Part shown: piece by piece, positions 1 through 64,000 of the stretch
Layout: each line of letters begins with the position of its first letter
How positions within the stretch are numbered: position 1 is the stretch's first letter
Assembly: GCA_025602915.1 (NCBI GenBank)
Contig: JAHLJZ010000067.1
Coordinates: forward strand, 62,001-126,000
Length of the DNA: 64,000 nucleotides
Direction of reading: 5' to 3'
DNA from: Paraphysoderma sedebokerense
Lineage: Eukaryota > Blastocladiomycota > Physodermatomycetes > Physodermatales > Physodermataceae
The notes under the pieces: generated by a model
Seen by the model: the letters and a program-made list of their open reading frames with translations, nothing else
Database searches by the model: none
Told to the model about the DNA's origin: nothing
Made by a program: the position numbers and the translations under genes

Positions 1-89
1 CAGCCGTGTATGAAGCGAGCCAGGAATGCATGATTGCATTCTCCCTAGTAAAGTCTTCAGTTTACCGTTCCCCTATCGCTTGTTTGTAA

Positions 90-368
90 TTATTGATCCG
101 AATTGCCTTCACAGATCCATTTTTCCTGATCGAAATCAAAGTTGCATCTTGGTTCTTTCGGGTCCCGTGGCCAACTCTCTCTTCTATCCCCTTGTCCTCT
201 TCTGTCACCTGCTCCTCTGCTACCTTTCCCATTTCCTCTTCCCCGACCTGACTCCCCATCTCGTCCTCTGTCTCCTTCTCTACCAATCCCATCCGATTGA
301 CATTTGGTAAGATTGAGAAGAGCGAAAATCGCTTAAACGAGCAATGCAAAGGCGTTTATGAATTTCAT
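90..368 (-). pseudogene. Small secreted Gly/Arg-rich protein, copy 1, stop codon in signal peptide
   Basis: Reading from the ATG at 368-366, the minus strand gives 93 codons ending at the TAA at 90-92. The frame is open except for one TAA at 335-333, which is codon 12 and lies in the hydrophobic core of what would be a signal peptide (MKFINAFALLV, stop, AIFALLNLTKCQS). After the signal comes a Gly/Arg/Asp-rich low-complexity stretch and then a C-terminal block, SWPRDPKEPRCNFDFDQEKW, followed by ICEGNSDQ. The same C-terminal block (with a CQYDWD variant) and the same context around the ATG occur in the copy at 1484-1732, so the two are paralogues. Function is unknown; two cysteines flank the conserved tail. 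It is either a recent pseudogene or is translated by stop read-through. I found no GT-AG intron that removes the stop and keeps the frame. Confidence 0.6.
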
Positions 369-1483
369 GTTGATTTAAGTCGTAACTCAGTATGAACATT
401 GAACAAACGGTCGGCTCAAAGTTAATGGTATTTCAACGCAAAAGTGAGACAAAGTGAACAGAACACTTATGGTTACCAGTGGAAATAAAATTTTATCCTA
501 CGGAAGATGGTTAATGCTCAAAGATTCCTTTATATCTCTAGGGAGCTGATAGTAGCACCGTAGGCCCGCAGTTAGCATGAAGAAGCAGGATAATCAATGT
601 TGCCATAGAAGCGCAACACTCTGATCCGGTTTCATTAAAATTTTTATTACATGTAATTACCGCTGATTGCAATCATTTTATATCTGAAAATGTGATAACT
701 GTGTACAAATGATTTTTATTTTAGCTTGGGCGTTACTATTTGTTGTGAAATATCATTCAATAGCCAAAGTTATTTAAGCTTTTACCAATGCTGCAATTGC
801 AAATTACAACAACCTAGAGGTACATAATGTTATATGTTTTGCAAGCCGAACAATGGAAATCATAAGTCCCCGCAGGAATTTGATTATTAGTTTAGCTCGT
901 GGGACATGGCTCCGGTCCGTTGCAACCTGCGACGGGAGCCGGGGACAACATCTGTTGGGAAGACCTAGAGACAAATTTTGTTGCAATCTTCGTCATTTAT
1001 TAGTCTGTTTCTTTTATCTTTCTTTCGTATGAATGTACTTACCGTTCGGGTGGCCAGTTCATTTGAATTTCTTATGTTGTTTCTGCTCGTTAGAAACTGC
1101 TTTGCTTGTGATACTCATATATCAAGTTGGTAGTTGCAAAATCTAGCGATTCTTTTTGTCAAAGCTAGGATTTTTAAAGAGACCATGACATGTATTGTAC
1201 TAGTGATTTCATTATGCCCCTTGACCCGTGAAAGCAGGAGAAGAATTTTTTAAATACATCGCGTTTCAATTGGGCATGCAGCATTTCGATTGAGTGATGC
1301 TTTACTGATTGCAGACATGTCAAACTCAGCTTTATTGAATTATTTGCTGTAGCAGAATACATAAAAAATCTTTCACAGAGGGAGTATCTACTTATTTGAT
1401 TCAGTACTCTGGCGGGTCAGTCACCCAGTTAGTATAAGAACCAAAAAATGATCCGAAATGAAAATAACTTACCTTTATCAGGT
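369..1483. other. Intergenic spacer between the two small secreted-protein copies
   Basis: AT-rich sequence with no convincing coding exon on either strand. A short GC-richer patch at about 905-960 has a small imperfect inverted repeat (GGCTCC...GGAGCC). The part next to 368 is presumably the promoter of copy 1; the part below 1483 would hold the 3' end of copy 2. Confidence 0.4.
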
Positions 1484-1732
1484 TTAGTCTTTGCAGATCC
1501 ACTTTTCACGATCCCAGTCATATTGGCATCTTGGCTCTTTTGGATCTCTTGGCCAACTGTCATCTCTGTCCCCTCTTCCGCGTCCACCTCTACCACCTCT
1601 ACCTTCTCTTCCTCTACCACCTCTACCTTCTCTTCCTCTACCTTCTCTGTTAATATGCACTTCACCGCTGGCGAAATTGAGGAGGACCAAAAGTGTTACG
1701 GCGAGGAGAACGGCAGTGGTTGAGAATTTCAT
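1484..1732 (-). CDS. Small secreted Gly/Arg-rich protein, copy 2 (82 aa)
   Basis: The minus-strand ORF is open further upstream, but the ATG at 1732-1730 is chosen because it starts a clear signal peptide (MKFSTTAVLLAVTLLVLLNF, then ASG) and because copy 1 has the same TCAACATGAAATTC context. The mature part is a run of EGRGREGRGGRG-type repeats followed by SWPRDPKEPRCQYDWDREKW and ICKD. The product looks like a small secreted, strongly charged, low-complexity protein with one conserved cysteine pair. Upstream, GTAAGT (about 1835-1830) and a TTACTAATATCAG stretch (about 1790-1777) look like the donor and branch point/acceptor of a 5'-UTR intron, which supports the downstream ATG. Family and function are not recognised; an effector or wall-associated role is only a guess. 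Confidence 0.6.
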   Translation of the reverse strand: MKFSTTAVLLAVTLLVLLNFASGEVHINREGRGREGRGGRGREGRGGRGGRGRGDRDDSWPRDPKEPRCQYDWDREKWICKD

Positions 1733-2249
1733 GTTGAAGTCGTTACAACTAAGAAGTGATAAACCGCAGAGCGGCCTGATATTAGTAAGGTTGCCAGGCA
1801 ATGAAAAAGCGAAAGGTAAAAGGATCACTTACGATAAATGCTAACACAAATCTTTGAATTTGCATCTGACCACATTGCGTATTTATGTGCGGGACTACTG
1901 GATTTGGCAAAAGGGCATGCACGGCGGGCATCCGTCGGCAATCGGCATGATGCTTCAGACTTCGGCGTGATATATTGTTGCTTAAAAAGCTAATCAGTGA
2001 CTGTGACGCGGGCAAACTGATGCAATTATGCAATTTGCATGGTAATATTAATTCAATTACAGTAAGATTGTTCCTGTCTCCTACTGCTTGGCATATTAAT
2101 TTATATTAAACAAGTACGCATGGTTAAACCCCCTTTTACCATTCTGCAACAACGTGTATTCAAATCCCAAGAGACAGACGTTCGCCCAGTCGCCCCTTAA
2201 GTTTCTTTCTTTGAGTAAAAAAACTGACACTTACGGACACGAATAACCC
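1733..2249. other. Upstream region of copy 2 and spacer to the IMPDH 3' end
   Basis: Contains the probable 5'-UTR intron of the small secreted gene (about 1777-1835). Beyond it I see only AT-rich spacer up to the IMPDH poly(A) signal. Confidence 0.4.
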
Positions 2250-2255
2250 TTTATT
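2250..2255 (-). terminator. Poly(A) signal AATAAA of the IMPDH gene
   Basis: A minus-strand AATAAA lies about 120 bases beyond the IMPDH stop codon, which is a normal 3'-UTR length for this window. Other genes here have the same hexamer after their stops. Confidence 0.5.
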
Positions 2256-2374
2256 GTAAAAAATCAAAAAGTGATAACAAACGAAAGGAGACCGGATAAA
2301 TAATAGAAGTACAACTTCACCGATACATTATACAAAGCTTTTCCGAAAAGTTTTAATAATATTACATGGGATCT

Positions 2375-4316
<1,942 letters not shown>

Positions 4317-4382
4317 GTTTGTAAGTAGGATAAATGGTAATGTCGGTAGAACACGAAAACGAAACCTTTTCTTGTTTTACAA

Positions 4383-4390
4383 CACGTGAC
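4383..4390. promoter_or_regulatory. CACGTGAC E-box-like site upstream of IMPDH
   Basis: The palindrome CACGTG with a following AC lies about 70 bases upstream of the IMPDH start codon. Such sites are bound by Cbf1-type bHLH factors in fungi (established knowledge). Its use here is inferred from position only. Confidence 0.25.
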
Positions 4391-5600
4391 ATTTTCCCTA
4401 GCAACCACTAACGTTCCTGCTGGATTCATTTCTTCCCTTGTGAATTTTCACGAAATTTGTACTCACTAGCTGAAAAGGCTATCGGATCTATAGTTTCATA
4501 CAAAAAATCCTGAATGCCTTTCCGACGACATTATTCTCAACTCCATGAGATTGGCCAGCTAGTAAGATAGTAGTACTTCTTCCACTTTCCACTCTTATTT
4601 CGGGTGTGGTTGATTCCTATTTCCTAGGATCACTTCTGAGACTGGAAGTGTTATCAAACCGTCGATGCATTGCGAATAGAACCCGTTGGAATACTTCATT
4701 TTGGAGTACTCCCTGCATCAAACTCGCCTTCGCTCCTCCCCGAATTTCGTCAGAGGCACATTTTTTTATGAAGGTTTCCGCCGAGAGGATATAGATATCC
4801 TTCGAAACTAGAACTAATATATTCGGCTTGAAGAATTGAAGAATGATTCATCGGTCTTGTAATTAGTTTCAACTAATGCATCGCGCACAACAACTATTTT
4901 GATCGTAAAAGCTCCAGGGATCGTTACTCCTCCGTCTCATCACTTCGCTTAGTCTCATCCTGTCGATCTACATTTTGTGCACATGCGCCTCAGCTTGTTT
5001 TTCGTTGTTATGCTCTGTTTGATATATAGGGACTCTAAATCATGGTTAACACTTCCCTGGTTCCGTACGGTCGCTACTTTGGACGAGGGATAAAACCTGA
5101 AGAGTCGTCATGCGGCAGAAAAGAAGAGCATTGCTCCTCATCCCTATTAGGATATATTTTCAGCTCTCTCTTTTCTTCGTGACTTGGTTTAAGTCGCATA
5201 ATTTCAGTTTTATCTTTCAAATCGCACTAAAACCCATAGAGTTTTTAGTCGAGACCTCGCTCTATTATTCCCGGTATTTTCTCACGACACCGGTCATCAT
5301 ATCAACGAATAGGATATGGATGTACATGGTTGTTCTTGATACATTTCCAGCAACATCTGGCACAAAGATTCATGAAGTTGCTAGTATCAAAATGTCCTGA
5401 TGAATGAGATCGATTCAGGAATCTCTTGCAGACTAAAGTTCGTCATATGTTCCATTTGCCCCAAATTTTGAAAATATATAAATTATACGTCGATGTTCGT
5501 TCATAGATCAAACCGGGATCAAAAGGGAATAACGGATAAGATAAACAATTTTGTCTTTGCAAAATCCTGGTCACGAGACGGAAAGAAATAAAGGTGCTAT
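4391..5600. other. Gene-poor spacer upstream of IMPDH
   Basis: No recognisable gene. A minus-strand frame between about 4850 and 4610, ending in the peptide RVLFAMHRRFDN plus SSLRSDPRK and a TAG, is open and looks vaguely coding, but I know no family for it. The rest is AT-rich. Confidence 0.35.
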
Positions 5601-5680
5601 GAGCAGTTTATTATATAATTCACTCACATCTCGTATAATCAAGATGCTTCGCCACTTCGTGGCTCGTATATCACCATTAT
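5568..5680 (+). repeat. Repeat module, copy 1 (TCACGAGACG / CTCGTATAATC type)
   Basis: The interval 5601-5680 (GAGCAGTTTATTATATAATT, CACTCACATCTCGTATAATC, then CTTCGCCACTTCGTGGCTCG) recurs at 7251-7334 with few differences. The preceding bases, CCTGGTCACGAGACG and AATAAAGGTG, resemble the module at 10602-10648. It is a fragment of a short non-coding mobile repeat family. Confidence 0.6.
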
Positions 5681-6251
5681 GATGCGCATATTCTTTTTAT
5701 ATCAAATATTGTAGAAATTAGGCTCCTTAATTATGGCCACTCGCTTCTCGTATGACCTGAAATTGAATTCGCCCGATCGAGGCTCGTTAATTATACCTAA
5801 TATTATAACCCAGAATTTTTGTAGCCTTGCAACATGTCCCATGGACATCGAGACAAAGAACTCTATATTAAATAGTTAATCTTTTTCTAAATACTTTACT
5901 TGTTGTATCAACACCACCGAATATATATATTTCCCTATACTCGTTATTCCCATTCCGCTATATTCGGCGGTAACCAACACCTCCCATTCCACTTTCCAAT
6001 CAATGTGTATTTCCAATATTAGATATGTCGAAGAGGGGGATCATTTATTACGCTATATTATATAATACATGATGTGGATTAAACGGAAATTCTTGAATAG
6101 CAATATCTGTATTATGCAAAAAGCTCATTGTCATGAAATGATAGTAATTCGAAAAGTGGAAATCAGACTCATTGTAAACCTTCAAATTTGAATTGTAAAT
6201 AGCAATATGAGATGGAGCCGAGCAATGCAATTTAGAATAATGGACTGACCA

Positions 6252-6300
6252 GGAATGGTGATACTCGAGATGTGAGTGAATTATAGAATAATTTATTGGA
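6252..6300 (-). repeat. Inverted partial copy of the module at 5601
   Basis: The reverse complement reads AATAAATTATTCTATAATTC followed by ACTCACATCTCGAGTATCAC, matching 5601-5640 with small changes. With 5601-5640 it makes an inverted pair about 700 bases apart, as expected for a decayed terminal-inverted-repeat element. Confidence 0.45.
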
Positions 6301-6477
6301 AAGGAATGTAATTGTTTTGGTTCATGTTACTAAATTTATATTCTATTGTTATGTTTGATATTGTTAGCATGTGTTATGTATTTCGAGTGTGGTATTTTCA
6401 ATATTTGATATTCGTTTCGTTGTTTTGAAGAAAATGATACAAAATACTTTGTCATTATATTTCGCATAACATACCTA

Positions 6478-6844
6478 TTTTAAAATGCTGTCAATTGAAG
6501 TGAAGAAGACTCAGCCAATTATACTTCGAAGCTCGTTCCCAATAATTAACCTGCTCATTCACCTTTATTCAACCTGGGTCACGAGTCAGGCCTGCAACGA
6601 TCAAAACTCCCTTACAACATCTTGCTCTCTATCTTCTTTTCTCCTATATATCTAGATTATACGAGAAGCGAGTGACTATACTTAATATGCTCATCCCTTC
6701 GTCCCTTCGGGCCTCGTATAATCCACATTATACTTCGAAGCTCGTTCCGGTTACAATTAGTCATTCATTGTATGATAAAGTAGTTACTATTTTCAAATGT
6801 TTCGGAGCTGAGTCTTCTTCACTTCAATTGACAGCATTTTAAAA
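6478..6844 (+). mobile_element. MITE-like element with ~37-bp terminal inverted repeats
   Basis: The left end, TTTTAAAATGCTGTCAATTG then AAGTGAAGAAGACTCAGC (6478-6514), is the near-perfect reverse complement of the right end at 6807-6844. The 367-bp element has no coding capacity. Its interior carries the modules ACTTCGAAGCTCGTTCC, TTAACCTGCTCATTCACC and CTCGTATAATCCACATTATAC that recur through 5.5-11.1 kb. Sequence 6468-6640 matches the reverse complement of 10550-10728 over about 170 bp at high identity. This fits a non-autonomous DNA transposon; the transposase family is not evident. Confidence 0.6.
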
Positions 6845-7250
6845 CGAAGTATAAATCTGAAACTTAACATTCACATCCTCGCTACTCCACTCCAACATGT
6901 CTACTACCAACCCGGATTCTGGGTGCGTATGTATTCTCTATTTCCTCTGCTTTGTCCCAATATCTGCGCGTCTCGCGACCAGGAATTTGCAAAGACAAAA
7001 TGGTTTTTCTAAACAGTCTCTCTAATCTTTTTCCTAACGGAGCTTCTCTTACCATCCTTATGACACCCTTCTATGTACATGCTGTCTCTGAACCACTTGC
7101 CCCCGCTTCATCCCTACTTCTGTTGCCGAATTACTCTGTGACTACTGAATTACTCCTCTCTAACCCCTTTCGTCCAAAGCCAGTCATATAAATCCACTTC
7201 TACTTTCCATTTCCACGTTGTGTTCATAATGTTGGGCGTGAGGGCGGAAT

Positions 7251-7334
7251 GAGCAGTTTATTATATAATTCACTGACATCTCGTATAATCGAGATGTATA
7301 CTTCGCCACCTCGTGGCTCGTATAATCACCATAT
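7251..7334 (+). repeat. Repeat module, copy 2 of 5601-5680
   Basis: It starts with the same GAGCAGTTTATTATATAATT and continues CACTGACATCTCGTATAATC, then CTTCGCCACCTCGTGGCTCG and TATAATCACCAT. It differs from copy 1 by a few substitutions and a short insertion. A further weak fragment, TCTCGTATAATCACC, sits near 8011-8025. Confidence 0.6.
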
Positions 7335-9754
7335 ATGACTTTTGAAATGGAAATGGAAATTCAATATTACAATATTTCATATATGTTTTAACTAATAGAT
7401 AAATACTGTAACAAGCCGGGCCTGTTCTGTCATAACCCCACAATCAGTTGATTATCGCTCGCTTCCTAATGGTGTATCTCATGATGTAGGTTCTCTTTTC
7501 CCTTTTGTCATTGAAACAATGAATGTCTAACGCACAACAGTTTGAAATATCAGCGGTATATTGGGATAAGATTGACATACCGGTAGTTCATTGCCTCTCG
7601 GAATCAATAAACCGATTATTATACTGAGCTTTTTATGAGTCTTAAGAGCAGCTTTTTCCTACCACCTATAATCTGGATTATACTAGGCCCGAAGGGATGA
7701 ACTATATATGAGCATAATAACATCTGTGTCGGAAAGACGGATATTCATTGGTCATCATAAACATTCTCTATCAATCGATTCCATCTCAGAAATTACCAAT
7801 TATTCGCACTAAATGGTGAAGTACTGAACATATACAAAACTAAAAATTTATTCTTCAACAGGAATTATTGACTCTTAAGGTTCTTCAGTAACCTTGATCG
7901 GATTGCCTTTATCTGATTTGGGAGATTGAAGCCTACAAAATGCTGTGAAAAGAATATCTGATTATTTCGTAGTATCTCAATCACAAATTACATATTACGT
8001 CACTGCGCGTATCTCGTATAATCACCGATATAGCTTATAAACTTTTTTGAATATGATTTTATTAATCATTAAATCTATATGTATTGAAAAATACAGCCTA
8101 TTATATCCGCGTAGAGTAACGTCACTCTTCGATATATCGCCAATTGGGAATAAACCCATAGCCCTTGGAAGGAAACGCCTTAATGAAGTGGTACTATACT
8201 CAAAGCAACTTCCCATACATTTGCGCCCTGCGCGGTTATCTGTTCGAACCTTTACATGGTAATTTACCTGACTTTCATTGATTAACCCTTTGGGGTTTCT
8301 TTTTGCTAAACCTTGAATTTTAGAGGAAGGAATTTTTTTCCTTTTCCGTTACTCATGTCACCATCCACGATTCAAATGTCCAAAAAGATTAACTATTTTA
8401 TTTCTAACAAGATGTTGAATGTACGGCTAGACAGAGAATGTTTCTGATATTGTTTCGGTTGACCATTTTGAGGATTTAGTCGTTAAAACCAAACATCAAA
8501 ATATTGTTTCAAATCGTGGGGCTTTGACGGTTTAGTTACTAGCTGCTTCCACTTCACAAAGAGGTGTCTGTCGTCAACGTGAGCCCATGCCACCTGAATA
8601 GCTCGTCATATATGAATTCTAATAGATTTTCAATACAGGCAATCAGGCAATCTTCAGTGTGTAAAACCGACGTTTGAGATCTGGTGTTTGGTTTTGACAA
8701 TGTGTTGGAAAGGTTCATTATATGCTCCTCCAATTCATTAGGATGTTAAAGCGCGATACTCCAATAATGACTTTCTGGTATGTTAAGCTATTAAGACCAT
8801 CCAACGCCCGACAAGGGGTAACTGTTTCAACCAAGTTCGAGAACGGTCGGCCAATATCGCTTGATATTCTGAAAGGCAAATCCACCTACAACAGCAGAAA
8901 TAAAACCGTGAACCATGTGTTGACATAGGAAGTGTGAAAAGTCTATTCATCGGGGTACCATATCGAAGAATTTCATACTTTGGCAATTGTCTTGGAAAAT
9001 TTTAGATAATTGATTCTCAGTCCAGCAATATATGAATTGAATGGTATCTTTCCACATAACGGGGACTTTCCTTGTCTATCGGTGGTGCCGTCGACTGGGC
9101 TAGGAATGTTGTCGTTATGAAACGAGGACACACAATGCTGTGTAGACACATATTGAGTACTAGAATCTCAATTGTTGACTTAAAACGAATTAGTTTGTCT
9201 GAGTTCACGTTACCGAATTATTGTTATGTTTGAAATAGTAAACATGCAAATTTGTGTATTACAATTGCTTGTTTACAGTATCTGTTTTTTTACATTGTTA
9301 TTACATTGATGTTTATAGGGAGAGAAGGAAGGGGAGAAATCAGCGTCGAAATGTAACACAAATCCTGTTATGACTATTTTTTTGAATTACGGAGAGCGTC
9401 CCGAGTCATTGCTATCAATGTGAGAGTTATGATTTTTGTCAAAAGAAACGGTACGTTCCCGATGCGCATTTATACGCTTAAGTTTTTGCGACCTTACCTT
9501 TTCTTACGGACAACTTTGTAACTGTTTCGACTACAAATTAAATTGTAGATATCTCATTATGACGGAGGCAATCTTTAACTTCCCAATGAATTAAACGCCG
9601 CTATTCAAGAATCACCAGGGTTTCAAATTATTATTATCCGGTTGTTTGCGAAGGAGTAATGTATAAATCATGAAAGCTGTAATCTAGAACTGAAATTTAT
9701 CCTTGTGTAACTACAGATACGGCATAATACAACATAGAATTGAAAAGAAAAGCT
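7335..9754. other. Gene desert between repeat modules
   Basis: About 2.4 kb of AT-rich sequence with only short random ORFs. At about 7660-7725 there is a decayed match to the interior of the 6478-6844 element (TATAATCTGGATTATACTAG, GCCCGAAGGGATGA). I see no RNA gene or coding exon. Confidence 0.4.
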
Positions 9755-9866
9755 GTATCCTCTTGATAATGTGGCTTACCATCAAAGTGACTATAATTAA
9801 TATTCTCATTCACACACGAAACGTGTGCTAGGAGGAATGAAGGTCAATGAGCAGATTTATTATACT
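9755..9866 (+). repeat. Direct repeat, left copy (~110 bp)
   Basis: GTATCCTCTTGATAATGTGG, then GTGACTATAATTAATATTCT and GTGCTAGGAGGAATGAAGGT, recurs at 10961-11087 with one 15-base insertion and few changes. The copy contains a perfect small palindrome, CACACG AAA CGTGTG, at 9813-9827. Confidence 0.65.
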
Positions 9867-9912
9867 TCGAAGCTCGTTCCCAATAATTAACCTGCTCATT
9901 CACCTTTATTCC
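9832..9912 (+). repeat. Fold-back hairpin of repeat modules
   Basis: GGAATGAAGGTCAATGAGCA with GATTTATTAT (9832-9861) is followed, after about 20 bases centred on CTTCGAAG, by the near reverse complement AATAATTAACCTGCTCATTC with ACCTTTATTCC (9882-9912). The two arms, about 30 bases each, would form a strong hairpin. The right arm matches the interior of the element at 6478-6844. Confidence 0.55.
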
Positions 9913-9914
9913 AG

Positions 9915-10330
9915 GATGCAGATAACAGAAGAGGGCTTAACCGGAAGTATTTTGAGACCCAAAGAAGCTAAGACTGGAAGACATCAGACGGCCCGCATGG
10001 TTTGCAGGAAGCGCACGGAACCCAAACTCGATGTGGTTCAGTGCTGGAGAGAATATGAAAGACGGATGAAGAAGCGCCGCGTTAGTTCAGGAGAAGCTAC
10101 ACTGCGTATTACCGTCAAACCCCTTCGGCCAGCTTCAGCAGACACGATTCGCGTTGGATTAAGGAAATTATTCAACATGCCAACCTTCCACCACGATTCA
10201 AACCCCACTCAGTGCGAGTAGCGCGGCGGGATTATGATCGGTCTATGGCAGTGGTAGGCAGGAAAAGCACAGAACCGCAGAACGCTGGCGGCACAGGATA
10301 AAGGGATGGTGGCAAAACGGAAGCACAAGT
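9915..10330 (+). mobile_element. Fossil fragment of a tyrosine-recombinase-bearing element
   Basis: This stretch is richer in GC than its surroundings. It encodes pieces resembling the C-terminal catalytic part of tyrosine recombinases of the Crypton or DIRS/Ngaro kind, including a RPASADTI-type segment and a following HSVR (HxxR-like) segment. It is broken and incomplete; no reverse transcriptase or capsid part is visible. It sits between the two ~110-bp direct repeats (9755-9866 and 10961-11087), so those repeats may be its ends or a later insertion target. The family cannot be settled by eye, and age cannot be judged beyond 'clearly decayed'. Confidence 0.4.
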
Positions 10331-10549
10331 TAGATCATCCAGGGACGGAAGGTCTAGGCATTAAACAAGGAGGGCAGTCTGTCAGGAAGAAGCCACGACG
10401 TCAGAGTCAGGTGGAGATTGGAGATCAGCAGACGCAGGGATCAGTGGTGCGCATTTGCGAGTTAACTAGTAATATTTAGTGGGTCAATTGTCAGATAAGA
10501 CGTGTTATGGTAGACTAGCATTCGAATGGCTGCTTCGACTTGGCCTGTC

Positions 10550-10728
10550 AAAAAGAAAATAGAGAGAGAAAGAGGTTGTAAGGGAGTTTTGTTCGTTGCA
10601 GGCCTGGTCACGAGACGTGTGCCAGGAGGAATAAAGGTGAATGAGCAGGTTAATTATTGGGAACGATCCGAGAAGCGGGAGCTGAGTCTTCTTCACTTCA
10701 ATTGACAGCATTTTAAAATAGGTATGTT
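10550..10728 (-). repeat. Partial inverse copy of the MITE-like element
   Basis: On the minus strand this reads AACATACCTATTTTAAAATG, CTGTCAATTGAAGTGAAGAA and so on, matching 6468-6640 over about 170 bp, including the terminal repeat and the CAGGCCTGCAACGA and AAAACTCCCTTACAAC interior. The far terminal repeat is missing, so this copy is truncated. Confidence 0.65.
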
Positions 10729-10960
10729 TAAAGATCATTAAATCAAAAGAAAGTCTATCGGTTAAAATATAATCAAATATAAACCTAACCTTGTTCTGGG
10801 ATAATGTCGTCGTCCATGTCAGTCGCAATCAAAATGCCTCAAGTGATGCAGTAATTTGGTATCCCTACAATCTTGTGAAAAACAATCACATTCCTTCTCG
10901 ACAAAACAACCAAGATTCTAGTATTGAGAAATGACACAGTATGTTATCGTTTCCTCACGA

Positions 10961-11087
10961 GTATCTTCTTGATAATGTGGCTTACACGAGGCCCGGAGTG
11001 ACCAGCAAAGTGACTATAATTAATATTCTCATTCACACACGAGACGTGTGCTAGGAGGAATGAAGGTCAATGAGCAGATTTATTACT
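10961..11087 (+). repeat. Direct repeat, right copy
   Basis: Second copy of 9755-9866, with an extra CACGAGGCCCGGAGTG-like insert after GTGGCTTAC and the palindrome CACACGAGACGTGTG. The two copies bracket about 1.1 kb that includes the tyrosine-recombinase fossil. Confidence 0.65.
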
Positions 11088-12664
11088 GCGAGCAAGCTTC
11101 GAAGTATGATTGGGCGAATCGTGCTATGAAGAACTAGAATTCCTTATGAACATTAAAGAAGTTGACAACATGAATTGTGCTCTTTGATTTCTTTGCAAAT
11201 TATATGTTTCTTACCTATGGATTTGCTTGCAATGTGTTAACATCAGTTATTTTTTATTCTAACTAGCTCTTTTAAGTGCTTATAACTTTAACTTCCGGTG
11301 TAAGCTTCCTAGCCAAGCTTCTCCAACGTGACTTTTAATGCACTTAAGAATTGCCTTTCTGGCCTTCTTCCTGGCCGCTCTTAAAGCGAACTTCCTACTC
11401 CGTGTTAGCAGAAGATTTTTTCTGAGATCTGTTAAAGCTATCTAGGTTGTTGATTTCAAAGGGGGCGTTTAAGTTTATGCCCACATTTGTGTGACGATGA
11501 CTTCAATACCCAAACCTAACTCTATACCCGTCTGCCGAAGTTAAAAGTACCCAATTCATTCCGTTTCAAAGTCTCAGTGAATGTGAGATATTTTAACTTG
11601 TTTTAACTTTGCTTCTCCACCCTATTCAATTTCAACGGGGATTGTCCCTGGAAGCTCAAAGTGTGGGGAAAAAGGAACGATCTGTTTCCACACAACCAAG
11701 AATCAGATGATGGCGCTAAGCCGTCTGTCAAACCATCTCAGTGGATTCAACCGGTTGTTTTACGGCAGCACATTTTCAAGTTACGTTACCTACAGCTAAT
11801 GGGAAAATTTGCAGCAGACGGTCACACAGTGATGCGACGCGCAGGAAGGACTGAATGTGTCATGTGCAGTTTATGTTATATGAAGAAAACGTTTACATAT
11901 AATTCGAATTCTCTTCCCTAACTCCAGTAAGGAGAAATTGCTTTTGTCCGCATAACTTTTCCCGCTGCCGACGGAATCTTTGACGGTTTTGTCTTCTATC
12001 TTTCGACAGGAACACTGAATTTGGCAAAGATATCGTCTACGACTTGGTAACACTGACTTCCACTAAACATTTTTTGGTAGTTGAAAAAGCATCATCTGCA
12101 TTATTCCAATTATAATTATGTAATCTAATATCTAAATATTATGAATTCGCAATATTGAATCAAAGATGGTGTCGGGCCGTCGTCTATTTGCAGGTTCACC
12201 CGTTCACAGTGAACGAGATTCCTCGCTCTGCTCCAAAAGCAACTTCCAACGCTGCTGCCCTCGATTGAAAATTTGTATCGTCCGTCGGGCCTTTCGTCAT
12301 CAATGCAGAAGGAGCAGCTTGAAAGGGGTTTTGCTCTATATGTGTCGTATTTCATGCATCTTGGTCGTATTATATGGCGTACTGACTTTTGTGATCTTGC
12401 TTCTCCTTTCTCCATATCCGTCTGACCCGTCGTAATCCAACAATCCTCCCGTTAATGTCTTTCAAATATGGATTTTAATGATGAAAACACTCCCTGTTTT
12501 GCCTTACTGTGACGTCTTACCATGACTTTTGTTCTACACTATCGGCCGAACCTTCTTGAAAAATAAACAAAAACTGCCTGGCCTTTTCAATCTTGTGCTT
12601 GGAATTATTGCGTTGAATCATGTTAAACTGTATCCCTTGACTGTTTATTGCCGTAAATACATCT
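11088..12664. other. Spacer upstream of TAF2
   Basis: About 1.6 kb without a recognisable gene. The short ORFs at 11661-11921 (+) and around 12125-12435 (both strands) show no family features. The last part must contain the TAF2 promoter and its unresolved first exon. Confidence 0.4.
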
Positions 12665-15600
12665 CACCAAAAGCTAATCCTTGAATTTGATTTCGAAAAT
12701 CGAGTAATTTTCGGCATAACAACCCTCACGATTGTGCCTTTACGACCACAATTACCAGAAGTAAGATTAAACACAAGGGGATTAGGTGAGTCGAGATTGC
12801 ATCAAAGCGAGCGCCGCATTCACTAAACTGTAGCACACGAATAGATGTTATCCGTACTTGCGTCAACCACGAGAATGCTCGATTTGAACTAATTCAGCAT
12901 CACGATCCCGTATCAAATTTGCCCGCTGGGACGACGGGCGAGGAATATATTAGAAGTGGCGGATCCCATGGATTGACAAAATCGTATCAGGATGTCGTTA
13001 AGCTGTTAGATCTGGATAATGGGGAATTAAGAATATTTTTACCGACGAGTATCAACATTGTTCCGGGCAATGTATCGAACCTGAAGAGCTTTGACGAGTC
13101 TATTACCACTACGTCAGAAAGTTTATTGCAGCACCCTCCAGCAGAAATGGAGTATGTGCCAATTGAAATACAGGTGCATTTTGAAGTGTCGAACAGATGC
13201 TTAAATCATTGCTACTTCGGAGAATATGTAAGTGCTTTTTGGGGTTTCAAATACAGAACGGAATATCCGATGTAACTTATGTTACCACCGCAGTCGCCTC
13301 ATAATCCAGTTTTATTCCACGGGCATGGTTTACCAAGTCCATCATCTTACCCACTCAGTCATTTGCCGATTGCTGGAGTCTCTAGATATTGGTTTCCCTG
13401 TATCGACAAGTTACATGAACGATGTTCGTGGGAACTCGAAATTGTCGTCCCCAATTCATATCCGCTCCAAAGTCAAAGATCTAGCGATGAAATGTCTCTG
13501 GAAAAGATATCTGTCATAGCCACAGGGGCACTCGTAGAAGTGACCACTCATCCTCGTCAACCGAATTCAAAAGTATATCATTATTTTGTGAAGACTCATG
13601 TGTCTGCTCCAGAAATATCGATGACTGTAGGCGCCTTTAATCATTATTCGCTGCCTTCTCGCATCTTGGCAGCCGATGATGAGCAAGTATCAAGTGATGT
13701 TGCAATCAGTACTGATGATCTTGCAATCTCCGTTTTTACACCATTTCGTCATTCTCTTCAGTTGGATTCTAATCCAATATTATCGATAGTCAGATCAGCG
13801 TTAGAATCATATTCAAAACAATTCATTGATTACCCTTACCAATATGAAGGATTAAAACTCGTTTTGCTTACAGAATTGACATGCAATTCTGGTATTCTTA
13901 GTGCCGCAGGAATCGTGCACTACTGCGAGGACGTGTTAAAGTCGACAGACAAGGATGGAAAATTGATTATTGAGAATGTATACGAGGGTCGAAGAATGCT
14001 CTGTCTAGGCCTTGCTCGAGCTTGGTTTGGCGGCTACGTTGCTCCCAAAACTTGGTTAGTCACATTTGTTTATGTCCTCAATTATTACATTAAAACTCAT
14101 CTCCATTCGATAGGTCCGATTTCTGGTTAACTCTTGGATTATCCTCTTACATGTCATCTCAATATCTTCTGTCATTACACGGCACTAATGAGCATACATA
14201 TCGCTTGAAAAAAGACATTCGTCGATTAGTCCAATGGGACGTTGAGCAGCCTTGTATTTGTTGCACGCCCTGCCATACCCCGGAATTCTTGGAGCTGAAG
14301 AGTGGCTGTGTTATCTGGATGCTAGGTAAACGTATTGGAAAGAAGGGCGGCGAGGGTGGAGCTGGAGGACTTCTTGGCTTAGTGAAAAGCTGCATTTTTC
14401 CGAATGCTGGGCCAGTTTTGGGTGCTCAAAATGCATCCAACACATCTACTGCGGTTCATAGCCCCAGCGAAAATTTCGTAGAAAGCGCGGTTTCGATTTC
14501 ATCCCCAGCTCCTCTTACTCAAGATTCTGAAATTGCGGCAACCTCCATGTGTCGCAGCAGTGTTCCAACTTTGTCCACGGCATCTTTCCTGAAGCACCTC
14601 AAGAAGTTATTGACCCCAAGCGCATCTCTTGAAAATCTCAAGTCTTTTGCTGACCAATGGATATACGGAAGGGGAGTGCCACGGGCAATTGTTGCATGGA
14701 GATATAACAAGAAAAGGGGAGTCATCGAGGTGGATGTCACACAGGAAAATCCCAGTATGGAATTGCAAACAGATTCAGAACATGCAGCAGAAGGAGTGGG
14801 TAATAGGCCAGCCGTATTCACAGTACGTTTTTATTTCTTGCAGCTTCACATTTTTGATCTAATGATAAGGGACACTAGGGACCGCTGCTATTAGAAATCC
14901 ACGAACCCAGTGTCACATGGCCGCCAGCCCCTCCGCACAAACACATTCTCAATATTACCAAGTCACCGCAGCATTTCGAAATACGATATTCGGCGAAATA
15001 TCGTCGAACGTTGACGATAGCTACTTCGAAAAAGACAAAGAAAGCGGCCGCCGCGAATGCTGTTACGGTCGCCCCAGCTCTGACTCAAACGCAAGAAAGC
15101 ACTACCGGACCGGACAACTCTGAAGTTGAAAAAGAGATTGCAGAAGGAGGATACCCGACACTCTCGGAATTCTGGGAAAACAAGCCATTCGAAGAACTTT
15201 TTGACTCACAGACGTCATCCACACCAGCTTCTCAGCAGAATTCCGCAGAAATCGACCTGCAAAAAGAGCGATGGTTTGAGGCACATGTTATTGATTTTGT
15301 AGTCGCAGACCCTATGGTTGATTGGTGCGGAGATTATAAAGTCGTTGGATATGGAATGCAACACGCGGGAGCTGTTGCGGGCAGAGTGAAAAACGTGGAA
15401 GGCGTATGGATGTGGGCAAGAATGTTGCGATGGGAAAATTTGTGTGGATTAGTCGGTGAAATAGAGGTAACATTAGTTTGGTTAAATTTCAAAATTCTAG
15501 AAAATGTCTCACTCAGATCTTTACCTTAGGCTATAAGGGCTTTATCACATCATCCAAGTGCCGAAGTAGCGGCGTACCTCCTCCGAGCACTTGTCGACAC

Positions 15601-18600
15601 TCGTCTTTTTTATCGGATTAGAATGGATGCAGCGTTGGCTCTCGCAAAAGTACGAAATAGCCATGTGCTAAGATTGAATTTTGTACTTACGCTCTTCCCT
15701 TTTATGTTCTGTAGTGTGCTATTCCGTCTCTTGACTACATTGGTTTACAGTTTCTGCTGACATTCTTTCACCGAAAGTATTGCTATGTCGAGTCGAATGA
15801 TTTCGTCGTACTCCCGAACGATTTCAGAGACCTGACGTCTTATTGGATCAAGCAGGTACTAAGCGTGTTCGCAGAGTAATTGTTCAAATTTTGTTAAACA
15901 TCCATTTGTTAGGCCGTTATTGCCGCGATTTCGAATGTTCGGGATGAGAATGGCACAACGCCATTAATTGTCAAGCAGTTTCTGGTAGATGTGTTCAGGT
16001 ACAATGATAACAGGATGAATGAAGTATGTCTATTTCTGCATTGGAACTGTGAATTAATATCACGTCATCGATTAACATAAATGAAGCAGCACTCCGACAT
16101 CCACTATGTTTCAAATTTTTTAAATTCTCTTTCAAATTCATTTATCAAACAATCCCCCGCTCATCAGTTGACGCATGATGAATCGTCGACTGCTTACTCC
16201 CAAAAGATAGCGACTACGTCTAGTGCAATCGAAGAAGAAATCATCGCTGAAGATATATTGGACTTATCGTCCGACGACGGTGAGGATTCTGACATTGATA
16301 GCCAAGTCGTTACCATGAATCGCACCGAATTTGAAAACTCCACAGAAAATGATTTGATGGAAAGAGTGTTGGAAGAGTTAGAACGATTGGTCATGATTCA
16401 ACGAATGGAAACTGGATATGGGGGCCTTATGCTCAAATCGTGTCTAGTTTTACTGACGAAATGGATGATGGCCGGGGTGATCAAGATTGATTTCCCATTA
16501 CTGTTAGAATTCACTCGGTTCGACGTTCCTTGCATCCGCCTTCGCTTGATTTTTATACTTATTATACCTTTACCGGTAGAACGACTTATCCATGCGATAT
16601 TCGTATCCAAGCCCTATCTTCCCTTATCTTACTAGAGGGGATGTACCATTCTTCCGTCTTAAAATACATTTTGTCGATTATTCAAGATGACCCCTCAATT
16701 TTTCTCCGAGTACACTTGACAAAGAATTTATTAAACTACTTTAAACTCATTGGAGGTGCCAGTAGGAACGGCAAGAAAGAAGAACGTGATCGGCAAGCCA
16801 GGGAACTAGTCAAGATGGCGAGGAAGAAAAGGCTGACGGAGAAGTTAAAGAAGGAAGTCGCAAATAGACCTGAATTTTTGTCAGGCATTTGGCAAATTAT
16901 AAGGTGTGTATCCCTTCCTTATGTGTGTGATGATTCCGGTTATTCATCTCTCTGCTCGTTTGCTCGTAGTCTGCCTATGTCCGATTCCATCATTAGAAAT
17001 TCCATTATGGAGATTTGTAATTTTATATATGATTCCCATGAGCCTCCTCGCCTGAAAATCAAGTTAGCCGACGGTGAAACTACAATACCAAAATCTCGTA
17101 TGTCCGCTCAATTTACACTGACTTCACAGTAGATGGGATATTGACTTGAATTAAAGGAAATCGTAGAACAGAAATTCGTTCACCGCTCAAAATCACTCTA
17201 CACACACGCCCGACATATCCCATCTATCCCCCTCCTGTAGCCGTTCTTCAACCGGGTCTTCAAATACTCGAGCGCATTAAAAATCATCAAGCTTCTGCGC
17301 CGTTTATGTTTCCGGTCGATAAATCTACACCACTATATTATGACATTATCAAGTATCCGATGGATTTGTCTACCGTTGAGAAAAACCTTCGAACTGGCTG
17401 GTATCACTCGTTAGACGATATGTATCGAGATATACGTTTGATTTTTTCAAACTGCTACACTTACAACCAGGATAGTTCCCCAATTTTTAACCAGGCCGAA
17501 ACTCTGGAGTATTACTTCGAGAACGAAATTCTTCCATCCATAACTGAATCAATTTTCCCAGAACCAATTGGGAATACTGATTCTGTAGAGAATATGATGG
17601 ATGTTGACAGTACTCGCCCCGTCTCTAAGTTGACGACAGAACAAATCAAACGTTTGAAGAAAATTTTACGAAAAGTTGCCAGTCATAAGTCATCTTGGCC
17701 GTTTCTTAATCCGGTGACAAATGTTCCCGGCTACTACGATATTATCCAGCATCCGATGGACCTTTCCACTATTCGTCGTAAACTGGAAGAAGGATACTAC
17801 AGCAGTCCGGAAGACTTTGAGAGTGATGTACGATTAATGTTTCGGAATTGTTTCACTTTCAACCGTAAAGGCGAGCTGGTACATAATGAAGGGAAGTCGT
17901 TGGAGGAAGTTTTCAATAAGGAGTGGGCCAGTTGTGACGAGGGAAACGAGAAGTATCCTGAAGCGACGCCAATGGTTGAATCTGCCTTACCATCAATCCC
18001 AATATCCATTACGCTTAAAAAGTCGAAACAAGAGGAAGTGCCCCTGCCTCCGGAGCCTGATGTTGTAGTCGCAAGTAGAGTTCCCACCGTGTCCCCATCG
18101 GAAGATAGGGAACTGTCGTCTCCTCCCATGATTGATGCCGATTACAAGAAATTGAGTGACCTACATATAAAACTTCAAAAACACAAATCTGCCTTTGGTA
18201 AGCATTCTTTTTGCCCCGATATCTTTCTCATAGCTAATTGAACGGTCAATTCAGATTTCTTATACCCCGTGGATCCAGTCGCCCTCGGGATTCCTCATTA
18301 CTTCGATGTGATCAAGCAGCCAATAGATTTAAGTACTATTGGTAAGAAGATTGTTGACCGCCTCTACCTTACTCCCTCTGCTTTCCGCGACGACATTTAC
18401 CTGATGATCAATAACGCTCTAAAGTTTAATTTACCTGACTCTATCGTTGTGAAGGAAGCAAGAAATCTGCAGACATATTTTGATAAGGAGTGGCGTTCGT
18501 TGTATGAGGCGAATGACAAAGGGAAGAAAAAGGAGAAGGACAAAGTGACCGAAACGCAGAAGCATAAAGAAGAACCCAAAGTCAAAATATCACTTGCTCT

Positions 18601-19524
18601 GACGAAGGCATTGACCAAAGAAGAAAAAAAGAAGCTTTTGGGCATACTGAAAAAGCTTTCTGGTCGAGTTGAAGCATTTCCATTTCTCGAACCCGTGGAC
18701 CCAGTCAAACTTAATATCCCGACTTATTTCGACATCATTAAACATCCCATGGATTTATCAACAATACGAAAGAAGTTAGATAATGATCAGTACAAGTCTG
18801 TTGATGATTTTGCTGCCGATCTTCGTCTCATGGTCGGTAATGCCTACAAATTTAACCCACCTGATCATATCGTTTACCAACATGCTAAAACGATGGAACA
18901 TGCATTTGATGGGATGCTTTCCGATTTCAAGAAACCATCCGTTACCAAAGTGCCGGCTGTCTCAACCAAACCGTTTGAATCGTCTAAGGCTCAAAAGATA
19001 TGGCAAAAAATTCATAGTCATCCGGATGCTTGGCCATTCCACGAACCAGTTGATGCGGTCGCGCTGAACATTCCGACATACTATGAGATTATTAAATGTC
19101 CTATGGATCTCGCTACAATCAAGAAAAAGCTCAATTCCAGGAGTTACCAGTCCAATGACGAATTCATGCAGGATATGAAACAAATTTTCACAAATTGCTA
19201 TACTTTTAATGCTCCCGGCACGTCTGTGCATGAAATGGGACTAAAGGTCGAGAAATCGTTGGAGGCAGAAGCCAAGAGATTGGGTTTCCTTACGATCAAG
19301 ACCGGCAGCCAGGTACGATTCTTGCAATTTGCTTTATGTCTTCTGCTAATAGGTTAACTATTTGATGATAGGATTCCGTGTCGTCAGGACTGAAAAGACA
19401 TCGAGAAGAGGACGAAAAGGAAAAGAAATCCAAGAAAGCGAAGAAAAGCGGATCCGCCGCACCGTCCGTTCAACCTTCACCCAATCCAGAGCAGCCGGCA
19501 TTAAAAATTCGATTCAAGTTTTAG
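12665..19524 (+). CDS. TAF2: TFIID subunit TAF2 fused to five C-terminal bromodomains
   Basis: TAF2 is the M1-aminopeptidase-like TFIID subunit that contacts promoter DNA near the initiator; it lacks peptidase activity. Recognisable pieces, in order: HQKLILEFDFENRVIFG (12665), HSLNCSTRIDVI, SRYWFPCID (about 13380), the ARAWFGGYV and KTWSDFW region (14030-14130), the GPLLLEIHEPSVTWPP block (from 14876), then HEAT-like helices (RALSHHPSAEVAAYLLRAL, RIRMDAALALAK, PCDIRIQALSSLI). The frame continues via an intron at about 17091-17153 (KSR/NRRTEIRS) into five bromodomains starting near 17290, 17690, 18190, 18660 and 19010. Each keeps the acetyl-lysine-binding Asn (CYTYN, CFTFN, ALKFN, AYKFN, CYTFN). 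A Lys-rich tail ends at TAG 19522-19524. At least a dozen short introns join in frame (for example 16518-16579 and 18198-18254). The first coding exon and start codon are unresolved. Confidence 0.9.
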
Positions 19525-19609
19525 CGCAGTCTGCCTTTTTTTTATTGTTCAAACGCAATCCATCCCTTGTACAATATATGGAAGCATGTAATTCTTTGTG
19601 AATTTTGTA

Positions 19610-19615
19610 AATAAA
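19610..19615 (+). terminator. Poly(A) signal of the TAF2-bromodomain gene
   Basis: AATAAA 86 bases after the stop codon, followed by AT-rich sequence before the next gene starts at 19885. Confidence 0.5.
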
Positions 19616-19884
19616 TCGCTATAGTAATGTACGAGGCACCATGAGTTATGTAGATGGTTCTATATGCAATCAATATTGCACATATTGCTTTATCATAGTT
19701 TTGATTTTTTTTTCGTTATGGCCTTGCCTTGTGGCCTTATGGCCTTGGTTCCATGAATCCGTGATTCAGCCACAAATGCCTGTTCCACCAAAAGTTGAAC
19801 ACTTGGACAGATAGGAGATATACTTTGACCATATACATCGTCCTGAATGAGAACGACATTTCTCTCTATTGAAAATCCAAGAAT

Positions 19885-21987
19885 ATGGAGCATTCGCTTC
19901 CTTCCATTTCAGAAGAGGTTGGAGAAAATGGTGGCCTTCAACCTCTCATCTCGGAAGCGTTGAAATTACCTGACCCCGCTAAAGTTGGTGAGTTCTTCCC
20001 AGTAGCTTGCAATCGGCATTTGCCCTCAAAGTATCTAATAATCATTATCTTTTGAACTCATACGTATGACGAATCAGAAATCATACTCTCACTGTCTAGA
20101 ACATTGCAACCTTCGCACCTTGCTCAAATTCACTCACATATCAACTCCCTTTTGATTCGAGACTTCTTGTCACTTCTGCCTATTGAGATTTCAATACATA
20201 TATTATCGTTTCTTGGTGCACAAGATGTTGCTCGATGCGCTCTCGTCAGCAAAAAATGGAATGCTCTTACGAATGACAATGCTGTTTGGAGGAATCTATA
20301 TTTAAGAAAAGGATGGTTCGTGGACGGCGAAAAGGCTATTGGCATAGGGTTTACCGACAAAAGCCTTCTGAAAACTGACTCATTAAACGGAAATTCTGAA
20401 TTCTCAGATGGGATTATTCCAATGGACCGGGAGGAAGATGTGCATATGGGTGTCGGTCGTTCGTCGAATCAAAAATTCAACAATTCGATTCGATTTGCCA
20501 ACATCTTTTCTTCTCTCCGTCGCAATAGACTTTACAAATCCCACCGAACTTCAGCATCTAAATCTTCTTTAAACTCATCATCAAGTCCAATGTCACAAAA
20601 TCCCACCACATACCCGATTCCGTTAAATCGTGTATCTTCGATAGAAGTTAACGAGGAGTGGGAGCAAATGATAAACTGGAAATATTTGTATTATCAACGG
20701 AACTTACTTAGCGCTAATATGAGGAAAGGTCAATGTGTCAAGTATTCGTTCGAAGGACACGAAGAAGGAGTATACTGTGCCCAAATGGACGAGCAACGGA
20801 TCATTAGTGGAAGCCGAGACGGTAAGCTCTAGCTGTTCCTCTACTCAACTGATTGAACCTGAATATTTATTTGGACGGCAATTGATCCTCTTTCCTTCAC
20901 CTTTTTAGACACAATAAAAATATGGCCATTACCCTCAGAAAATGCCGATCCTTCACTCCCGATTCAGGCATCTCATACTCTTCGAGGACACACCGCCTCA
21001 GTGTTATGTCTTCAATTTACTACAACACATATATTCTCCGGTTCATCCGATTGTACCATTCGTATATGGTCTCTCGAAACATACGAATGCGTCAAAACAT
21101 TAAGAGGACATACAGAAGCAGTTCTCAATCTTAGAGTTTTGGATGATAAGATTGTTAGCTGTAGCAAGGATAAAACATTGCGAGTTTGGAATTTTGAAGG
21201 CCAGGAATTGGGGGTCATGCGCGGTCACAGAGCTGCTGTGAATGCCGTTGCTTTGGGAACCTGGAGGAGGCAGACGAAAGAGCCTGATCAGTGTGAGGAA
21301 GAGCCCAGCACGCACGGAGAAACCACAAATTGGATTGTGAGCGGTAGCGGCGGTAACTATTTTGTTTTCTCGATAATAGGCTTATAACTCTACTGGAGCT
21401 GAAACTTCTTACTTTTGTTAGATCGCACAATTAAGCTGTGGTCAGCGACTACGCACGACATTGTCCACACACTCGAAGGTCATACCCGCGGCATTGCTTG
21501 CCTATCGTTTTCGGCTCCATATATATTTTCTGGCTCCTCTGATCAAACCATTAAGATATGGAGTATCGATACTTTATCTTGTATACGAACGTTATCTGGT
21601 CATACGGAATTAGTGAGGACCTTAACTGTCGACAGGGAATTGGGCGTTATAGTTAGTGGAGGGTACGATTGTGCTATCAGAGTCTGGGAATGGGAAATGT
21701 TTCGGCATGGTGCGATGGAATCCGCGGACTACGAGGAAGATGGGCCATCTCATTCATATCACAGTTCCAGCGATGTGCGCTGTATATGGGAAGCACGAGG
21801 GACCAGTGGTGATCAAGATAATGACGATCCAATGCAAGGCACAGCAGGATCAATAGGTCATAGCAATCGGGTATTTAATGTAGGGTTAACGATGGGAAGA
21901 GTCGTGAGTGCGAGTCAAGATATGAAAGTTTTCTTGTGGGATTTTAGGCATGGTGTGGATATGAGGGGGCTGTTGAAAACCTTGTGA
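19885..21987 (+). CDS. F-box/WD40-repeat protein, Cdc4/Fbxw7-like SCF substrate receptor (618 aa)
   Basis: It is predicted to bind Skp1 through its F-box and phosphorylated substrates through a WD40 propeller in an SCF ubiquitin ligase. Exons: 19885-19987, 20078-20821, 20909-21352 and 21422-21987; 1857 nt in frame. The F-box is around residues 55-100 (LSLLPIEISIHILSFLGAQD, then VARCALVSKKWNAL and VWRNLY). A Ser-rich linker follows (about 120-215), then WD repeats with GH...W/D signatures: EGHEEGVYCAQMD, LRGHTASVLCLQF, LRGHTEAVLNL, MRGHRAAVNAV, LEGHTRGIACLSF, LSGHTELVRTLTV and a last HSNRVFNVGLTMG. SRDGTIKIW-like motifs close the blades. Substrate and exact orthology (Cdc4, Pop1, Met30/SconB) cannot be told from the sequence. 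Confidence 0.9.
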
Positions 21988-22379
21988 ATGGAATGTCATT
22001 AAGGGTGATTGTGACCTATTTAATAGTAGATAAGTTCTGAGTTGTTTTCGTCGTGGCCTGTATTCCCATGTACTTGACTATAGATCAACCTTTCGGACGA
22101 AATGGAATTATAAACTTTGTAATATTGCGGCATAGTTTTATTTTTCAAGCAATGACTACCTTATTCAAGCATCCGATAGGCGTAGAACATTGTATATACC
22201 GCCAATCATGGCGATGGTTCCGCCAAGTTTCACTGCTGTCGGACGCAACGAGGGGTGCACAGCACAATCGCTACATTATCCGAGAGGTGCGGGGAAGCTT
22301 GTGTGTTGATTGCTAGCACATCTGCTCACTTTGAGCGACATTTTTTTCTTTTTCGATCCATATAACGCAGGAGCAGAAG
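21988..22379. other. Spacer between the F-box and FIT-like genes
   Basis: About 390 bases with no coding exon I can support. It must hold the 3' end of the F-box gene and the promoter of the next gene; a pyrimidine-rich stretch (TTTTTTTCTTTTTCG) lies about 30 bases before the next start codon. Confidence 0.4.
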
Positions 22380-23408
22380 ATGTCGTCGGAAGATTCATCC
22401 ACTCTTAGACTCAGAAAAGCAAAGACATCGCCACAGACAGAGAAGTCACTGTCCTCTACCCAACCTACAACAACAGCACCACCTCCATCCACATCCCAAT
22501 CTTGGTCAAATGTTATTTCGCTGCTGCCGTATCAGCATGTCTCATTCATTTATTTCGTCTTTTCTTTCTTCCTCATCACCCTGCGACCTTTTCAAGCCCG
22601 TACTCCGACATTTCTTGGCCTGGAAGATCCTTCGCATCAGTTTCATGTGTACTTCACTCACCATGCGCACTGCATTCTAGGTTTATTGCTACTTGTGATG
22701 ATTTCCTATACCACAGTTGTTAAAGCTCATAATTGGAATGCTTGGAGGCATGGGATGCTCAGAACAATGGTTGCTATTGGTTACCCTTTGATATTAACAT
22801 GGATTGTCAAGAAACTAAGGGTGGGACATTGTGATGGAGATCAATTAAACAGCCATTTTCTGTCGTTTACACTCTATGACGAGTGTCTAGATACATTTCA
22901 TGCCATCCGTATTCCATTTTTACCGTTCAACCTCCCTCTGCCACATCCGTTTCTATTCACCCTCATTCATTGCTCGCTGGTCATGCGTGAAGAATCGTTG
23001 GTTTTCGTTCGCCGTTATATCCATCACCATAAATCTCAAAACGTTGCGCCTCAGACAGAGATTGACTGGATAGAAGATGATAAAGATAACTTTGAATGGT
23101 TTCTATGGTGGGTGATGTTTTTGTTGGGGATTATTTGGTTGGTGGACATCGCTGCAGTCGGCTTTTGTTTAGGTACTGTAAATGGAATGAGCTTCAGTGT
23201 TTTATTTGGCTATGCAGGATGGTGGTATGTTTTTATTATTAATTTTGGTAGACTTCGTTATCTTGCTTCTTTTGCTGACAGTTGTCTGAAACTAGGCTAT
23301 CATATGTACAATGGTATCATCGGCCCAATGTGCCGAGGCCTGCCTTACCAGGGAATTATCATGTTTTCAATTGAGAATAGTTATATTATCTCCTTTTGTT
23401 CGGAATAA
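22380..23408 (+). CDS. FIT/Scs3-like ER membrane protein (lipid-droplet and phospholipid homeostasis)
   Basis: A polytopic protein of about 325 aa after splicing. The hydrophilic Ser/Thr/Pro N-terminus (1-40) precedes membrane segments near residues 45-65, 95-115, 125-145, 185-205 and 240-280. Its layout matches FIT2/Scs3 (acyl-CoA diphosphatases of the ER): PFLFTLIHCSLVMREE corresponds to the family's GHSFLLTF...EE block, keeping the first His (HPFLF). LLGIIWLVDIAAVGFCLGTV followed by LFGYAGWW corresponds to the C-terminal membrane helices, and RGLPYQG to PGLPPQS. The intron at about 23229-23279 (GTATGT...GACAG) has a length divisible by three. The usual GFDxSGH is altered to FNLPLPH, so the catalytic site is atypical and the assignment is by layout rather than by perfect motif. 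Confidence 0.6.
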   Translation: MSSEDSSTLRLRKAKTSPQTEKSLSSTQPTTTAPPPSTSQSWSNVISLLPYQHVSFIYFVFSFFLITLRPFQARTPTFLGLEDPSHQFHVYFTHHAHCILGLLLLVMISYTTVVKAHNWNAWRHGMLRTMVAIGYPLILTWIVKKLRVGHCDGDQLNSHFLSFTLYDECLDTFHAIRIPFLPFNLPLPHPFLFTLIHCSLVMREESLVFVRRYIHHHKSQNVAPQTEIDWIEDDKDNFEWFLWWVMFLLGIIWLVDIAAVGFCLGTVNGMSFSVLFGYAGWWYVFIINFGRLRYLASFADSCLKLGYHMYNGIIGPMCRGLPYQGIIMFSIENSYIISFCSE

Positions 23409-23993
23409 TTGCTTTTAAATGTATAAATTTACTAAGTGTAGATTAATGGCAGCCAAAATAAGCTCAGCAAATAACTGATTAAGACACGTTATCTGCGATA
23501 TCTGCGATACATTGAGGATTATCACTCTCACACTTGGGGCCTCTGTCCATAATTCCCTCCGAAACTCTGGTTGCCGCCGATCTATGCGATGTAGGCAAAT
23601 CAGATTCGAATAAATGGCTCGACGTACCAATTAACTCTTATGAAGCGAGAAATTGGTCCGCGACTCCGCACTCCACAATGAGATTTCGGATATCTCTATC
23701 ATTGTTTAATTAAGCATAGATGAGGCATATGCACATTGATGATTTGATCTATTATCATAGTTCATCATTGTTTTCTCGTGGGAAACATTCTCGGAGGCGG
23801 GGAAAAGCAGTGAAAAACTGTGAAGGGAGTAGGCCTGAGTAGTGAGTACCGCCGAGTTCTGACTTCTGAGTCGTGGTGACTTTCGCGACCGACCCAACCT
23901 GGATAAAAATTCTGCATTGCATGCTCACATTTTGAACTTTTCCTCCTATTTTCAATAGTAGACCGACACCATTTTTTGCATACTAGAATACAT
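23409..23993. other. Spacer upstream of the beta-helix gene
   Basis: About 585 bases; three short minus-strand ORFs overlap here in different frames but none shows family features. Probably 3'-UTR of the FIT-like gene and promoter of the next. Confidence 0.35.
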
Positions 23994-26900
23994 ATGACAA
24001 TGGTTTCATGGGCATCTGCAACAGCTATTGCTGTCTCCCTCATATTGCTACCCGGTTGGGCTTCCGCGCAACTTAATCAAGCCTTTGTCGACCCTGCAGT
24101 CGGAGTAGATAATTTCACCTGTGGCTCCTTTAACTCTCCTTGCGAAACAATTTCTCAAGCTATTGGCCTGACTGTAGCTGGAGGGACTATCTTACTCAAA
24201 CCTGGTACCTACTCCAATTACAAGAACCTGGATTTGAACTTCGGAGGAAGAGGAATACAGTAAGTTTAACCCGATCTCGGTGAAATGAAGCCACCGGAGC
24301 CATTTGGAGTTCATACGAGTTCTACCATCTCGTGCATGGGTATTAACTTGGTTTGTAATCCTCTCCTCATGTATAGGTTGGCTTCTACCGATGGGCCTGA
24401 AGTCACAATAATCGATGCGGAAGGTAGAAGCCGAATTTTTGCTTTCAATAATAATGACCCCAACACAACTATGATTACGGGAGTCACACTTTATAGGTAA
24501 GTGGAGACATACCGAAATCCAAATTGTCAATATCAGTATACTGATTTTTGCTTCCAACTCTCGGGTTCAGAGGAGCGTCTCCCACCGGTGGTTGTGTATT
24601 AATAGGTGAAAATTCACATGTGGTGAGTACTCCTTTTTTATCTATTGAATCACAAATCAGGTCGATCTTAAAGAGTCGATATCCCTCAATGTTAATTGTT
24701 AGACAATTGTCAATTCTATTTTTCGTAACTGCGAAGCAAAACCAGTAATCGGCTATGGATGTAAGTCCGCTCTTATTAAAACTGAATTAATGCCTGAGCG
24801 CGCACTAATATTGAGCTCCAAGCTAACGGAATGGCGGCTAATTCTGGTGGTGCTATTTACGTCCGCAATGGAAATCTTCGTCTCGTCAATACGACATTCG
24901 AAAATAATAGGGCTCTTCGGTTTGCTGGCTCTGTATACGTGGATAATTCATATACCGGTACAGTCTGCCGAATTTCATACGTGATTTAATGGAAACCTAT
25001 TGAATATTTTATTACTTTAAAACCCTCATTTCGTCTAGATGTCAATAATTGTTCCTTCAACAACGACACCGCTTCCTTAGACGGTGGCTCTGTATACTAT
25101 AAAAGTGACATGAGCTCGAAACTAGTCAATTCTGTCTGGAAAAATTGTTCCGCCAATGCAAACGCGGGCGCCATTTTTGTCGAATCTGACTCAAATACTA
25201 CTGTGCAAGATTGTAAGTTTACATGTAACACAGCCGCTGAGGGCGGAGCAGGTACGGAACTCGTAGCAGAATCAGTATACAGGGAGCTCCAAATAATCAA
25301 TATATTTGGATCGATTTAGTTTTTCATGGGAACTCTGACAGATTATGGGTCAAAAACTCCGAATTTCGAGATAATAAAGCCCATAACGGGTCTGCTGCTA
25401 GAATAGCCGACTTCAGCTCCCCCATATACGAAAATTGCTCGTTCATCGTAAGTGTAAAATTCCTATCTTTGGTAATGATTTTTGAATGTTGACCTTCCGG
25501 CAGGCCAATAAAGCTGAGAGTTTTGGTACAGTGTACGCAGATGGTGCGGTAAACCTGACAATTAATCGATCTCTCTTCGCAATGAATTCTGCCAACCAAG
25601 GTGGTGGAGGTCTATATATGAACTCGAGAAGTAGTTCATCTATTGTCGATACATCGTTTTTCGAGAATAATTCATCTACACAAGGTGAGTGAACTCTTGT
25701 TAATCGATTGCGGTGCGCTGTTGGCTTATATGTGCTACCTTGTTTAGGTGGTGCTCTCTTGCTTGAAGATTCAGCCGTTGCCAGTATTGTGAATCTTGAA
25801 TGCGAGAAAAACCGAGCCGATATTGACGGCGGTTGTATCAAAGCCGCTAATCATGTGCGTTTAGTTATTGCGAACTCTACAATCAAAGAAAATTCTGGAT
25901 CTGTTTACGCTGGTGGTCTGCTCATCGAAGATCGAGTAACTGCCAGCCTAACAAATATTTCGCTGATTTCCAACAAAGCCGGTCAATCTGGAGGAGCATT
26001 GTGGTTAACTGGATACTCTGCTCTCTCGGCTGACAACTGCACGTTTGCGGACAACACTGCTGATGAAAATGGTGGTGGGATTGTGGTTAATTATAATAGT
26101 CGCTTCACTGCGAAAACTCTTAATTTGGTTAATAACTCCGCCGGAAGGGGTGGTGCACTGTTTCTTCAATCGAAAACCCCGATTAATGTTGAATCAAGCA
26201 CTTTCGCCACCAACGAAGCTGACTTCGGTGCTGCCGTGTACATTGATGTGCCGAGTAAGAATAATGAAATCAAAAATTCAAAATTTAAAATGAATAGAGC
26301 GCAGTATGGGGGAATTATCTACTACAACGAGTAAGTTCGAAATTATAAAACATAGCCGGCACTATCAATTCATTTGCTGATTGTTGTTGATTTCGTAGCT
26401 GGGCGAAACTTTTAGATTGTGATTGCGCCTTCACCGACAACAGTGCTGCGTACGGACTAACTGAAGCAACTAAGCCTAGGTGGTTAAAATCAACCCAACC
26501 GTTGATGTTTTCAGTTCCAAGGAACGAAAAATTCAATATTTCTGCTACTTTAACGGATCATTTTGGGAATGTTGTTACATCTGGTTATAATATCGCCAAT
26601 TTACGTCCGACAAGCCCAACAAAAAATGAACATGTGAACATAACTGCGTTTGGTGTTGCGACGACATCCGAGATACCCTTTATTGATAGTGCGGTCAACT
26701 TTGTCGTCGCTACCTCGCTTGAAGTCGGGAAGATGGTTCATCTCGAATTGACTGCTAATCAAAAGGGTGTCAAATCATTGATGTATATGGTTACTATCAC
26801 AGATACAAGCGATCAATTGAAGTCCGATGGAACTGGCAAATTTGGGTTTGGTGGCATAATGTTTGCGTTGTTGGTGGTCGGGGGTGTGACGGCAGCCGTA

Positions 26901-26999
26901 TGGAGGGTACGAAGTCGACAAGCCCGGCACAACCGTGATGTAAAGTCGTACCAAAATTTAAACGAATTGAGCGATATACAAAGGACAAACGTGCATTAA
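23994..26999 (+). CDS. Secreted/type I membrane protein with parallel beta-helix (pectin-lyase-like) ectodomain
   Basis: Start chosen at 23994 because MTMVSWASATAIAVSLILLP plus GWASAQ is a clean signal peptide (an in-frame ATG 18 bases upstream is possible). About ten exons join in frame through short GT-AG introns, for example 24260-24375, 24496-24570, 25685-25748 and 26332-26398. The ectodomain has many imperfect repeats of the right-handed beta-helix type, each with a Gly-Gly-(A/G)-(L/I/V)-(Y/F/W) turn and an NNSA/NKA asparagine ladder: NSGGAIYV, NQGGGGLYM, YAGGLLIEDR, QSGGALWLTG, NGGGIVVNYN, RGGALFLQS. Many N-glycosylation sequons occur. Near the C-terminus a membrane helix (FGGIMFALLVVGGVTAAVW) is followed by a basic cytosolic tail. 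Similar folds occur in surface and adhesin-like proteins and in carbohydrate-active enzymes; no catalytic motif is visible. Likely a cell-surface protein of unknown ligand. Confidence 0.75.
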
Positions 27000-27427
27000 A
27001 TGTTGTAATTGAATATATGTATTTGTTTGTATCCTTCACATGGAGAGAGTGAAATAGATAATCAGACACAAAACAACGGAAAATTACGACGGTATTTTTT
27101 TTCGAATTGCAGTGTAATGACTGCCCAGCTTCATAATATTGTGTGAATTACGTTAGCAATAATTTAAACTCATATTGTAATTTTCGTCGTTTGATCAAGT
27201 AATTATAATAATGAGACAATGGGGCTATCCTAGAATTGTAAAAATTAGTCTTGAAAAATTGAAAGTTCGACAGCGGACAGCCACCATTCCGACAATCCAA
27301 CACGCGACTGATTAAATTTCATCTTTCCATTTAGAGGCGACGTTATGCTCTCGAAGAAGAAAAATGCGACATCAACATTTAAGCATCGTCCCGACTCTCC
27401 GCATTTAGCAGTAAGTCTATTTGAAAG
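27000..27427. other. Spacer upstream of the first hydrophobic-repeat gene
   Basis: AT-rich. A short upstream frame starting at the ATG near 27345 runs through the downstream start in another frame; it may be an upstream ORF, but I cannot support it as a gene. Confidence 0.3.
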
Positions 27428-29497
27428 ATGGAGGAAAAACTGTACGGTGAGTCGTCCGTACAAAAGTCCGTACAGGACAATGAAGCCGGCCCTAGTTACA
27501 TAGCGTCCCCAACTTCTCTACTTTCGCCACCTCCAAACTACGATGAAGCTATAAATGTTTCTGCGGCAATAAAGCAGCAACATGTCGTAACTATCCCTCA
27601 GGATAATCCCCCGCCTTCTCCTCCCAACTATAACAAAACTACAAGTTTCCGAAACCAATCTCTCTGTGTGCAAATCGTGTCGATAGTAGTCTTTCCGTTT
27701 TACTTCGTCTTCTTTGATTTCATCCCGTGGTTATACAACTCATTTGAGAAGCTTATCATTACGATATGGGATACTGCTTGCAATGCAGTCAATTTTATAG
27801 GACTGTGTATCTACAATTACATTCTTTGCCCGATAGACAATGCTATAAACTGGGTGGGTAGAATGGTGTACGAAGCCATATGCTTTACAGGACTGTTTAT
27901 CTACAATTACATTCTTTGCCCGATAGATAATGGTATAAACTGGCTGGGTAAAATGGTGTACAAAACCATATGTGGTGTGTACTCTGGCTTCGTTGCCGTT
28001 TTACGTGGCATCTATCTTTTCATTATCATTCCCATTGGAATTGCTATTTCTGTGACTGGTAAGTTCATTTATAACTGGATAATCATTCCCATATGGAACG
28101 GAATTTGTGCTGTTGGGCGAGGAATCGTGTCTCTCGTTGTCATGATTAAAAATTGCATAGTGGCAACCGTATCATTCATTTATCGACGCATCATGGTACC
28201 AGTTTGGAATGGAATTTGTGCTGTCGTCAGGTTTTTTATAAGTGCTGTGAACTTTCTTTTCAATTGTTTTATCAGATATGTCGTCATTCCGATTAAGACA
28301 GCAATCGTTTTTCTTTGGACATGGCTTGTCTACATGCCAATCCGATACTTCCTTCTCGGCATTAAAATATTCTTGCAAGGTATATGGTGGCTCCTCGGTT
28401 GGACGTATTCAAATGTCATTGTTCCCACTTGCAAGTTCATCGCTCGTTCTTTTGTCACCTTTCTCCGATTTCTTTTGGTATACGTATTCGCTCCGATCCG
28501 AAAAATTGTGGGTTTTATTATCACTTGGTTCATCATTATGCCAATCGTTACCGTCATTCACGGAATTAAACGCTTCTTTGAAGCTGCCTGGTTTAGTATC
28601 GTCTGGATTTGTACTAATGTTATTGCTCCTACATTGCGCTTTTTCCGCCGATGCTGCATTGCAACATATCATTTCATTTGTGATGCCATTGTCTTCTTAT
28701 ACACTTGGCTGATTTACATGCCAATCAAATATTTCTTTATCGGTCTCGCGAAGTGCTGGCATTTCTTCTGTTTAGGTTGCGTCGCTTTCTATCGCGCATT
28801 TATCAACTACATTCTTATACCCTTACAAATTTCCATTCTATTTCTATGGAAGTGGCTTATCGTTACTCCGATTACTTATTTCTGTCTCGGAGTAAAACGA
28901 TTATACCAAGCCTTTGTTTTTGCTGTTTCGTGGATATGGACGAATGTGGTCATCGGATGCTTCCTCCGACCGATTTATCTTGCGTTGAAGTTCATTTTTA
29001 ATCAAATGTTTATTTTCGCGATGAATGTCTTTATGGCTTGCAAAAGTTTATCAAAAGCCATTGGTCGTTTTGTTTGGAAATGGATTTTAAACCCTATTTG
29101 GACAGGTCTATGTTGGGTGGCTTCTGGAATCAAGTTAATCGTAATGACAACAGTGGTAGCAATACGCGATGTCATGCATGCTACTGCTTCGGCGATCAAA
29201 TACGTTGTCGTTACTATTGCAACTGCAATCAAAGACCTCTTCGTCGCCATCGGTCAGACTTTCCGAGATTTTATTGTCATACCAATTCGAAATGTTATAG
29301 TGGGGACAATAACGTTTATTGTGGATGGTATTCTGGTTCCGATGAGAAATCTAGTTAGAGATGTGATGCTTTCTATGGTCTCTTTTGTCAAAGAGACAGT
29401 GCTGGCTATCAAAATGAGTATTTCCGGAACAATGAAGGACATCAGGAATGCCCTTAGAGAAGTCATGGGAAGTGTTAGTAATGAGTCTCCTGCTTAG
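27428..29497 (+). CDS. Unrecognised 689-aa protein: PPxY-containing tail plus long hydrophobic proline-punctuated repeats
   Basis: An intron-free ORF. Residues 1-72 are hydrophilic and carry two PPxY-type motifs (SPPPNYDEA and PSPPNYNKT) that could bind WW-domain proteins such as Rsp5/Nedd4-type ubiquitin ligases. From about residue 80 to the end there are roughly a dozen hydrophobic, aromatic-rich segments, many ending in (I/V)xP(I/V)(W)xxI, such as YNYILCPIDNAINWVGRMVY, IIPIWNGICAVGRG, MVPVWNGICAV, VIPIKTAIVFLWTW, LIPLQISILFLW, LNPIWTGLCWV and VIPIRNVIVG. No signal peptide is evident. The C-terminal quarter becomes amphipathic. Repeats 1 and 2 arise from an exact 90-nt tandem unit (27800-27889 and 27890-27979). 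The next gene is a paralogue. No known family comes to mind; it may be a membrane-associated scaffold or reticulon-like membrane shaper (inference). Confidence 0.75.
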   Translation: MEEKLYGESSVQKSVQDNEAGPSYIASPTSLLSPPPNYDEAINVSAAIKQQHVVTIPQDNPPPSPPNYNKTTSFRNQSLCVQIVSIVVFPFYFVFFDFIPWLYNSFEKLIITIWDTACNAVNFIGLCIYNYILCPIDNAINWVGRMVYEAICFTGLFIYNYILCPIDNGINWLGKMVYKTICGVYSGFVAVLRGIYLFIIIPIGIAISVTGKFIYNWIIIPIWNGICAVGRGIVSLVVMIKNCIVATVSFIYRRIMVPVWNGICAVVRFFISAVNFLFNCFIRYVVIPIKTAIVFLWTWLVYMPIRYFLLGIKIFLQGIWWLLGWTYSNVIVPTCKFIARSFVTFLRFLLVYVFAPIRKIVGFIITWFIIMPIVTVIHGIKRFFEAAWFSIVWICTNVIAPTLRFFRRCCIATYHFICDAIVFLYTWLIYMPIKYFFIGLAKCWHFFCLGCVAFYRAFINYILIPLQISILFLWKWLIVTPITYFCLGVKRLYQAFVFAVSWIWTNVVIGCFLRPIYLALKFIFNQMFIFAMNVFMACKSLSKAIGRFVWKWILNPIWTGLCWVASGIKLIVMTTVVAIRDVMHATASAIKYVVVTIATAIKDLFVAIGQTFRDFIVIPIRNVIVGTITFIVDGILVPMRNLVRDVMLSMVSFVKETVLAIKMSISGTMKDIRNALREVMGSVSNESPA

Positions 29498-29534
29498 ATC
29501 TATCTGATATTGTTCCCTGCCTTCACAATGCTGT

Positions 29535-29546
29535 AAATAAATAAAA
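29535..29546 (+). terminator. Tandem poly(A) signals AATAAATAAA
   Basis: Overlapping AATAAA hexamers about 40 bases after the stop of the 689-aa gene, giving a short 3'-UTR before the paralogue at 29787. Confidence 0.45.
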
Positions 29547-29786
29547 CCGTTCAGTTACAAATTGGGAGTTACACTATCAATTAAAGATATCTTTCATTTT
29601 TGTTCTTGGAAATTTCTGCTTTCATAGTCGCGCCGTTTCGCTGCTATTTTTGGTAGGAAGCGGCGAACCTGGACAATAAGCATATGATGACTTATACAAG
29701 ACGAGCGATGAACCACATATATAGTACAAGAACATGAAAGGAGTCTACCAGTTCTAATAGCATTCACCTACATCGCAGATAACCCA

Positions 29787-31079
29787 ATGAGTGATCATTT
29801 GTCTACGGACAAGACGATTGAGGAATCTTCACCGGACGACATATCGAAGAACCCTCCGCCACCGAGCTATAGCTCTTCACCATCGCCGTCGATATCAGAT
29901 AGAACCGAGTCTCAGGAAAATATCAATACCCCCAGCCATTATATTGAAGTACCCCATGAAAATGTTGATTCAACAGCCCCGCCAACATACGACAACACTA
30001 CAAGTTTTGAAAACCAAACCTTTGGTGTTAAAATTGCTTCAGTATTTTGCCTTCCGTTCTACGTTGTATTCGTCGATTTCATCCCATGGGTTTACCACTC
30101 AACAATAAAACTGATTTCAGTCCTATGGCATGCAATACTTACCGCCGAAAAATATATTGCCTCCGCTATATCTCATTTTTTCGTTTTACCGATCAGTATC
30201 GCCATTTCTTGGACTGTGTCTGCCATCTTGTTGATCTGCTCCAAAATCTGGGCCGGCGTAGTCGCTGCATATAATGCAATTTATATATGGATTCTATGTC
30301 CAATTGGGAGAACATTGGCGGAAATACTGACATTCGTAGTAGATTATATTGTCAAGCCAGTTATCGCTGGTATTGAAGCTGTCTTCTCCGGGTTCAATCG
30401 ATATATAATTCAACCGATTTGGGCGGGTATCTGCGCTATCGGTTCCGCTATCCTTAAAGGTTTCAAATTTGTGTACAACAGAATCTTAGTACCTATCTGG
30501 AAATTTATATGCCTTTGCGCGATTTCCACATATCACTTCAGCATTGATTACATCTTTATTCCAACGCTCAAGTTCTTTGCGCTACTATTTAAATATTTAT
30601 TCCTCATACCCGCAACTTATTTCGTCAAAGGAGTGAAATGGCTAGGTTCTACCGTAGGGTCTGGTTTATTATGGATATGGCATCAACTATTAGTGGCCTA
30701 CATTCTCCGACCGATATGGGGTGCTATCAAGTACATTTCCAATGGTTTATATGTGTTCGCCATGAACGTATTTATGGCTTGCAAAAGTTTATCGAGCGCT
30801 ATCGGCAATTTTATATGGAAATGGTTTTTAAATCCTATATGGAAAGGTATAACTTGGGTTGGCAGGTCTATCAAAAATTGGTTCATATTACCAATCTGGA
30901 ACATACTGGTATCTGTTAAACGATGGATTGCGAGCAGCATTGTTTTACCCCTGATGAGTTCGGTGCTAGGAATGCTCAAGGGTATAGGGAGGTTGTTGAA
31001 ATCAATGAAAAACAGCATTACCGCCACTTTGAGTCAAGTACGAAAGAACGTCAGATCAATATTCCGACAATCATCATGA
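29787..31079 (+). CDS. Paralogue of the preceding gene: PPxY tail plus hydrophobic repeats (430 aa)
   Basis: An intron-free ORF on the same strand, 290 bases after its neighbour. The N-terminal 80 residues are acidic and Ser/Pro-rich, with PPPPSYSSS and APPTYDNTT (two PPxY motifs). It then shares two blocks with the 689-aa protein. The first is TTSFENQTFGVKIAS with LPFYVVFVDFIPW, corresponding to TTSFRNQSLCVQIVS with FPFYFVFFDFIPW. The second is VFAMNVFMACKSLSSAIGNF with WKWFLNPIW, corresponding to VFAMNVFMACKSLSKAIGRF with WKWILNPIW. Between them lie fewer repeats of the xxPIxxxI kind (VLPISIAISW, ILCPIGRTLAE, IIQPIWAGICAIG, LVPIWKFICL). The C-terminus is basic and amphipathic. The pair clearly arose by tandem duplication followed by loss or gain of repeats. 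Function unknown. Confidence 0.75.
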   Translation: MSDHLSTDKTIEESSPDDISKNPPPPSYSSSPSPSISDRTESQENINTPSHYIEVPHENVDSTAPPTYDNTTSFENQTFGVKIASVFCLPFYVVFVDFIPWVYHSTIKLISVLWHAILTAEKYIASAISHFFVLPISIAISWTVSAILLICSKIWAGVVAAYNAIYIWILCPIGRTLAEILTFVVDYIVKPVIAGIEAVFSGFNRYIIQPIWAGICAIGSAILKGFKFVYNRILVPIWKFICLCAISTYHFSIDYIFIPTLKFFALLFKYLFLIPATYFVKGVKWLGSTVGSGLLWIWHQLLVAYILRPIWGAIKYISNGLYVFAMNVFMACKSLSSAIGNFIWKWFLNPIWKGITWVGRSIKNWFILPIWNILVSVKRWIASSIVLPLMSSVLGMLKGIGRLLKSMKNSITATLSQVRKNVRSIFRQSS

Positions 31080-31250
31080 TTTCGAGATCCTTGCAAGAAG
31101 TATACCAAGGGTTGAAGTAAGGCGGAACGATGAAAAATTTAGCAGCCTGCTTTATATCTCATTCAAACGTAGAGGTATAACATCATCGCCATAAAGGATG
31201 GCAACATTGCATATGACTTCCTATCTTGTAATCTTAATTGTGAAAGTTAG

Positions 31251-31263
31251 AGTATAAAATAAA
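31251..31263 (+). terminator. Poly(A) signal of the 430-aa gene
   Basis: TATAAAATAAAG contains AATAAA about 170 bases after the stop codon. Confidence 0.35.
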
Positions 31264-31664
31264 GCCAATTTTTCCAGCTGACGAGAGTAGCTGTCCCATT
31301 CTGGATGAATCTATTCAATATCCCAAGACATGGTATCTTTCCGACCAGGAAACAAGAAAATTCGACATGGCGTTTCATTGGAATTTTCCGGAACATTGCT
31401 AAACCAATGAATTAGGAACTATTAGAGACTATCCCAAAAAGCAAGAAGTTTTCACTGCAAATCAACCTAAGTTCAACCCCATGGGATTTGCCAATCTATT
31501 AGACACGAAACGTTTTTAAATAAATCATAATGTAAGTTCTCTTTCCTGCACATACGGTCTCGGCGCCAGACGATGGACTCGCTCACCAACGCGCCTCGTG
31601 CGGTTCGTTCCATTGAAGTGGTCCACCTCCTTGCCTCACATCGACAAAAGCTATTGTCGGGCCT

Positions 31665-31785
31665 CACGGTATATTCGTACCATCGTGTTAATCGCATTCA
31701 CTGTCCGGCCTAAATACAGGTTGTTTCGAAGCGTGTGATTGATTAGAATACCGACTGACCAAACGTCGCCGCTAACTAGTGCAGC
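31665..31785 (-). pseudogene. Protein-kinase relic (subdomain IX region)
   Basis: The minus strand encodes ALVSGDVWSVGILINHTLRN followed by NLYLGRTVNAINTMVRIY and then a stop. GDVWSVG is the DxWSxG signature of kinase subdomain IX, and LGRTVNAIN resembles the FPGxxxxxQL segment of CDK/MAPK kinases. No other kinase motifs are visible nearby; the sequence after the stop (31473-31660) is GC-richer and may be further decayed kinase sequence. A real but broken host gene fragment is the best reading. Confidence 0.4.
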
Positions 31786-31836
31786 CTATTAATCATGACC
31801 TCATATCGCTACTTTTTTTTAGAAAAAAGGATATGT

Positions 31837-31844
31837 TATATAAG
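31837..31844 (+). promoter_or_regulatory. TATA box of the large secreted-protein gene
   Basis: TATATAAG lies 110 bases upstream of the ATG at 31954, in a position suited to a TATA element with a short leader. Confidence 0.4.
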
Positions 31845-31953
31845 AATTGCAAAACGTAAATTCCGGGCTCTTTAAACCAACAAGGAAAAGTGCCAAACAG
31901 TACAACGAAGAAGAGCAATCGTTCAGTTGCTCTCTTTTTCGAATTTTGGTACC

Positions 31954-34900
31954 ATGAACTATTATCTGATTATTTCCGTGTTAAGGTGAGTTTTATTTTA
32001 TCCATATGCTCACGGCGAGCGCGCTGCAGCATCAAATACCGTTAGAATTATTGCAACTGACATCTGGTTAATCGTTACGTTTAGCGCGCTTCTGAATATC
32101 CTTCTTGTACCAGCACAATCGCAATCCACACAACCAAGATTTGATGCTCAAGCCCGTCTCACAAAGTCTTGGAAATCAGATCCATCTTCCTCTTCTCATT
32201 TCGTGGAAGTCCCATCCTACATTATCGTCATTACGGCCTCAACATTTGATGGAAAGTCGGAGTCGCAAGTCCCACTGTCGAATACTGAGCTCCTCATCCG
32301 CCCTTCTTCGACAGCTTCATTTTTGTTAGATGATCTTTCCGGCTTGATTGTCGAGAAAAAATATACCCATGAGCAAACCTTCAAACTTACTACCAACTCA
32401 CTTGGTCGTGTATCATTTTCAATCGTCTCACCTCTTACATCGATCAAAGCGCCGGGACTTTACATCCGTTCAAATCAAATGGAGAAAGACAAGTGGGTGT
32501 TAATGTATCCGGATGTAGATGTGATTAATCAGTTGAAGAACCTGGATGATAGTGTGTTCAAAGAGCTGAATCCAAACTTGACTCCAGAAACTGTGAAAAG
32601 TACCAACGAGTTAGTGAAACGAGTGATGAATTTGGCAATTTGGAGCGACCTCAATATCGAAAAAGAACGAAAAGTGAAGCGCCTGGTTAAAAGAACGCTT
32701 CCACCAAGCACTGCATCAAGAATGATGAAGAAGAGAGATATCGATGCAGACAAAGAATTCCATTATGAGCGGGAAACTTCGGCAATGATGACCTGGATTG
32801 TGGAAGATACCCCCGACAATATTAGACGTGAATTACCAAAACCAAAATCATATTGGGTCTATTCCTTGTCATCTACAAATTCTACTTCCACATCGTCATC
32901 CAACTCCTCCGGTTTCAATTCACCCGCCGCGGTCTTCACTCCTAACCCTCCACGCCGCATGTTAAGACGTCTCAACAAGCGTGATGACGATGAAGAGGAT
33001 GATGATGATAAATTACCCCGAATCCCTTCCGTGTTTGACCCGTCGAAAGACGAGGTTAAATCCATCTCGACCGTACCGGAAAGACCTAAAGGATTTATAG
33101 CGATAATCAAAAATAGTATTGGTAAATTATTCGAAATGGTCGTAGAAACAGTAAAAGATGCTGTCGAAGTATTGAAAGGGGTGTTTAAAAAAGTAGGAAT
33201 CGAATTAAAGGTTAGTGAAATGTTCCGTTATGCGGTCTAATCTCATGCTGGAGTTTTATTTTTAACCACCAATATTTATTTCTATAGGAGCTAAAGAAGA
33301 AAATCATGGTAGTTACACTTCATTTTCAATTAGATAGCATTAGACGAACTTCTAACGATATTCTGCTTTCAATTCCCAGGCCAAATTTAACTTTGAAGCC
33401 ATTTCACGATCTCAGAAATTTCTGTCTCACTACTTTAGGACATTAATGCCAATTTCCAAAAAAGCAGCTGAAAGCAAGAAAGAACAGTGGGTGACTTACA
33501 TGAACAATGGTATAAATGATATTTCTGTATATCCGCACCGTGGGATTCCTGCTAACTGTAATGTTTCCGAACTTGAATTCTAAATTACTAAATATGCACG
33601 ACAAAACCTTCAATTATAATCGTTAGCCACCCAAAATGCGTTCGACTCAATCGATCACCTCGCCTCCAAAATTAATGGCCAACCTTCCATTGATAAATTC
33701 AAAAACGGAGCCTCTTCAAAGCAGTCGTCAAAGGATCCAACCAAGCGACCTGACCTCGGTTCTACTTCTATCATGGGAAAATTTGTGGAAGACAGACTCA
33801 TTGGTCACCTGCCAAATGCAGCAATTTCGTCTTCAACATCTGACCCTGCGAATAAAACTACTTCCAATGCGATCCAAGCCCTTGCCGATCTTTCCAAAAA
33901 TTTCACCACATCGCTATCATCCATATCTTTCCCTTCGTCTTTGACTTCACTTTCTAATTCCAGTACGTTGCTCACCGGAAACATCTTTCAGCAAACCTTT
34001 TCATCGTTACTTTTGCAGTCGAAAAAACTCCTGCATGGGATGAACAGTTTTGTCTCCTCGATTGTAGTCAAAATGATTCAATACATAGACATGATGTTGA
34101 AGCTGTTCGACAATTTGTTGGAAATCAAGCTTGAAATACCGTTTTTTAGCAAATGGTGGAAAGGAGTTGTGCAAAATGATACGAAGAAAGACAACGTGAA
34201 AGCGAAAGAGGATGGTGATGGAATGACTGTATTGGATCTATTTACATGGTTCGGTGCGGGTGTGTTTACTTGGGGTAACTTTATCTCCACGTTCAATTTC
34301 CCCCAAGGTTCTTTTTAAAACCAAGTTTTCCCGATAAACAGATTATATGGCTTGGAAATCATCAGAGCCTTTCACTTCCACCGATATGTCAGTTCTCCTA
34401 AACTCGCACAACCCGTTTTTCTTTGCAGAAGATTACACTCGCAATACTTTGACTGGTGTACCGAGTGAGAAGAAAAGATATAAATTTAGGTGCAAATTTG
34501 ACTGGGCTTTGCAAGCTACAAAGGTCAGTTATGAATCTTGATCCTCCTAGAATAGCATCTTTATTTTGAATATAGCTTGACATGTTTCATTCTTTGCAAT
34601 GATTCCCCTTATTTTTCTTCGATTTATACAATTCACAATCATCTAGCTGTCAATGTCTTTAATCAAGGTTGCTGTCGCGTTGGCAATGGAGTTCGGCTCG
34701 TCGACACAGAAAGCAGCTTTAGGCGTGTTGGTTAGCGTAAACAGTTTTATTAGTGCCGGGACTACGTATCCAGTATGTTTGCAGTTCATTGCATAATAAG
34801 CGTTCATAGAAAGGTTACTGACATCATCTGGTAGCTCACACATATGACCGGGGAATTATCAGAAAAGACATTGAACAAAGCCGTCGATAATATTTTACCG

Positions 34901-35470
34901 CAATTTTGGATTTGGTATGTGTCGAATTGTAAATTCATTTATAGTTAGTCTTTAAGGGAAAAAAAACCCAACTTCTGGACTTCTGATTGCCACACTCTCG
35001 CCAAATCTAATATTTTGTAACTATGATAGGTGGGCCTATGCATTCGTACCGATAACGTTATACCAAACTCGATTTTTGAATGAAATGGTGATAGGAAGGG
35101 ACAAAATTGGATATTTCAATTTAGCAATTTTAGGTGTTCCCGAGACAGTATTCATTATTTTAGGTAATGCTGATTCTTCTAGTGAGTCTCCATGAGTTAG
35201 ATCATAAGCTAATATCAAACCCTCTCTTTAGCGATCAAGCATGTCGTCCCTCAGATTAACTGGTCGGATCCTAAAAGAGTCGTTGGAGTTTCTTTCAGTT
35301 TTGCGAGCTGGTTCCTCTCTTTTGTGCACACATTCCTGATCGCGTCTCCGGATCCCGCGACAAAAATGATTGCCACGACAGCCGATAAGTTGAAATTACT
35401 GGCCAATTTTGGAAGATTACAGGTTTTTATGGCGACTGATTTGTTGAGTTTGACCAGTAGTGGAATATAG
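31954..35470 (+). CDS. Large unrecognised secreted protein (about ten exons)
   Basis: Exon 1 (31954-31985) joins the exon beginning at about 32084 to give a signal peptide, MNYYLIISVLSALLNILLVP plus AQSQS. Further exons begin near 33288, 33380, 33628, 34342, 34647, 34833, 35031 and 35232, and the frame ends at TAG 35468-35470. The N-terminal 300 residues look like a beta-rich ectodomain (VEVPSYIIVITASTFDG, LLIRPSSTASFLLDDLSG), then come dibasic sites (RRMLRRLNKRDDDEEDDDD), possibly for Kex2-type processing. The middle is helical and Ser-rich (ITKQ and LADLSKNFTTSLSS regions). The C-terminal third has hydrophobic helices (LIKVAVALAMEFGSSTQKAA, FSFASWFLSFVHTFLIAS). I know no family. It sits directly after the hydrophobic-repeat pair on the same strand. 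Exon borders are hand-made and the last ones are less certain. Confidence 0.6.
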
Positions 35471-35913
35471 AGGTCGTTGGTCTGTGAGTGTGTAATATAC
35501 TTTAAGGACCCTCATGTAAATTTTGTAAAATAATGATGAAAATCCAAATGTCAAAAATACAAGATCATAGAATAAAGCTTGTAGATATGTTTAAGTCTGC
35601 TTTCTTTCCGTAGGGATGCGATTGTACCACCGTATTCAATATCAAGGACTACCTTGACCACATCTCATGCCCGTTGACTGTACTGATTTGTGTATTAATT
35701 TTATTGATATGACATTAATGTAATCTTCGTAATATTCATATCAGAGGAGACCGTAATCTCTTAATAGAGATAGTTTGTTTGTTTTCATTTATCCATCGTT
35801 TTTGTTTACATTGATCGCATCGCGAATTCAGCAAGTGCAATGACATGATTCACAATCAACATCCTAATGATGCCCTAGTCTAGTTGCAACTATTATAGCA
35901 TAGTCAGTCCGAA
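35471..35913. other. Spacer between the secreted-protein gene and Vps8
   Basis: Contains an AATAAA near 35573 for the upstream gene and AT-rich promoter sequence for the downstream one. No further gene seen. Confidence 0.4.
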
Positions 35914-38900
35914 ATGAGTGGCTCGCCGACAATCTCGTCTTCACATACCCTACAATCCTATATTTCTCGGTTCGATGCCCTCAGAATTAACGATACCGAA
36001 TTGCCTTCCTCTCCACGTCATTTAATACAATCACGACTGAAAGAACTCTACAAAGTCCTCGAAGACATCAATATATCGATTGAAGGGGAAGGAATTTTTG
36101 AACTTGAAATTATAGCCTCCAGTCATGCAGATGAAGTCATCAAAAAGCAGTTAATACAGTTGAGTGAGTTGATTGAACGAGAAGTCGCTGGATATGAGGG
36201 TGTTTTGCAATTGATGGACACCGGTAAAGTACATTCTTTCAGCAGCTCCATATATAAATGAGAAATTGTTGAATTAACCCTTTCTATCCTGTCCTTTTGA
36301 TTTGGTTACTTTTTCGCAATGGCTTTTTATATCTTGCGTATTCCAGCCGGCGGATTGTCTTTGGCCAACATATTGTCCGATACTGAGAATGAAGATTTTG
36401 AAAACCAGATGGATGGATCCATCTCAGAATTCGAAAGTCATATTGGGACAGATATTGAATCTGGGTCTGAATTTGGAAGTGATTCGCACTTTGAAATGGT
36501 AATACATGAGTACCCTGTTATGGATACCCCTCCATAACATGAAGTTAATCATCCTCTTATTCATTTTAGGATATGCCATCACGCCCTCGTCGATTAAACT
36601 CCTTTTCGGAATCTTCAGTCACTTCTTCAGTTCCTTCCTCGATCCTACATTCCTCTAATCGTCCAAGGTCAAAGTCAAGGTCGAGATCGCCATCCCCAAC
36701 AAAGCCCTCAATAGTCTCAAATCTTTCGCGGCGCACTTCGACTCCTCACCTTAGAAACTCCTCTATCTCATCCTTTAATTCTTTATCGAGTTCGCAATCC
36801 CGGTCTGCTTTGAGAAAACGTAATTCATTTGATTTGCCGCCGCCTTCAAACTCCATTTCAAGATCACAACGGTCTCGATTATCAACTATCCAGTCATCTA
36901 ATGCTTCAATTTCATCCTACAATCTCGAATTTACGCCTTCATCTTTGTCAGAGCTATCTGATGATTCTAATCCGTTCGACGTTCTTAGTTGGGTGGAATT
37001 GAGAGGCATTACTGGAATAGCATTTAATCCCTTGAAAGGATACGGAACTCCAACGTCTTTGGCGGTAGACAAAATCTCTTTTGCCAATACTGCTATTTGC
37101 AAGACGTTGATGATTATTTTATCCTTAGGTCGATAGGCATATTTGTCTTGGAACGACTCATGGTTTAATACTTGTATTTGATCACTCTCAAACTCTTAAA
37201 GCCGCGTTATCAACTCCAGGCTACTCTTCGTCAAATGGTAAGAACGATGATGATTCTTTCCGGGATTTTTCTCCTTTTCTTCTTCGCCTAATACTCCTTG
37301 CCATCTTGAGATGTAACTAATTTTATTCGACACAGTTCCCGATTCCATTACAACCCTAACCACTACTTCCTCCACTCTTCTTGCCGGAACTTGCTACGGA
37401 CGCATTCACATATTCGACCTCCAACGTTTCGAACTTATCAAAACTATCCCACCGTACCTTTCCTCTTCTTCCAATCCATCTTCGAAGTCAAAATCAAAGC
37501 AGCGGAAACCGGAAGATCACAGAAAGGAACAATCTCACAATGTATCTATAACTCAATTGATATTGACGTCGAAGCCAGATTCCGTGAAGTCATTTGTGTC
37601 GGTAACGTCACAGGGGCTTGCTTTTCTGCATCAATTGAAAAAAGGGAATGTGATCACAAGGGGTACAATTTCAATTGCCAGTCTGTTATCTGGGAGTGGG
37701 ACTTCTACTGGAAGTGGGAACACCAGTTCATACAAACCAAAAGGTGCGGTGAAAGTTGAAACCTCTAGGTTGTTCGGAAGCGAAAAGAATAAGCTGAATA
37801 AGAATGGATACACATGTATTTTCGATGCACGTTGGCTGTATAATTTGAATGACGATGATAAGGGTGACGCAAATAGCGGACTTAGACTCGGTGGGGTGGT
37901 AGCTATTATCACTCCGTTTAAGGTAAGCCATCGTTCCGGAATGCATGTTCAAACCATTTGGCTTTTACTTTCTTAGTCATCAAAAACATATATTTGAACT
38001 TCAGTTGTTAAACTTTTACATTCCCTATTTTTTCCGTATCCCTGGTGTTTATGCCTCAGATGGTGCTGATACAAACAAAACCAAGCGTTAAGACTCTTTA
38101 TCGGGTATTACGAGTCGATACGCCGGCCCCGGACATAGGTTCAGGGAACGTGGGGATCGGTACGTTTCTACCACATTCCCTTTTTTTTTTGCTCATCTTC
38201 ACTACCTGCAATATCTCTTACGATTTCTTTCTGTTTCAACGTATTCCGACGTAAAACTGATCAGCATCATTGGCCTATCATCCTCTCCCGTCGAGTAAGC
38301 TTCCTTCCTATCGTACTTCTTCCATCACGACGGCCTGTGGATATTTAGCCTTCTCATGGGGAAGCTGGATTAGTATAGTACAGTTGCAATATAGAATCAG
38401 CTCCTCTGGCCTCACCTCCGCCAAAAAGACAGGTAAAGAAGGAGGAAAATCTTACGAAAGTGGAAGTGATAGTGGAAGCAGCACTCGAAGCGAGAAAAAA
38501 GTTAGATTAGAAGTGACAACTATCGGCGAGTTTAATGTTGGGGAGGGGATAATGAGATGTTGGTGGGTGGATGATAAGGTATGCGGCCCTTTTCGTTGTT
38601 ACCTTCCTCTTCCTTGACAACGATGGTCGCTGTCTCCGATGTACACAGTCCCTTCATCTCGAATTAATACGAAAACTATATTTCAAATAGTGGCTTCTTC
38701 TGCTCACTCAATCTGAGCAACTGCATGCCTTCTACGCTCCAACGATGTCACTTATCGAGTCAAGTGATATTAAAGATAAACGAATTCAATTGCAAGATTG
38801 GTTTCTGAATGTCGTCAAACGGCTTTCTCCGTTAGCCCCCAGCCATTCCCCTCCTCCGTTCTCTTCTGACTTGTCAAACACTTCAGTGCAGTCGCGCGGC

Positions 38901-41900
38901 GTAGAAATTAGCTCAAAGGGTGGGGTGGTCAAGGAAAAAATTGCAGTGAGAGGATTCAGCTGTACGGAAACGTGGAAAGAATATGACAACAGGGGGTCTT
39001 TCTTGGTGCTGGTTTGTAATCTTTCTATCCTCATTATTCTGATTTCTTGTTGTGTTGTTTCTCTGAAAAAACCAGTCGGCTTATGTCCTTCCTCAACAGG
39101 CCAACGACCGACTATACATTTCGACCTTAAGACCTTACACCTCTAGGATTAAATCTTTATTAGTTCAGCAAGAATATGCTACGGCTCTCGACTTGTGTCA
39201 CACTTTGTATCTGGCTTATGGTCCACAATCCAGAAAACCGTCATCGTCCTATTCAGAATCACTGTCTGCGTCAGACGATGAAAGTGCAGCACCTGGTGTC
39301 CCTATTTTGGCAGTAACTGGTGTTCCGAATGATAATAATCAGTTTCATGGAGATTTAAGTGAACTCGTAAGAGATGTACTAGTTGCGTGGCTTACACTAA
39401 TTGCTACGTCTAACGATGTTTTGAGTTCATATGCGGCAAATGGTAAAGAAGATGAAGACCAGCAGGTTAAAGAAATTCTGAGATCTTGGGTTAATATATG
39501 TTCTGATATGAACATGATGGACGTCTTATTTTCGGATGTGTACGAGTGTTTGGTCAGTTCACAGCCACTGCAAAATTGGTTGGATTTATTCTACGGCATT
39601 CTCTCTTCTCTCATATTACCGAAGACTTCTCCTCCCCTTCCGACGCCATCATCGCCTTCCCTACCACTCACTCTACCGCCTAATGTACTCCAGGACTTGC
39701 TTCGACACATTGCACTCGAGGGCAACTACTCAAAATTTGAAGATCTAATATTAAATATTCCGGAACCAGAACTCCTGGATCTAAATTTCGTTTGGGCCAT
39801 ATGTAAGTCGCATCGGTTATGGCATGCGGCAACATATATAAGCGCTTGGGTTGTCAGAGATTGGGTGGGAACATTTTGTGAGCTAATCTTTGCGTTGGCC
39901 GACCTTATGACGAAAAACAAAACGAACGGAGTAACCGAGGACGCGTCTGGTAGACAAAGCGAAGAGAAAAACGTGAAACAATTGATCTTCGATTATTTAT
40001 TCTCCGTATTCGGTGACAAACGTCCGCCATTTGTGAACTTAAGCTCCAAAGATTCAGAGGAATCAAAACTGAGTTTGCTCCGCTTTATTTTTTCTCCGAC
40101 GTATATTTCTGTTTCATCTATCTTGTCAGCAACTTCGTCTTCTCTTCAAGCGTCCTCACATTCTCCGTCCAACACTACGATAGAGTTAACAACTCTGCCA
40201 CTGCCATATCGGAAATCACGTGGAACCCAGAGCATCAATAACGAGAGTGAATATCCATATATCAAATTCTTGATTTACCTTAATCCATTGAAATTCTATC
40301 GAGTACTAGAGACAGCTTTCAAAAATGACGAAATATGGAAAGCTATTGGCCAAAATCAGCCACATAATATTGACATTCCATTTTCACCGACTACCAATCG
40401 ATTCCCGTTCATATCACCATTTGATCAGTCGTCTTCACTGAACCTATCAACGTCTGCTAGCAGCGTTAATTCTACTACACGTATAACGAAACAATGGATT
40501 ATCGACACTCTTATTTCGCTATATCCATACGATGAGTTGAATAGGAATCGTTTGGATGTATTGCGGAAATCAGATGTCGAAGAGGACATGTTAGGAGTTG
40601 AAATGCTCGCGCTTTATAGTTTTATTGGCAAGATAGTGGTGGAATGTAAAGATGATGTCGTACTCAGAGATCAAGTTTTGCACGATATATTCTTGATGTT
40701 GACAAGTGTTAGCGTTAATGCCAATGATGTCTATGATGAAGAATTAGGTTCGTTATTTACTATTTTTGCCCGCTGTCTAGTGTGTGCTTCCAATTCTCTT
40801 TTTTGTTCAAAAAGCTCCTTGACAGCTTAATGCAATGTGATAGATGTACTGACATGATTTGATTAATTTTCTTGAATTGGCTCTGATTACGTTACTTCGA
40901 CTCACCCAGACACATTTCTACATTCCGAGAGACAAGACGCCATCATCAACCTTCTTTCTCTCCTTTCATTGGACACCACCTCTCAATCCCATATTCTGGA
41001 ACTCTGTCAGTCGTCGAAGCTGTTTAAGGTTTTAATATGGGTATATACTCGGCAACGCCGTTTCGATATGGTGATCCAGTGTTATCTATCTGATTCGCAA
41101 CTATCCCCCGTCGTCTTCAATGTAATTAATGGCCTCCTTGGAGATATTGAATTAAGTTTAGATGTAAAGAAGGAAGTCAGAAAAGTGGTCATCGATGAGG
41201 TAATGAAATTGGCAGATATTGACGTCAAAGTCCTTGCGAATATGGTTAAACTATTTATGATTGAGAACGTGGACTTAATTTGGAGTAAATTGAAAGAGAC
41301 GAAGTTTGAATTTGAATTTTTGCAGGCTTTTGTGGAAGGAATTGAAAGCAGCAGCAGTAACGCTGATGTCGAATTATCCACAGATATAGCGAGCTCGGAA
41401 GATGATTTATCTTTGTCTATGGATAACGAGAGATGCCTAATCGAACGTCTTGATATGCCAGTATTATCTGAACTGGTAGAACGATACATCGCTTTACTCG
41501 CTCGACGTCAACCAAAATCGGTCTTCCCCTTTCTGCTTCAACTTAAGTCACCAATATACCGAAGTGAAAAAGTTTTAAAAATTATTAGAGAATGTGGCAT
41601 TGTCGATGCTACTGCCTGGCTATTAGAGAAACAGGGCAAAGTTTCAGAGGCATTGGATGGAGTTCTAAAGGTGGTGAAAGGAAGATCACGTTTTTGGTTG
41701 CAGCCGGTTGAGAGTAGTCACACAGTACCGGCAATTGATGTTGAGCTATCTGAAAATGAGCAAACGAATGGCGAAGAAGGAGCCGAATCGACCAAAAGGA
41801 CGGTTGCAGCAGAAGGCCGGAAAAACCAGTTGGGAGAACCAGTGTACAAACCTAGTGCAAAACCAGCGCTTATCAAAATTAACGCTATCCTCAAATTCGC

Positions 41901-43194
41901 CATTCAGTTGTGTCAACGGAATTCAGTGGCCGATTCTCTTGAAACTATTCAACTTTGGTTCAAACTGCTCGATACTTTCCTGCTACTCCAAAAATCAATC
42001 AAATCCGCCATTCCCATTCTACCCACGAAAGAAGCACCGTCAAATCAAATAATTTTGTTATCTCCAATTCATGCATTCACACACTTTATTCAAACGATAA
42101 TGGAGTCTATGTTTGGATACGTTTCCTTGCCTCCATTCCTATCTCAGCTCATACAACAACAGTCTTCAGCGGCTAGCTTTGGGGAATTTCGATACATTAT
42201 TTTGCCAATGCTAGATTCTTATCATCATGAATTCAACCTGTATAATACGACTTCCCGGTTGATCAATGCGGATCTCTTCAAATCCTTCCATAGTTTATAT
42301 AGGCGTCTTTTGAAGCCTGTGAAAGTGCGAAAGCAGATTTGTGGTATATGTAAAGAAATTTTGGTTGGCTCATCAAGTGTGAATATGAATATCTGGAATT
42401 ATCGACAGAGGATCGATGAAATCGACGAATCTAGAACAACGAGGAAGGTGGTGGTGTTTCAATGTGATCATGGATTTCACAAAGATTGCATGGAAAATCA
42501 ACTACTGAATGGAATAGATGAATATGACGAAATGCATAAAACCATTGGATTCGGCGTGTGTGTTTTGTGTGGACCAGAGCAAATACGACGTTTAAAAAGA
42601 AAGCAGCTGGCGGGAAAGCAGAAGGTAAGACTTGGAACTTTTATACATCTTTGATGAGTTTTGTATATGAATCATTCAACAATTGACGAATATCGTTTTA
42701 TGAATTGGTATTACAGGTTCCGTCGCCTAAGTTGGTGAAGTCTATGGAAGCCATGATACCCAAGCCATCACAGATTCCTGAACCGGAAACACTTATTTCT
42801 GCATATTTGCAACATGACAGAGGAAACAAAACCTCGCGAACTCCAGAATTGGTATGATTCTTTATATGGAGCTCTCACTCTCCGAATTATCAGTTGGATT
42901 TATGATTTTCGTACTCATTGCCTTTTGTGTTGACATTCTGAAATCTCACAGTATACCATACTTTGCCGTCTCGATCCTGGTTCATACGATGAATTGTACA
43001 TGAACTCATCTAAACCCAAACCGTTAACCGATTTTATTAATTCGTTTCAAACAACTGATAGGAAAGATTACAAGCTGGAGCTTAAACCGCAAGCAAGTGT
43101 GACCCAGAAGCAATTATCAGACGAGGAGCGAATTAAGAGGGGAGTGCCAGGGTTATTGCCGATGAAAGCGGAGAATAGTGGTTGGACAAATTGA
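35914..43194 (+). CDS. VPS8: Vps8-like CORVET tethering subunit with C-terminal RING-H2
   Basis: Vps8 is the Rab5/Vps21-binding subunit of the endosomal CORVET complex. The gene is long, with about a dozen exons. The N-terminus is helical, followed by an acidic segment (ILSDTENEDFENQMDGSISE) and a Ser/Arg-rich low-complexity region (36575-36960). Beta-propeller-like strands run from NPFDVLSWVELRGITGIAFN through HICLGTTHGLILVFDHSQ and LLAGTCYGRIHIFDLQRFEL to about 38600. The central Vps8 segment includes RLYISTLRPYTSRIKSLLVQ and QEYATALDLCHTLYLAYG (39110-39230). Long alpha-solenoid exons span 39200-40790 and 40910-42625. The C-terminal RING-H2 has CGICKEI, FQCDHGFHKDC and CVLCG (42340-42580), with a long loop between the first two pairs. 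The last exons end in SGWTN at 43194. Vps41 is the main alternative; size and the Vps8-type centre favour Vps8. Some exon joins in 37000-38800 are not fully resolved. Confidence 0.75.
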
Positions 43195-43208
43195 TAATAT
43201 TGCACTCA

Positions 43209-43214
43209 AATAAA
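43209..43214 (+). terminator. Poly(A) signal of the Vps8 gene
   Basis: AATAAA 15 bases after the stop codon. Confidence 0.4.
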
Positions 43215-43830
43215 TTGCTTAGAAACAGTGAAAATCGCTTGACCTATATATTCCTTAATTTGTGGCCTCTTTGTTAATTGCTTAAATTCTAGAGATTTGA
43301 GGCTTAATGTTCCCGACGGTGTACACAACCGCAGCTGCGTGATCAGACAGTGATATCCCAGTACGCTCATCTGACGAATCAACACGATAGGATTAAGGAT
43401 GATTGCTGACACCCCATTTTGCCAGCGGGGCAAATCTACATTGTCGAACGTTGTTACTATTGTCCACGATTGTGTCTTCTAAGCCAGTCTAAGCAGAATT
43501 CAGAGGTTGCAACACTGCGCGACCGTGATCGCCACCGCGACGCCAACCACCAGCATGAGCAGCAGATAGATGTCCAATTTGTGCTCTGCGAAAATTCAAT
43601 GTGCTTTCAGAAGCGATGACTTTGCTTTGCCATTCTGTTGTAAGAAAAGGATATAAATGTCCCCGCAACTTCCCTTCATTTTTCTCCATTTTCAGGACAT
43701 TCATTCCTCCATTTTCCTGCTTAAGAAACACGTTAGAGTGAAATCATTCTCCTCAGTTTCAAGTCTCCTTGTCCAAATCAGACACATCTGGCCATTCTGA
43801 TTTTACATCTTAAAGCCCGTATTGTTCAGC
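43215..43830. other. Spacer upstream of hexose transporter 1
   Basis: No gene recognised; overlapping short ORFs on both strands at 43419-43731 have no family features. CT-rich stretches near 43670-43720 probably belong to the transporter promoter. Confidence 0.35.
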
Positions 43831-45996
43831 ATGCCCCTCAGTATCAGCCTCAGCCTTTCAAATGCTTTAGGTAAGCAGGAGCATCAAACTCCGCCATCTA
43901 CTTTTTCTGCCATCTAGACTTTGACCCCGCTCCCCGCAACTTTAAAAAAATATTCTAAATGCCAAGTTTGCTTCGTTAGGAACGATGCCTTCTTCAAACC
44001 GTTACTCTATTTTTGTGTCTATCGCTGCGTCGGTGGGCGGTGTACTGTTTGGTTACGAAATAGCAGTCATCAATCAAGTGTTCCTTCTAAAATCGTTCAA
44101 ATCGTATTTCAACCTCGAAAACAGTGCAAGACGCTACGATGATGCCACTGGGAATGTCGTTATGTCATTTTTGATTGGTTGTATGTTAGGCGCTATGATG
44201 TTGGCATTTATTGCAGGTACGTTTTGTGAAGGAAGAATTTAGAATGCCTCTGTACTTTCAGTCTGACCGGGACACCGGGACTGCGCACGACTTGGCCACA
44301 AATTGTTTACTTATATTTTATTATTTTTGTTTCATCATTTATAGATTTGCTTGGTCGAAAACGTTCAATATGGCTGGGATCTATTTTATTCTCCTTGGCC
44401 GGAATTTCTCAAGCGTTCAGCATTAATCTGTGGATGTTATTAGCAGGTTCGCTACTACACAGATTTTACACTTTCCCTTTAAATGTCCATTGACATCTAT
44501 TTTGTCATTTAGGACGATTAATAGCTGGTTTCGGCGTTGGGATTTTATCAATGACAGTGCCGTTGTATATCAGTGAAATTTCCCCTACCGCGATCCGAGG
44601 ACGAATGACATCCCTCAACCAACTGATGATCACCATCGGTATCGCTCTAGCTAATATCGTCAATGCCATTCTTAGAGTATCATTCGAGGAATCAAATCAT
44701 CTGAACTGGCGTATCGCTTTCGGACTTCAATCTGTGCCCTCGGTAATTTTACTCGTGGGCTCAATTTTCCTACCTTATTCCCCGCGGTGGCTGTTACTCC
44801 GAGATCGCCCGGTAGAAGCGTTAAATGTATTGGCAAAACTGAGAGGTGATACTATGCAGAGTGGCATGGTGCAGAGAGAGTTTTGGCAAATTAAAGAATC
44901 TGTAGATGAGGAAGTTATGAGGGGAAGGAAATTGAAATATCTGTTGAAACCGGGTATCCTGAATCGAGTCGTGATCGCTAGTTGTCTACAATTTTTTCAA
45001 CAATGGAGTGGTATCAACGCCGTGATGTACTATTCTAGCCGGTCGGTACTACCTTTACTGAACTGATGGGGTCACATTGATATCTGATTTCCTTTTCCAG
45101 GTTGTTCCAAGGTTTTGGATTTGACGCAAAGACTGCCGCCGTGATTAATACTGTTATTGGAAGCATTGTCAACGTTGTCGGTACTCTACCTGGTTTATAC
45201 TTTATCGAACGAGCTGGCCGTCGAAAATGTTTGATAGTGGGTGGAATAGTCATGTCGATATCTATGTGGGGACTCGTCGCCGTCATGAACGTTTATTTCA
45301 GCAAAGCATATCAACAGCAAGTTTTCAGTATTGATAAGTTAAATGCAGGAGATATTGGTTTATGGGTTGCTATCGGCGGCAGCTGTTTAATTTATCTCTG
45401 TAAGTTTGCAATTTCGCAACTGGTCCTTTCAATTTTTGTAAAGTGAATTGTTTCATGTTTACTAACGATCCATTTCTCTACTCAAACGACAGATACCGCC
45501 GCATTTGCCATGTCATGGGGTCCCGTTGTATGGGTTTATCAATCCGAGGTAAATAAGACAAACTAGTTGTTATTCGACACTCTACAATCTGCATGAACTA
45601 ATCACATTCCATTAGATTTTTCCTATTCACGTTCGTGGCGCTGCAACCAGTATCGCAACCTTATCAAACTGGACAAACAACGCTATCCTCGCCAAAGTAT
45701 GGCCATACGCACAAACTTACCTCGAAGGCAACCAATATATCGTCTTCGGAATCACAACGCTATTATCTGTTATCTACGTTAAATATTTCGTCGTCGAAAC
45801 TAGAAATTGTTCACTCGAAGAAGTGGGGTTCTTGTTTAACCAGGGAAAAGGACAAGATTATGGAACTAAATATGATCGGTCTTATCTCCAAGACAGTTTG
45901 GGAAGGATACAACGAAACCAAAACCAAATGGAGATTCATCCTGAATTGGGTCGGAATGAAAGGCCGTATGGATTTGAAACAAGTTACTGGAAATGA
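43831..45996 (+). CDS. Hexose-type MFS transporter 1 (547 aa, seven exons), diverged motifs
   Basis: A plasma-membrane sugar transporter of the Hxt/MST type with 12 predicted membrane helices. Exons: 43831-43870, 43980-44216, 44345-44446, 44513-45041, 45101-45399, 45493-45548 and 45616-45996; 1644 nt in frame. Visible family motifs: VGGVLFGYEIAVINQ (helix 1), DLLGRKRS, GRLIAGFGVGILSMTVPLYI with SEISPTAIRG, QQWSGINAVMYYSSR, ERAGRRK and SWGPVVWVYQSEIFP. Two usually strong motifs are altered: PESPRWL is PYSPRWL, and the C-terminal PETKG is VETRN. It lies 2 kb upstream of, and is paralogous to, transporter 2 at 48055, and uses more AT-ending codons. It may be a less active or specialised copy. 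Confidence 0.9.
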
Positions 45997-48054
45997 GTCT
46001 GGATTCCGTTATCAATTTGTCGGTTTATGTAGATAATACTTTTGTAAAGTCATTGACCTAATTTTTTTTATGGATCACACATTCTGTCAGACGACATATT
46101 ACTTAATACACTGCCTTGTAAATATAATAAAATAAAATATTTTTGACTGGTGAGATTCAATTGGTCTTGTTCTGCTTTTGGATGTGCCAAATGATAAGAT
46201 GTTCTTTGAAAACTCCGTCACGATATCTTACAACACACTACATACCTTCGTTGATACGTCAACCGGTTGAGATTGGAAGCAGCATTAGTCCACAATTCAC
46301 ATACGCAAAATATCTGTGAAATTTTTAGATTGAGTGGGTAGTATCAACAAGTACTAAAGTCTTCCGCCTGCCACTCTGCTGAAGGCCGCGGCAGTTGAAG
46401 GTCTCGCGAATTGTCAGTTCCTACGGTCAATTTTCGTAAATCCAACTATCATCCGATACAAATGCCCCATTTGAATACTCTTTCGTATCCAAAATTATTC
46501 TTGATTTCGCACAAACCAAATGTATTGAAGAGAACTGTCACATTACATCACGACGTACAATGTTTTCGAGTACCATGTGATTTGGTTGCCCAGCAATTAT
46601 CATAGTTTCGAAGCTTGTATATGTTTAAAAACTGATATCGCAGAGGCTGATTAAGTGCAAATCATGATTCATGGAAGGCTGAGGGAAGATGCTGATGGCA
46701 GCACCCAGCGTTGCGTTTTCCCAAAGATTCACACAGAAATTTGAAATTTGAGTATCTGTTTGCGGTGCTGAAATGCGAACATGTGGATCCGGATTAATTT
46801 TCCTACTGATCTGGTGTATGGTGCTAGTGATTTAATCAGACTTATTGGTTCTATATTTGTATTTATTGTTTACATTTTTCAAGTTGTACAATTGGTGTTT
46901 CTTTCACAATGATTATGTTTGAAAAAAAAAGATATCGACGAATTTTGCAGTATCAAGAAGATCTCATGAATGATTTATGGGTTTCAGATAAAGTTGATGA
47001 ACCGAGTCCAAGGAATAGATTTATGCCATAATTTCTTATCAGCTAAACAATCATGTGTGGGAAGCAGGGGGTATCTGAACTCTGAAGCCTAAAGATGTTT
47101 GAGCAAAAAGAAGTTTCAAAGCATCTCATACTGTGGCAAGCTGTTAATCAACTTTGATCAGCGGATTGGGTACCCGAGTGAAAGGGCCAGGCGATCGCGC
47201 AGGATAAGAGTGTTGATTATCCATGCAATCTTTAACAAGTAAGAAGCATGGCTAAATCATTTGCTAAAAGTTTGCACCCTTCAAGTTGACTGACAGAGTC
47301 ACAGAATTAGTTTAGATTGGGGCTGGGAGTCTCGGCGGAGAAGATGGTGCAAGTGTTTCAGCAGTTGGCGGGTTGGCGAATGGGTACAAACGCAAGTGTG
47401 TCGGATGTGAAAAATGCGGGGGTCGCAAAGATTTGGCAAATTAATTTACAGGAAATTCTCAGAGGGTGATTGCGTATTGTTTGTTTAAATTACTTTAATA
47501 TGTAAATCGAGTAATCTACTTTGCAATATTGGATAGAATCAGAGTTTACAGAATGTGTGTGGGGGCAGATAAAGGATCGCACGAGATGACGAAATGTCGA
47601 TAATCTATCTTGGGGCGATGGCGGTATAGGTCAGAGTTACAATCTGTTACAGTGAGGGAGGGTGGGCGGATGAGGTGGGTGCGCCCAAATAAGCAAGAAA
47701 GATTTTGTGACGAGGACAATGGGGCGAGAGTGTTTTTTGCGGGGGGTGGTGCTATTAGCGTAATATTGGGGGGGATGATACAGTGGTATTGTGATGCTGG
47801 ATTAATATTGGCGGCGGGGTCGGGCGTTGCGGAATGCGCATCAATTGTGGATAATGAGCGACACTTGGCAAGGAAAGCCAGAGCAAAGCGTTGTCGTGTG
47901 ACGCGCCAGAATCGCATTTAAACCAAGGGCGGCCCCCTGCTTCAAGTCCACCCTGCGGCCGTTCGCTTTTTTAACCCCCTCCCCACCCTCATTCCGCTCT
48001 ATCCCTCCTCCCCTATCATCTCGTCTCTCGTCTCTCAGCTGCTGTATATCAACC
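45997..48054. other. 2-kb spacer between the two transporters
   Basis: AATAAAATAAAAT near 46127-46140 serves transporter 1. I see no gene in 46150-47530. The part 47580-47930 is GC-richer, with overlapping ORFs on both strands that look like chance. The last 100 bases are very pyrimidine-rich. Confidence 0.4.
47971..48050 (+). promoter_or_regulatory. CT-rich core promoter/leader of hexose transporter 2
   Basis: A dense pyrimidine tract (ACCCCCTCCCCACCCTCATT, CCCTCCTCCCCTATCATCTC, TCTCGTCTCTCAG) lies immediately before the start codon at 48055. Such tracts mark strongly expressed fungal genes (established knowledge), which fits the C-ending codon bias of this gene. Confidence 0.45.
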
Positions 48055-50125
48055 ATGGGTATGTTGTTGTTGTCGTTGTTGTTGGACGCTATGCTATGTT
48101 GCCCCTCCCGTCCTTGCGCGCACTGGCTGCCCGTCCACAGTCCTGCGTATCGTACTTGTACTCACAGCTGTATATGATGTAAATTATTTGTTAAAAAAAA
48201 TATAGGTCAGACGCTTTACACATGGTTCGTCTCCTTCACGGCCGCCGTCGGAGGTCTCTTATTCGGTTACGAAATCGGTATCATCAACTCTGTGTTGGCC
48301 ATTGATTCTTTCCAAGTGAAATTCGGTTTGAACGAGTGGGCTCCTAATAGAGAAGAACTGTTTGAAAAGAAGGCCGATTTGTCCGTGAAAATTGCCAATA
48401 AAGCTCAGAGAGCTGACATTGAAGGAAACATCGTCTCTGCTTTCACTTTCGGTTGTATTATCGGTGCGCTTCTCATTGCTTTCGGCGCTGGTGTGTATCA
48501 TTTCCTTCCTCGATTGTGGCGCGGATTATACTAATTTTAATATACATCAATTTAAACTGACCGCTACTTTCAGATGTCCTTGGTCGTCGCAGATCTATCT
48601 GGCTTGGTTCCTTGCTATTTGTTCTTGGAGGTCTTGTTCAAGCTGTTGCTGAAACTGTCGGTGTCATGGTTGCTGGCCGTGGTATTGGTGGTGTTGGAAT
48701 CGGTATCTTGTCCCACAGTGTCCCTCTTTTCATCGCTGAAGTCGCCCCTACCAATATCCGTGGTACTCTCACATCCATCCAACAACTTATGATTACCATC
48801 GGTATCGCCATCGCCTCTATCGCTAACGCTATCATCATTACCGCCTTCTCATCATTCGCACAAAAGACCAACGATTTCATGTGGCGTCTTGCCTTGGGTA
48901 TCCAATGTGCACCCGGTATCATGCTTTTAGGTGCTCTTTTCTTCATTCCAGAATCTCCTCGTTGGTTGATCATGAAGGGCCGAGAAGATGAAGGTCTTAC
49001 TGCTCTTAGTCGATTACGATCTGCATCCCCCAAAGCTCCAGAAGTTCAAGAAGAATTTCATGAATTCAAACAATCCATCGAAGCCGAACGCTCAGTTGGT
49101 GAAGCCAACTGGTCAGAATTGCTTAGACCCGGTATCCGCAATCGTGTGGTGATTGGTCTTATCATTCAATGTTTCCAACAATGGACCGGTATCAACGCTG
49201 TGATGTACTACTCCTCCGCTCTTTATATTGGTATGGGTATCCCCAAAGCCACTGCCTCCACCGTCAACGTCGTCATCCAATCTTTGGTCAACGTCTTCGG
49301 TACCCTCCCCGGTATGTACCTCGTCGAAAGAGCCGGCCGTAAAAAGCTTCTCGTCTGGGGTGGTCTCGCTATGTCAGCCACTATGTGGGGTCTCGTTATC
49401 TTTGTCAATGCTCTCGAAACTGCCGTTGGTAAGGATCCGTCAGAATTGACCATTGATGATCCTCGTCCTCCGGTTGCCGCTACGTATGGTACCATTGCCG
49501 TCGTTCTCGTCTATGCGTAAGTCAATTTGTCCGCGCACTACTTCACCTAAAAATCATACTAATCGTGTTACATTCATTCTTCCTATTTCCTCATCTACTT
49601 GTCTGCTCTTACGTAATGTTCAGATATGTAAGTCGTCGTCTTATCAACTTCTATCTATTGGCAAGTGAATTAGTACTCACTATGTTCTTCTTTTTCCCTC
49701 GTGCTCTTCTCATTCCACTTGAACTTGCTTGAAACGAATAGGTCCTTTCTTTTGCTTCAACTTGGGGTCCCGTCGCTTGGGTTTACCAATCTGAGGTAAG
49801 CAACTCCCATTTACTGCTAACCAAAAACCATCTCACTAACCTCTTACCTTTTGTATCTATTTAGATTTTCCCTGCCCGTGTCCGTGGTAAAGGTACTGGT
49901 TTAGCCACTTCCTCCAACTGGATCAACAACTTTATCCTCTCAAAAGTCTGGCCGTACATCCAACTCTGGCGTGGAAACCAATACATTGTCCCTGGTTGTA
50001 CCGGTATCGCCATGGCTGCCTACTGTCAATTCTTTGTCCCTGAAACCAAGGGTCGCAGTTTAGAAGATATGGACGCCATTTTCGGATTCACTGGTGAAGA
50101 CAGAAATGATCATTTCAAAGCTTAG
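48055..50125 (+). CDS. Hexose-type MFS transporter 2 (516 aa), with 4-nt first exon and 4-nt microexon
   Basis: Sugar transporter of the Hxt/MST class. Exons: 48055-48058 (ATGG), 48206-48490, 48574-49516, 49624-49627 (ATAT), 49742-49795 and 49865-50125; 1551 nt in frame. Motifs are canonical: VGGLLFGYEIGIINSVLAI, DVLGRRRS, GRGIGGVGIGILSHSVPLFI with AEVAPTNIRG, FIPESPRWLI, QQWTGINAVMYYSSALYIG, ERAGRKK, STWGPVAWVYQSEIFPARVR and VPETKGRSLEDMDAIF. The 4-nt exon is needed: joining 49516 straight to 49742 shifts the frame, whereas with ATAT the product reads LVYAYVLSFASTWGP, matching LIYLYTAAFAMSWGP of transporter 1. Codons strongly favour C at the third position, unlike its neighbours, suggesting high expression. 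Confidence 0.93.
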
Positions 50126-50792
50126 AATAATTCTCAATAGACTTTTCCAAAGACTGACATGATTGTAAACTCTGGATTCATGAAAAAACTCGAATCTGTT
50201 GTATCGAGTTTACCATTATTGTATCATATATGTTCTCGTACCTAATTTGGTCACGAACCAAGCTGTTTTGCTTCGTATAGCTGATTAACTATCTTCTTTT
50301 GTACTCACTCAAATAATTGTATTGCTATCAATTCCCTTACATTCGAAATATATTCGTAACCCTAATTCATGATATCTTGCTTCAGACAATCTATTTCTAT
50401 CAAAATACTTATTAAAGTCTAAATTCACAAAATCTCTCCAAAGATTGGACGTCAGTTGATAAGGGGCTTAGGGCATGCCGTTTAAAGCGTTTATTCATCT
50501 ACAAGCGAGAAACGATCATGGGAACCATATTAAATCGTTCAAAGAATCTAGACCATTCCTCTGACTACAGTCTTTACATTTTCAAGTATCTGAAACTCTG
50601 AATTTCTGACACTAATCAAGCTATGAAGTCCTGTGATTGTGGTCCCTGTCCAGCCTTTCAAAACGCGACTATCAGCACGAACAACTCGCGAGTTGCGACA
50701 CAACGAATTAGCATAGTCATACACATACTGAAAAATAATCTTTCAACAATTATCATATATTAAGCAACTACTCTTTTATAGTTTATATCGTC
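50126..50792. other. Spacer between transporter 2 and the CBM48 gene
   Basis: AT-rich 3'-UTR and promoter sequence; no coding exon or RNA gene recognised. Confidence 0.4.
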
Positions 50793-51464
50793 ATGTCGAA
50801 CCCTAAAAACCTCATACAAGTAGAATTCAAGTGGCCGTATTCACCGGACGCTAGAAAAGTGATAGTCACTGGTTCCTTCGATAATTGGTCTCAGTCGATA
50901 CAAATGAAGAAAGACAATGACGGAGTGTTTACTTATAAAACCGATATGATGGGTGGTCAGAAAGGTTCGTTTAATGATACTCTTTATTAAGAATTGTCTC
51001 TGTTTTTGTCGGTTACCCAATTCGAATTTAAACTGACAAGTAATTCTACTTTCCATCGAATAAACCTGGAATCTTCTAAACCTGAACCTGAATAAAAAGT
51101 ATACTACAAATTTATAGTCGACAATAACTGGTTTTTTGACGTACACCAACCAAATGAACCAGACTCCAACAACAATATCAACAATATCTGTGTTCTCCCC
51201 GTTCCACAATCCACCACTTTATCCTCACCCTCGGATTCTCATTCCTCTTCAACAACCCCCCAAACTCACCACCGTTCATCGACAGCCCCGAATTTTAAAA
51301 CGTTCCCTTCTGCATCGTTACTAGCTAGGTCTAATACTGTTCCTGCGAAACCGTCAGGATTGACGTATAATTCTAGCTCAACTGTGAGTTTTAGTGATGA
51401 CTGTCAACCTAAATTATCGGTGGGGAATTCAAACCCGCATTTGGGAAGGTTTCAAGGTCGATAG
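50793..51464 (+). CDS. Small CBM48 (AMPK-beta-type glycogen-binding) protein (178 aa)
   Basis: Exons 50793-50964 and 51100-51464 give 537 nt in frame. Residues 5-90 form a CBM48/AMPK1-CBM immunoglobulin-like domain: VEFKWPYSPDARKVIVTGSF followed by DNWSQSI, then VYYKFIVDNNWFFDVHQPNE, keeping the Trp and Lys residues typical of glucan binding. The C-terminal half is Ser/Thr/Pro-rich and likely disordered. It lacks the AMPK-beta C-terminal domain, so it resembles the yeast Mdg1/Crp1 type rather than a kinase subunit. A regulatory or glycogen-targeting role in the cytosol is plausible but not shown. Confidence 0.8.
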
Positions 51465-52013
51465 ATTTGTTATAGCTGATAATGAGAATCTAAAGAGTTG
51501 GCAAGGTTGTAGATATCGTGAGGTTTAAGTTAGAGACGAGGCGAAAGTTCGAAAGTGATGCGACTTACAAAAGGATTGTTCAGTCGGTGGAATGATGGTT
51601 GGTAAATATTCTGCTACCTCAGTTCGCAAATGCGACGCTTAATATTTGTCGAGAGCTATAGAATTTTAAGAAACGAGGGAAAAATGTTATTTTGAAACCT
51701 CGTTGCATAAAGTTATGGTTAGAATCTTTATACTACGTGATTCGGACTGTTCGTTCACTCTTAAGAGGATATCTGAGCCAAGACTTACACAGGCTCAAGT
51801 TAACTCCGACGAAACATATATGATAATTCACAAAAATTAGTGTTGCCTTTGTAAACTGCATGTCAAATCTCAAATGTATCGAAAAAAAATTTTATGTTCA
51901 TCATTCTTTGCTACATTTTGAGAAGACATGACAATCCAAAAAATATGAAGCTACATTTTATAATTCACAGTACGTACAGTATCCATTAACCCGATCCAAC
52001 CTTGTCAATCCAC
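51465..52013. other. Convergent spacer between the CBM48 gene and SF3B1
   Basis: 3' ends of two convergent genes. AT-rich, no gene seen. Confidence 0.4.
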
Positions 52014-55000
52014 TTAAACCCAAGTCATCAACTCCCACCTCATATAATTATTTCTTTCATCATCTTCAATCAAAGGATAAAACGGAACCAAATTGTCTTG
52101 ACTGGCAATATACATATTATTATAAATTTTCCAATAAATTTCTCTGACCCTTCTAGCCGGATGGAAAAGCCCTTGTACTGTGTACTGTAATACCGTACTA
52201 GGACCCAACGCTACTCGTAATCCGTCGATTGCCTCCATCACGGCGTTAATCACATGAGGAGAAGTTTCAAAGATATTGGGCCAAACGTAATTCAAAAGAT
52301 GAAGGAGTGCGTCCTCGCAATTTAAGCCGGCAACGCCAAGTGCAATATGTTTGACTGTCGTACATGCTGTCTGTCGATGCACCAAATCCCGATCCATCAA
52401 AGCATCTTCGAGTAAGGGGGTAACGGCGTAGATGTAGTCTTTTCCCATTTCGCCGATATATTCGAAAACGAAGGATAACGACTTCAAAACACCATTTTGA
52501 ACGTTTAATTCTGGAACTCGGTATTCGTTCATAAGAGCCGGTAACACTGTGAACGGAGCACAAGTTTCGGCGACGATGGCAATGGCGACGGTTGTACAGA
52601 CTCGATTCTGTCGTTCTTGTACTTTAAGGTTGTTGAGAAGTGTGGCAAGCACATCTTGAGGACCAATCGCCTTAGCAATGTAACCAAAGGTGTTGACCGT
52701 GGCTCTTCGAATTCCTTTTTTATGGGCTTTTAACATGTCCAAAAGTTCAAAACAAATACGCATCCATTCTCGGGCAGAAACATATTCAGCTCCTCGATCG
52801 GCAATACGACCAACAAGGTCGATACTATAATTTGAAATTGTGTCAGTCATAATATAAAACTGAGAATGCAAAAGAAAACTTAACATACCAATTCTCTTGC
52901 ACCTTTTCATGCCTATTTCGCAGAATGGGAGTTAACCTCGGTAGTAGATCTTTGATAGGGGGATTCATATTTGCCATCCCGATAACATTAACAATACTTT
53001 TCAAAGCCCCAAGAATACTGCCCAAAACCTCTGGATACTCTTCTCCCAAGTACTCATACAATACAACCCCAAGATGAGCCATCAACTTTTCTTCACCACA
53101 AGTTTTCATAACCACCGCAATTCTAGAAATTAAATCCGCGGCTTGTTGTCGGACTTTGGCCGATTTGTTGTTTAGTCTCCAGAGAATGGTAGATGTAATC
53201 TGTTGAAGATACGGTCGAGTTCGTAATCCGAGAGCGTTAACCACAGTACCAAAACCGTTCAACATGATGATATCTTCGACTGTCTGTTCTTGGAAGGCGT
53301 AAAGAATTCCATCAATTAATACTTCTTCCAATCGTTCATCAATACTGCTGGCACCCAAATTCGATATGATTTGTTCGATTGTTTCCATGACCATTTTTCT
53401 GTAAGGTTCACTCTCGTCTTTCAAATCATTCACAATTCTACCAACAATATCTGGGACTCCAACTTTCTTTGCAAGTTCAACCGTTGTTTCAACTAACTGC
53501 TTATAATTTCGTCGATCAAGAGCCATTCTTCTAACCCAGAAATTCTTGAAGAAATCTGGCAACACAGATTCACGAATGTAACTTGCTTCAACACCATCAG
53601 TGGCGGAACATTGTTTCACGACTTTCAACACAATCTTCTTCATTTCCTCATCAGGACTCTGAAATTCTCGTACCAAAATAGTCATAACTTCTTTCGTATA
53701 ATAATTCGCCGGTTCCGGTTCCATCAATGGAATCAGATATCCAATAGCCTTCAGAAATGCAGCTAAACCTTTACCGCGATGTTTTCTAACACCAGTCCAT
53801 AAGGGAATAATGATATCATCAAAGGATTCGATACCGTAAGGATGAGCGGCTTCGGCGAGGGCAGCGATAGCAAGTGCAGTGATAGTTCGTACTTTCTGCT
53901 GCTCATCCTCTAAACCGTCCGCAATGGCAGAAACAAGATTTTTTAAATGCGGCAGTACAGCACAGCCCATAAGAATGGCAATCTGTTGTACAATTTTGAT
54001 ACCGGTATGTCTTGCTTGCCACGACTTCTTAGACTTACATACAGCTTTCAGGAAAGGAAGCAAAGCGGGAATACCGAGAGCAGAGGCGACGACCGAGAAT
54101 GCACGGGCTGTAGTGTTACGCACATATTCGTCAACATGATCGATATCAGGTCTCATTGTTGCAATCATAGTAGCTAAACCGGCAGCTTTGGAAAGATTGC
54201 TAATAATTTCACGACCTTCTACACGAGCGTAGTAATCCTCGTCGATTAGTAAAGGCTCGATGACGACAAGAATTTTATGAACGAACGGTCGGACTAGATC
54301 GTCTAATTTATACAAGACACGGTCGATAACTTTTACGAGCAAATGTCGCTCTTGATCTTCGAGCGAGGGTGACATAAGCAGAGGTAGAATTTGATTGAAT
54401 AAAGGACCGGCTCCGAATTCTCGAGCTTTATCGGTTAATTGGCGTAATGCCGATTTTCTCATTGGGGGTGTTCCGTTTTTAATCTTCAACAACAAGCGCA
54501 TAATTTTTCGTTCTTTAAGTTCGTCAATAGATAATGCAGACTCGTCTTCTTCACCTTTGAGAAGTTTGCCAAAAAATTGCATATCTTCTTGCTTGAAGAA
54601 GGGCAAATTGCCGACACCCGGTATTTCAGTGGGAATATTATCGAGTAGCTGCTTGGCAGCTGATTCGTCTTGCATCATGAAACCTCCGGCCATTGGTGTC
54701 GGTGTAGCCATTAATTTGCGGGCGGGAGTCCGAATAGGGACATATGTAGAAGGCGGTTCAAGAATGACGTAGCCTAAGAGATCCGATATGTTAGAGACTA
54801 AAAACATAGATACCAAAGGATATAATAATGGTCATAAAGCTTACCTGAAGCTGGAAACATAGTATCCAGCTCTTCATCGCTCAGCGGTCTGTTCCTCTGA
54901 TCCAGCTCCCTTTCCCATCTTAATGCTTCCGGTGTCTGTGGTACACCCCCTGCGCCAACTGGGGTGACCAGCCCTGCTCCCCCTGCAGGCGTAAGACCAA

Positions 55001-56059
55001 CTGTTCCTACAGGTGTGGCATCCCATCTGGACCTTTTCCTTGGTGTTTCCCCAACAGCTCCGGCTTTCGGGGTGGCCTCCCAGGCAGATACTGCACCATT
55101 CGTGGCGACCGGTGTTGCATCCCATCGATTTCGCTTTCGAGGTTGTTCACCGGCGGCAGTTTCGGAACTTGAAGGGGCCTTTGGAGTTTCATCCCATCTC
55201 GACCGACCAACTGACGAAGAAGTCTCTCCGTCCGGCTTCTCCCACTCAGATACTGTCACCCCTCCGCCAACTGATCCACTCACTGGTGTAGGCATGTCCC
55301 ATCTTCTCTTTCTTCTTCCACTGGCAGGAGCGGTATCTTTATCCTCTTTAATTTCATCACCTTCTGATTCTTTCTCTTTCAATTTTTCTTTGATTGCTCT
55401 CATTACTCTAGCTTCTTCCTTTTCCACTTCCGCTTGTCGCATAACATCCTTATAACTCCTTTCCTCTCCTGCACCGTCTTTGCCGTTCCCAAATGCATCA
55501 TTTCGGGTCGGTGATAACGTCCTATTCAGTCTTCTGGCATGATATTCTGACTCCCTATCGGCAATCTTTCTCTTCGTTGATGGTAATCCTTCAAAGGGAT
55601 CATAGTTTTTGGATGATTCTTCGATTTCTTCGAATAACTCTTTAGGCGCGGTGTATGATTGCAATCGTTTATTTTTGATAGCATAGGAGTCCTCTGTATC
55701 TTCAGAGTCGCCATGGTTCGATGAAGTAGCCGGAAGTGTGTCCAGTTCCGTATCATAGTTTTCGTATTTATCGGTCGAGCCAGAATAAATATCAGTATCG
55801 TACGAGACAGAGCCAACTAAAGCCGCGGAACGTTTCTGACGTTGCTTTTGGATTTCTGCGTCGATATCTGTTGGATTCCGAATGCGGTTAATGTGTACAA
55901 CAGGTAAATCCAGTGGAAGCAAACCCCGTCCGGCGAAGTATGGAAGCCGATAATACATATGAAGAGAAAGGAAAAGAGAGTCAGACACTCATGCACTCAA
56001 AGATAGACAACAATTGCGATAAAGATATAAGGGAAAAAGCAAACTGTACCGTCGGCCAT
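52014..56059 (-). CDS. SF3B1: Splicing factor 3B subunit 1 (SF3B1/Hsh155), 1242 aa
   Basis: The U2 snRNP HEAT-repeat protein that clamps the branch-point helix. Exons (minus): 56059-56050 (ten nt, ATGGCCGACG), 55867-54845, 54773-52889 and 52824-52014; 3729 nt in frame. The N-terminus [17 protein letters not shown] matches the family start. The disordered region carries U2AF-ligand-motif-like RW sites ([35 protein letters not shown]), then [13 protein letters not shown] and [12 protein letters not shown]. The HEAT domain is almost identical to metazoan SF3B1 ([12 protein letters not shown]-like start, [73 protein letters not shown]). The region of human K700 (KVVKQC) is conserved. It is slightly shorter than human (1304 aa) because of the N-terminal linker. 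Confidence 0.97.
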
Positions 56060-56934
56060 AGTGGTGTTTGTTTTTCGAGATTCCTTGGAATTGATCTGGC
56101 TTAACTAGTTCGGGAAGGCTAACTCGACAAACAATCGGAATATACAGGGTTACTGAGAGTGGATGTGAGTGCTGGATGGATGAGAAATGTCGTCGTTATT
56201 GATGATATATACAAGGTTTGCACTTGTATCGTCGAATGTCGAACGATGGAATTTTGTTTGAACTTGACAGCGCAACATCTTTGTTTACGGTGAACCGTCC
56301 GGTGAACACACTTGTGAACGGGAGGGATTAAATAATTTGCACAGAATATTATTGCATTTCTTAATTTTACAGCGGAGATACAAAGTTGAAAAATTAGGGA
56401 AGTTGACATATGAAAATATTATTTGATAGATTTTGTGCCTTGTAAATTTTATTAATGTTTTCTGTTAACGCTCATGTCCATCCACTAATGGGTCCCGTCT
56501 ATCCAATGGGTCCCCACCTCAGAGTTTGGGAAAGTATAAGGATCAATCAGGTATACGAATTGGGTTTGCAAAATATTTCTGAAAGAGAATATGTACTGTT
56601 GTAGGGAGTTGATGCGCCGGATCAATTTGGATTTTCATCATCGCATCATGTCGTTCAAGTACTCTGTCAATGGCGAATTATTGTGGGGACGAATGCAGAG
56701 GTGCGATGCATACATGGATATGACGACATTCATCATCCAGTTTCCAATTAATGCCCGGTTTTGAATCGATAGCGGATTTCAAGTGTACGGCAAAACTCTT
56801 ATGTGTTTCAGGATAGGAGCAACGGCGCTAGTGAATTCAATTTTCGACAATTCGCTTTGGACAAGAAACTTTTTTTAATAGTCGTAGTCTTTGCAGCACA
56901 ACCCTTCTTTTGCAAGGACAAAGTAGAGATTGTT
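56060..56934. other. Spacer between SF3B1 and the secreted tandem family
   Basis: SF3B1 promoter next to 56060. From about 56598 onward, sequence (GTAGGGAGTTGATGCGCCGG, ATCATCGCATCA) is repeated upstream of family copy B at about 59172, so it belongs to the duplicated unit and probably includes the family promoter. Confidence 0.5.
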
Positions 56935-58519
56935 ATGGTGATAGCAATGAGATGGAATCTAATTGCTCTAATCATTTGCCTGCTGATTCTGCAACTCGTA
57001 CCTTGGGCGATTTCATCCAACTTCCAGCCTGTCATAATTACATCCGAACCAGTCGATTCTACCAAACCTTCTCCTTTTGATGCAGTTACATCTAATTCAC
57101 CATGTCCGGTGGGAGTACTGTGTAAATCATCCTCAAAAGCTTTCGCCAAAGCCGCCCTTTCGTCATATACTTGGAGACTCAATGAGCCAGTTACGCTATA
57201 ATTTTGTAAAAGATAAAATCTTTTACCTCAATGTTGATTTGTATCGCTTGGAACCCCGATCTCCTATCAGTACGATTCCACTTCCATCTGTCCTATTTAG
57301 AATGCCGAAGTATCAATTTGAAGGGGCCATAATACGGAGTTATTATCGACAGCTTGAACCGAACACGTATTACAGAGTCACTTTCACGCCACCATTCTTT
57401 TTAAAATCCGGAAACTACTCGGTGGTGCTGTCGCACCATAGCAAGATGAGCTGGGACGATTATGAAGCCATTCACTTATCGGTACAAGCAACCGTTTCAT
57501 TTCAAAGATTGCAGTTGCCGGAGACCAAACCGTTGGGTTCTGATGGCAACGAACGAGCTATAGTTGAAGATTCGAGCAGCAAACGAACTAGAGTTGACGA
57601 TTCGAGCAACAAACGAGCTAGAGTTGACGAATCGAGCAACAAACGGGCTAGAGTTGGAGATGAGGAGACCCCGGTTGAAAAAATCACCTCCTCCGACAAT
57701 GTACACCTACTCTTTAATTCCATCGATTCTGCCACCACATTATGCTCCTTTTATTCCACTTCTCCAAAACTCCGAAGAAGTTGCGATACATTGTTGTCAG
57801 AGTCTGAATTCCCGTCTGATTTAGAGTATCCGGGACATGCAACTATCCTGATGAAAGCACCAGCAAATGGCGACTATGTTTCTAAATTGTCAACAGATAC
57901 TGTATGCCGTCTTGCACATGTTGATGTTTTATTGCAAAAGCTGGAATTCAAATTGCTATCTATTCATGGAGCTCAGTCTAACACCGAATTCGATACTTAT
58001 TCAAAATATAAGTCGCACCTGATGACTCGTTCTAAAGGAATACCGCCGCGTCTCTCAATTTGGACACATCCTAATCTCTACTATCAGATGGGACTGAACT
58101 CGCCAATCGATTTGACTCAATGGATGCAAAATTTAGACATCTTTTCTTTTACATCAGCTACAAACCTGCGCGACATATAAAGGAAGCCGTTACTCTGGAA
58201 GAACTGGAGGAGAAAGTACAATATTTAACCGACCTGCCCAAAACTTTTTAACTTCAAATTTCAATTGACCACTGAAATTCATGATCAAGTCTTGGGATAT
58301 TACGTAAAGTCATTGATTTTTTTCCCGTTCTCGTACGTATTATTTGATTAGGTTATTTAGCAAGCCTACATTCAAGTACTCATTAATTCATCTTATAGGT
58401 TTTCAAAGTTCATGGCTGAATACAGTAAAAGCAGGGATCTGGTTGGTACCGCAGACGAAATGGTTGTAAAACCTGCCAGAGACGCAATAGCGGCCTTGTT
58501 CGAAGTGTGGGAATGGTAG
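56935..58519 (+). pseudogene. Secreted tandem-family copy A, decayed
   Basis: It starts like copy B with a signal peptide (LIALIICLLILQLVPWAISS) and FQPVIITSEPVDSTKPSPFD, PCPVGVLCKSSSKAFAKAAL. The frame then breaks by a 14-nt deletion relative to copy B near 57200, a 1-nt deletion near 58095 and a 1-nt insertion near 58245. Downstream pieces still align (MPKYQFEGAIIRSYYRQLEP, YYRVTFTPPFFLKSGNYSVV, LPPRLSIWTHPNLYYQMG-like). The short last exon (about 58400-58519) ends LFEVWEW. Between about 57560 and 57660 it carries a 30-nt minisatellite encoding KRARVDDSSN-type repeats that copies B and C lack. Too damaged for a normal product; the 57077-58180 frame could still give an unsecreted fragment. 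Confidence 0.7.
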
Positions 58520-59460
58520 ATTGCGGCTAGATATAAATAATTGACATTTGATATTTGTATAATAACTGGCATATGTGTGTACTGAAGAGGAAGATTTGTC
58601 ATTACTATTTAATTCTTAATATTGAAGTGGGCGACAGATTAATAACAATATTGGTCGATCAATACACCCCAACAATATTAAGGTGTTAAAGTGTTCAACA
58701 TGACGGTGACGCTCGACTTCCATTATGTATACTATATAGTCACATTTTTTTTCCTGTATAACAGATACGTTTTTATTAGCCTCATGTAAACCGCAGAAAT
58801 GGGATAAATATGCACTTTTGGCTTTTTTGAGACTGTAATTAAGGTTGTGCTTTTGTGGATTTTATGTCCGGATACATATTTAATTTTCCAAACGGATACG
58901 CTAGTTATATTTATCATATCAGTATCTGTGTGTTTCAATCGTGTAACTTACGATGATATCAGCAATCAACAACCCATATGTGTTTATAATTGTCTCTCTA
59001 GAATCCTATCCATCTTACTTGGGGGTTCTTTTCATTCCTCAACTACGATGGACGGTAGATGTTCCACGCGAATGTTCAGCAAAGCTGGCAAGGGCACACA
59101 AGCCATTGGGCGGTACGCAACGGACTGACGACCAGTTAATCTCGACAGTGATAGAGAAATATTCATAGTGTTGTAGGGAATTCTTGTGCCGGATCAATTG
59201 GATTGTTATCATCGCATCAATTATTTTGATTGAACCCGAGGTCTACGTGGATCTGTGTAGTCGAATGCATACGAATGGCATACATGGATTCAGCGGTCAT
59301 GTTTCGGGTAAACTATCAGGTGTTGGATCAACTTCGGAAATTTAGGGTCCGCGACAAAACTCTTGCGTTTCAGGATTCAGGAGCAGCGAGGCCGAAGAAA
59401 ATTCGCTATTCCGGAGACCTTTTTGTTAATTTTCATGTCTTTTTGAAAAAGCAGTAAAAT
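58520..59460. other. Spacer between family copies A and B
   Basis: From about 59170 (GTAGGGAATTCTTGTGCCGG, TTATCATCGCATCAATT) it resembles 56598 onward, and 59352 onward (CAAAACTCTTGCGTTTCAGG) resembles 56791 onward. Thus the tandem duplication of about 2.57 kb included upstream sequence. No other gene recognised. Confidence 0.5.
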
Positions 59461-60975
59461 ATGTTAAAGGACAAGCGATCGAATCTAATTCTCATCATTT
59501 GCTTGCTGATTCTGCAACTCGCACCCCGGGCGATTTCATCCAGGTTCCAGCCAGTGACAATTACATCTGAACCAGTCGATTCTAGCAAACCTTTACCTTT
59601 TGATGCATTCAAGTCTGATTTACCATGTCCGGCGGGAGTGCTGTGCAAATCATCGTCAAAAGCTATTGCCAAAGCCGCCCTTTCGTCAGCTACTTGGAAA
59701 CTCAATGAGCCCGTCACACTGTTCGTTCAGACCTCAAATTTCAATGACGATGAAGTCTTTTATCTCGTTGTTGAATTGTATCGCTTGGAACCCCGGTCCC
59801 TTACCAACCCGATTCAACTTCCAGCAGCATTACTTAACATGCCGAAATATCAGTATGAAGGCGCCGTAATACGGAAATATGATAAACTTTTACCGAATAT
59901 GTATTACAGAGTCACTTTCACGCCGCCGTCGTTTTTAAAATCCGGAAACTACCTGGTCGTGGTGTCGCATCATAAAAAAGAATTTTCGGTTGATTATGAA
60001 AGCATCCACTTATCTGTTCAAGCTACCGTCTCATTCGAACGATCGCAGTTACTTGATACTAAGTCGTTTTGGTCTCGTTTAAGATTCAAACCGGCTGGAG
60101 TTAGAGGTCAGACGACACCAACTATAGGTAGTCTTGATGATGTTACATCCTCCGATGTCATACAGCTGCTCTTCAATTCAATCGATTCTGTCACCGAACT
60201 ATGTTCTCTCTGTTCCTCTTCTCGAAACCTGCAAGGGATTTGCGATAGGCTTTTGTCAGAATCTGTGTTCCCGCCTGATTTACAGTATCCTACGCATACC
60301 GATATTTTGATAACAGCACCAGTAAATGGTGACGATGCTTCTAAATTGTCTACACGCTCTGTATGCCGCCTCGCACGTATTGATGTTCTATTGCAGAAAC
60401 TGGAATTCAAATTACTATCCATCGCTGGAGCTCAGAATTCCGAGTACGACACTATTCCAAATATTCGGTCGCATTTGGTTTCAGATCATAAAGAGCTACC
60501 GAGGCATCTGTCAATATGGACATATCCGAATCTTTATTATCAAATCGGGACGGATCTCGCCAATAGATTCAATTTAGTCAAAATTTCATTCGATTTTTTC
60601 TTTTTCAAGATTAAGTACAAACCTGTGCCAAAAATAACGGAAACCATTAGTCTGGAAGAGCTGGAGAAGAAAGTTCAATATTTAACCGACCTGCCCAAGA
60701 GTATTGGTTTCAAATCTCAAATTACTTCCGAAATTCTTGCTCAATGCTTTGGCTATTATGTATGGGCAATACTTTTCTTTCCCTTCTCGTACGTATCATT
60801 TAATTAAGTTAAATATCAAGAGTACCAACAAGTATTCACAAATTCACATTACAGGTGTTCAAACTTAAAGGCCGAGTACAATAGAAACAAAGATCTGGTC
60901 GGCACCGCGGACGAAATGGTTATAAAACCTGCCAGAAACGCCATATCGGGTTTATTAGAAGTGTGGGCATGGTAG
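59461..60975 (+). CDS. Secreted tandem-family copy B (482 aa, intact)
   Basis: Exons 59461-60788 and 60855-60975; 1449 nt in frame. Signal peptide LILIICLLILQLAPRAISS, then RFQPVTITSEPVDSSKPLPF, PCPAGVLCKSSSKAIAKAAL, TWKLNEPVTLFVQTS. A beta-rich core follows: VFYLVVELYRLEPRS, MPKYQYEGAVIRKYDK, YYRVTFTPPSFLKSGNYLVV with VSHHKKE. A helical part has VIQLLFNSIDSVTELCSLCS, VCRLARIDVLLQKLEFKLLS, LSIWTYPNLYYQIG, ISLEELEKKVQYLTDLPK. The last exon gives DEMVIKPARNAISGLLEVWA and W. Cysteines in PCPAGVLC and CSLCSSS-like positions are shared by the family. I recognise no known domain; a secreted, possibly Ig-like fold followed by helices is the honest description. Confidence 0.75.
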
Positions 60976-61719
60976 ACCGCTGCTAGATAAGAATTAATTA
61001 TTCCTTAATTACTATCAAATGATAAAAGCATATGGTTATATTAATAATAACCAGTTAGTATTACTAGTAAATAACTAATAATGATGTGGTATCGGACCTT
61101 ATTAACAAAATTGGTCGAATAATACGACCAGCCAAATTGAGGTATTCAACATAATGGTGGCCTTTTCCGTCCATTCTGTTAACCACTTGAAGAAAGAAGC
61201 CAGTCAATTTTATGGATATTTGTGATTTTGCTTTCCTATAATTGTTAAAAATCCATTGAATCAACGAACAATTACTTCTAAGAATCTAGCCGGTTTCTAT
61301 ACTTGTGGGACATGATTCGCTTGGCTCTAGTTTTGCAGACCAGTGGAATCGAGATCAATGTCTAGATTTCTTCCTAAGGGGGAATAATCAAAAATTTGAT
61401 TATGAGTTTGTACATATTTTTTGATCAATGGCGCATCCAGTATTCGTGCCACGATTCGTTTAAGAACTAGCAAGCTGTTTCATCGCCAGCAGGAGCCCGC
61501 ACAAGGGGAAGCGTGTTCTACGGATCTACATTATATTTTGTTGCATTAGACAGGATGAATGTTTTCGAAGTTTGACATGATGCAAAGCAACATTGATGTC
61601 CAATGCGGGCATTAGAATTTCTCAAGAAAATCGGTTAGTTCATTCTGTTTGGCTTTCATGAGAGAGCTAGGATATCCTTAATTCTTTGCTTACATCAGAG
61701 TGAAAACAATTGGGCCGAT
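60976..61719. other. Spacer between family copies B and C
   Basis: No recognised gene. Unlike the A-B spacer it shows no obvious copy of the upstream repeat, consistent with C being an older duplicate. Confidence 0.35.
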
Positions 61720-63205
61720 ATGCACTTGAATCATATCCTCCTGTTCACCTCTTTGCTCACCCTGTTGCTCCCAACTCCAGCTGCAGCATTTAAGTTTCAA
61801 CCTGTAACAGTCAAAGTTGAGCCAGTCGATTCTGACAAACCTTCACCGTTTGATGGAATCGAATCTGGCCTGCCATGTCCGGCCGGACTGCCGTGTGAAA
61901 TATCGTCGAAGGACATCGTCAGAGCAGCCCTCTCGTCCTCTACTTGGACTCTTAATAAGCCGATCACATTAATTCTGCAGACTTCAGATGAAATGAGCGA
62001 CCGCGGAATCATACTTAACGTAGATCTGTATCGTTTGGAATCCCGCTCAATCGAAAATTCAAAAAAAATTGTGTCGAATTCGCCCGAAATACCGAAGTTT
62101 TACTACGAGGGGTCAGTGATTAGAGGTTACCACTTACTTACAAGAGATAAGTATTACATTGTCACCTTTACGCCGCCGTATTTTCTTAACCCCGGAGATT
62201 ACTCGGTCGTCGTTTCGCATCATAAAAAAGATCGTCTGTGGATCAGAGAGAAGATTCACATATCAGTCAAAGCAACCACCTCGTTCCATCGATGGCAGCT
62301 ACCCGAGGTGGAAACAATAGCATCAGCGTCATATGATCAAAGTGTACCAAGCCGAAACACCGCCAATCTTAATGATATTGCAGTTCCAGACCATTTACTT
62401 GGAGTACTCAAATCCATAGACTCCGTGACCGATTTATGTGCTTTATGCTCTGCATCCCGTACACTTCAACTGGCTTGTGATGTATTGTTGGCAAAAAAGT
62501 TCCCCGCTGATTTACAGTATACTGAGCATACTGTAAACATGATAAAAACGTCGAATAACGACAAAGCTCAGTTGTCTACCCGAAGCGTATGCCAACTGTC
62601 ACATGTCAATGTTCTGTTGCAGAGACTTGAATTCAAGCTATTGAGCATTTACAACGTGTTATCTGTATCTGGGTTCGACATTCTCAAAAGTAGACGTGAA
62701 AATGTGATCGCTCAATCTATGGAAATACCTCATCACTTGACTATGTGGCAACATCCTAATTTGTACTATCACATTGGAACTAATTTCGTTGACCGACTTA
62801 ATTACCTCAAGACTTCATTTGATAATTATTTCCATAATATCAATTATGAAAAATTACCCGAAATTAAGGAACCTATCAGTCTTGAAGAATTAGAGGATAA
62901 AGCAAAGCATCTATTGAATTTACCCAATAAGAAAATTCAAATGGCTAGGAAACTTCTCATGTCCTGTGCTTTGAATTACGTGCCAACATTACTATGCTTT
63001 CCGCTTACGTATGTACCACTTCTTTGATACAATTTGACTCAGAGAGCATCCTAATCTTACTCATTTCCTTCGTGATCAATCAAACAGATGTTATATGATG
63101 GTGTCAGGCGTTGTCAACGATGTAATAAAACTTGAAGACCTTTCGAATGCTCTGATCGAGCCAGCTAGGAATTTACTGAAATTGTCAGAATTGTGGGATT
63201 GGTAG
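61720..63205 (+). CDS. Secreted tandem-family copy C (468 aa, intact)
   Basis: Exons 61720-63008 and 63088-63205; 1407 nt in frame, with the same terminal intron position as A and B (after the hydrophobic FPxxxC segment). Signal peptide MHLNHILLFTSLLTLLLPTP plus AAA, then FKFQPVTVKVEPVDSDKPSP, PCPAGLPCEISSKDIVRAAL, TWTLNKPITLILQTS, LNVDLYRLESRS, YYIVTFTPPYFLNPGDYSVV with VSHHKKDR, SIDSVTDLCALCSASRTLQL, VCQLSHVNVLLQRLEFKLLS, LTMWQHPNLYYHIGTN and PISLEELEDKAKHLLNLP. It ends LSELWDW. It is more diverged from A and B than they are from each other. Family and function unknown. Confidence 0.75.
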
Positions 63206-63806
63206 ATCGCAACATATGCATGTTTCCAAATAGTAAAGCTGAGTTCAAATAGAAATAAATTAATATGTATATTATTTCGGAATGGCACATGGAAAAGTCA
63301 CCGATATATTACATTGAAGTACTATCATACTGATTGCTAATGTTGCATTAAAAAATGAATGATTTGTGTCTAAAGCAGGACGCTTTTTACTAAGCCAATC
63401 CAGAAGTAATTTCAATGTTTGATTATTCCAAGACAGCAATACTCTAATTATTTCCACTAAGTTTTGAATTCAAGAAAACAAATAATCTCTAAACAACGAG
63501 AATCATCAGTTAGTTTACCTTCTTCTAGCTTCGAAGCGGTGATTTTGGACTAGGGCAAAGGGTTTTTACCCATCCAGAGAATGAAGAACGAATAGCTGCA
63601 GAGCATCGAATGAGAGAATACACAAGCCGTGACAGGCTGACGATTTGATGTTTCAAATTGGTGTGCATTCTACATAGCCGTTCATTCTATTTGCAAAACC
63701 AGTAATGTGGATGTCCATTCTTCAAATATCAGCCGTACAGTGGTTCAGTACTATCGATGGATAATTTAAAATGATCACAAATTATGTTTGTTCTTGCCGT
63801 GAGGGA
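63206..63806. other. Spacer between copy C and the tRNA
   Basis: AT-rich; an AATAAA-like GAAATAAATT near 63250 may end copy C transcripts. No gene recognised. Confidence 0.4.
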
Positions 63807-63859
63807 GGGCTCATGGCCAAATGGATAAGGCGCTTGACTACGAATCAAGAGATTCCAGG
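63807..63859 (+). tRNA. tRNA-Arg(ACG), 5' two thirds only
   Basis: GGGCTCA (5' acceptor strand), a D arm GCCAAATGGATAAGGC, and a perfect 5-bp anticodon stem CTTGA/TCAAG around loop CTACGAA (anticodon ACG) are followed by AGATT and the 5' T-stem strand CCAGG. The expected T loop, 3' T-stem (CCTGG) and 3' acceptor strand are absent; the sequence goes on AAACAGATATACAACC. It is therefore a truncated or interrupted tRNA gene. A 10-bp direct repeat CCAGGAAACA at 63855-63864 and 63991-64000 raises the possibility of an insertion or duplication, cut by the window end. Confidence 0.55.
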
Positions 63860-64000
63860 AAACAGATATACAACCGCGCAGCGGACAATGAGTCTGTGAC
63901 GGGGTTGTTTGACATTGAATACAAATCCTTCGACATTATCAATGCTTATCGACGTCCTTTTGTTTGCCCCTAACTGTTCCTTAATGTGCACCAGGAAACA
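63855..64000 (+). repeat. 10-bp direct repeat bracketing ~126 bp after the tRNA fragment
   Basis: CCAGGAAACA occurs at 63855-63864, overlapping the tRNA T-stem, and again as the last ten bases of the window. Chance is possible at this length. If real, it could be a target-site duplication of a short insertion in the tRNA gene. Confidence 0.25.

Follow-up and report, generated by a model that had tools for sequence, protein, structure and literature searches.

Two tandem paralogues with paired PPxY motifs

The window analysed here, a 64,000-nucleotide stretch of contig JAHLJZ010000067.1 of Paraphysoderma sedebokerense, carries two adjacent genes, p1 (27428..29497) and p2 (29787..31079), which, like every feature located below, lie on the + strand. 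A frame check found each to be a single open frame, of 689 aa and 430 aa, respectively, and alignment identified p2 as a tandem paralogue of p1; the tandem pair of PPxY-tailed proteins described in an earlier note on this DNA is therefore confirmed. In both proteins a polar tail bearing two PPxY motifs, an entry block, a hydrophobic body punctuated by prolines and an exit block can be recognised. Over 424 aligned codons p1 and p2 are 39% identical, with mismatches at codon positions 1/2/3 of 45/33/65%, and 35 of 51 fourfold sites within identical residues differ. This codon-position pattern, together with the divergence at fourfold sites, indicates that p1 and p2 are old paralogues under constraint at the protein level and not chance ORFs. 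Two overlapping AATAAA words (29536..29545) lie 3' of the p1 stop and another (31258..31263) lies 3' of the p2 stop; we take these to be poly(A) signals.

The p1 tail (residues 1-75; 27428..27652) is polar and proline-rich. As the earlier note had it, each protein bears two N-terminal PPxY motifs, which start at residues 35 and 65 in p1 (residues 35-38, 27530..27541; residues 65-68, 27620..27631) and at residues 25 and 65 in p2 (residues 25-28, 29859..29870; residues 65-68, 29979..29990). When each 75-residue tail was shuffled 20,000 times, at least two PPxY motifs arose in 36 shuffles for p1 and 15 for p2. Both tails contain lysines. Residues 1-77 of p1 and 1-80 of p2 are free of hydrophobic segments, and because the first such segment begins only at residue 78-81, the tail would be expected to remain cytosolic. 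The entry block, at residues 71-101 of both proteins (TTSFRNQ...FFDFIPW in p1, 27638..27730; TTSFENQ...FVDFIPW in p2, 29997..30089), proved to be conserved as TTSFxNQ...FxDFIPW. The proposed exit block, FAMNVFMACKSLS, is likewise conserved (p1 residues 529-542, 29012..29053; p2 residues 323-336, 30753..30794), with 13 of 13 residues identical between the two proteins.

Module copy number and the length of p1

The difference in length between the two proteins, which had been ascribed to repeat number, arises chiefly from a module of ~65 residues, present in four copies in p1 and one in p2 (residues 256-321; 30552..30749), and additionally from a 90-bp duplication. The p1 copies, whose ends like that of p2 were picked by eye after inspection, are A (residues 285-347; 28280..28468), B (residues 353-415; 28484..28672), the partial copy C (residues 413-461; 28664..28810), which as cut overlaps B by 3 residues, and D (residues 462-527; 28811..29008), the counterpart of the p2 module (z 10.9 versus p2 256-321). 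By direct alignment, 7 of the 10 module pairs had scores reached by 0 of 300 shuffles and two (A-p2 and C-D) had scores reached by 1 of 300 each; the pair C-p2, reached by 19 of 300, was not significant. At E 1e-3, self-BLAST of the two proteins listed nothing beyond the full self-match. The 90-bp in-frame tandem duplication lies in p1 (27794..27972), and its copies are 91% identical. Over 29 codons they differ at 7 non-synonymous and 1 synonymous codons, so the duplicate shows no sign of tight constraint.

The body is an 11-residue amphipathic repeat that restarts at prolines

The body had been described as a series of ~30-residue repeats. A proline-punctuated hydrophobic repeat is indeed present, with a unit of 11 residues, but a regular 30-mer is not, since the prolines of the body are spaced 16-63 residues apart. 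In both p1 (residues 100-684; 27725..29479) and p2 (residues 100-429; 30084..31073) the body is better described as an 11-residue amphipathic repeat whose periodicity restarts at every proline. In particular, amphipathicity peaked at 98.0 deg in p1 (19 segments) and at 99.0 deg in p2 (12 segments), a peak matched by none of 300 within-segment shuffles in either protein. At positions 1, 5 and 8 (mod 11) after prolines, I/L/V/F/M accounted for 75% of residues in p1 and 76% in p2, an enrichment that random anchor sets equalled in 0 of 5000 cases for p1 and 1 of 5000 for p2, and charged residues occupied 1 of 106 (p1) and 1 of 66 (p2) of these positions (2/172 in total). K/R, D/E and N/Q cluster on the side opposite the hydrophobic face.

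The prolines sit at a preferred angle of 64-80 deg from the hydrophobic face when both flanks are used (matched by 0-8 of 2000 random sets), although this angle is side-dependent, at 26-48 deg from the preceding residues and 88-105 deg from the following ones, which counts against the amphipathic-helix adaptor favoured below. In a continuous-phase test the coherence of a single face across all prolines was weak (3/60 and 2/60 controls reached the same), and many body segments, taken individually, lack a significant 98-degree moment. A pooled test of proline spacing gave 0/5000, with a null range of 15-42 though one spacing is 63; as the modules repeat spacings, these are not independent, and the test gave 176/5000 with distinct spacings only, and 17/5000 and 1/5000 per protein.

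Placement of the body relative to the membrane

Structure models of p1 and p2 were of low confidence (pLDDT 46 and 55, pTM 0.23 and 0.28, respectively), and prediction from two sequences may default to helix. Within that limit, both models were nearly all helix outside the tail, with the p1 helix starting at residue 74-79, and the body is predicted to be an almost unbroken helix; the disorder-only outcome that would have spoken against the earlier note was not seen. The power ratio at 95-100 deg was 2.30 for p1 and 2.62 for p2, as compared with 0.98-1.17 in three local frames from the same window, namely two sugar-transporter exons and one hydrophobic ORF. Because a soluble HEAT-repeat control also gave 1.99, this ratio alone indicates helix and not membrane. 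Windows of 10 residues with at least 3 charges made up 3.9% (p1) and 0.7% (p2), versus 15.9-29.0% in the local frames. The body, which lacks the polar loops and the flat spectrum of the window's transporter exons, therefore favours a helix that would lie along a membrane surface over a transmembrane pore stack. Of the functions suggested earlier, the amphipathic 11-residue pattern is in keeping with membrane bending or contact with lipid, whereas a pore-like stack is disfavoured. The variable number of hydrophobic repeats speaks for such a stack; nevertheless, loops are almost absent, the models are of a long helix with no bundle recognisable from the helix lists, and Foldseek with the p2 model gave 5 matches (best E 4.5) and none at E<=0.001, the model being too weak for this to weigh. 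We regard the pore as very improbable indeed.

Transmembrane hairpins stay a real rival because the body is so hydrophobic. Its mean H is 0.87 in p1 and 0.81 in p2, aromatic residues make up 17.5% and 16.0%, respectively, and charged residues 11%; amphipathic helices of the kind that it resembles are much less hydrophobic. Many 19-residue Kyte-Doolittle segments exceed 1.6, and on the Wimley-White scales the bilayer core is favoured over the interface in 63% (p1) and 47% (p2) of 19-residue windows, as compared with 29, 29 and 35% in the three multipass control frames, where polar loops are included. These values raise the possibility of a transmembrane Rsp5 adaptor, multipass or multi-hairpin, that would work as Ndfip/Bsd2/Sna3 do: the body would pass through the membrane many times and bind transmembrane cargo, and the tail would bring Rsp5. 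Against it, polar loops are nearly absent, K/R are distributed over the length of the protein on a single side of the helix and the spectrum is unlike that of the local transporter exons. Furthermore, p1 and p2 have no PF10176 match, yet the genome has a PF10176 (Bsd2/Ndfip-type) gene on another contig, C28. The tail logic would be as in Ndfip (PMC12720080), which counts in its favour, and we consider this adaptor a serious but doubtful alternative.

Searches for relatives

No credible relative of p1 or p2 was found in Pfam, NCBIfam, PDB sequences, 5.8 billion proteins, or viral and prokaryotic contigs. Protein searches with p2 (6244 candidates), with p1 and p2 (3718 candidates) and with p1 residues 501-580 (3 candidates) returned the window's own proteins alone; no relative was confirmed among 56 pattern stretches scanned in viral contigs or 68 in prokaryotic contigs; and in the genome itself, where each search gave 3 first-look candidates, every match fell within p1 and p2. 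Because these searches rely on shared 5-residue words or conserved peptides, limit candidate length and draw on a protein set whose eukaryote share is uncertain, kin in other fungi may go undetected by them. Neither p1 nor a two-sequence p1/p2 profile matched PDB sequences. On its own p2 gave 46 PDB matches at E<=1 (best E 0.0041, 19.2 bits), mostly to heavy chains of antibodies and falling at about residues 320-364; we take this likeness to be chance, as the profile loses the matches and antibodies are abundant in the PDB. In Pfam, p1 matched prephenate dehydratase below threshold (16.8 bits against a cut-off of 25.2), and this was attributed to composition. In the literature, no described protein with this combination of features appeared among the matches listed. 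The view that the pair belongs to no known family thus held in the databases searched, where no clear match to a described family emerged and the weak Pfam and PDB matches look like chance.

A putative Rsp5/NEDD4-type ligase in the same genome

On membrane proteins, PPxY motifs are classically recognised by Rsp5-type ligases. At one locus of this genome, L028, whose C2, WW and HECT exons were scanned separately, four of the six stretches scanned gave a match to C2, WW or HECT, one of them with two WW matches, and the side-by-side arrangement of these exons identifies the locus, at the level of sequence, as a putative Rsp5/NEDD4-type ligase. In one exon, each of the two WW domains has the motif VDHN, which we take to mark the PPxY-binding class. 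The same genome thus holds PPxY motifs in p1 and p2 and C2-WW-HECT ligase exons, as an Rsp5/NEDD4 adaptor would call for, and the suggestion that PPxY points to capture by an Rsp5-type ligase gains support from these neighbouring exons, the interaction itself being predicted. Across the genome there are 17 WW matches, 15 of them over the cut-off, and 13 of the 17 lie on contigs other than contig C6, so that the motifs might instead be read by other WW proteins, p1 and p2 tethering another machine to membranes; given the classic role of Rsp5-type ligases noted above, we think this improbable.

Comparison with known systems

Ndfip1/2 and yeast Bsd2 have three transmembrane helices, unlike p1 and p2, which have hundreds of residues of amphipathic repeat and for which PF10176 was not listed in a Pfam scan at E<=1. 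Exchangeable apolipoproteins consist of regular proline-punctuated 22-mers, which are absent from p1 and p2 with their spacings of 16-63, although the 11-residue hydrophobic periodicity of a 3-11 helix is present. Apolipoprotein A-I, moreover, is secreted, whereas p1 and p2 have no N-terminal hydrophobic signal, are 11% charged and carry a PPxY tail. There are also likenesses. Ndfip/Bsd2 proteins join several PY motifs in a tail to a membrane-embedded body (PMC12720080); apoA-I has an amphipathic 3-11 helix interrupted by kink-inducing prolines (186 residues, 7 P, aromatic 6.5%, charged 35%; PMC5889406 Table 1); and perilipin 4 has a repeat-built amphipathic helix with an 11-residue period, hundreds of residues long (PMC5889406). 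Plin4, however, is weakly hydrophobic, is 0.2% aromatic and is built of 33-mers that align with no insertions or deletions (PMC5889406), whereas p1 and p2 are 16-17.5% aromatic with irregular proline spacing. No Pfam profile for perilipin (PF03036), apolipoprotein or the senescence domain (PF06911) matched p1 or p2. Spartin (SPG20; MIT, PPAY and senescence domain) combines PPxY with anchoring to a lipid surface through a lipid-binding region, as is predicted for p1 and p2, and its PPAY brings AIP4 to droplets (PMC2887783), ligase recruitment by p1 and p2 being likewise predicted; their tail differs in being N-terminal with two motifs, and their anchor in consisting of proline-punctuated repeats.

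These comparisons bear on whether p1 and p2 are simply a lipid-surface coat or curvature scaffold of the perilipin or apolipoprotein kind, with PPxY serving only their own ubiquitination and turnover. The 11-residue periodicity and proline punctuation are like those of exchangeable apolipoproteins, length is set by module copy number and the tails contain lysines. The composition differs from that of perilipin 4, however, and retention of two PPxY motifs in both paralogues at 39% identity would seem to exceed the needs of a degradation tag, leaving this alternative unlikely. A perilipin search of the genome was silent, as were its control queries.

A proposed lipid-surface adaptor for an Rsp5/NEDD4-type ligase

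We favour, with a probability of about 0.42, the reading that p1 and p2 are lipid-surface-anchored amphipathic-helix adaptors whose PPxY tails would probably draw in the organism's own Rsp5/NEDD4-type ligase and activate it. On the best reading by analogy, such an adaptor would work like spartin or Ndfip/Bsd2 while standing outside both families; that the genome has its own PF10176 gene and a separate senescence-domain gene counts against it. The part read from sequence comprises the paired PPxY motifs, the proline-anchored 11-residue pattern, the module expansion and the adjoining C2/WW/HECT exons. In the proposed mechanism, the I/L/V/F face would embed in a leaflet or the surface of an oil droplet with K/R/N/Q toward water, the body would act as a long landing strip, and many copies per surface would display their PY motifs in a dense array, a state reported to turn NEDD4-type ligases on; once active, the ligase would ubiquitinate membrane or droplet proteins nearby. 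As to which surface, droplet, ER or endosome, our guess puts the lipid droplet first. Consistent with this mechanism, NEDD4 ligases are reported to be activated by PY arrays that are polymerised or tethered to a membrane (PMC5892558), and NDFIP2 to require multiple PY motifs (PMC12720080).

Chytrid zoospores have a prominent lipid globule, as described in PMC8887899, the main text of which contains 0 occurrences of "perilipin"; a lipid-surface ubiquitin adaptor in a zoospore-type cell with such a globule would be of interest, though the link is a guess. More tentatively still, p1 and p2 might represent a new class of ultra-hydrophobic, Ile- and aromatic-rich giant helices, kinked by prolines at a preferred face angle and serving as length-tunable landing strips that array PPxY and switch on Rsp5, with the long and short members of the pair arising via module gain. 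If so, a proline-punctuated giant helix that is anchor and array in one would offer another solution to the clustering of NEDD4-type ligases on one surface. To our knowledge, the known PY adaptors reach membranes via arrestin folds, short transmembrane bundles or lipid-binding domains. With one module in p2 and four in p1, the pair offers a natural length series.

A tandem gene pair with PPxY tails

The two genes under study, p1 and p2, adjoin one another on the plus strand as open frames of 689 aa (27428-29497) and 430 aa (29787-31079), and 3' of both lie AATAAA words that we take to be poly(A) signals. The two proteins are 39% identical. Because substitutions track codon position (45% at the first, 33% at the second and 65% at the third) and fourfold sites have diverged (35/51 differ within identical residues), p1 and p2 have long been maintained as proteins. 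Each N-terminus forms a tail of ~75 polar residues with two PPxY (PY) motifs, expected to recruit Rsp5/NEDD4-type ubiquitin ligases; two or more such motifs are rare in shuffled tails, arising in 36 (p1) and 15 (p2) of 20,000. A variable body lies between conserved entry and exit blocks, and FAMNVFMACKSLS is identical between the proteins at 13/13 positions. The earlier note's statement that no known family fits held up: we found no credible sequence relative in Pfam, NCBIfam, PDB sequences, 5.8 billion proteins or viral and prokaryotic contigs, and only p1 and p2 themselves in their own genome.

The surroundings are eukaryotic in gene content: exons for bromodomain, F-box and WD40 domains, a Vps8 that carries a fungal RING profile, SF3B1 and sugar transporters. 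Since radial-spoke family matches occur on two contigs of the genome (27.29 Mb, 195 contigs), the source organism is probably flagellated, and a zoosporic fungus is the likeliest candidate. Directly upstream of the pair, 23998-26999 holds an apparently multi-exon gene whose start resembles that of a secreted protein; repeats of the right-handed beta-helix (PF13229) and Chlamydia PMP (PF02415) types occur in it at 25708-26334, and its part at 26502-26999, matching no family, seems to finish with a transmembrane segment and a short tail. Two ORFs just downstream (32203-34318), possibly parts of one gene, have no Pfam match. Elsewhere in the window are five bromodomain matches, two in one and three in the other of two neighbouring ORFs, of a polybromo-like gene (17306-19357), two sugar-transporter stretches (PF00083) side by side (44551-49520), and three similar-looking tandem ORFs (57077, 59461 and 61720; 57077-63027) with no Pfam match at E<=0.001; a signal-like hydrophobic stretch opens the latter two.

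A proline-punctuated amphipathic body

In proline-free segments (n=19 in p1, n=12 in p2) the hydrophobic period was 98.0 and 99.0 degrees, or 3.67 and 3.64 residues per turn, a peak matched by 0/300 within-segment shuffles for either protein. Folding of an 11-residue repeat into a 3-11 helix is described for apolipoproteins, synuclein and perilipin 4 (PMC5889406). When the count is restarted at every proline, p1 and p2 follow the pattern P-I-x-x-x-I-x-x-V-x-[K/R]: I/L/V/F/M occupy positions 1, 5 and 8 modulo 11 in 75% (p1) and 76% (p2) of cases, a share equalled by 0/5000 and 1/5000 random anchors, and a charged residue stands at 1/106 and 1/66 of these places. K/R, D/E and N/Q cluster opposite the hydrophobic face. 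The preferred angle of proline to this face is 64-80 degrees with both flanks counted, 26-48 degrees from the preceding residues and 88-105 from the following; the face therefore seems to be rotated by roughly 50 degrees at every proline (means of 50 and 58). That a single face continues across all prolines is weakly supported (3/60 and 2/60 controls reach it).

We weighed a helix lying in the lipid surface against transmembrane hairpins, using as controls three frames from the window: two exons of sugar transporters (PF00083) and a hydrophobic ORF that matched no family. The 95-100 degree power ratio was 2.30 (p1) and 2.62 (p2) versus 0.98-1.17 in the controls, and charged windows made up 3.9% and 0.7% versus 15.9-29.0%; on neither count is the body transporter-like. 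Because a soluble HEAT-repeat control also reaches 1.99, the ratio alone indicates a helix, and a surface-embedded one only in combination with missing loops and high hydrophobicity. Hairpins draw their case from Wimley-White scales, by which 63% (p1) and 47% (p2) of windows favour a bilayer span over the interface, exceeding the 29-35% of the three multipass frames; we consider them the less likely reading but a serious rival, and assign the surface helix a probability of about 0.6, summed over the readings that use it. AlphaFold2 models built from the two sequences are compatible with a surface helix but fall short of proof: the helix is nearly unbroken outside the tail (71-201, 208-333 and 338-429 in p2), at low confidence (pLDDT 46 and 55, pTM 0.23 and 0.28). 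Foldseek found no match to the p2 model at E<=0.001.

Growth by modules

Four repeats of ~65 residues lie in p1: A (285-347), B (353-415), C (413-461, partial) and D (462-527). Modules A, B and D and the p2 copy share a proline spacing of 16, then 29-34. The p2 module is closest to D (38%, z 10.9); its similarity to C is not significant (19/300 shuffles reach the score). There is also in p1 a 90-bp in-frame tandem duplication, its copies 91% identical, with 7 non-synonymous and 1 synonymous differences over the 29 codons compared. Through modules and duplication, length is thus added stepwise and the repeat pattern preserved.

A possible membrane-borne PY array

PY tails and giant amphipathic helices are each already known. 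Among the literature matches listed, we found neither their union nor a proline-punctuated repeat as hydrophobic as this body. Several steps of the proposed mechanism are inferences: that the proteins bind a membrane and with which side facing out, that they bind the ligase, what the substrates are, and that the lipid droplet is the site. The hydrophobic face would insert into a lipid surface, the tail, presumably cytosolic, would expose its two PY motifs, and several molecules sharing one surface would create a PY array. Mund and Pelham report that polymerising or membrane-tethering PY substrates and adaptors greatly raises ligase activity (PMC5892558), and NDFIP2 is reported to require multiple PY motifs (PMC12720080). 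Spartin follows the same PY-plus-lipid-surface logic on lipid droplets (PMC2887783).

A candidate ligase is encoded on contig C6 of this genome, where matches to C2 (PF00168), to WW, twice within a single stretch, and to HECT (PF00632) lie in order on one strand, a predicted domain order that is the Rsp5/NEDD4 architecture; the stretches were profiled separately rather than as a joined gene model, and 4/6 of those scanned matched. The genome also holds a Bsd2/Ndfip-type gene (PF10176) and a senescence-domain gene (PF06911), the latter with equal-scoring matches at C98:73550-74099 and C102:4264-4813; in profile searches p1 and p2 matched neither family. A HECT gene likewise has equal-scoring duplicate matches 8 kb apart (C123:35431-36532 and 43400-44501). 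Both sets of duplicates represent either recent duplications or assembly haplotypes.
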